Below the pieces are notes generated by a model. The model saw only the letters and a list, made by a program, of their open reading frames with translations, did not search any database and had not been told where the DNA came from. A program made the position numbers and the translations under genes. 31,169 nucleotides of DNA from a virus: the IMG/VR virus record IMGVR_UViG_3300033144_007188, positions 1-31,169 of that record. The stretch is one strand, 5' to 3'. This document shows positions 1-31,169 of this stretch, piece by piece; positions within the stretch are counted from its first letter, which is position 1; every line of letters starts with the position of its first letter.

Positions 1-51
1 CAACGGAACACCCGCTCGTCTGGCACATTTGAATTGTTCTGCTGTATCCAT
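1..51 (-). CDS. Partial CDS at left edge, unknown
   Basis: The first 17 codons of a gene that runs off the left edge: MDTAEQFKCARRAGVPL. I chose the ATG at 51 because an AGAGAG Shine-Dalgarno-like stretch lies at suitable distance, whereas the overlapping ATG at 56 (other frame, also open to the edge) is almost on top of it. The peptide is too short to assign. It continues the run of minus-strand small genes. Confidence 0.4.
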   Translation of the reverse strand, partial: MDTAEQFKCARRAGVPL

Positions 52-92
52 TTCATGGCTCTCTTTAGTTTGGATTGTAAAAACTACAAAAA

Positions 93-311
93 TTATGCCA
101 AGTCTTTTATGGTCAGCCAATCATTGTTCTTGATCAAGCAAGCAATGACTTCATCTCGTTCCAGCGGCGGTGTATCTTCACTGCACCACTCATCATGAAA
201 ATCTATCACTTGTTCAAAAGCAGACTGCATGATCGGCACACAAGGCATGTCATCACGAAAGAGTTCACACATGGCAACAATTATCTGAGCGGCTTGTTCT
301 GCTGCATTCAT
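93..311 (-). CDS. Small phage protein, unknown (72 aa)
   Basis: A 72-aa acidic protein starting MNAAEQAAQI. AAGGAG lies about 10 bases upstream of the ATG, so the start is well supported. It has no signal peptide or membrane helix and no motif I recognise. It sits in a co-oriented run of small genes typical of phage accessory or early regions. Confidence 0.6.
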   Translation of the reverse strand: MNAAEQAAQIIVAMCELFRDDMPCVPIMQSAFEQVIDFHDEWCSEDTPPLERDEVIACLIKNNDWLTIKDLA

Positions 312-348
312 CTTCTGATACTCCTTGCTTTTGATTTTTGTGATGGAA

Positions 349-564
349 TTAGGAACCGATCGTCATATCTTCAATCGACTCCAGATCCATCGCAACGATT
401 GTGTAGGCATGAGCTTTGGCCTGTTCACGCTTGGCTAACACTCCGCCAATTGGCTGAACCATTTTATCCATTTGCTTTGCAATTTCCTTGCACGATTCAG
501 CTTGCTGTCTACAATACACTGAAAATCGCAAGCGTTCTTTGGCATCTAGTAATCGACTGCACAT
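349..564 (-). CDS. Small phage protein, unknown (71 aa)
   Basis: A 71-aa protein starting MCSRLLDAKERL, mostly helical in appearance with a mixed-charge middle. GGAG lies 9 bases before the ATG. No family recognised. It lies 14 bases after the 107-aa gene in the same transcription unit. Confidence 0.6.
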   Translation of the reverse strand: MCSRLLDAKERLRFSVYCRQQAESCKEIAKQMDKMVQPIGGVLAKREQAKAHAYTIVAMDLESIEDMTIGS

Positions 565-578
565 AGTTCAGGTCTCCA

Positions 579-902
579 TTAACAGGTTGGATCTTCCAAG
601 CACTGAGCAAAGCTCTCCAAAATGCTGAATGGGCCATGATGCACCCATCGTTTGTTCGTTCGCTGTTTCAACTCTGCTATAAACTTTCGCGGAGTGTATC
701 CGCTGCGAACCAAACGACCTACCACTCGGATGCAAAACCGTTGAGGTGGCCAAGGATGGTTGTTCCCTCCACCTCGGTAGAACCAACCATTCGCCTTGCA
801 TACTCCATAAACCTCCTCACTCCACCGCACGATGGCAAGCATGTCAGAGCACAAACTTGAGAACGACTCGTCGACGTCCGGGATAGATTGGATGCATGAC
901 AT
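579..902 (-). CDS. Phage protein, unknown (107 aa)
   Basis: A 107-aa protein starting MSCIQSIPDV. AGGAGG lies 8 bases upstream of the ATG, inside the last codons of the preceding 57-aa gene, whose stop abuts this start region. It is rich in Trp, Cys and Arg in the middle (around residues 26-60). No domain recognised. Another frame over the same bases is also open but has no ribosome binding site. Confidence 0.65.
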   Translation of the reverse strand: MSCIQSIPDVDESFSSLCSDMLAIVRWSEEVYGVCKANGWFYRGGGNNHPWPPQRFCIRVVGRLVRSGYTPRKFIAELKQRTNKRWVHHGPFSILESFAQCLEDPTC

Positions 903-1076
903 CTACTCATCCTCCTGTTCTAGTTTGGAGAGTTGTTGACGAAGTTTCTCGATCCGCTTGGATCTGGCTTCAGCAATCTCCTCCGGTGTTTTGGTTTGGT
1001 GTTGCAACTTTTTTACCCAACGCCTGACCGTGACCTTGTTTGATTCCGGCCAGGCATCTTTTATGTTCCAACCCAT
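903..1076 (-). CDS. Small basic HTH-like or coiled-coil protein (57 aa)
   Basis: I place the start at the ATG at 1076 (MGWNIKDAWPES) because GGGAG lies 8 bases upstream. In-frame upstream starts at 1097 (ATG) and 1139 (GTG) have weaker sites. The N-terminal half (W-x-E-S-x-K-V-T-V-R-R-W-V-K-K) looks like the recognition part of a small helix-turn-helix. The C-terminal 30 residues form a charged helix or coiled coil ending EQEDE. It could be a small DNA-binding regulator; the assignment is speculative. Confidence 0.55.
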   Translation of the reverse strand: MGWNIKDAWPESNKVTVRRWVKKLQHQTKTPEEIAEARSKRIEKLRQQLSKLEQEDE

Positions 1077-1102
1077 CTTCACATCTCCCATTCCCATGAG
1101 AT

Positions 1103-1885
1103 CTACCAGTTGAAGTGAATGTATCGAAGAACCTTCCACAACACTTCTTCGTCAGTTAAGCACCTCTCTTGGGAGCAAGACGAGAATGAGCCTTGCCCAC
1201 CGTTCACCCACGTATAAGAGTACTTGACCACGCGAGTCATGCAAGCTTGACGACCACATTCCGTAGACTCTTTCGTAACTTCTTCATTCCTGTGTTCTTC
1301 TCTCCACTGCCTCCACTTCTCCCAGTCTTCCTCTTGCTTGTCCTTGCACACAACGATGGCTGTTTCCCAACCTTCCTTTCGTGCAAAATATTCGGCTCGG
1401 ACCGGAACGTCCAAAGCATAGATTCTCGTACCGTCGGGCTGCCGAGCGATCAACTGCGTTACTGAAGAGAGATCGCCGTCACCACACAATCTCTTCACCT
1501 CTTGCAGTCCTTTGGCATGATGCTCTGCTGCCTCTTGTTGTCGTTTCTCTTCGGCTTCTTTCTTTTTTTGCTGTACTTGCTTTTGCTCTTCTCTCCACTC
1601 AAACAACTTGGTCATTGCCTCGTCCGAATGATCGTACAAAATCGCGACAGTGTATCTATCCCTTCCTACCAACTCATGACTTGGCAAATAAAACTTACTG
1701 CCCCCTCTCCTCATACAACCTAGCTTCTCAAAACGAAGTACTTGGTCTGGGGCTCTGCCTGGATCGTTGACCAAGATCTGAGTTTTGGTCAGGCGAACTA
1801 TGGGAACCACGAGCAGATCTTTTCCGCTCTTCACCAAGATCATCTTCTGTCCTGCAACATATTCAACTGGCATAGTCGTCTTCAT
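1103..1885 (-). CDS. Phage protein, unknown (260 aa)
   Basis: The start is the ATG at 1885 (MKTTMPVEYV), with AGGAG 7 bases upstream. An in-frame start at 1945 has no ribosome binding site. Residues about 1-85 look like a beta-rich domain. Residues about 95-125 form a strongly charged, Gln/Lys/Glu-rich helix (WREEQKQVQQKKKEAEEK). A further globular region follows with a second Trp/Glu/Arg-rich helix (DWEKWRQWREEHR) and several Cys. The N-terminal 20 residues include VEYVAGQKMILVKSGKDL, reminiscent of short SH3-like barrels, but I do not assign a family. Confidence 0.65.
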   Translation of the reverse strand: MKTTMPVEYVAGQKMILVKSGKDLLVVPIVRLTKTQILVNDPGRAPDQVLRFEKLGCMRRGGSKFYLPSHELVGRDRYTVAILYDHSDEAMTKLFEWREEQKQVQQKKKEAEEKRQQEAAEHHAKGLQEVKRLCGDGDLSSVTQLIARQPDGTRIYALDVPVRAEYFARKEGWETAIVVCKDKQEEDWEKWRQWREEHRNEEVTKESTECGRQACMTRVVKYSYTWVNGGQGSFSSCSQERCLTDEEVLWKVLRYIHFNW

Positions 1886-1986
1886 CACTTGTCTCCTATG
1901 GTTGGGTGGCCTGCCATCATCGGGCTGTGGTCTGCCATACCACAACGACGCCCCGGACGTTCCAGGACGTTTCGGCTGTTGTCCAC
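1885..1986 (-). CDS. Possible micro-ORF (33 aa)
   Basis: A GTG-initiated 33-codon frame between the 152-aa coiled-coil gene and the 260-aa gene. Its TGA overlaps the ATG of the 260-aa gene (GTGATG), which would allow coupling. It has no good Shine-Dalgarno sequence and its composition (Arg, Gly, His, Met, Pro) is not convincing. It may be only leader sequence. Confidence 0.15.
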   Translation of the reverse strand: MDNSRNVLERPGRRCGMADHSPMMAGHPTIGDK

Positions 1987-1990
1987 GGGA

Positions 1991-2449
1991 TCAGGATTCG
2001 TCGGTTGCTTCCGTTTTCACTTTTGCTTCCAACTTCTCCAGCTCCTCCAGTTGGGCACGAAGTTTGGTGATCTTCGCCTTTTTCTTTTCCAACTTGGCGA
2101 CTTCACGTTCTTCCTTGCTCCCATCCTTCTGGATGCGTCGGGCTTCACGTTCGGCTGCGGAGAAGATCCGTGCCGCTTCATCCCATGCCCGTTTGGCCGG
2201 TGCTTTGAGGTTGAGCAGCTCCAAAGCAGCTGCGGCCACTTCCATTTTCTCCTTGGCATCCTCGCCCTTGAGCAAGTACTGCAATGCCTCCGGCGTAAGC
2301 TTGCTGCGGTCCAATGGTGCGGGCTTACTCCTCTTGTCTTTCTTACCATCGGAATCCTCGACCTTCGGCTCTTCAACCTTCGGCTCTTCGGCCTTCAACT
2401 CTTCGGCCTTGGTGGTGTCATCGTCAGCACTTCGTTGTCGTCTCGCCAT
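1991..2449 (-). CDS. Charged coiled-coil phage protein (152 aa)
   Basis: The start is the ATG at 2449 (MARRQRSADD), with AGGAG 9 bases upstream. A TTG-initiated extension to 2518 is open but unsupported. The N-terminal 45 residues are disordered and acidic, with a short repeat (AEELKAEEPKVEEPKVED). The rest is nearly all Lys, Glu, Ala and Leu with heptad spacing (KLEKKKAKITKLRAQLEELE), so a long coiled coil is likely. Function unknown; a structural or scaffold role is conceivable but not supported by context. Confidence 0.65.
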   Translation of the reverse strand: MARRQRSADDDTTKAEELKAEEPKVEEPKVEDSDGKKDKRSKPAPLDRSKLTPEALQYLLKGEDAKEKMEVAAAALELLNLKAPAKRAWDEAARIFSAAEREARRIQKDGSKEEREVAKLEKKKAKITKLRAQLEELEKLEAKVKTEATDES

Positions 2450-2483
2450 CTCACACACTCCTTGTAAAATAAGAATACTCATG

Positions 2484-2545
2484 CAGGTTGAATGGGTCCT
2501 ACACCCAACTAAACTCAAAACACAAATCCATTCTGTCTCAACCTG
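2484..2545 (-). promoter_or_regulatory. Leader hairpin upstream of the coiled-coil gene
   Basis: An 8-base perfect inverted repeat (CAGGTTGA at 2484-2491, TCAACCTG at 2538-2545) encloses a 46-base loop in the 119-base gap before the 152-aa gene. The arms can be extended across an internal mismatch by ATGG/CCAT. A strong Shine-Dalgarno-like AAAGGAGG (2546-2553) lies just 5' of the hairpin on the minus strand and leads only to very short frames. A translation- or stability-control structure is possible. Confidence 0.3.
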
Positions 2546-2568
2546 CCTCCTTTAGACAAGTCTTCTCG

Positions 2569-2718
2569 TCAAACTAAACCACCACTTTGTATGCTTTCCT
2601 CGCCGCCTTCTTCTGCTTTTTCGTCAACATAACTTTCCCCTTCTTCTCCGAATATGGCTGTATAGGTTAACTCGCAATCGCACTCGTCGATCGACATAAG
2701 ACAATACAGGCATAACAT
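2569..2718 (-). CDS. Small Cys-motif protein (49 aa)
   Basis: The start is the ATG at 2718 (MLCLYCLMSIDECDCE), with AAGGAG 6 bases upstream. The N-terminus carries CxxC followed by CxC, which could bind one zinc ion. The C-terminal half is very acidic (Glu/Gly/Ser). No family assigned. The extension to 2754 has no ribosome binding site. Confidence 0.55.
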   Translation of the reverse strand: MLCLYCLMSIDECDCELTYTAIFGEEGESYVDEKAEEGGEESIQSGGLV

Positions 2719-2777
2719 CTTAGACTCCTTCCTGTTCAGCAATGAACTTCTCAACTTGATTCAATTCGCATACCCAA

Positions 2778-2891
2778 TCACAACGCTTCAGCCAACCTCT
2801 TGACCTCCTTTTTGTTTTCCTCTGAAAGAGCATAACGTCCGTTGCCGCACTGTTGTCCTTTCAAGTAGTTCAACAGTTCAAGTCCAGCCAA
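2778..2891 (-). CDS. Possible small ORF overlapping the 79-aa gene (up to 37 aa)
   Basis: In the 150 bases between the 79-aa and 49-aa genes, one frame reads LAGLELLNYLKGQQCGNGRY and continues into a Lys/Glu-rich helix before TGA at 2778-2780. It looks protein-like, yet has only TTG starts (2891, 2873, 2864) and no clear Shine-Dalgarno sequence. It is in the -1 frame relative to the end of the 79-aa gene, so it could be a frameshifted C-terminal extension of that gene or a decayed gene. Confidence 0.3.
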   Translation of the reverse strand: MAGLELLNYLKGQQCGNGRYALSEENKKEVKRLAEAL

Positions 2892-3109
2892 CGGTTTATG
2901 GCGGCCCCGGCGTCATCGAAGGATCGGAATTCAATGGTCTCGTGAATTGACGCTTCGTTCCCCGTGCGATATATTCGCCCCTGGAATGATTTTCCCTCTC
3001 TCGACAACATCGGTAGATCGGCGGGCTGCAACATCACGATTATAGCCGTCATGTCCGCTCGATTTCCGCAGTCGTGGTTCCAATGCGATTTATCTATTCG
3101 TTTCGCCAT
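2870..3109 (-). CDS. Small phage protein, unknown (79 aa)
   Basis: A 79-aa protein starting MAKRIDKSHWNHDCGN. AAAGG lies 7-8 bases before the ATG. It has a predicted beta-rich middle (TAIIVMLQPADLPML) and ends RWLDLNC. No family recognised. Confidence 0.55.
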   Translation of the reverse strand: MAKRIDKSHWNHDCGNRADMTAIIVMLQPADLPMLSREGKSFQGRIYRTGNEASIHETIEFRSFDDAGAAINRWLDLNC

Positions 3110-3155
3110 CGTTTCGCCTTTCGTTTGTGGTTAGTGCCCTGGGGAACGTTGCAGG

Positions 3156-3311
3156 TTAGAACCCGGCCAAATCGAATTTCTTGACCATTTCGCGGGCTGT
3201 TTTGATTCCAATCCGCAAATTCTTCGAAAGCCACTTAGCGGCGTATTCGGCCGAGTCATTGGCGAACATGCTGCGATAGGAATCTCGCATTTTCTTTTGG
3301 CTGTCGGTCAT
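3156..3311 (-). CDS. Small helical phage protein (51 aa)
   Basis: The start is the ATG at 3311 (MTDSQKKMRDSY), with GGGAG 7 bases upstream. The in-frame ATG at 3350 lies inside the promoter-like leader and lacks a site. The product is basic and helical; residues 25-51 (KWLSKNLRIGIKTAREMVKK) could be a small helix-turn-helix. It is the first gene after the 277-base non-coding stretch, so it is a candidate regulator, unproven. Confidence 0.5.
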   Translation of the reverse strand: MTDSQKKMRDSYRSMFANDSAEYAAKWLSKNLRIGIKTAREMVKKFDLAGF

Positions 3312-3588
3312 CGTTTCGCTCCCGTTCGTGTGTTGTTGTGTCCTTGTCATGCCCTTATAATATAGTCTATAAGTTTATAAGTCTATAGAAATATAGAAGA
3401 AATTACCATTTCCCCAAAAGTTTTCCCCAGTAGAGGGGGGTTTGGCCAGAATGACCCTAGAATCCAGCCTAAAGGCCTGGAACAGAGAGGGGTAAAGAGA
3501 GAGGGAATGAGCTACGCAACGCCCCCAGACACTGTCCTGGGAGCCTCAGAAGAGAATTCTGGAGGAGAGAGGATTACTGGCTGGGGAC
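3312..3588. other. Non-coding intergenic region with promoter-like segment
   Basis: The longest gene-free stretch in the window. On the minus strand it begins after the Zn-ribbon gene and passes through a purine/pyrimidine-skewed segment with a 7-8 bp hairpin (arms within 3522-3543, no T-run). Next comes a hairpin around 3471-3487 and then a very AT-rich block (3355-3400) with TATATTATAA just upstream of the small-gene run. No good -35 is visible. It probably separates two transcription units. Confidence 0.45.
3364..3387. repeat. Three tandem 8-bp direct repeats (AGTYTATA)
   Basis: Three adjacent octamers, AGTCTATA, AGTTTATA and AGTCTATA, lie at 3364-3371, 3372-3379 and 3380-3387 on the plus strand. 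They sit immediately upstream of the TATATTATAA segment and the small-gene run. Tandem spacing of 8 bp, less than one helical turn, suggests a cooperative protein-binding site or an unusual promoter element. Confidence 0.5.
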
Positions 3589-3786
3589 TCAAGATTGATC
3601 ATGGAATCCGACGAGATCGCAGATCCCGATTCCGCCGTCTTCACAGTGATGAAGTGCACCCTTGTGTTCGGACAGCTCAATCGTGCATTGCACTACAGCT
3701 TTTTGCGTATGGGGAGCCCCACATCGTTTGCAGCGAAAATCCAATACGATGTGAATCTGCTCTTCTTGCTTCTTCTCGTCTGTCAT
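3589..3786 (-). CDS. Small Zn-ribbon-like protein (65 aa)
   Basis: A 65-aa protein starting MTDEKKQEEQ. The ATG overlaps the stop of the glycosyltransferase gene (ATGA), so translation is probably coupled. CKRCGAPH near residue 19 and HHC...GIGIC near residues 46-56 look like two zinc-ligand knuckles. It is the last gene of the glycan island; function unknown. Confidence 0.55.
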   Translation of the reverse strand: MTDEKKQEEQIHIVLDFRCKRCGAPHTQKAVVQCTIELSEHKGALHHCEDGGIGICDLVGFHDQS

Positions 3787-4574
3787 CGCTTGTCTTCTTG
3801 GTATGTTGTTTTCGTATGCCGCAAGCGGTAAAGGCCAGGAAGATCCACGCCAACAACCAAACCAAGCTCGGCACAGTATCGACGATACACCACATCGTCG
3901 TAGAAGTTCTTGAACAGTTCCTCAGTCGTACGATGCCACTTCGGGATTGTGTTCAAGTAACCATGCTTGCGAGCAAAATCTCCACGAACGATCTGAACAC
4001 CACCGATGGCTGTCCTGTATCTCTTTGGTACAAATTCTGTTGGATCTGTATCTATCAATTGAAGATCATCCAAATCGACAGATGCAGTTCGTTTGTCACC
4101 AGTGACCCAATCTTGATGTATCTTGATCTCTCGCGGATAAATCATCGAAGCGTTTTCTGGCCATGGCATCGAGATTAACTGATCGAGTATCCCATCTCGG
4201 AACACTTGATCAACATCGGCGAACCAAACATAATCGGCCGAAGTGTGCAAAGCAGCATGGTTGCGGCCAATGCAGCGTCGGCCGATCTCGTTTCTTTTCA
4301 TGCGAATGATCTTGCATGGTATATGTAACATCGCCCATGCGAGAGCCTTTCTTGCATGCAGATCAAATGTTTCTTCTTCTTGATCTTCCCACACACACAC
4401 TGACAAGCAGACTTTGCACTTCTTTGGTTTGTGCAATACCAAACTGCTTGCTTGATATGCAAGCATGGCTGCATACTGAGGAAGTTCAGCAGCATAGCAG
4501 TGCGAGACTATTTCAACACGAAGAAGATGTTCCTTTTGCCTTGTTGCCGACATTGATGCAGACGATGCACTCAT
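3783..4574 (-). CDS. Glycosyltransferase, GT-A / GT2-like (263 aa)
   Basis: Probable nucleotide-sugar-dependent glycosyltransferase. The start is the ATG at 4574 (MSASSASMSA), with AGGAG 8 bases upstream; the extension to 4619 overlaps the kdsB-like gene without a site. Residues 20-60 fit a Rossmann-type N-terminal half. ADYVWFADVDQVF near residue 113-125 gives the DxD metal/nucleotide site (DVD at 120-122). GGVQIVRGDFARKHGYLN further on resembles the acceptor-side GG-x-x-x-x-R motif of GT2 and galactosyltransferase families. It lies directly downstream of the CMP-Kdo synthetase-like gene, so it may use or extend a Kdo-containing glycan. Confidence 0.75.
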   Translation of the reverse strand: MSASSASMSATRQKEHLLRVEIVSHCYAAELPQYAAMLAYQASSLVLHKPKKCKVCLSVCVWEDQEEETFDLHARKALAWAMLHIPCKIIRMKRNEIGRRCIGRNHAALHTSADYVWFADVDQVFRDGILDQLISMPWPENASMIYPREIKIHQDWVTGDKRTASVDLDDLQLIDTDPTEFVPKRYRTAIGGVQIVRGDFARKHGYLNTIPKWHRTTEELFKNFYDDVVYRRYCAELGLVVGVDLPGLYRLRHTKTTYQEDKR

Positions 4575-4585
4575 GCATAAATCTC

Positions 4586-5329
4586 CTAATTTTCTTTCAA
4601 CGCTTTGAACTTTGCCCAATCATCCGGTGTGTTGATTGACAAAGGATGTTGTTGAATCTCAATGGGCATCAATGTTATGTCATTCTCAAGCCACGTCAAT
4701 TGCTCCAATGACTCAAGCTTGGCCATGTGGCTCGGTCTCAATACACTTGCCACTCGAAGAAGAAACAACGAAAAAGAATATAGCCCAACATGATACCCAG
4801 CCCCTGGCAATGGAATACGAGAAAACCAATAACATCTTCCTCGTGACCAAACAGTCTTGACCACGTTTTGATCTTTCATGGCAGCCACATCACATGCTTT
4901 ACCTTGATCCTTGCATACCAAAGTCCCGATGGATGATAGACGCAATGCCATCAGCTTGTTCGCATCCGATGGTTCTATCATCGGTTCGTCCACTTGCCAA
5001 TTCACCACGACTTGACATTGCTCTTGGACTTCAGGTTTTAGTTTGGCTACTACTTCAGCAACTCTCGATGTCCCGTTTGAATGGTTTCCATCCGCAAGCA
5101 TCCAAGTCATCCCAACCTCTTCGCAATAACGTGCGATCTTGTTATCTCCAGTAGCTACCACCACATGATCAGCTTCTGTTTTTTTTGCCTGCTCGTAGGT
5201 CCATTGCACAAGTGGTTTGCCAGCTGCTTCTAGCATAGGTTTACCTGGCAAGCGGTCGCTTGCCATGCGAGCAGGTATCACCACTATCTTTCTTCTATAC
5301 AACTTTGAGCGAACTTGTTTGATTGTCAT
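4586..5329 (-). CDS. kdsB: CMP-Kdo synthetase-like cytidylyltransferase
   Basis: Resembles 3-deoxy-manno-octulosonate cytidylyltransferase, which activates Kdo with CTP in the cytoplasm. At 247 aa it has the usual family length. Family signatures appear in order: VVIPARMASDRLPGKP (16-31), SNGTSRVAEV (84-93), NWQVDEP (110-116), HVGLYSF (180-186), ESLEQL (206-211) and SINTPDDW (231-238). Two conserved positions differ: QGDEP is QVDEP, and the VDTPED aspartate that helps hold metal in bacterial KdsB appears as Asn (INTPDD). It may therefore be altered in activity or use a related ulosonic acid. The start follows the sulfotransferase stop as TGAGATG. Confidence 0.85.
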   Translation of the reverse strand: MTIKQVRSKLYRRKIVVIPARMASDRLPGKPMLEAAGKPLVQWTYEQAKKTEADHVVVATGDNKIARYCEEVGMTWMLADGNHSNGTSRVAEVVAKLKPEVQEQCQVVVNWQVDEPMIEPSDANKLMALRLSSIGTLVCKDQGKACDVAAMKDQNVVKTVWSRGRCYWFSRIPLPGAGYHVGLYSFSLFLLRVASVLRPSHMAKLESLEQLTWLENDITLMPIEIQQHPLSINTPDDWAKFKALKEN

Positions 5330-5330
5330 C

Positions 5331-5927
5331 TCAATAATAATCCAAGGCTTGGCAGAGTTTTATTTCAGATTCTAACACTCGCTGTCTTAGATCAGGATGC
5401 CACTTGGAACAAGATATAGTTCTCGCTTGCGCACATACATCTACTATTTGTTCGAGCTTGTGCTGCTCTATGCCGAAAGCATGTAACAATTCAACGAGAG
5501 CCCATGGCATGTCTTCCAACCGCAACCTGCTGTCGGCTTTGTATTGATTAAAAATATTGCCAATCTCACCGGCTTTCTTTTCCAGGTACCATGAGACAAA
5601 TTCATCGAAGTTTGTCAGAGGACAATCATTGAAATTGTATAACTGCAAATGGGCAAGACCAGCATTGTTGAGAAAAGGATTCATCCGTACTGCTTGAAAA
5701 GCATCAAAGACACTTCGTAGCCAACAGCATGGATGCCGGACCAAAGAAATCCGAAGATCATTCTTCTCATTTTCCGCCGGCCATAAAAGATACGAAACAT
5801 TGCAAGCAATTTTGAAAGACTTCAGAGATGTTTGTATACCGGCTTCACTGCAAGCCTTGATAAACCAATGGACGCCGGTTCTCGGTGGAGCGGCAAACGA
5901 AAACATCTTAGGCATGTCGATAGGCAT
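5331..5927 (-). CDS. Sulfotransferase-like protein (198 aa)
   Basis: Probable PAPS-dependent sulfotransferase. FSFAAPPRTGVHWF (9-22) matches the 5'-phosphosulfate-binding loop (PxTG-type) and RISLVRHPCCWLRSVF (59-74) matches the 3'-phosphate-binding strand-helix (R-x-P-x-x-x-x-x-S). At 198 aa it is short for the family, which often runs 250-300 aa. AGGAG lies 8 bases before the ATG. It is flanked by a methyltransferase-like gene and the kdsB-like gene, so a glycan hydroxyl is the likely acceptor. The catalytic base cannot be named from sequence alone. Confidence 0.7.
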   Translation of the reverse strand: MPIDMPKMFSFAAPPRTGVHWFIKACSEAGIQTSLKSFKIACNVSYLLWPAENEKNDLRISLVRHPCCWLRSVFDAFQAVRMNPFLNNAGLAHLQLYNFNDCPLTNFDEFVSWYLEKKAGEIGNIFNQYKADSRLRLEDMPWALVELLHAFGIEQHKLEQIVDVCAQARTISCSKWHPDLRQRVLESEIKLCQALDYY

Positions 5928-5951
5928 TGAGAAATCTCCTGGTAAAAATCT

Positions 5952-6578
5952 CTACAACTTCTTCCTCACGACATAAACAATGCACTCCAATCCATGCCGT
6001 CTGAGATAGTTGCCTTTGTTCCAATTGCAATGGACATAGATCATGTCCACCAAACAACCAACTGTATTTAACAAATCGATCATCTCTAACGGATCAGCTC
6101 CGAAACAATCCCCACCTTTTACATCCAAGTCAGAACGATTCCATTGGATGAACAAAGCCCCGAAGTGCGTGAGTTGTTCCATCCACACCTGCAACGTACT
6201 CAAAGCATTTTGAGAATGGTCCAAGCTATTCGTATAGACCAAGTCAAACCGTTCCTTCCACTTCGGGTTCGATTGGCTGAAGTCCCATTCAACCATTTCA
6301 GCTTTGCTGGGTAGCTGAGCACTTTTGCCACTGTGAGGAAACAGATCGGTGCCCAAGATCTTCGCGAGTGGCATGTTCCGCATCAGCTCATCGCACTCGT
6401 GTCCGCCTCTTGCCCCGTGGCAGATTCCCTCCTGAACTTGGAGCTGGTTGACTCGACACCATTCTGCAATCCGTTGCATCTCCAAGTCGCAGAAATAAGG
6501 GCCCAACCCTCGCTTCATGACCGTGGCTTTTTGAGCAGTCACATATTGCTCATGTGACTCGAACGTAAGTTGTTTCAT
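5952..6578 (-). CDS. Class I methyltransferase-like protein (208 aa)
   Basis: A 208-aa protein with a divergent SAM-methyltransferase fold. The motif I region, QEGICHGARGGHECDEL (about 49-65), has an unusual G-A-R-G-G loop. ILGTDLFPHS gives the acidic ribose-binding position and RFDLVYTNSLDHSQN the post-motif loop. This looks like the family of uncharacterised methyltransferases in which V-x-N-x-x-D-H replaces the usual catalytic surface. The ATG overlaps the previous stop (TAATG). It may methylate a sugar, but the enzyme could also be inactive. Confidence 0.6.
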   Translation of the reverse strand: MKQLTFESHEQYVTAQKATVMKRGLGPYFCDLEMQRIAEWCRVNQLQVQEGICHGARGGHECDELMRNMPLAKILGTDLFPHSGKSAQLPSKAEMVEWDFSQSNPKWKERFDLVYTNSLDHSQNALSTLQVWMEQLTHFGALFIQWNRSDLDVKGGDCFGADPLEMIDLLNTVGCLVDMIYVHCNWNKGNYLRRHGLECIVYVVRKKL

Positions 6579-7159
6579 TATTCTTTTCTCACTATAAATA
6601 AACGAATGTCATGTCTTGGGTAAAACTGCGACGTGTCTCTAGCTAGTGTAGTCAATTCATCGTCCGGCCACCAACCCCGCTTGATGAACTCGCCGGCTAT
6701 GTAAACTTGTGAACGGCAGTTGACGTGATGGTATCCTCGCTCATGTGGGAAGCCCCATGAAATGATCAACCCCTTGGTCGGAATTCTACAGACGTTGTCG
6801 ATGAGTTGCTGCTCATGTTCTTTCGGTACATGCTCGCCAACATCGGAAAAAAGAGCCCAATCAAACCTAGAGTATTGTTTGCCGTCTAGCCCTGGCCAAG
6901 TAGTCAAATCTCTTTCCAAGACATGTCCATCTGACAAACTTTCAATACCAGGCGTGGCATCCACTCCCGTGCAAGCATAATTTTCTAATCTCAGCCGCTT
7001 GACGAAATGCCCGCAACCTGCTCCCAGGTCTATTATCGACTCGCTCTTGGGAACAACAGCAAGGATGGCCTTGACCAGATGCTCATTAGGGAGTTTCTCT
7101 TTGTATCTTGCTTGCTTCCTGGTCGAGTATGCTCCGGTGTCTTCAGACATGATCTTCAT
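6578..7159 (-). CDS. Class I SAM-dependent methyltransferase (193 aa)
   Basis: Canonical class I methyltransferase. Motif I is SIIDLGAGCGHFVKRL (about 40-55), followed by CTGVDATPG (acidic end of beta-2) and FDWALFSDVGEHVP (motif II/III with the E-H pair of the Methyltransf_11/23 group). I start at the ATG at 7159 because AAAGG lies just upstream; the ATG at 7150 is an alternative. The island context suggests O- or N-methylation of a sugar. Confidence 0.75.
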   Translation of the reverse strand: MKIMSEDTGAYSTRKQARYKEKLPNEHLVKAILAVVPKSESIIDLGAGCGHFVKRLRLENYACTGVDATPGIESLSDGHVLERDLTTWPGLDGKQYSRFDWALFSDVGEHVPKEHEQQLIDNVCRIPTKGLIISWGFPHERGYHHVNCRSQVYIAGEFIKRGWWPDDELTTLARDTSQFYPRHDIRLFIVRKE

Positions 7160-7328
7160 CAAACCTTTCTTCCCTCGGAAGTTGAACCCATACTCGATAA
7201 CGCAACCCAGTTAAGTAATGGCCCATGAAATTACATCTCACTTCCATCGCAACTCAAGTGTTTCCCGGAGCATTCCCTTGCAAGCGTTGCTTCTCACAGG
7301 CTCTTTCTCTTGCAGTATCTATGCTCAT
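7143..7328 (-). other. Gap with two tiny coupled frames (24 and 34 codons)
   Basis: The 165-base gap between two methyltransferase genes contains two very short minus-strand frames. One, at 7254-7328, overlaps the previous stop as ATGA and encodes 24 aa starting MSIDTARERA. The next, at 7143-7247, encodes 34 aa starting MEVRCNFMGH and ends inside the start of the downstream gene. Neither has a strong ribosome binding site. They could be micro-genes or decayed remnants. Confidence 0.25.
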
Positions 7329-7879
7329 GAACTACTTTTTTTCACCCACCAAACAAGACCAGGCTCGACGTGCACTTTTAGTCCTATTCTGGCAAAGAAA
7401 TCATCAACCGCTTTTTTAACTCCCCAGCCTTTCCGTCGATCTCCTATGCCATCATAATCATGCCCAGCCACAATTCCGCCACTTCGTATCTTCTTCCACC
7501 AGGCTGGTAGATCTTCTGGCACTGACTTGTGATCAGCATCAATGAACCCAAAGTCAAACTTTTCATCAGACCAATGCCTGGCCTCTGCTATGGAAGAGCG
7601 ACGGGTAATCAAGCGTCTGTCTGAAGCAAATGATGTATTCTGTTTGGCAGTCACCAAAGCTTGCTCCATTGCTTTGTCATTGTTATCCTTGGCATGCATG
7701 GTCGAATCGGCAAATGGTTTCCACAAATCTACCATTGTTAGATGCAGGTTGAGAAACATTCGAAGTAGATCGGCAGACAGTTCTCCTTGCCATACACCAA
7801 CTTCGACACCAAACTTGATGTTCTCTGCTCCGAGTTGTTCACCAAGCACACGAACCAATGAGCGGGCATGCTTTCTCAT
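7325..7879 (-). CDS. Methyltransferase, Methyltransf_24-like (184 aa)
   Basis: SAM-dependent methyltransferase of the TylF/Methyltransf_24 type, a group with many sugar O-methyltransferases. GVEVGVWQGELSADLL (about 24-39) is motif I with the family's E-x-G-x-x-x-G pattern, and FDFGFIDADHK is the signature D-x-D-H metal/catalytic loop. GIVAGHDYDG follows, also typical. The ATG overlaps the previous stop (ATGA) and GAGG lies upstream, supporting 7879 over the longer frame to 7936. It is adjacent to a distant paralogue. Confidence 0.8.
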   Translation of the reverse strand: MRKHARSLVRVLGEQLGAENIKFGVEVGVWQGELSADLLRMFLNLHLTMVDLWKPFADSTMHAKDNNDKAMEQALVTAKQNTSFASDRRLITRRSSIAEARHWSDEKFDFGFIDADHKSVPEDLPAWWKKIRSGGIVAGHDYDGIGDRRKGWGVKKAVDDFFARIGLKVHVEPGLVWWVKKSSS

Positions 7880-8496
7880 AATTGTTCCTCTTCTCTTTTC
7901 AAATACCAAGTATAATGCAACGTCTTTATGTCCCAACGATGGCTGGTTGGATATTGTTGAAAAAGACTAACTGCTTTTGCTACTGTATTCCCTTCTACAT
8001 AATCATCTCCGACGAATACCGGATCTAACCAATGATCCGTGGCTGTCGCCAAGTCAGCAAACAATCCTCGCTTGCTATGATCAGAATCAAAATAGATCAC
8101 GTCGGGTTTCAACCCCAACCCAGACAGGAAGTTCAAAGCAGCCAGCGTAGTGTTGCGAAACGGAATCAAACGATCTCGATACTCCCAGCAGTTAACCAGA
8201 AACGTATCATAAAGAACACGCAGCAGTTCTTTACGCTTCAGCAAGTGTTCGACAGAACCGAACCACGTATCCACTGCCACCACCGTAGCATCAGGACACC
8301 AATCGCAGAACCACCTCGTCGAATCTCCAAGCCAAGAGCCCAACTCTATTACCAACTTCGCATCTCTGGGAATAGCTTCACGAAGCAAGATCTGCTTTCG
8401 CGGATTAAACCACCGCTCTCTCTGCTCAGGCAGATTCGGTTTTTCATCGGGCCAAGGATACAAGGACTTGAGCAGTTGGATCGGATCTTTGGCCAT
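7876..8496 (-). CDS. Methyltransferase, Methyltransf_24-like (206 aa)
   Basis: Same superfamily as its downstream neighbour. LVIELGSWLGDSTRWF is motif I, VVAVDTWFGS carries the ribose-binding Asp, and DVIYFDSDHSK is the D-x-D-H loop. GDDYVEGNTVAKAV follows where TylF-like enzymes place their second metal ligands. The ATG at 8496 has GGAAG 7 bases upstream. It lies 2 bases after the GT8-like gene, consistent with methylation of a sugar added by that enzyme. Confidence 0.75.
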   Translation of the reverse strand: MAKDPIQLLKSLYPWPDEKPNLPEQRERWFNPRKQILLREAIPRDAKLVIELGSWLGDSTRWFCDWCPDATVVAVDTWFGSVEHLLKRKELLRVLYDTFLVNCWEYRDRLIPFRNTTLAALNFLSGLGLKPDVIYFDSDHSKRGLFADLATATDHWLDPVFVGDDYVEGNTVAKAVSLFQQYPTSHRWDIKTLHYTWYLKREEEQL

Positions 8497-8498
8497 TG

Positions 8499-9401
8499 TC
8501 AAACTTCCATCTCTTCAAACCATCTGTTTCCTAACCATCCATTCTTGTTGGACGGAGCCCATTCTCGACAACTCCCTATGTTCTCTACCAAGCACTGCTG
8601 CCACATTGGCCACCACCGCCGATAAGCATGTCCCCTATGCTTGGCCGGCCTTACATTGGAATCACCGTGATAATGCCAAATGATTATCTCGTCTTTGCTG
8701 ACTCCTTCTGGGGCCCACTTTGGATTGCATGAACAGTTGAATCGCCCATCTGGATAGATATACATTTGGCCAAGTCGTAAGAACTTGGGTTGCAACACAT
8801 GCAAGACAGCTTCATCTGCAATGAATACATGTCGAGCTTCCCAAGTCCACTCTTCCCAAGTCTTCAGCGTGGGGCTTTTAGGAGAACAACAGAACACTCC
8901 TCCGTTCAAACTCGGCCATGGCACTTGAAGCACCTGTTTCACATGCCCTTGATCAATCTTCGGTAGCCCCAGTAATCGTTTGATTCTGTTTTGCACTATA
9001 CCACCGGCTGTTGTCCAAGATGAAAATCTTGTGGCGGCAAATGTATACTGTTGGGCCGATTGAAACAGAGGAGCCAAGTCCCCATGGACGGACGTATCGG
9101 CATCCAGATACAAGACTGAATCAATTTCCGTCAAGCTTCGCACCAGTCTAAGCTTTGAAATAAATTGGTCATTTTTTCCCTGCCTTCGTTCATCTCGTCT
9201 AGCACGATAGGCCGGCTCATGCGGAATTGCCTCAATTCCTAGACGATCATCGGTCGACATAACCTTGACCAACTCAAATGATTCGGGCCATGCATACACC
9301 CGAATCATTCCTTTCCAATACTCGCGAAGTGTTCTCAAGCTAACAGCTAAGTATGGAAGATGGGCTTGTCCGCTCATAAGATAAACTATAGATTCTTGCA
9401 T
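8499..9401 (-). CDS. Glycosyltransferase, GT8/GT-A-like (300 aa)
   Basis: Probable retaining glycosyltransferase. SVLYLDADTSVHGDL (95-109) contains the DxD motif (D100, D102) in the GT8-like context Y-L-D-A-D. WPSLNGGVFCCSP is the acceptor-side N-x-G segment, and the region around ADEAVLHVL fits the later catalytic part. A late WHYHGDSNVRPAKH resembles the C-terminal HxxGxxKPW-type motif. The ATG lies inside the 3' end of the homing endonuclease gene, in the sequence AAGGAGAAATGC, so spacing from the ribosome binding site is unusually short. Confidence 0.8.
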   Translation of the reverse strand: MQESIVYLMSGQAHLPYLAVSLRTLREYWKGMIRVYAWPESFELVKVMSTDDRLGIEAIPHEPAYRARRDERRQGKNDQFISKLRLVRSLTEIDSVLYLDADTSVHGDLAPLFQSAQQYTFAATRFSSWTTAGGIVQNRIKRLLGLPKIDQGHVKQVLQVPWPSLNGGVFCCSPKSPTLKTWEEWTWEARHVFIADEAVLHVLQPKFLRLGQMYIYPDGRFNCSCNPKWAPEGVSKDEIIIWHYHGDSNVRPAKHRGHAYRRWWPMWQQCLVENIGSCREWAPSNKNGWLGNRWFEEMEV

Positions 9402-9991
9402 TTCTCCTTAGCCTTCCAAGTTTTGAAAGCCCCCGGAAGATGTGACCATGCATTCCCATTGATCACACAACCAGCTGTCGAACATGGTATCTCAAACAAC
9501 TCTGCAATATCTTTAACTTTCCACCCCCTACAACGAAGCTGTCTCATTTTCAATACAATATATTTTGATAGCTTACATCTGCCATTCCCCTCCCCCCTTA
9601 ATTTCAAGCTGATTTTATCCTTCGTTTTCCGCCTTCTTTTCTTTCCACGATTAGATTCAGCCCGTCTAATTTTTTCTGCTAAAGGCTGCTTTCTACCTTT
9701 TCCTCCATCTCCACCATCTGTCATATTGTAACCAAATGGAGATCGTGTACTCAGAATATCTATCGATAACTGCTCGGCCTCATCCAAACAATCTTCATCA
9801 ATACTATCTGCCACCACTACCCATCGGAATCTGCCAAATCCATACTTTCGTATAGCCCTATGAAAATAAGTTTCAGATCCCATTTCTGCACAACTCTTAT
9901 GGCCAATCTTTCGTTTCTTCAAATCGAAAATCGTCTTCCCAACATACCGCTTTCCGTTCACCCTATTCGTCGCCAAGTATATGCATCCCAT
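9386..9991 (-). CDS. GIY-YIG homing endonuclease with HTH (201 aa)
   Basis: Free-standing homing endonuclease. MGCIYLATNRVNGKRYVGKT gives the GIY-YIG pair, the R (KKRKIGHK) and the later E (DEAEQLSID) of the nuclease domain, followed by GYNMTDGGDGG. A basic linker (about 100-125) leads to a C-terminal helix-turn-helix (DIAELFEIPCSTAGCVINGN, then W) common in phage HNH/GIY enzymes. It is inserted between an FkbM methyltransferase and a GT8-like gene, and overlaps the latter by 16 bases. Confidence 0.9.
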   Translation of the reverse strand: MGCIYLATNRVNGKRYVGKTIFDLKKRKIGHKSCAEMGSETYFHRAIRKYGFGRFRWVVVADSIDEDCLDEAEQLSIDILSTRSPFGYNMTDGGDGGKGRKQPLAEKIRRAESNRGKKRRRKTKDKISLKLRGEGNGRCKLSKYIVLKMRQLRCRGWKVKDIAELFEIPCSTAGCVINGNAWSHLPGAFKTWKAKEKCKNL

Positions 9992-10007
9992 TTACCCACG
10001 CTCCAAT

Positions 10008-10065
10008 GAAAAAGCCCCGAAAGCACGAGCGACCTTGGCAGGAGAATGCTCACACAATCGGGGCT
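10008..10065 (-). terminator. Terminator-like hairpin upstream of homing endonuclease
   Basis: On the minus strand, AGCCCCGA (10058-10065) and TCGGGGCT (10013-10020) form a perfect 8-bp stem, followed directly by a run of T. The 37-base loop holds a further 4-bp GAGC/GCTC pairing. It lies between a promoter-like -10 and the GIY-YIG start, so it may end the upstream operon or attenuate endonuclease expression. The loop is long for a simple intrinsic terminator. Confidence 0.5.
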
Positions 10066-10098
10066 AAGTTTTATGGAGACTGCCAAAGTCATGGGACT

Positions 10099-10107
10099 AT
10101 TATATCA
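10099..10107 (-). promoter_or_regulatory. Extended -10 promoter-like element (TGATATAAT)
   Basis: Minus-strand TGATATAAT is an exact extended -10 (TGn TATAAT). No good -35 lies 16-18 bases upstream, as expected for extended -10 promoters of the sigma70 type. It would give a leader of about 100 bases, containing the 8-bp hairpin, ahead of the GIY-YIG gene. If real, the endonuclease has its own promoter. Confidence 0.4.
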
Positions 10108-10138
10108 GAAATCATGAGAATTACTTAGTCCTATTTCA

Positions 10139-10843
10139 TCACGCTCCATGTTCTTTTCTCCATTCTTCAACCATCAGCGGGCAGCAGCAATACTCTGGCT
10201 TGAACAACTTTGGACGAACGTAGATTGCATCAACTTGTCCCGAAGAAGTTCTCTGCGTATGTATGTACTGAAGCAGAAAGCCATGATCCAACAACCACCG
10301 ATTCACCTCACACGGATCTGGCCAACCATAGCGGGGAGGTTTACCCGTTAACTCTACATTCACAACGTCTACATACTGAATAGAATCCTCTCCACCGATC
10401 AACACATCCAATTCAGAGCCTTCACAATCGAGCCAAAGTAATGTTTGATTTATAGCCTTTCCACAAAAGCAGTTGTCCAATGTATCCATTTCGACTTCTG
10501 CTTGCTTCAAATCATCTGTTCCAGAAGCCGAAGCATAAACAGATGCCCCATCCATGTGCCCAGACTTCCAAAATAGACCAACAGTTTGCTTGCATCGACC
10601 CAATGCTTTGTTGTGCAACGTTCCTGGATACCCAGGATGTTCTTGTATCTGCTTAAAGATTTCAGGGTGTGGTTCAAAACCAATCAACCTAGCTTTCGGC
10701 CAAGCTTCCTTGAACACTGCAACTTCTTGTCCATGCTGTCCAACACCAGCTTGTATGATCATTGTCGGAAACCAATCAAGCACATCGGCAACATTGTACA
10801 ATGCCACGCCGCTGCGACGAAGAAGAGTAGTCTTGCTTCTCAT
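10139..10843 (-). CDS. FkbM-family methyltransferase (234 aa)
   Basis: SAM-dependent O-methyltransferase of the FkbM type. MIIQAGVGQHGQEVAVF (28-44) is motif I; ARLIGFEPHPEIF (51-63) carries the F-E-P typical of this family; LLWLDCEGSELDVLIGG matches the D-x-E-G-x-E-x-x-x-L signature; NVELT follows. The ATG at 10843 overlaps the previous stop (ATGA) and has GGGAGG 7 bases upstream; the 39-residue upstream extension is not used. Likely methylates a sugar in the island's glycan. Confidence 0.8.
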   Translation of the reverse strand: MRSKTTLLRRSGVALYNVADVLDWFPTMIIQAGVGQHGQEVAVFKEAWPKARLIGFEPHPEIFKQIQEHPGYPGTLHNKALGRCKQTVGLFWKSGHMDGASVYASASGTDDLKQAEVEMDTLDNCFCGKAINQTLLWLDCEGSELDVLIGGEDSIQYVDVVNVELTGKPPRYGWPDPCEVNRWLLDHGFLLQYIHTQRTSSGQVDAIYVRPKLFKPEYCCCPLMVEEWRKEHGA

Positions 10844-11643
10844 CGCATCGCCTCCCTTGCATATTTCTTCACGTTGCCCCATGTTGACCAATGGGAGAAC
10901 CCCCGGGACTTCATGTTTGTTCTCTCCACCCTCTTGCCACCTCTCGTGGCCATGTACCAAAGGAAGCCATCTTGGCTGGGCACTGGCAGTCGAAGATTGT
11001 TGTTGGTTTGCCGCGTGGTCAATGCCATCCTAAACGTCCAAGCAGTTTCAAAAAATCCGCACCACGAGATGATGCGATTGTGCGTCAGCCGTGTCCAATC
11101 CGGCTTTGGTACCAAATTCAAAGGCCGCATTCCGATGAACTCCTTGGGCATCTTCTTCAAATTTTTCTCCACCCAATAATCCAACTGCAACATCTGATCC
11201 GGTGGTTTTGTAAACGACCAACGATGAGCAATGATCACAGGCTTATCATCGAACCACGTGGGATCAATCCAATCATCCATGCCGGTGGCCACAACGTCTG
11301 TATCCAACTTTAACCAGTACGGAGTTGATACCGATATAGAGGGAGCATAAACAAAACCGCTCAGCATCATGGCTCGATGTGGATTGTGAAACTTGTCCCC
11401 TTTCTCTTCCTTTGTTTTATCCCATTCCAATCCTGGTATTGGCCAAGGAACGGTTGCCAGATCAGGATGATTGACAACCATTCTTACCTGCTCTTCGCTC
11501 GTCGTAGCTTCCTCATAGAATACGACCATCGGATGTTCCAGCAGCGATGGCTTGTGCCGCTTCCATGTAGGCCATGTCACTGCCAGCTGCTGAAGATGAT
11601 AAGCGTCTACACCGACGACCAACGTATAGTCAGGAACACTCAT
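10840..11643 (-). CDS. Glycosyltransferase-like, GT-A fold (267 aa)
   Basis: YTLVVGVDAYHLQQLAVTWP at the N-terminus is the first beta-alpha unit of a GT-A fold. YWLKLDTDVVATG (109-121) supplies a DxD (DTD, 114-116). A Trp/His-rich C-terminal half (SRGFSHWSTWG) follows. No exact CAZy family can be named from sequence reading. GGAGG lies 9 bases before the ATG, which overlaps the cupin stop (ATGA). Confidence 0.65.
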   Translation of the reverse strand: MSVPDYTLVVGVDAYHLQQLAVTWPTWKRHKPSLLEHPMVVFYEEATTSEEQVRMVVNHPDLATVPWPIPGLEWDKTKEEKGDKFHNPHRAMMLSGFVYAPSISVSTPYWLKLDTDVVATGMDDWIDPTWFDDKPVIIAHRWSFTKPPDQMLQLDYWVEKNLKKMPKEFIGMRPLNLVPKPDWTRLTHNRIISWCGFFETAWTFRMALTTRQTNNNLRLPVPSQDGFLWYMATRGGKRVERTNMKSRGFSHWSTWGNVKKYAREAMR

Positions 11644-12035
11644 GCCATCTTCCCTCCGATGTCTGCTCGTTCAATATCCCCAGCTTCCAACACGGTCCAG
11701 TAAAACTCCAATGCTTCTCCAGCCTCCAAGATTTCAAATTGATGCCAAACGCCTGGAGGTATGTCTGTGATCTGTCCAGCAGTTATTATCGTCTCATCTT
11801 TCAATTCTTCAGCTGAAGGAAATTCTTGTGGATGAAAGATGACAATTGACAAGCGGCCACTCAGCACGACAAATCTGTTCCACTTGACATGATGCTTATG
11901 TCTCGAAGAACGATAACCAACCTTGTATCGTATCCGATGCGATTCTATCCCATTGTGGGCAAAGACCAGTTGTGTATCACCCCATATCTTTCCCTGCCGA
12001 GGACCAACCGAGGGGATATCAAATGTCGGAAGCAT
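11640..12035 (-). CDS. Cupin-domain protein, sugar-modifying type (131 aa)
   Basis: Single-domain cupin. YRSSRHKHHVKWNRFVVLSG has the cupin-1 metal motif (H-x-H-H spacing, with N where E is common), and IPPGVWHQFEIL supplies the second motif with P-G-x-x-H. This resembles the C-terminal domain of mannose-6-phosphate isomerase/GMP enzymes and WxcM-like or WbuC-like cupins of polysaccharide loci. It probably isomerises or binds a sugar intermediate. AGGA lies 8 bases before the ATG at 12035; the longer frame overlaps the GNAT gene further. Confidence 0.7.
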   Translation of the reverse strand: MLPTFDIPSVGPRQGKIWGDTQLVFAHNGIESHRIRYKVGYRSSRHKHHVKWNRFVVLSGRLSIVIFHPQEFPSAEELKDETIITAGQITDIPPGVWHQFEILEAGEALEFYWTVLEAGDIERADIGGKMA

Positions 12036-12594
12036 TGGTAAGTCCTTTGAACGAAAGACGATTGCGAGGCACAAAAGGTTTGCGGTACACCATTGTATAC
12101 ACGTCTACCGGTTTTAGCGAACCGGACTTTGGATCATTACATTGAGTGTGAATGGTTTCTTCTGCGAAGAAACCGCAAGAGCGAAAGAATAACTGAACTT
12201 CAACATTGGCTTCATGTATTGAAACACATATCTTCTTTCGCCGTTTGGACCGAACCATTTTCTCCTTGAGATCTTCGAGCAAAGCTGTCCCAAATCCTTG
12301 TCTTTGGCAACCGGGATTTACAGCCATATTCCAAAGCTCGAACGTGTCTTCCCCTCTGCGATAGTAGAACACATATCCGACTGTCTCAATTTTTCTTCGC
12401 GTCTTGCTACGTGAGAAACAAGCCAATGGTTTTTCGACAAGTTCCAATGAATACCCGAACAATTCATGAGTATGAAACATCTTCTTATATTCTTTGGGCG
12501 ACCATGGCTTGCCAAAGCAACGTTGCCACACCTCCATAATTCTGGCCAAGTTCTCCTTATCCACTACTACAATTTGAGTTTCGACAGCACTCAT
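12019..12594 (-). CDS. GNAT-family N-acetyltransferase (191 aa)
   Basis: FELWNMAVNPGCQRQGFGTA (about 85-104) contains the acetyl-CoA-binding motif A with Q/R-x-x-G-x-G (RQGFGT). EANVEVQLFFRSCGFFAEE gives motif B (Y/F-x-x-x-G-F). AAAGGAG lies 8 bases upstream of the ATG. In a glycan locus the likely substrate is an amino sugar, as with PseH- or WecD-type enzymes, although protein N-terminal acetylation (RimI-like) cannot be excluded. Confidence 0.8.
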   Translation of the reverse strand: MSAVETQIVVVDKENLARIMEVWQRCFGKPWSPKEYKKMFHTHELFGYSLELVEKPLACFSRSKTRRKIETVGYVFYYRRGEDTFELWNMAVNPGCQRQGFGTALLEDLKEKMVRSKRRKKICVSIHEANVEVQLFFRSCGFFAEETIHTQCNDPKSGSLKPVDVYTMVYRKPFVPRNRLSFKGLTNASDI

Positions 12595-12648
12595 CTGATA
12601 TTCTCCTTTCTTGTATTATCGGGACACCATCAAATGTAAAACGATCCT

Positions 12649-13674
12649 TTACTTCTTCTCATACCAACCGCTGAGATCTGGTTCATCCTCTACCAAACCT
12701 TGGCACTCATCCAAAGCCTTTTCAAACGGAACAAAAGGGAATGCTCGCAGAGATGATTCTTGAAAGCAATTGAAGAACTCTATTCCAAACCGACCAAAGA
12801 CATTCTTCTGCTGCATCTCGCACAACCAATCATTGGCTACGGAATACTGAGGATTATCCCAAAGAACAGGTACCTTCTTTTTCCTTGGACGCTTGTGCTC
12901 TATCGCTTGAGGAAAAGCATATCCATAATCAGAAGCCATCCGAAAATCACAGCCAATTAAAAACACCCGCTTGGCTCCCAAGTAACGAAGCAAACGCATG
13001 GCGAGAAACATCGTGTTCACCGTCTTCGGTTGTCCAGTTCGCTTTACGCCTATGTTTTGATTGCCCCAACAGGCTCCTGTAGAGAGGAAAAATTGATCGT
13101 CCGGGGTCAACCACGATTCACGACGAAATCCCCACACGTTGGGACAATCAGATACAGTTACATTCATGTACTCAAACTTGTCGGGTCCCACCTTTCGTTT
13201 CAGCCTGGCTCTGCCTCCATTCATCTTCGGAGTTGGAATGAATTTCATGATCTGAGGATCAAACCAGATAGATTGAGAGAATTTCAACGGTGGGTCAGAA
13301 CACACAAACGCTTGCGGTCGAAACTTCGAATGACCGGCCATGTTGTTCACAGCCATCGTCCATATTCCACGCTTGTTCAGCTGTTCCAATGGCAACAGAT
13401 TGGCAGAAGGTCCAGAGCAGGCCAAGAATGCAGATCGTCCAGCTAGCAGGCCTCGCAAAGAATCCACTCGTTTTCTTCTACTGTCAATTATCTCCAAGCA
13501 ATCAACAGAGTATCGTGTTTCTTCTTGCGTCAAATGTTTTTTGCATTCTGAGCATCCCGGAACTGTTCGATTGCCAACCCCTTTAACAACGTGACAATCA
13601 AGAAGACTACATTGATATGTCGGCTGACCACACTTTTTTGTACCCAACGTATCCCCTAAGTATATACAATTCAT
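12649..13674 (-). CDS. GT42/DUF115-like glycan protein with Cys-rich N-terminus (341 aa)
   Basis: N-terminal 45 residues carry paired cysteines (CIYLGDTLGTKKCG, CSLLDCH, CSECKKH) that probably bind zinc. Similar Cys modules precede glycosyltransferases in Planctomycetes, as far as I recall. FLACSGPSANLLPLEQLNKR (about 82-101) is the G-P-S nucleotide-binding loop of CstII-like sialyltransferases (GT42) and DUF115/MAF proteins; VNNMAGH and FLIGCDFRMASDYGY follow as expected. It may transfer a CMP-activated sugar made by the NeuA- or KdsB-like enzymes. I start at the ATG at 13674, 9 bases inside a second in-frame ATG at 13683, for better spacing from AGGA. Confidence 0.65.
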   Translation of the reverse strand: MNCIYLGDTLGTKKCGQPTYQCSLLDCHVVKGVGNRTVPGCSECKKHLTQEETRYSVDCLEIIDSRRKRVDSLRGLLAGRSAFLACSGPSANLLPLEQLNKRGIWTMAVNNMAGHSKFRPQAFVCSDPPLKFSQSIWFDPQIMKFIPTPKMNGGRARLKRKVGPDKFEYMNVTVSDCPNVWGFRRESWLTPDDQFFLSTGACWGNQNIGVKRTGQPKTVNTMFLAMRLLRYLGAKRVFLIGCDFRMASDYGYAFPQAIEHKRPRKKKVPVLWDNPQYSVANDWLCEMQQKNVFGRFGIEFFNCFQESSLRAFPFVPFEKALDECQGLVEDEPDLSGWYEKK

Positions 13675-13702
13675 GCCACTCATTTCCTGTTATGATACCT
13701 GC

Positions 13703-14260
13703 TTATGTTTGATTCATTCTGATTTTGGCATCTTGGTTAGAAGCCTTGTTCAACCACGGGAAAGGTTGATCTGGTATACACATCTCGAAGAATTTGCAAA
13801 GTGAAGCCCAGGCTGTTGACGACATATCATGGTGTACTGTTACATCAATCTCAAGCAATCGGTCAGCCGGAATTGTGTCTCTCACTTGCTCATGGTGAAG
13901 TTCCCAAATTCTTCTAAGGTCAAGTGAATCCCTTTGAGTGCACCCACCATATACTTTCTCATGATAGTATCGGTCATAAAAAAATTCCGATTGCCAAAAT
14001 CCAGGGATTCGTTGCAGACTTTTTACCCAAGCAATATAAGGACGCGTGTTCAAGATAAAACGAGAATTGGGAAACATGCGATTCAACTCACGCCAATGAG
14101 CCGTGATCATTACATCTCCAGCAGCATTGTGTTTTTCCAATTGATCCCAATGACGTGGATTGTGTATCGGATTCCATCCAAGAACATGAAGGGCTTCGCA
14201 AAGACTGGCCGATCCACAGCGAGGGAAACCAACAATCCAGACGAATGGTTTAACAAGCAT
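13703..14260 (-). CDS. Sulfotransferase, Sulfotransfer_4-like (185 aa)
   Basis: FVWIVGFPRCGSASLCEALH (6-25) is the PAPS 5'-phosphosulfate loop in the G-x-P-R-x-G-x-x-S-L form used by the Sulfotransfer_4 group. RFILNTRPYIAWVKSLQ (67-83) is the 3'-phosphate motif (T-R-x-x-x-x-W-x-x-S). Length is modest for the family. The ATG at 14260 overlaps the NeuA-like stop by 11 bases; the extension to 14296 lies wholly inside that gene and is unlikely. Second of three sulfotransferases in the window. Confidence 0.75.
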   Translation of the reverse strand: MLVKPFVWIVGFPRCGSASLCEALHVLGWNPIHNPRHWDQLEKHNAAGDVMITAHWRELNRMFPNSRFILNTRPYIAWVKSLQRIPGFWQSEFFYDRYYHEKVYGGCTQRDSLDLRRIWELHHEQVRDTIPADRLLEIDVTVHHDMSSTAWASLCKFFEMCIPDQPFPWLNKASNQDAKIRMNQT

Positions 14261-14918
14261 TTTGTTTCTCTGCAAATATGTGTTGAGCATACTCAAAATC
14301 AGCTAGAGTATCTATATCTATTAAGTCTTCATGAGATACATGCCATAAAGGTTTTGCCCCAACATGATAACCAGTTCGTTTAATAGCACCACGGGTGAGA
14401 ATTGAGAGTGTAAATGGAAACGTGTAGAGTTGCGGCAGGTGCTGGCTTGGCGTATGCCATTCGCCCCACTGCCAACCAAACGGGCGAAAATGCTCGTCAA
14501 GCAAATATAACTTGAGCGGATGCACGACGCATAGCGAATCGTGCCCCTCCGCGATCGCAGCAGGCCATTTCTCAATGACAGTCCCGTGTTCTGTGAATAG
14601 CGGATCACAGACCTGTGACCAAATCAGATCATCATCGCCAGGCAGCTGGGCGCACGTGTCCCGAATCCATCTGCCAAATGATACATCATTGCGACATCGT
14701 GCGGCATCGCAGAGTATCGGCGTCACGCCCCAGCGTTGGGTGAGACGCTCCAATCGTTCAGCGATCTCGCAACTGACGTGGATATCGGACACATCGAGCC
14801 CCGCGTTCAGTAGGGCTTCGATATTGATATCGACCAGCGATGATTGATTGTGAAACGGCCGCCAGTTCTTGTCCGGCACCCGTGTACTACTTGCTTTTGC
14901 GGGGATGATTGCTCGCAC
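14250..14918 (-). CDS. CMP-nonulosonate-type cytidylyltransferase (NeuA-like, 222 aa)
   Basis: Probable CTP-dependent activation of a nonulosonic acid such as sialic, pseudaminic or legionaminic acid. RAIIPAKASSTRVPDKN (2-18) is the CTP_transf_3 signature (I-I-P-A-x-x-x-S-x-R-x-x-x-K-N). DDLIWSQVCDPLFTE holds the Q-x-x-D/S-P segment and HEDLIDIDTLADFEYAQ the C-terminal D-I-D-T metal site. I prefer the GTG at 14918 because GGAG lies 7 bases upstream; an ATG at 14942 has no site. Two GT42/DUF115-like genes flank this gene and its neighbour, which fits a CMP-sugar route. Confidence 0.75.
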   Translation of the reverse strand: MRAIIPAKASSTRVPDKNWRPFHNQSSLVDINIEALLNAGLDVSDIHVSCEIAERLERLTQRWGVTPILCDAARCRNDVSFGRWIRDTCAQLPGDDDLIWSQVCDPLFTEHGTVIEKWPAAIAEGHDSLCVVHPLKLYLLDEHFRPFGWQWGEWHTPSQHLPQLYTFPFTLSILTRGAIKRTGYHVGAKPLWHVSHEDLIDIDTLADFEYAQHIFAEKQNAC

Positions 14919-15471
14919 TGTACCACTCCGTTTTCGTGCCATAGAGTTCTAGCAACAAGCCGGCTAGCGTCCTCTCGATGCGAGGCCAGATGGAAAGATC
15001 AACAGGCAGTTTTGGTTTGCCGGCCAGTCCAGGGGCATATCCCCGCCCTCCACCACCAGTGCCAATGATTCGCAACCGTTTGTATCCAATTTTGGCCAAC
15101 CAACTCATGGCCGCCGTCACGGTGTGGTGATGCGTAACGCCCCCGCTCCTGAGTCGCAAGCGTAGATTCTTTGCCATGCATGAACTGCCAGCATACCGCA
15201 TTCTTTTGTGAGTAGGAAAATCATCTGGCAGTTCTTCAGGGCCGATCAGTTTGGACGGGGACACAAAGCAATCAACCCGTCCCCAAAGTGGCCGCATCTT
15301 TTTGACAAAGCCAGCATGACAGAAGAATGCAAACCGGATGGGCTGATTCTTCCACAACAGAAGCCCAGCTTCGTTGATAATCGCGACGTCGCATCCAGGA
15401 CGTGCGTCGATCCATTTCTGAGCGTGGACGGCAGACGGACCCTTGGCGACAATCGTAATGACTCGGCTCAT
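14887..15471 (-). CDS. DUF115/GT42-like small protein (194 aa)
   Basis: VITIVAKGPSAVHAQKWID (4-22) is a G-P-S loop followed by a helix, and DVAIINEAGLLLW the next strand, as in DUF115 and GT42 proteins. LRIIGTGGGGRGYAPGLAG resembles the later glycine-rich nucleotide loop. At 194 aa it is shorter than CstII-like enzymes. The ATG at 15471 overlaps the stop of the 37-aa microprotein (ATGA), which settles the start; the GTG extension to 15507 is not needed. A CMP-sugar-binding transferase or a binding protein are both possible. Confidence 0.6.
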   Translation of the reverse strand: MSRVITIVAKGPSAVHAQKWIDARPGCDVAIINEAGLLLWKNQPIRFAFFCHAGFVKKMRPLWGRVDCFVSPSKLIGPEELPDDFPTHKRMRYAGSSCMAKNLRLRLRSGGVTHHHTVTAAMSWLAKIGYKRLRIIGTGGGGRGYAPGLAGKPKLPVDLSIWPRIERTLAGLLLELYGTKTEWYSASNHPRKSK

Positions 15472-15581
15472 TTGTTCAAAATCTTCTGTATTTGATATGC
15501 CTGCCACAAGTTGCTAAACAAGTTACCAAAGCAGAATCCTAAAAAAAACGCCCAACATATATACCAGACATGGTCATTCAT
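15468..15581 (-). CDS. Single-helix membrane microprotein (37 aa)
   Basis: A 37-codon gene linked by ATGA overlaps at both ends: its ATG overlaps the TGA of the phosphoribosyltransferase-HAD gene and its TGA overlaps the ATG of the DUF115-like gene. It reads MNDHVWYICWAFFLGFCFGN, then LFSNLWQAY and a basic C-terminus (QIQKILNK). That is one Trp/Phe-rich transmembrane helix with a positively charged tail, so N-out/C-in is likely. It may anchor a glycan-assembly enzyme to the inner membrane or act as a small toxin or holin-like peptide; function is unknown. Confidence 0.6.
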   Translation of the reverse strand: MNDHVWYICWAFFLGFCFGNLFSNLWQAYQIQKILNK

Positions 15582-17161
15582 TTCTTCGCCTTTCCAAAAC
15601 ATCGGCCAGCGGGAGGACAGACGACAAGCCGCCCCGTCAACTTAGCTATTCGGGCAGCCTGCCGTGGATCGCTTTCAACATAGAATGTCGGAGGAATAGA
15701 GCTACGCTTTGCAAGGAACTTCTGAAGAGCGTCGGCTTTCCAGGCGGCAACGTCAGAGTGCCGCCGCTCGGCCAACGACTTCCACGGCCCCATGACGAGT
15801 TCCTTGGCCTTCACTCCCCATCGCTTCATCCACGCCAGCGTAGCCGGCCGGTAGCGTTCAAGCCGAGCGGTCACGATCAGTTTCGCGGGGCGTTTTCGCA
15901 CCAAATGAAGAGGGCTGGCCGTCACAATAAACCGCTCGTATCGTTCGCCGTCATCGTCATCATCTGGCGGGCAATCGTGGCAGAGAATCCCGTCGAAATC
16001 GAGGGCGAAAGAGTCGAGCAGCACCGAGTTAAACAGATTCCACTCCAGCAAATGCGGCCATGGTAGGTCCATCGCCCAAAGATCCGGTTTGGCCATCGCC
16101 TCCGGGTTGACGTAGACGCTGACGTATACTTTCTCGCCGGCCATCTTTTCGATCACATGCTTCGTTCGCTTTAGGCTGTTGCCGGTCATCGTAGTATCGT
16201 CCACGACAAGAAACTTTTTCTTTCCTTTCGGCGTACCCTCTTTCAGTCGCCAGCCATTGCCGGCAGGTACCCAGTCTCCCTGATGATGTCGGATAATAGT
16301 CATCGGCAAATGAAGGGCCATTGACAATAGCGTTCCGGGAGCGAGTCCCGACCTACTGACAGCGGCGATATCCGTGATGTCCGGTGGCACTCGTGGAACC
16401 AGAGAGAGCGTATCCGATGCCAACTGTTCCGTGCTGAGATATTTCGGCGTGTCGCCGCCGGGTTTGAAGGCCGCGAGCCAGTTGCCGCGAGGCGTCCATT
16501 GGCGTGTCTTGCTTTTGTTAGCTATGCGTCGTTGCCGTTTCTTATCGCCACGTCTTTGTCGTTTTTTGTCTACCCATATTTTGTTGCTAGGCAAATTGGC
16601 TTTGCGTATCGCCGCCTTGACTTTCTTTCGCAGCCCTGCTTTCAGGGTTGCATCTTCGACACGAGAGACACTAAGGAACTTGTGAAGCCATGGCCGATTC
16701 TCCTCCATCCACGTCTGTGCTCGCGGCAGAATGTCCTTGACAATCTCGTCCAAGTATTCGGTACACCCTTGTTTCCCCCACGCATCCATCCGGGCAGCCA
16801 GTTCCAAGCACTCTTCGCAATGAGGCGTCCCCGCTCGTGCAAAATCAGCTAGAAGCTTGCTTCCTGGCCCGTGTCCATCAAGCTTATGTGTTGGCTGCGG
16901 TGGTTTTTTTCCTCCGCAGGTAGTACAGCCTTTCGAGCCGTTGCGGGAGCGTCGCGGTGCCGCTTTTGATTTGTGATGAGGAACGGCGGGAATCTGCCGA
17001 GGCGGCACCTCGTCTTCCTTCAGTGGTTCCATCCCCCAACGATCTCGATAGCGATTGATCTGCTCCAATGGCAAATCTGGAGCCCCTTCGCAGATCTCCC
17101 GCAGCCGAGTAGCGTTGCCAAAGCGTTCGCATCCTAACATGCTGTGACTTTCAATGGTCAT
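15578..17161 (-). CDS. Phosphoribosyltransferase-HAD hydrolase fusion (527 aa)
   Basis: Three parts. Residues 1-220: Cys pairs CTTC (79-82) and HCEEC (114-118), probably zinc, then a Lys/Arg block with an internal repeat (KKRQRR twice). Residues about 235-385: type I phosphoribosyltransferase with the PRPP loop FLVVDDTTMTGNSL (317-330). Residues 386-527: HAD phosphatase with motif I ALDFDGILC (386-394), motif II VTAR (430-433), motif III Lys (about 475) and motif IV ESDPRQ (496-501). Such PRTase plus HAD pairs occur in nucleoside-like metabolite operons (for example near Ter genes), so a ribosylated small molecule or base salvage is plausible. The ATG overlaps the previous stop (ATGA); the longer frame to 17206 lies in the upstream gene. 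Confidence 0.75.
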   Translation of the reverse strand: MTIESHSMLGCERFGNATRLREICEGAPDLPLEQINRYRDRWGMEPLKEDEVPPRQIPAVPHHKSKAAPRRSRNGSKGCTTCGGKKPPQPTHKLDGHGPGSKLLADFARAGTPHCEECLELAARMDAWGKQGCTEYLDEIVKDILPRAQTWMEENRPWLHKFLSVSRVEDATLKAGLRKKVKAAIRKANLPSNKIWVDKKRQRRGDKKRQRRIANKSKTRQWTPRGNWLAAFKPGGDTPKYLSTEQLASDTLSLVPRVPPDITDIAAVSRSGLAPGTLLSMALHLPMTIIRHHQGDWVPAGNGWRLKEGTPKGKKKFLVVDDTTMTGNSLKRTKHVIEKMAGEKVYVSVYVNPEAMAKPDLWAMDLPWPHLLEWNLFNSVLLDSFALDFDGILCHDCPPDDDDDGERYERFIVTASPLHLVRKRPAKLIVTARLERYRPATLAWMKRWGVKAKELVMGPWKSLAERRHSDVAAWKADALQKFLAKRSSIPPTFYVESDPRQAARIAKLTGRLVVCPPAGRCFGKAKK

Positions 17162-19431
17162 TGTGTAATCACCACGCGATAAACGACTTCGATTCCGATC
17201 GGGCACCCTAAACAGTCATATATATTTATCCCCGGCGGGAAGTAAGGCCAGTTGTAGTCATCAGGAATACCTCCATCCTCATTATAGTCGAAAGGCTCAT
17301 CTTCATTGGTCGAAACATAGAACGGGTCGCACTCCTCGGCACGCGTTTCCTCTGACAAATATGTCTGTTGTCCGAGGAAGTCGATGGCGACAATTCCATC
17401 CGTAAAAGTTACACGGTACGTACCACAGTCGGACGGTTTCGGCCCACCACCTTGCCCGCCAGGTTGATACCAGCCCTCGTACCCGCAACTGTACAGCACG
17501 CCTTCTTCTGCATCTATCGACTCCACCTGCTCCCAATACTGCAGCTCCACCGACCACGAGCAGAACCCTTCGCTGTATGGCTCCATGAGACGACGGCCTT
17601 CCTCGCCGTTATCGTCCTCGTAATAATAGTTGAAATAGTACACTTCAATCGTGGCGGTAACAGTCTTCGGGTTCGAGCTACAGCGAGTAGCACATGGTAG
17701 ACTGTCGCACGGGCTACTATCGCAATGAGGCACCAATGAAGCGATCCTGATTGCGACAGGTGCCTCCGCATCAGGGTAGAAATCTCGTGTCCCATTGATA
17801 CCGGCGTTTATCATATATGGGCCGGTCTGCATTTGCTTACCTTCAAACGTAAATTCGTCGGAGCAGTCGTGAAGAGGGAATTGCGCTGGCGGGTTCCAGT
17901 CGAAAGACACGATAGGAGTAAGCACGCAACCAAGCGCCTCGTCGTTTTCAAGCGAGATCTGGAGGAGATCGTACTCATTGCCCCAACGACGTGTATCATC
18001 GTCCCAGTCAAGCAAGACGCTAGGATGCAAAGTCTCTCCGTCGAACATCATCACGCAGAGAGTCGCAGGAATACAGCGACAAGTTCCACAGTAATAATTC
18101 CACCGTTGGCAAAACCCACACCGAAACAGGGCCGAGGACGCATCAGGAGCGACCACTACAACATCAAGAGCACAACTACAACCGGCGGCCACCTCAATGA
18201 GTGCTGGCCCAAAACCGATTCCCGCATGCTCGAAGGTTGGCCTTACTCGGCAGCGGCGTTCGTCGTCCTCCTCAAGCCAGAGCGTTTCTTTGTCTTCTTC
18301 TTCCACGTCTTCATTGCGTGGGTCTATAAGCCGCCACCCACGCAAGAGAACCGGCTTGCCACTGTACGGATCTATATAGCTGTCATCGAACCAAATCCAC
18401 TCCATGCAGTTCCAGGGGAAGGGTCGACCGGTTCGCCGTTCCTGCAACCGAGAGCAAACCTGTACACACTGCCCATAAGGATCGCGGGTCACCTCGGTAG
18501 TGTAAAGGCATTCGTCTTCGCTGACACAATCGGGATCGTCGAAGTAGATACCATACGGTTCGCCATCGGCATAATCATCGGGCCCGTAGGCTACGGGCGT
18601 TTCAGACTCTTCGCCTATTACCCAGCGGTCCAAAACTACCGACCAATACACCGAGCGTGCAGTCTCGCTATCGTCCCACAGATACTCCGGCAGATTTTCC
18701 AACCACCGCACGCCGTCAACCAGTACGGCTGGCTGGCCGCAAGGTGGATCAAGATCATGGAACTCAGGATCATATCCGAGGTTGCGACTATTCTCAAAAT
18801 CGATGACATCCTGCCGCTCAATGTATGGCAGCTTAGCTATCGGCACATTTTCCAACGACAACTTTCCGCTGCACTCGTCCGGGCCAACGGTAGAAATGGC
18901 AATCTCAGGAACTTGCAAACACGTGACATCATTATGGTCTACCGCGACAATCGTGGAATAGTTCACGTCAGGCAGATAGGCGTGGTTGATGCGTTCCAGT
19001 TCGATCTTCCATCCACACTCGCCACCGTCCGGTCCGTACGCATCAGCTACTAACCCTAACTCGACGCGGGCATTGATTGCGAACAACGATCCGGTATAAG
19101 TAGAGTGGGAACCATCGCGATCTCCGGGCTCCCGCGTACCATCCACGGTATGAAGCATAAGCACACCAGCTACTATGCAGCACGCATCCTCAAGATCGTC
19201 TGGCACAAAACGCATGTAGACGAACCGTGGAGCACAGCGACAGCACGTATCCCACTCGTCATCACCCGAATTCCAAGCCGCCATAAATGGCCGCACATTG
19301 TTGCACGGCTCGCAGCAGCAACAATTGTAGTGCCCTCCAAGATTGCCGACGGAAGGATCGTGAAATTCTCGACAGCGGAGAGAACCGCGACATTGATCCG
19401 GACCTTGAGATTCTTGCGGATCACTGGCCAT
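17158..19431 (-). CDS. Large Cys-rich virion or tail protein (757 aa)
   Basis: A 757-aa acidic protein with a striking number of cysteines, many in runs or pairs (NCCCCEPC near 37-44, TCCRCAP near 62-68, CGTCRCIP, CSCALD, CATRC). C-x-C-x-P knots recur, each followed by hydrophobic beta-strand-like text, suggesting repeated disulfide- or metal-stabilised modules. There is no signal peptide or membrane helix. Position after the tape measure and distal tail genes points to a tail-tip or fibre-like component. GGAAG lies 6 bases before the ATG, inside the 3' end of the 239-aa gene. No named family; similar Cys-rich phage-like proteins are known to me from Planctomycetes, with low certainty. Confidence 0.65.
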   Translation of the reverse strand: MASDPQESQGPDQCRGSLRCREFHDPSVGNLGGHYNCCCCEPCNNVRPFMAAWNSGDDEWDTCCRCAPRFVYMRFVPDDLEDACCIVAGVLMLHTVDGTREPGDRDGSHSTYTGSLFAINARVELGLVADAYGPDGGECGWKIELERINHAYLPDVNYSTIVAVDHNDVTCLQVPEIAISTVGPDECSGKLSLENVPIAKLPYIERQDVIDFENSRNLGYDPEFHDLDPPCGQPAVLVDGVRWLENLPEYLWDDSETARSVYWSVVLDRWVIGEESETPVAYGPDDYADGEPYGIYFDDPDCVSEDECLYTTEVTRDPYGQCVQVCSRLQERRTGRPFPWNCMEWIWFDDSYIDPYSGKPVLLRGWRLIDPRNEDVEEEDKETLWLEEDDERRCRVRPTFEHAGIGFGPALIEVAAGCSCALDVVVVAPDASSALFRCGFCQRWNYYCGTCRCIPATLCVMMFDGETLHPSVLLDWDDDTRRWGNEYDLLQISLENDEALGCVLTPIVSFDWNPPAQFPLHDCSDEFTFEGKQMQTGPYMINAGINGTRDFYPDAEAPVAIRIASLVPHCDSSPCDSLPCATRCSSNPKTVTATIEVYYFNYYYEDDNGEEGRRLMEPYSEGFCSWSVELQYWEQVESIDAEEGVLYSCGYEGWYQPGGQGGGPKPSDCGTYRVTFTDGIVAIDFLGQQTYLSEETRAEECDPFYVSTNEDEPFDYNEDGGIPDDYNWPYFPPGINIYDCLGCPIGIEVVYRVVITQ

Positions 19432-20140
19432 AGATGTCTTCCGTGCAACAGAGCCCGGTAACCTGCCACCAGCAGTTGCCTAGCAACGCCTCGTAATCCA
19501 CGCAGATGTCAATACCCCATGCAGACGGTCTTGTCATCTCGGTAGCGGTACCATAGGAGCCCACTAGCATGTCTAACGGCATCGTAAACCAACATCGGTT
19601 TGGATCCCAGACAATGACCTCGTCGAGAATCGCGAGGCCATCTGCTTCACACGATATGCTTTGAACCGAAGCCAGGACCGCCGTGCATACAGGTACTTCG
19701 CCATCGACAAAGGGCGCAGCGGAAATCACGTTAAAACCGATCACCCGATGTCCAATTCCAGTGCCAACCACCGGAATGAATGCTCCTCGCTTCCTGTCAT
19801 AATAAGCAACTACGATTTCACCTACACCGAGTGATATTCCCACTGCCCCAGTATCAATCTTCCACAGCTTCGTTCCGTCAGACCATTCATCAGCAGCAAA
19901 GTTGTATTGTCGAAGAACACCCTCATAAACAGGAGCATCGGCAGTATCTGTCACCTTCAAAGTCGCTAGCTTTGCATCCAATGTTCGACTGAACTGAATT
20001 GCAGACTCTCCATGGCGACCATCCATTCCAGAACCAGGCCGGCCCCGAGCTATTCTTTCCAGCACTTGACCTTCACGATTAGCTCGACCCGCACTGATCG
20101 GCTCGCCATCTTGTACTTCTGGGAATTTTTCGTTGACCAT
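19421..20140 (-). CDS. Probable tail or baseplate structural protein (239 aa)
   Basis: A 239-aa protein starting MVNEKFPEVQDGEPISAGRA. The N-terminal 55 residues are Gly/Arg-rich and flexible (REGQVLERIARGRPGSGMDG), a pattern seen in minor phage structural proteins. The rest is beta-rich and contains GVGEIVVAYYDRKRGAF, like the oligosaccharide-binding or barrel modules of tail-tip proteins. It lies between a tail gene and the Cys-rich protein. The ribosome binding site is weak (AAAAG). Confidence 0.55.
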   Translation of the reverse strand: MVNEKFPEVQDGEPISAGRANREGQVLERIARGRPGSGMDGRHGESAIQFSRTLDAKLATLKVTDTADAPVYEGVLRQYNFAADEWSDGTKLWKIDTGAVGISLGVGEIVVAYYDRKRGAFIPVVGTGIGHRVIGFNVISAAPFVDGEVPVCTAVLASVQSISCEADGLAILDEVIVWDPNRCWFTMPLDMLVGSYGTATEMTRPSAWGIDICVDYEALLGNCWWQVTGLCCTEDIYGQ

Positions 20141-20146
20141 CTTTTA

Positions 20147-20176
20147 TTATCCAAAAAAGATCTTCATCAGATCATA
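20147..20176 (-). repeat. Duplicated 3' end of the 324-aa tail gene (second copy)
   Basis: These 30 bases match the true 3' end of the 324-aa gene (20418-20447) at 27 of 30 positions. Both read Tyr-Asp-Leu-Met-Lys-Ile-Phe-Phe-Gly-stop, and the three differences are all synonymous (TAT/TAC, CTG/TTG, TTT/TTC). The 65-aa membrane-protein gene lies between the copies. Confidence 0.85.
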
Positions 20177-20369
20177 TAAAGCGAAGCCTGGCATTGAAAT
20201 CAATGTCAATGGTAAGCACATTCCCGAAAATGAGGCCGACGCCGTAAAGTTGATAACACACGAAGTCGAGGGCGAGACCCAAAAGGAGGACGATGACGAC
20301 TAAACGCTTCCACAAACGTTTCCGTCGTGACGTCCGCCTGCCATCAACCGTTGCCACTTCTACACCCAT
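20172..20369 (-). CDS. Small membrane protein (65 aa)
   Basis: A basic N-terminus (RRTSRRKRLWKR) is followed by one long hydrophobic helix (LVVIVLLLGLALDFVCYQLY, about 23-42) and a short polar tail. GGAGG lies 8 bases before the ATG, so the gene is likely real. It interrupts the tail structural genes and is bracketed by duplicated sequence, which suggests an acquired accessory gene (moron). Roles such as host inner-membrane modification or superinfection exclusion are possible but unproven. Confidence 0.6.
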   Translation of the reverse strand: MGVEVATVDGRRTSRRKRLWKRLVVIVLLLGLALDFVCYQLYGVGLIFGNVLTIDIDFNARLRFI

Positions 20370-20417
20370 TTCATTTTCCTCCCGGATGTCAATTAGAAAG
20401 ACTACAACATACTTCTC

Positions 20418-20447
20418 TTATCCAAAGAAGATCTTCATCAAATCGTA
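20418..20447 (-). repeat. 3' end of the 324-aa gene, first copy of duplicated segment
   Basis: The parental copy of the 30-base segment repeated at 20147-20176. It encodes the natural C-terminus of the 324-aa tail protein and its TAA stop. Confidence 0.85.
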
Positions 20448-21392
20448 CTGCTCAAAAGGAGCCTTGTCGTTTATCAGCAATCGTTGCCAACCACGGTTCA
20501 CGCGATAGATATGATTGTGTGTTACTTGCACATCCTGCCAACCTGCTGGACCGCTTTCTGAACTTTCTGCCACCGGTATTTGCTTTCCCGTGAAATTCTT
20601 TTCCAAAAACCGCATCGTCACTGCCACGGGACTCACCCCAGCATATCCTGTTCTCCACGTGTACTCATATCTTCTATTATAGCCGAGGAACAAAATTGTT
20701 TCTGCTGGAGCATTGCCAAACAACACTATGACATCATCATTCACCATTCCCATGGCTGCATGCAAACGTGCCTTGAGGGTTGATTGAAAAAAGTCGAATG
20801 GAATTTGTGGCCATGTGCATGTCCATTCTACCTCTGTTGATATCACTGTCTTGTGCAAATCAGTGTCTTTCTCGTCTGGCTGTTCTGCTTCTCCATCTTC
20901 ATCTTCCCACTCCACGTCGTCCTGATTGACTTCATGCGTGAGGTAGTCGCCACTTTCCGAAGCACTGATTTCCAAGTATGTCAACGGATCGCTTGAATCG
21001 ACTTCTTCATCATTGGCAGGAGAAGTTCCATACTCGATTGTTACACGAAGGTATGGTTCATACGTATTCGCATATACATCGGGAGTAAGAAATGGAGCAC
21101 CGGCATTGTATGGATCAATCGGTTTGCCAGAAGTAAATCCTTCGACTTCCACGTTCTTGCATTCCAAAGCGGGCAAACCAACCGGATAAAATCGTCTGGG
21201 ATAAGTTATCAAAGCCCCTGCTACAACGGGCACTGGAAAGCATTCTTCAATGAACGCTGGAAGATCCTGGGACTGTATTATGATCTCCATAGACCATGAC
21301 GCATCCTCTCGACCAAATCGACCTCTTTGCTGTACCAACCTGTGCTTGGTTCCTCCAGGACTTGTCAATGTCCAATCACTTGGATCTTGCAT
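20418..21392 (-). CDS. Tail structural protein downstream of tape measure (324 aa)
   Basis: A 324-aa protein directly after the tape measure gene, the usual place of a distal tail or tail-hub component. It has an acidic, low-complexity insert (VEWEDEDGEAEQPDEKDTD, about 161-179) and otherwise beta-rich text. GGGAG lies 7 bases before the ATG. The C-terminus YDLMKIFFG is duplicated downstream at 20147-20176. Named by position, not by a recognised motif. Confidence 0.55.
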   Translation of the reverse strand: MQDPSDWTLTSPGGTKHRLVQQRGRFGREDASWSMEIIIQSQDLPAFIEECFPVPVVAGALITYPRRFYPVGLPALECKNVEVEGFTSGKPIDPYNAGAPFLTPDVYANTYEPYLRVTIEYGTSPANDEEVDSSDPLTYLEISASESGDYLTHEVNQDDVEWEDEDGEAEQPDEKDTDLHKTVISTEVEWTCTWPQIPFDFFQSTLKARLHAAMGMVNDDVIVLFGNAPAETILFLGYNRRYEYTWRTGYAGVSPVAVTMRFLEKNFTGKQIPVAESSESGPAGWQDVQVTHNHIYRVNRGWQRLLINDKAPFEQYDLMKIFFG

Positions 21393-21409
21393 TGCTATCT
21401 CCCATCTGA

Positions 21410-24136
21410 TTACTTGCCATAGATACCTATTCGAGGTATTGATTTCGACAACGTATTGATACTATTATCAACAACTCCAAGAAGTTTGTTTGCTAACGCT
21501 GTATTCTTGGCTGTCTTTTGTGCAGAATCATCCGACTTCATGAATGCATCTTGCAGAGACTTTCCATAATCGGCAAATCCAAAACGACCCCCTCCCATTG
21601 CCGGCTCTGTTGTCGCCTGATCCCTTTGTGCCATGAGCCTGCGTCGTGCCAACCACAGTCGCTTCATGGCTTCTTCTGGGGCCAAACCTCCGGGGAGGCC
21701 AGCTTGTCCGCGTTTCGTCAAATGCATTATGTCAGACAAGAAACCATGCATCTTTTCCATGGGCGTTTCGATTTCTTGTCTTATGTTTGCTGCCAAGCTT
21801 TCAAAATGCTGTTCTTGGTTCCTTCTCTTTTGCATCTGCTCTCGCATCTGTTCTAACCGAGCATTTTTGCGTTTAGTTTGCATCTCTCCCATCGGGGTCT
21901 TATCCCACTCCAACTGAAGAAATCGTCTTGCTGCTCCTTCAAGTTCGGGAAACTGCCTTGTAATAATAGATACCTGTTGAGACAAGAAACTGAATTCGCG
22001 TTGGATTGAGGCAGGATCCAATTCCTGTATTCCTGCAAACAACTCCCTTCTGAAATCCATCGTCACCTTGGCCATCTCTGCTGCTCTTCTTCTCATGGCT
22101 CCAGTGTTTGCTTTATCTCCGCTGGGAATACCAAGAGATTTGGTAGAATTATCCCGCAACGCAAACAATTCTTTTTGCGTCACTATCATCTCTCTGTCTA
22201 ACCTCACCATTTCCTGCGACCAATGGCTTTGGACTCTGAAAAACTCGCGTGACTTCTTCTTGGCTTCATCATACTGTCTTCCCAGATCAGCCAGATGGAA
22301 TTTCAGCGTAGTCTCTCTCACTCGATTTTGGCGAGCAGCTACTATGGCCAATGCTTGCCCCATCCCCACAAGTTTGCCTGTGGTTCGATCTATGGTCACA
22401 CCGAGAGGACCATACATGGACTCCAGCTCTTCTACAATCCCGCGAGCTTTTCCCATCTGATCATTGCTGAGCTTGCCACCTATAGCCAAGTTCCGCAAAT
22501 CTGTTGCCAACTTGCTTGCTGTGGCTGCTTGATTTTTCCCCCGCTCAACGAACTCCCCAGATATCTTATTCCCTTCTTCTATGATCTTGTTCACTTTTCT
22601 CCACTCAAGTGCCACTACACCGGCGACCGCTGCCAAACCTACCAGCATGGCGATTATAGGATGAGCAATAACCGCTCCCATGGCAATGGCAAGTCCATCC
22701 ATGGCAAATGAAACAGCTACTATCGAATGAATCATGACAGTGTCCATGAAAACTGCCACGGCCATCAAAGCAACCTTCCATTTTCCCATAACCGCCATGG
22801 ACACTCCTATAACACCACCCAAAGCTCCATAGACTGCACTCAACTTCACTACAGCAAATTGCATAGTAACGAGAGCCACCGTTAACAACCCAGCTATTCT
22901 TATCACTTTCCACTGAGCAGACCGAAATTCCTGAAATGGTAAATAATCTAAAGCACCACCCAGCTTGTAAACCCATGAAATAAATTTTGCAAACACTGCT
23001 GAACCTGCCCTGACATCATCGAGTAAAGGCTCAATCAATTTCAAAACTGGAGTCAACCCTGCAATGGCCACTTCACCCAGAACAGATCGCACCTTCTTCA
23101 GCATGCCCCAAAACGTATCCAGCTTTGCTTCGGAAACTTCAGCAGAACGACCCAAGTCTTCCAGCAATCCCACTTGCGTTTCTTCTACGAAAGTGGTAGT
23201 GGCCAACAAGTCAAGCACGCCAAGAATTTCCCTGGCTCGCATGCCAAACAATGCTGCTGCGGCAGCTCCCTTTTTTATGGGATCTGTTGGCATAGCCAAA
23301 GCGATGGCTTTGAACAAACCAACCAGATCCAAAACCCCAGACTCCTTGCCGACGAAAGCTTCCACTTGGATGTTCATCGCTCGCAAAGCATCTTCAGCTT
23401 CCTTCGGCTGAGCGGCCAATCGGAACAAGGCCATCGAAAGAGCTGTACCAGCCCTGCTCATCTCTGTTCCCGCACGCCCCATCCCGGTAAGGAGGGCTAC
23501 AGTATCCCGAAAACTGACGTTCATCGTAGTGGTGATTGACCCCAATGACTGCAACCCTTGAGCCAGATCCCTTGCAGTGATCTGAGCTCTGGATTGGGCG
23601 GAAGACAAGAAGTCAGCAATCTTACCAGTGTCAGCAGCCTCCATCTTGTACTTCCGCATGTTGTCGACCACGATCTTGGCCGACTCAGCCAGTTCCAAAT
23701 TTGCAGACGATGCCAAGTTGAGAACACCGGGCACTGCCGCTATAGATTCTTGGGCACTCAATCCACCAAGCACCATCCAATCCAAAGCTTCAGCTGATTG
23801 TCTGGCAGTGAATTGCGTCGTTGCTCCCAACTCTCGAGCAGTCAAGTTGAGCATTTGAAATGCTTTACTGCCTTCTTCTCCCAGCAGCCGAGCATTTGCT
23901 CGGACATCCACCATCTTCCGCTCGAACCCGACGACTTCCTGAGAGGCCGCGGCGAATATACCTGCAAAACCAGCCACTCCTCCCATCACCATGGCCGTCG
24001 ACAAAGCTCGTCCCATGGCCATGCCAATCTTGGAAGTCTGGGCAGTGACTGGCCCTTTCAATGCAGCAAAGTCCGAAGACACCCGAGAAGAGTCTGCTCG
24101 AACTGCGACGTAGGCTCTGGCTAATTCTAATCCCAC
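21410..24136 (-). CDS. Tail tape measure protein (908 aa)
   Basis: Sets tail length and passes through the tail tube. The N-terminal third matches the TP901-type tape measure core: SQEVVGFERKMVDVRANARL (about 65-84), then LGATTQFTARQSAEALDWMV and LTGMGRAGTEMSRAGTALSM. The central part has several hydrophobic segments (VALMAVAVFMDTVMIHSIVA and others) typical of tape measures, and the C-terminal part is long helices rich in Gln/Glu/Lys/Arg. By the rough rule of 0.15 nm per residue, a tail near 135 nm is expected. The start is GTG at 24136 with AGGAGG 8 bases upstream; a nearer ATG stops after five codons. Confidence 0.9.
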   Translation of the reverse strand: MGLELARAYVAVRADSSRVSSDFAALKGPVTAQTSKIGMAMGRALSTAMVMGGVAGFAGIFAAASQEVVGFERKMVDVRANARLLGEEGSKAFQMLNLTARELGATTQFTARQSAEALDWMVLGGLSAQESIAAVPGVLNLASSANLELAESAKIVVDNMRKYKMEAADTGKIADFLSSAQSRAQITARDLAQGLQSLGSITTTMNVSFRDTVALLTGMGRAGTEMSRAGTALSMALFRLAAQPKEAEDALRAMNIQVEAFVGKESGVLDLVGLFKAIALAMPTDPIKKGAAAAALFGMRAREILGVLDLLATTTFVEETQVGLLEDLGRSAEVSEAKLDTFWGMLKKVRSVLGEVAIAGLTPVLKLIEPLLDDVRAGSAVFAKFISWVYKLGGALDYLPFQEFRSAQWKVIRIAGLLTVALVTMQFAVVKLSAVYGALGGVIGVSMAVMGKWKVALMAVAVFMDTVMIHSIVAVSFAMDGLAIAMGAVIAHPIIAMLVGLAAVAGVVALEWRKVNKIIEEGNKISGEFVERGKNQAATASKLATDLRNLAIGGKLSNDQMGKARGIVEELESMYGPLGVTIDRTTGKLVGMGQALAIVAARQNRVRETTLKFHLADLGRQYDEAKKKSREFFRVQSHWSQEMVRLDREMIVTQKELFALRDNSTKSLGIPSGDKANTGAMRRRAAEMAKVTMDFRRELFAGIQELDPASIQREFSFLSQQVSIITRQFPELEGAARRFLQLEWDKTPMGEMQTKRKNARLEQMREQMQKRRNQEQHFESLAANIRQEIETPMEKMHGFLSDIMHLTKRGQAGLPGGLAPEEAMKRLWLARRRLMAQRDQATTEPAMGGGRFGFADYGKSLQDAFMKSDDSAQKTAKNTALANKLLGVVDNSINTLSKSIPRIGIYGK

Positions 24137-24168
24137 AAAACCATCCTCCTATACCACATCTCTATTTT

Positions 24169-24897
24169 CTATACCCGTTCTGAAGAATGTTTCACCTTTA
24201 AGTGGGCTTGACGATTCTTTTCGATCGCCTCTTTTGTATGCTTTCGTCCCTTCATCGGAGACGGCAATGCCTGCTTGCGTTTTGTTTCACTAATTTTCCG
24301 TTTTGTTTCTTCCGAATGAAGCTTTCCCAACCTTGCTTCTCGCATTTTCTGCTTAGATTCTTCCGTATGCTTTCTTCCTTCGAAACTACAAACAGGAGAT
24401 TTTCCCTGCCGAGATGGATCAGGCTTCCCCTTGTTCCATGCTGTTCGTCCTGTCGTCGCCTGGCTGATCGCGAGTCGTGTTTTGAGAGTCCTCTTTCTCC
24501 CTCGGTGAAAATCTGCAACCCTCTTCCGAATTTCGGGAGTTCTCGCCTGCCGCATTTTTTCTTTCAACCTATCCATATCTTCTTCACTTTTCACCCCAAA
24601 CGTATCTCCCCCTTCACCACCATCCGTCATGTTATAACCATCAGGATACTTCGTCTTCAATGCTCTGATAGCGGCTATCTCTGATTCATTCAAATCGTCG
24701 GGATCGTCTGAACGCATAAGTACCTTCCACTCAAAAACATCAAGTTCATACTTACGCAACGCACGATGAAACAGAAATTTTGATCCATCCAAAGCCATCT
24801 CTAAATGGGAGATCATCCTCCTCCTCATAGAAACTTTCGTCTTCCCTACATACCCCTTCCCATTCAACAAGTTTCTGGCTAGGTAAACACACCCCAT
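24169..24897 (-). CDS. GIY-YIG homing endonuclease with NUMOD3 repeats (242 aa)
   Basis: MGCVYLARNLLNGKGYVGKT starts a GIY-YIG nuclease domain, with the conserved Arg/His region (MRRRMISHLE) and Glu (NESEIAAI) and the terminal GYNMTDGGEGG. The C-terminal half holds several NUMOD3-type DNA-binding repeats (GRKHTEESKQKMREARLG, HSEETKRKISETKR, GRKHTKEAIEKNRQAH). The ATG at 24897 has AAGGAG upstream, within the end of the chaperone extension gene. It sits exactly between the tail assembly chaperone and tape measure genes. Confidence 0.92.
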   Translation of the reverse strand: MGCVYLARNLLNGKGYVGKTKVSMRRRMISHLEMALDGSKFLFHRALRKYELDVFEWKVLMRSDDPDDLNESEIAAIRALKTKYPDGYNMTDGGEGGDTFGVKSEEDMDRLKEKMRQARTPEIRKRVADFHRGRKRTLKTRLAISQATTGRTAWNKGKPDPSRQGKSPVCSFEGRKHTEESKQKMREARLGKLHSEETKRKISETKRKQALPSPMKGRKHTKEAIEKNRQAHLKVKHSSERV

Positions 24898-24898
24898 C

Positions 24899-25974
24899 TC
24901 ATCTCCTTCTCTTTCTACCTGGCTTCTTGGCCGAGGCATCTTCCAATGCCTTCTTGGCCTGCTCTTTCTCCATCAACTGCCTGGCCAACGACTTTCCTTC
25001 AACGCGTGCCTTGATCAGTTGGCCATCCGGAGTTCTCCCTTTGATCATCCCATCTTCATCTGCCTTTACTTCAAATGGTCCCATCGACTGTGTTCTTCCA
25101 CCCAACTTCATCAAGCCTCTGTCACACAATCGAAACCAGATTTGATCTGACGTCCATTGAGCAATGTCATTTGGCTGGAATCCACCTCCACCATCCCATG
25201 GATTGTCGCAAAGCAGTCGAAGCATCCATGCATTTACCTTTCCCATGCCCACCAACAGCCCGCCGGTCTCCACGATATCTTTTCCGTCTTCTGCTTCTCC
25301 TTCTGACAGACGGTTGAGCTCGGCGGGCCCTATCCATTTCCCAAGTCAGGTGTAGTTATGTCTTCCACCATCCTCGACGCTTCGAAGATGGATGCAAGGG
25401 GCCACTGTCCCACATCCTCTCTGGTCAATTCCGGATGCTCTTTCTTCAAAGAACTGTGGATGAATGACACCTTGCCTTGAAAACAGCCAGTGATCCACCA
25501 CTGATCATATCTCACCTTGGCTTGGATCGGTTTCTGCTTGGTCATCTCCTCCACTTCGGCAGATGTGACCTGCTCCTGGTCCAAAGCAACAGCCAGCAAG
25601 ACAAGGACTCTCCCATCATCTGGCTCTGTTTTTTCATCACCAGTTCCTACATCCTTCAGAAATCCTTTTGCCCATGCTCTCGCTGCAGGCGTTACGGGAA
25701 GCTTGGAAGTGTCATAAGCCATCTTTTTCGGGATGTCATCCAATGACAACTGGCTCACTTCTTCAAACTTCTTTGCCAGCAACAAATCTGCCATATCTCC
25801 AAGCAAGTCTTTGTTGCTGCTGTATGTCTGAAGAACTTGCCGACGATAGAATTGAAGAGCCTCTTGCTCCAAGTCGCAGAGCTGCTGCACCACGACTGGA
25901 CGCAGCTTGTACTCTTTTCCTCCTATCTTGAAATTCCTTCCCGCTGCCATCGCTCTGGCTTCTTTGTCACTCAT
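24899..25974 (-). CDS. Tail assembly chaperone, frameshift product (GT-like, about 358 aa)
   Basis: By analogy with lambda G/GT, ribosomes slipping -1 at GGGAAAT (25336-25342) join the first 213 residues of the shorter chaperone to a 145-residue extension read to 24899. The extension begins WIGPAELNRLSEGEAEDGK in the -1 frame, has no independent ribosome binding site, and ends in a basic tail (KKPGRKRRR). It lies just before the tape measure gene, the conserved position for these chaperones. A GTG at 25273 in the extension is unlikely to be a true start. Confidence 0.85.
25330..25974 (-). CDS. Tail assembly chaperone (G-like, 214 aa)
   Basis: Zero-frame product of the chaperone pair. It starts MSDKEARAMAAGRNFKIGGK and has a short beta-rich N-terminus (IGGKEYKLRPVV) followed by helices, as in lambda gpG-like proteins. 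The stop TAG lies one codon after the slippery heptamer. The ATG overlaps the upstream sulfotransferase stop (ATGA). It probably binds the tape measure protein and recruits tail tube subunits. Confidence 0.8.
   Translation of the reverse strand: MSDKEARAMAAGRNFKIGGKEYKLRPVVVQQLCDLEQEALQFYRRQVLQTYSSNKDLLGDMADLLLAKKFEEVSQLSLDDIPKKMAYDTSKLPVTPAARAWAKGFLKDVGTGDEKTEPDDGRVLVLLAVALDQEQVTSAEVEEMTKQKPIQAKVRYDQWWITGCFQGKVSFIHSSLKKEHPELTREDVGQWPLASIFEASRMVEDITTPDLGNG
25336..25342 (-). other. Programmed -1 frameshift slippery site (GGGAAAT)
   Basis: On the minus strand, in zero frame, G GGA AAT fits X XXY YYZ. It is almost identical to the GGGAAAG of lambda G/GT. TAG follows one codon later, and the -1 frame stays open for 145 codons. 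Confidence 0.9.
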
Positions 25975-26699
25975 GTCGGTTCTCCTGTGTCGAAGTTTCT
26001 GTAAACTCGTTTCTGAAAAGTGTCTTCACCATAAAATCGACGAAGCAAAACTCGCTCACTCCTTTCTATTCGTTTCCTTTGTTCCTCGGTTACTTCAATG
26101 GGTGGAGCCTTTATACTCCGTATTTTATTCCTTGCATGCCTGATCTCTTTTATCTGCTCTCGTCTCGTGTTCCACAAATCCCCATAGCCAAGCTTCGTTA
26201 GTACATCTTCTGTATCTTGCTCAAGCGTTTCAGTACGTCCAATGAAATAACAAAACTCCCCCTTAGGCGGGCCAACGAAACGCTCGAACCATCTCGTGGC
26301 CCAGCCAGGTTCCTCCTCGATCATTTCATCCAACCACTCACTGAAGTCTGGTTTCCAACGAAGGATGGCTTCGCTAATTGCGATAACCTGCTTGTTACCT
26401 TTGGTCAACCGATGCATCTCGTCGGGTCTGTTCTTCCATGATCGAGTTGTGAATCTCCACACTGAGATGTAATAATCAACAGGATGTCGTACGAAGGCAA
26501 ATACCAAACCCACTCGACCCCAAAGCTCCGGACGGATGTGTGGAATGAGCGTATGCTTTTTCGGGCGATATGGCTCTCCAACCCGTCCCCACTTGTCCAT
26601 CGGGATACCACCTCGATACATTGCTTCTTTTATCCATGTTCCCCCAGTACGAGGAACATGAAGAAACAGAGCTTTCTTCTCAGGCAGATAGTAAGACAT
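25971..26699 (-). CDS. Sulfotransferase family protein (242 aa)
   Basis: ALFLHVPRTGGTWIKEAMYR (10-29) is the PAPS 5'-phosphosulfate loop (P-R-T-G-G-T), and VFAFVRHPVDYYISVWRF (66-83) the 3'-phosphate motif (R-H-P-x-x-x-x-x-S). The C-terminus is basic and helical. It sits among tail genes rather than in the main glycan island, between a methyltransferase and the chaperone pair, with TAATG and ATGA junctions. Probably sulfates a sugar or a Tyr/Ser on a virion component. Confidence 0.8.
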   Translation of the reverse strand: MSYYLPEKKALFLHVPRTGGTWIKEAMYRGGIPMDKWGRVGEPYRPKKHTLIPHIRPELWGRVGLVFAFVRHPVDYYISVWRFTTRSWKNRPDEMHRLTKGNKQVIAISEAILRWKPDFSEWLDEMIEEEPGWATRWFERFVGPPKGEFCYFIGRTETLEQDTEDVLTKLGYGDLWNTRREQIKEIRHARNKIRSIKAPPIEVTEEQRKRIERSERVLLRRFYGEDTFQKRVYRNFDTGEPT

Positions 26700-27334
26700 T
26701 ACAACTTCTCGTATGCTTCCATATAATCATTTTTCCAAATCATTTTGACTGACCGCCCATTCCTTTCCAGAAACAGTTCCAATCCTTCCTTAGCAAATCC
26801 ACTCTTCTTCCTGGGAGTATTGATCTGATCAAAGATAATCCACCCCCCTGGACGCACCAATCGCAAACCCAACTCACCATCTCCTGTTGTAGTCAATTCA
26901 TGGTGATCACCATCTATGAAGAACAAATCAATCGAATTCTTCTTCATGCCAGAAAAGCCTTGCTTCAATGCCAATGCTTTACCGACTACATCATTACTAT
27001 TTCCACGAACTAATGCGCACCTGTCTTTCCATGGTGATAAATTGTGGTATGCACGAAAACGAATGCTTTCCATAACCTCTTCGTCAAACTTTGCCGACAT
27101 CAACCAAGGGTCAATTCCTACTGCATAACTTTTTGGGTGTGTTAAAACATATTGCATCATCCAAACCAATGACATTCCCTCAAAAACCCCAATTTCTACA
27201 TAAGATATGGGCTTGTCTTTCCAAACTGGATAAATATAATCGCGAAACGTTGGTAAGTTGGTGTTGAGAAACCATTTGGCTGTAAACTGAAACTCGTGAT
27301 ATTCAACTGGCTTGATCGGCATCAGACGTGTCAT
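26699..27334 (-). CDS. Methyltransferase, Methyltransf_24-like (211 aa)
   Basis: ISYVEIGVFEGMSLVWMM (about 43-60) is motif I and IDLFFIDGDHHE the D-x-D-H loop of the TylF/Methyltransf_24 group, followed by RPGGWIIFDQINTP. Third member of this group in the window, with 7325-7879 and 7876-8496. AGGAG lies 7 bases before the ATG at 27334. Confidence 0.8.
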   Translation of the reverse strand: MTRLMPIKPVEYHEFQFTAKWFLNTNLPTFRDYIYPVWKDKPISYVEIGVFEGMSLVWMMQYVLTHPKSYAVGIDPWLMSAKFDEEVMESIRFRAYHNLSPWKDRCALVRGNSNDVVGKALALKQGFSGMKKNSIDLFFIDGDHHELTTTGDGELGLRLVRPGGWIIFDQINTPRKKSGFAKEGLELFLERNGRSVKMIWKNDYMEAYEKL

Positions 27335-27336
27335 TT

Positions 27337-27993
27337 TCAATCTCCTGTTTGTCGCCTATTATGCAATTTCTGTTTTTGTAAAAACCTTTTATTGCAGAAT
27401 AGTCCATCTTTACTGAATCGCGATACCAAAACAAACCCATTTCGTTTTAATAGCCTTGTTACATTCCCGATGTGTCCAGTCACCCAATCCGTCAACTCCA
27501 CACATATCCAACCGGTACTTTCAAGCGTCTTTTTTGCTCCTTTCAATGCAAGCACTTCTCCACCATCAATGTCCATCCACATAAAATATGGCGGCTTGCA
27601 AAAAAGATCTTTTGTGAGATCATCGATCGCGACTGCCTTGACTTCCTTCCAGAGCCCCAATTCCTTGTGCTTAATTTGTTCTCTACATTGCAATGATCTA
27701 CACTTTGAGCAGAAATAAACTATCGTCGTTTTTTCATAAGCAACTGCTTGGATATACTTCATCTTGTCGCGATGATCAGAACGCATTGGTCTTATATCAA
27801 TCCCCAAAATTGGCACGGATGGATGAATCCAACGCCAGATAGCCATCTCTGGAGCCGATCCGACGCCTACATTGATAATAGACCCCATCACGAATCTACC
27901 ATACCGATGCATCATCCAGAGACAGTGCATTGCCACTTTTCGATTGTAAATAACACCAATAAAATCCTCCGGATTCGTGAGATTCTGAACCAT
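27337..27993 (-). CDS. FkbM-family methyltransferase (218 aa)
   Basis: GSIINVGVGSAPEMAIW (37-53) is motif I, and YFMWMDIDGGEVLALKGAKK matches the FkbM D-x-D/E-G-x-E-x-x-x-L-x-G signature, then WICVEL. Cysteines (CSKCRSLQC) in the middle may bind metal. I choose the ATG at 27993 because GGAG lies 6 bases upstream; the ATG at 28029 adds 12 residues but has a poor site. Second FkbM enzyme of the window. Confidence 0.75.
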   Translation of the reverse strand: MVQNLTNPEDFIGVIYNRKVAMHCLWMMHRYGRFVMGSIINVGVGSAPEMAIWRWIHPSVPILGIDIRPMRSDHRDKMKYIQAVAYEKTTIVYFCSKCRSLQCREQIKHKELGLWKEVKAVAIDDLTKDLFCKPPYFMWMDIDGGEVLALKGAKKTLESTGWICVELTDWVTGHIGNVTRLLKRNGFVLVSRFSKDGLFCNKRFLQKQKLHNRRQTGD

Positions 27994-28066
27994 TAGATTC
28001 TCCAGATTAGATTCCCGTTTAAGCCCCATAGGACCGTCCCTAATAGACTACTATCCAGGAGAAAGT

Positions 28067-28072
28067 ATTATA
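28067..28072 (-). promoter_or_regulatory. Possible -10 element (TATAAT)
   Basis: An exact TATAAT in the 114-base gap upstream of the FkbM gene on the minus strand. No -35 resembling TTGACA at 15-19 bases and no TGn extension. Weak evidence for a promoter that would serve the FkbM-methyltransferase-sulfotransferase-chaperone genes. Confidence 0.25.
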
Positions 28073-28107
28073 TACCCCCTTCCTAACAGAGCCCCTTAGA
28101 CACGATC

Positions 28108-28356
28108 CTAGAGATTCTCCCCCATCATAGGGAGCTGTATGGCCTTAACCAACTTCTGCGTCAGCGAACCTTCGGGGCAGCGGGAGGGAATAAAGCCCAA
28201 GACATGGGCAGTCTCGACTGAGACTTTTCGGAGGGGAGAGTTCGAGGCAGGTTCTCGTCGGGTTCGCTCGCTTCTACACGTTTCACACGGACACGAGGGC
28301 CAGTGATGGATCTCCATCTTCATGACCGTTAACAACTCGTCGGCTGGATCGTTCAT
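28108..28356 (-). CDS. Small protein with Cys motif (82 aa)
   Basis: The start is the ATG at 28356 (MNDPADELLTVMKMEIHHWP), with AGGAG 9 bases upstream. It overlaps the radical SAM 3' end by 74 bases in another frame. PSCPCETCRSERTRR has a C-x-C-x-x-C pattern with an Arg-rich tail, possibly a small metal-binding protein. The radical SAM neighbour makes a substrate or accessory peptide conceivable, but nothing in the sequence proves it. Confidence 0.45.
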   Translation of the reverse strand: MNDPADELLTVMKMEIHHWPSCPCETCRSERTRREPASNSPLRKVSVETAHVLGFIPSRCPEGSLTQKLVKAIQLPMMGENL

Positions 28357-29128
28357 TGGTTTGTTCTCCTGGTTGTAAAAACTCTTTCGGCAGACGTTCC
28401 CAGAAATAACGAGGGTGAGGAGGATCATCTTGCCAACGCTCTATTGCTTCTTGAAAGGTCTTGGTAGTTTCCGGTATCTTGCCGGCCTTGACCTTGCGTG
28501 TGATTACATGACGTTCTCTTTTCGTCAAGCTGTAAAGACAATGCTGACAGACAGAAGGACGACCCATCATTACAGGTAATGGTTCATAGGTGTCTTCGTC
28601 AAGCATCGCTCCCAATATGCCAGCTACACCGCAAGAGGTAAATCCAAAGCAGTCAAACCACCGACCGCAATAGATCTGCTGGACGCATTGCTGAGTGAAT
28701 CCAAACTTCGGTTCTATGCCGAGATCAGCCGGCGAGACGTTGAATGGAGTGAACAGTTCGGTTTTCTGTTGACTCGATACAGGTACAACAGAAAACCGAC
28801 CGGGAACCCCACGCAGCCTTGGAATGATTCCATTCGAATAGATCCTGAACCATCCACTTCTTGGGGCCCACGTATCGTTTACCGCGTGAAGCAACTCCTT
28901 CAAGTTCGGATGAAGCATCGGTTCTCCACCCGTAACGCGAAGCTTCCCAATCTTGATCCCATAGTGCTTCAACAAACGAGAAGCAACTCGGATCTCTTCT
29001 ACGGTGACATCCGTATTCACCTTCCAACGGACGACATCCAAATGCTGTACACACCACTTACAAGACGCGTTGCAGCGATAACTTATCGCAATCTGATACG
29101 GAATTGGATTAGCAGTAAAGTCGATCAT
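28283..29128 (-). CDS. Radical SAM protein (281 aa)
   Basis: SYRCNASCKWC (16-26) is the canonical C-x3-C-x2-C [4Fe-4S] motif (Cys 19, 23, 26) and RVTGGEPMLHPNL (64-76) the SAM-binding G-G-E-P. The C-terminal third has further Cys (CVQQIYCGRWFDCFGFTSCG, later CQHC) that may hold an auxiliary cluster as in SPASM-type enzymes. The protein is shorter than most SPASM enzymes. Its ATG overlaps the homing endonuclease stop (ATGA), and a perfect 10-base palindrome (29131-29140) lies just upstream. Its substrate is unknown; a sugar or a virion protein are both possible. Confidence 0.85.
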   Translation of the reverse strand: MIDFTANPIPYQIAISYRCNASCKWCVQHLDVVRWKVNTDVTVEEIRVASRLLKHYGIKIGKLRVTGGEPMLHPNLKELLHAVNDTWAPRSGWFRIYSNGIIPRLRGVPGRFSVVPVSSQQKTELFTPFNVSPADLGIEPKFGFTQQCVQQIYCGRWFDCFGFTSCGVAGILGAMLDEDTYEPLPVMMGRPSVCQHCLYSLTKRERHVITRKVKAGKIPETTKTFQEAIERWQDDPPHPRYFWERLPKEFLQPGEQTNERSSRRVVNGHEDGDPSLALVSV

Positions 29129-29766
29129 GCGACAGCTGTCTCTATCTCCAACCTTTCGATACTCTGCTTCAACCTAGTGATTCTAATTTTCCGTATCGTT
29201 TCCGGTGAACGTTTTCTACCTTTGTTCACCTTGCCAAGCTTTCGTCTATGTTCAGCAGAAAAAATCTTGCCTTTATGAGACAAACTCATCTTCTGCTTCG
29301 TTTCTTCAGAATGCTTCTTTCCTAATTGCGATTGCCGATTTTTTTCGATCGTTTCCTTCGTATGCTTCCATCCCACACGTCTTCTTCCTCGATTCCACTG
29401 ATTGCTAATCATATCTGGACGAGGCTTGCCTAATTTGGATTGCCTGACTTTTTCTTTTGTCTCATCTGAAAGTCTACCCCCTTCACCTCCTTCCGTTAGA
29501 TTATACCCATTCGGAGCTACCGTTCTTAGAAAATCAATTGTCATCATCTCCAACTCATCCAATTCTTCCGGATCATCGGTCTCAAACAACACCATACCAG
29601 AAAAATTGTGGCTTCCATATTTCCTTAAAGCACAATGAAAGGCTGTCTTAGAATCCTTCCTCGCTGCACTTTTATGCTCCCGCTTTCGTTTCCTATACGA
29701 ATGAATCGTTTTTCCAACATACAGCTTACTATTCATCTTATTACGTATGAGATATACACATCCCAC
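29125..29766 (-). CDS. GIY-YIG homing endonuclease with NUMOD3 repeats (213 aa)
   Basis: The GTG start at 29766 (VGCVYLIRNKMNSKLYVGKT) has GAGGAG 6 bases upstream; the frame is open to 30006 but that part lies in the tail tube gene. GIY-YIG pair, Arg/Lys block (YRKRKREHK), Glu (LDELEMMTID) and GYNLTEGGEGG define the nuclease domain. The rest is NUMOD3-type repeats (LSDETKEKVRQSKLGK, HSEETKQKMSLSHKGK, FSAEHRRKLGKVNKGR). It is inserted next to the start of the radical SAM gene, whose first codons exist on both sides of it. Confidence 0.92.
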   Translation of the reverse strand: MGCVYLIRNKMNSKLYVGKTIHSYRKRKREHKSAARKDSKTAFHCALRKYGSHNFSGMVLFETDDPEELDELEMMTIDFLRTVAPNGYNLTEGGEGGRLSDETKEKVRQSKLGKPRPDMISNQWNRGRRRVGWKHTKETIEKNRQSQLGKKHSEETKQKMSLSHKGKIFSAEHRRKLGKVNKGRKRSPETIRKIRITRLKQSIERLEIETAVA

Positions 29767-29777
29767 TGCAAACTCCT

Positions 29778-29834
29778 CTATAACAAGCTGCAAGCAATCT
29801 GCATAGCAATTGGATTGGCAGTAAAGTCTATCAT
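29778..29834 (-). pseudogene. Remnant 5' end of a radical SAM gene (18 codons)
   Basis: A short frame overlapping the tail tube stop (TAATG) reads MIDFTANPIAMQIACSLL and stops just before the endonuclease ribosome binding site. Its first nine residues are identical to those of the intact radical SAM protein (MIDFTANPI), with two synonymous base differences, and QIA follows in both. It is best read as the leftover start of an allele split when the endonuclease entered. Confidence 0.8.
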
Positions 29835-30268
29835 TATGGCAACGTCTTGACCGGGGCGAGGGCCTCTCCAGGATAGTAGAAAATACCATCTGCTCCCCAA
29901 CCACTCGTCCAGCCAATGACTTCCGCGGTGTCAATGTTGACCACCAACTGAAAGTCGTCGCACATGGCTCTTGGATAGTTATAGTAAAGCAGCGGGGCAA
30001 CGGCATTCAGGAACAGCGTAGAGTCAACGATGTCCTCTGGTTGAAATATATCAAACACTTCGCTGGTTGTGTCATACTTCCCTTCTGCCGAGAACGTCGA
30101 GTCCTTTCTGCCCGGAGCTCGATTGGTAAACCCTGCCGAATCCGAATCACCCCACTCGGACTTGGTGGCAAGGGTCTTCGTCACCTGCCACTGGGTTGCT
30201 CGGGCAACCAAGTCTGCTCCAATCATGAACTTCCCATTGCGACCTGTTTTGGTGTTTTCGCTACTCAC
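29834..30268 (-). CDS. Major tail tube protein (144 aa)
   Basis: Probable tail tube subunit. The start is GTG at 30268 with GAGGAG 8 bases upstream. The text KFMIGADLVARATQWQVTKT, then a W-G-D-S-D-S-A-G-F-T loop, a GRKDSTFSAEGKYD strand and late VVNIDTAEVIGWTSGWG follow the pattern of short siphophage tail tube proteins. It lies upstream of the chaperone and tape measure genes as expected, although a seven-gene insertion separates them. Confidence 0.75.
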   Translation of the reverse strand: MSSENTKTGRNGKFMIGADLVARATQWQVTKTLATKSEWGDSDSAGFTNRAPGRKDSTFSAEGKYDTTSEVFDIFQPEDIVDSTLFLNAVAPLLYYNYPRAMCDDFQLVVNIDTAEVIGWTSGWGADGIFYYPGEALAPVKTLP

Positions 30269-30301
30269 TTTTTGGCTCCTCTATGTGAGCGGATTATCTT
30301 T

Positions 30302-31051
30302 TTACACACTTTGACTTGACCATGATGAGCTGCTTTCCGAACTCTGAGAGCTGCTACTGCTCGTAACAGAAGAACTACTCGTAGCAGACGAGCTACTGGA
30401 CTTGGACGACCATGAACTACTTGACATACTACTTGGCGAATTGCTTGAGCTGCTCGTTGCCGAACTGCTGGAGCTGCTCGACACTTCATCATCACTGCGG
30501 CCCAAGATGTAGATTGAATAGGAAACGTTTCCGCCATTCGCGGTCAACTTGAGCTGATGACTCACCCCGTCCTCAACATCAAAACCGCGTTCGTCAAGCT
30601 GCTGCTTGATCAACACCCCCTGTCCATACAATGCTCCATCGGTTGCCACCGTATGGGTACCGATGGGCGTCCACCCATTGGGAGCACCTGGCTCGATCTC
30701 CAAGGCACCGTCAGCCCCTGCTTCATTCTCATTGACGATGACGAGCTGAACAATTTCCTCGAATACAATTGCTTGTCCCAACCCATCCAATCCAGCTCCA
30801 GCCCCGATGTCTACACCAGCCATGTCGTATAAATCCAGCGTTTCGGAAGCACCGCCTACGATGGCACGATCCTTCGACTGCCATGACCGATTGGCTTGAT
30901 TGTTTCCAATCCCATTCGTTATGGCCGTACCACTTTTCGTGAATGAAAAGGCTGGGTGATTGACACTGGGACCAGTGTTATCATCAAGTACATTTTGCAA
31001 CGTCCCGCTCGACTTGAACGAGACCGAGATTGAACTCATCTGCCTTACCAT
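30302..31051 (-). CDS. Virion-type protein with Ser-rich C-terminal tail (249 aa)
   Basis: AGGAG lies 7 bases before the ATG. Residues 1-190 are a beta-rich domain (FSFTKSGTAITNGIGNNQAN, ASETLDLYDMAG) of the kind found in minor structural proteins near tail tube genes. Residues about 191-249 consist of Ser with scattered Ala, Thr, Asn, Trp, Gln, Glu and Lys, in two imperfect units that each contain S-x-A-T-S and end SSSSWSS. The tail is disordered and could be an O-glycosylation platform for the glycan enzymes encoded nearby, or a spacer displayed on the virion. Confidence 0.7.
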   Translation of the reverse strand: MVRQMSSISVSFKSSGTLQNVLDDNTGPSVNHPAFSFTKSGTAITNGIGNNQANRSWQSKDRAIVGGASETLDLYDMAGVDIGAGAGLDGLGQAIVFEEIVQLVIVNENEAGADGALEIEPGAPNGWTPIGTHTVATDGALYGQGVLIKQQLDERGFDVEDGVSHQLKLTANGGNVSYSIYILGRSDDEVSSSSSSSATSSSSNSPSSMSSSSWSSKSSSSSATSSSSVTSSSSSQSSESSSSWSSQSV

Positions 31052-31064
31052 CTTGTCTCTCCTG

Positions 31065-31169
31065 TCATGCCATTTCTGGGACGTCTATCCGGAACACATA
31101 ACTCACCGTCCACATCCAGCAATTGTCCCCTTCTGGCATGGGAAACTCATTTTGGAACAGTGTTACCAG
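31065..31169 (-). CDS. Partial CDS at right edge (C-terminal 34 aa)
   Basis: The last 34 codons of a gene that enters from the right edge, ending SYVFRIDVPEMA. It is in one open frame to the edge and its stop lies 13 bases before the next start. By position, it could be a neck or tail-completion protein; the fragment is too short to say. Confidence 0.55.
   Translation of the reverse strand: MVTLFQNEFPMPEGDNCWMWTVSYVFRIDVPEMA

Follow-up and report, generated by a model that had tools for sequence, protein, structure and literature searches.

The stretch analysed here, referred to as the window, comprises all 31,169 nucleotides of the virus record IMGVR_UViG_3300033144_007188, a 31-kb virus contig that is probably a fragment of a larger genome. 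Part of it is a tail operon, marked by a tape measure gene, in which the following features are found:

30302..31051, minus strand: A5 (our label), a 249-aa jelly-roll protein with a Ser-rich C-terminal tail (an ORF with relatives encoded in 33 IMG/VR viral contigs; beta-sandwich in the AlphaFold model)
30302..30481, minus strand: Ser-rich tail of A5, residues 191-249 and the stop codon (43/59 Ser, mixed codons; tail kept in 67 distinct homologues)
29834..30268, minus strand: presumed major tail (tube) protein, the next gene downstream of A5 (assigned by position; kept in 29/33 related loci)
28283..29128, minus strand: radical SAM protein within the tail operon (PF04055, E 5e-7; 13 related loci)
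25971..26699, minus strand: sulfotransferase within the tail operon (PF03567, E 6e-9; 17 related loci)
21410..24136, minus strand: tape measure protein (PHROG tape measure families, E down to 2e-49)

The translation of A5 begins with MVRQMSSISV and ends with WSSQSV. An earlier note on this DNA had described the C-terminal 60 or so residues as almost entirely serine, and this description is borne out by the composition of residues 191-249, where the 16 positions not occupied by Ser hold Thr, Ala, Trp, Gln, Val and a few others. The mean Ser content of the window ORFs is 5.6% (binomial P about 5e-41 for the tail), and the richest 59-residue stretch in any other window ORF checked contains 9 Ser. 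Both Ser codon families are used, with 24 AGY and 19 TCN codons. The division of the tail into two imperfect units, as proposed in the same note, is weakly true: two blocks can be recognized, each with an ATSSSS motif and ending in SSSSWSS, but TRF reports short 18- and 24-bp arrays only, and the non-Ser residues recur at an offset of 25 just twice.

The body of A5 (residues 1-190) obtained no Pfam or PHROG name. Its beta-sandwich, modelled with a mean pLDDT of 89, matches generic viral jelly-rolls only among solved structures in a PDB fold search, and uncharacterised Caudovirales proteins in a viral structure library (best TM 0.65/0.77). In relatives, the gene order runs from a minor-head-like gene through a small FnIII-like protein with a Ser tail, a protease (PF04586) and the capsid gene (PF05065, E 1.9e-16) to connectors, a presumed terminator, A5, the presumed tail tube, chaperone-like genes and the tape measure. 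We infer the name tail tube for 29834..30268, because the protein has no family match, and Fn, the label used here for the small Ser-tailed protein encoded between the minor-head-like gene and the protease and capsid genes, is likewise ours, as no family search named it. Gene order and fold together suggest that A5 is a virion protein of the head-tail region, and on this basis the virion-type assignment made previously is retained, A5 being presumed structural. In one relative, the minor-head-like protein encoded upstream of the capsid genes (L006:37-1461) carries an ADP-ribosyltransferase domain (PF03496, E 1e-10).

The phage group considered below consists of uncultured phages and is defined by one marker, the capsid protein. 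All complete A5 homologues found in capsid-positive loci end in serines, and the seemingly tailless A5 genes of the group run off a contig end or are cut within the tail. The only complete A5 relatives without Ser, in L033-L035, are 33-34% identical and lie in another context, adjoining a terminase. Distinct Ser tails number 67 on A5 and 48 on the unrelated, head-side Fn. Those of A5 range in length from about 11 to over 300 residues, the shortest (L131) having a Ser run of 9. Some members encode additional Ser-rich proteins beyond A5 and Fn. A second A5 paralogue is encoded in five loci (L043 and L045, around 3602-5089; also L016, L018 and L019); it is 889 aa long, and nearly 500 of its residues make up a Ser-rich region. 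Furthermore, in L029, L154 and L060 the Ser-rich segments are split by, or placed after, a common small domain, and Ser stretches can therefore also serve as linkers. A terminal SSSSWS docking motif was considered and rejected: Trp occurs within the last 14 residues in just 16/67 A5 and 20/48 Fn tails, and is therefore not required near the end.

Searches of INPHARED found no isolated relatives with useful similarity for A5, the presumed tail-tube protein or A4, a candidate glycosyltransferase described below, and the capsid protein had Bacillus phage Silence as its sole match there, at 17% coverage. A search of genome_contigs with A5 for a host or prophage found none. The same search with the capsid protein returned one distant MAG contig (Porticoccaceae, 36%), which has neither an A5 gene nor A4, and no Ser tail in the 21 kb fetched. 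In this distant capsid relative, L157, whose 3.6-Mb MAG serves as the outgroup, the genes for the presumed terminator and tube directly follow one another and A5 does not separate them; otherwise its capsid and tail gene order is related to that of the group. A literature search on Ser-rich phage tails gave nothing relevant.

Among 118 related tails, two neighbouring Ser codons are the same in 14.9% of cases, compared with 23% expected from codon usage, and Ser is therefore kept at the protein level. This observation bears directly on the idea that slippage at DNA repeats produced the tail as a neutral by-product. Short imperfect arrays are present in the A5 tail, and tail lengths differ among relatives, as slippage would produce, but identical neighbouring Ser codons are under-represented, near-identical tails differ mostly by synonymous changes, and the presence of a tail is kept over about 50% divergence. 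The codon pairs and the conservation rule slippage out as the origin of the tail, and we leave it next to no probability.

The tails of A5 and Fn from one genome also resemble each other in their non-Ser residues, as if sharing a dialect. Trimer similarity of these residues is 0.68 within genomes versus 0.44 between genomes (p<=5e-5 in a permutation test that has no tree in its model), and the sharing persists with 21 divergent representatives of <56% identity. DNA strings shared by the two tails are short, with a mean of 16.2 nt (median 14.5) within genomes and a mean of 12.1 nt between genomes, and recent gene conversion therefore explains little. In L049/L127 the dialect is Cys-bearing, with SSCSS-rich tails on two A5 paralogues and on the Fn of the same contig.

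Apart from the tail operon, the window carries a set of genes with similarity to enzymes of glycan metabolism:

12652..13683, minus strand: A4 (our label), candidate tail glycosyltransferase, GT42/GT29 sialyltransferase-like and weakly MptE/Maf-like (fold and weak profile matches; 21/22 tail-group contigs of at least 36 kb)
11640..12074, minus strand: cupin protein of the cassette, WbuC-like (TIGR04366, E 1.5e-5, and Cupin_2; 36 related loci)
10840..11643, minus strand: conserved cassette protein, presumed glycosyltransferase (tblastn match in 41 related loci; function assigned from context)
10139..10960, minus strand: FkbM-type methyltransferase of the cassette (PF05050, E 6e-12; 23 related loci)
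8499..9401, minus strand: GT8-like glycosyltransferase of the cassette (PF01501, E 1e-4, slightly below cut-off; 35 related loci)
4586..5329, minus strand: CMP-Kdo synthetase-like (KdsB-like) cytidylyltransferase (NF003952, E 1e-52, below the curated cut-off; PF02348, E 3e-31)
3783..4619, minus strand: GT2-like glycosyltransferase of the cassette (PF00535, E 8e-4, below cut-off; 24 related loci)
14250..14942, minus strand: second cytidylyltransferase, weakly PseF-like (PF02348, E 7e-5; PseF model, E 3.5e-7, far below cut-off)
13703..14296, minus strand: accessory sulfotransferase, Sulfotransfer_4 (PF17784, E 2e-27; only 2 related loci)

The cupin, presumed glycosyltransferase, FkbM methyltransferase, GT8-like, GT2-like and KdsB-like genes are common to the group downstream of A4. 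The KdsB-like protein scores 178.7 bits against an NCBIfam model that requires 193, so that 4586..5329 is similar to KdsB in sequence while its function is not assured; the 10840..11643 protein has no Pfam or NCBIfam match. Adjoining the glycan genes is a 542-aa ORF (15578-17206) with a weak phosphoribosyltransferase match and relatives in only two other loci. Three GIY-YIG endonuclease ORFs (9386-9991, 24169-24939 and 29125-29805), two of them with NUMOD3, interrupt the glycan and tail regions. The last of these, a GIY-YIG/NUMOD3 ORF, is bracketed by a 41-bp near-repeat (88%) at 29088-29128 and 29794-29834, and the start of the radical SAM gene appears to be duplicated around this homing-endonuclease-like insertion.

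The best PDB fold matches of the A4 model are CstII, Cst-I and a mammalian sialyltransferase. CstII, the top match, has a probability of 1.00, but an E-value of 2.4e-3 and a TM of 0.37-0.49. The best PDB profile match is sialyltransferase 9c08 (E 0.077, a non-significant sequence similarity to GT42), with which A4 has a GxDF...YAF stretch in common within a 27-residue alignment. Seven of 10 members show weak similarity to PF01973 (Maf/MptE-like), the best E-value being 0.0052, and the window protein reaches 12.5 bits, below the curated cut-off of 34.6. The N-terminal region of A4 is its own and is partly modelled with low confidence. These separate lines, each weak, nevertheless agree, and are consistent with a sialyltransferase- or Maf-like enzyme. 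A single in-frame stop lies within the A4 match in five contigs (TAG in G003, G006 and G029; TGA in G031 and G033), and could be a sequence error, gene decay or recoding.

The co-occurrence of Ser tails and glycosyltransferases across related phages, proposed earlier as a check on the link between the two, was found: A4 occurs in all but one of the 22 tail-group contigs that reach 36 kb (21/22, counting a few near-duplicates), the exception being truncated 4.4 kb beyond its capsid gene, and in 0 of 15 control records (14 contigs from phages that are unrelated or A5-tailless, plus the whole 3.6-Mb MAG holding L157), all positives falling within one clade. The contrary pattern, with Ser tails equally common where glycan genes are lacking, was sought and did not emerge. 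CTP_transf_3 occurs in 14/21 tail-group contigs versus 1/9 controls, and FkbM in 14/21 versus 0/9; in about a third of tail-bearing contigs no CMP-sugar synthetase was detected. In a reciprocal scan of 57 loci with a KdsB-like gene and no A4, 3 had Ser-rich stretches and 54 had none. KdsB-like genes are thus widespread in phages without Ser tails, so that the tails go with A4 rather than with KdsB, and the KdsB-like gene was discarded as a marker of Ser tails. Outside the clade, Ser-rich stretches in 9/18 A4-bearing records and 2/14 controls make no clear difference. Two large contigs, G059 (172 kb) and G062 (73 kb), carry distant A4 relatives (30-35% identity) and no Ser tail, and the enzyme family can therefore serve another substrate. 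Tail and A4 are both carried by almost every member of a single clade, so that their co-occurrence is not an independent test; the association may stem from common descent, and a single clade's history cannot by itself tell an acceptor from a companion feature.

Shared lineage is also what would link tail and cassette if the glycan enzymes acted on the host surface, in receptor masking or superinfection exclusion, or on phage DNA, an explanation that we consider improbable. There is precedent for phage glycosyltransferases that alter host serotype or act on phage DNA (PMC12619734), and the 54 KdsB-like loci without Ser tails fit such roles. However, the glycan genes are co-oriented with the tail operon and lie partly inside it, Ser-rich stretches are rare in KdsB loci without A4, and the outgroup and control phages are without both tail and A4. 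Far less probable still is that the tail accepts another modification, such as phosphorylation or direct sulfation. Ser is a phosphorylation acceptor and the window has two sulfotransferase genes, but no kinase was among the families matched in the window ORFs scanned, and of the sulfotransferases, the Sulfotransfer_4 gene is not conserved with the tails and the other occurs in 17 loci only.

The explanation that we favor, with a probability of roughly 50%, is that these phages O-glycosylate disordered Ser tails on their own virion proteins, using a sugar-donor and transferase cassette that they encode. The Ser tail would be an acceptor arm, disordered and C-terminal, borne by a jelly-roll protein in the head-tail region of the virion. 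In most members, a CMP-Kdo or related CMP-nonulosonate synthetase would supply the donor, and during late gene expression the sialyltransferase/Maf-like A4 and its cassette would glycosylate serines in the tail of A5 and in that of one or more further Ser-tailed virion proteins, with GT8-like and GT2-like transferases, the FkbM methyltransferase, cupin and sulfotransferase as further enzymes of the scheme. The outcome would be a particle with a mucin-like glycan brush. What the sequences themselves show is the tail and its conservation on two non-homologous proteins, together with the common dialect and the conserved enzyme set; from these we infer that the enzymes act on the tail, which sugar and linkage are involved, and where in the particle the tails lie. 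The interpretation first offered for this locus is supported as far as the conserved tail, the presumed structural proteins and a conserved glycan gene set with a CMP-sugar-type transferase candidate are concerned, and a kinship with adhesins is not supported.

The main rival holds that the Ser tails carry no modification and act as disordered arms, either polar brushes or linkers, aiding solubility, subunit spacing or domain tethering, while the glycan genes have another target. In its favor, poly-Ser is flexible and hydrophilic by nature, the Ser stretches of L029 and L154 connect two folded domains, tail length varies as widely as a spacer might, and distant A4 relatives are found without Ser tails. 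But a plain linker needs no near-pure Ser in place of Gly/Ser/Pro/Asn mixtures, nor a genome-specific dialect common to two unrelated genes, and the constant presence of A4 would be left unexplained. On balance we regard unmodified arms as somewhat unlikely, though the strongest of the competing accounts. O-glycosylation of the tails can also be taken further, to mucin-like virions in which several unrelated structural proteins bear poly-Ser arms in a genome-specific dialect, read by an A4 that attaches a CMP-Kdo-type sugar directly to Ser; this extension we advance tentatively, as a possibility. If it is true, the dialect would be an enzyme-acceptor code co-evolving across genes. To our knowledge, glycosylation of phage particle proteins is known in only a few phages. 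Given a whole clade with dedicated Ser acceptor tails on at least two virion proteins and a linked cassette, virion glycosylation would become predictable from sequence, and such a clade would offer a compact Ser-O-glycosylation system for reconstitution and raise the question of whether tail dialect and transferase co-evolve.

Among the closest known systems, the serine-rich repeat adhesins of Gram-positive bacteria, invoked by the earlier note, resemble A5 in having a long Ser-rich disordered region with expected O-glycosylation. Unlike these surface proteins, A5 is a presumed virion protein whose Ser region is short by comparison and C-terminal. The A5 translation has no accessory-Sec signal peptide and no LPXTG-type wall anchor, and the window, a fragment, has no GtfA/GtfB O-GlcNAc transferase family among the ORFs scanned. 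Ser content is the sole defining feature in common, and the comparison is reduced to an analogy. The GT42 enzymes CstI and CstII provide the best fold matches of A4 and the shared sequence stretch noted above; they differ in that sequence similarity to A4 is non-significant, and in acting on lipooligosaccharide rather than protein.

The Maf flagellin glycosyltransferases (PF01973) combine a CstII-like central domain with the direct attachment of Neu5Ac and Kdo, besides Pse/Leg, to Ser/Thr of flagellin, a self-assembling filament protein (PMC11339370). They use CMP-nonulosonate donors, and the window has CMP-sugar synthetase-like genes, whereas A4 falls below the family cut-off and has a distinct N-terminal region. 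A further case is that of the mycobacteriophages Che8 and Rita, whose capsid and tail-tube subunits are reported to bear C-terminal glycans (Freeman et al. 2023, as cited in PMC12619734; also PMC11256854). Phage-encoded glycosyltransferases are common to both cases, by similarity only in the window, as would be C-terminal glycans on one subunit of the head and one of the tail, which for the window's phage are proposed from sequence. The acceptors in those phages are the major capsid and tail-tube subunits, whereas the candidate acceptors here are long tails of almost pure Ser, carried by a jelly-roll protein and by a small protein of the head side, accompanied by a CMP-sugar/sialyltransferase-like enzyme set.
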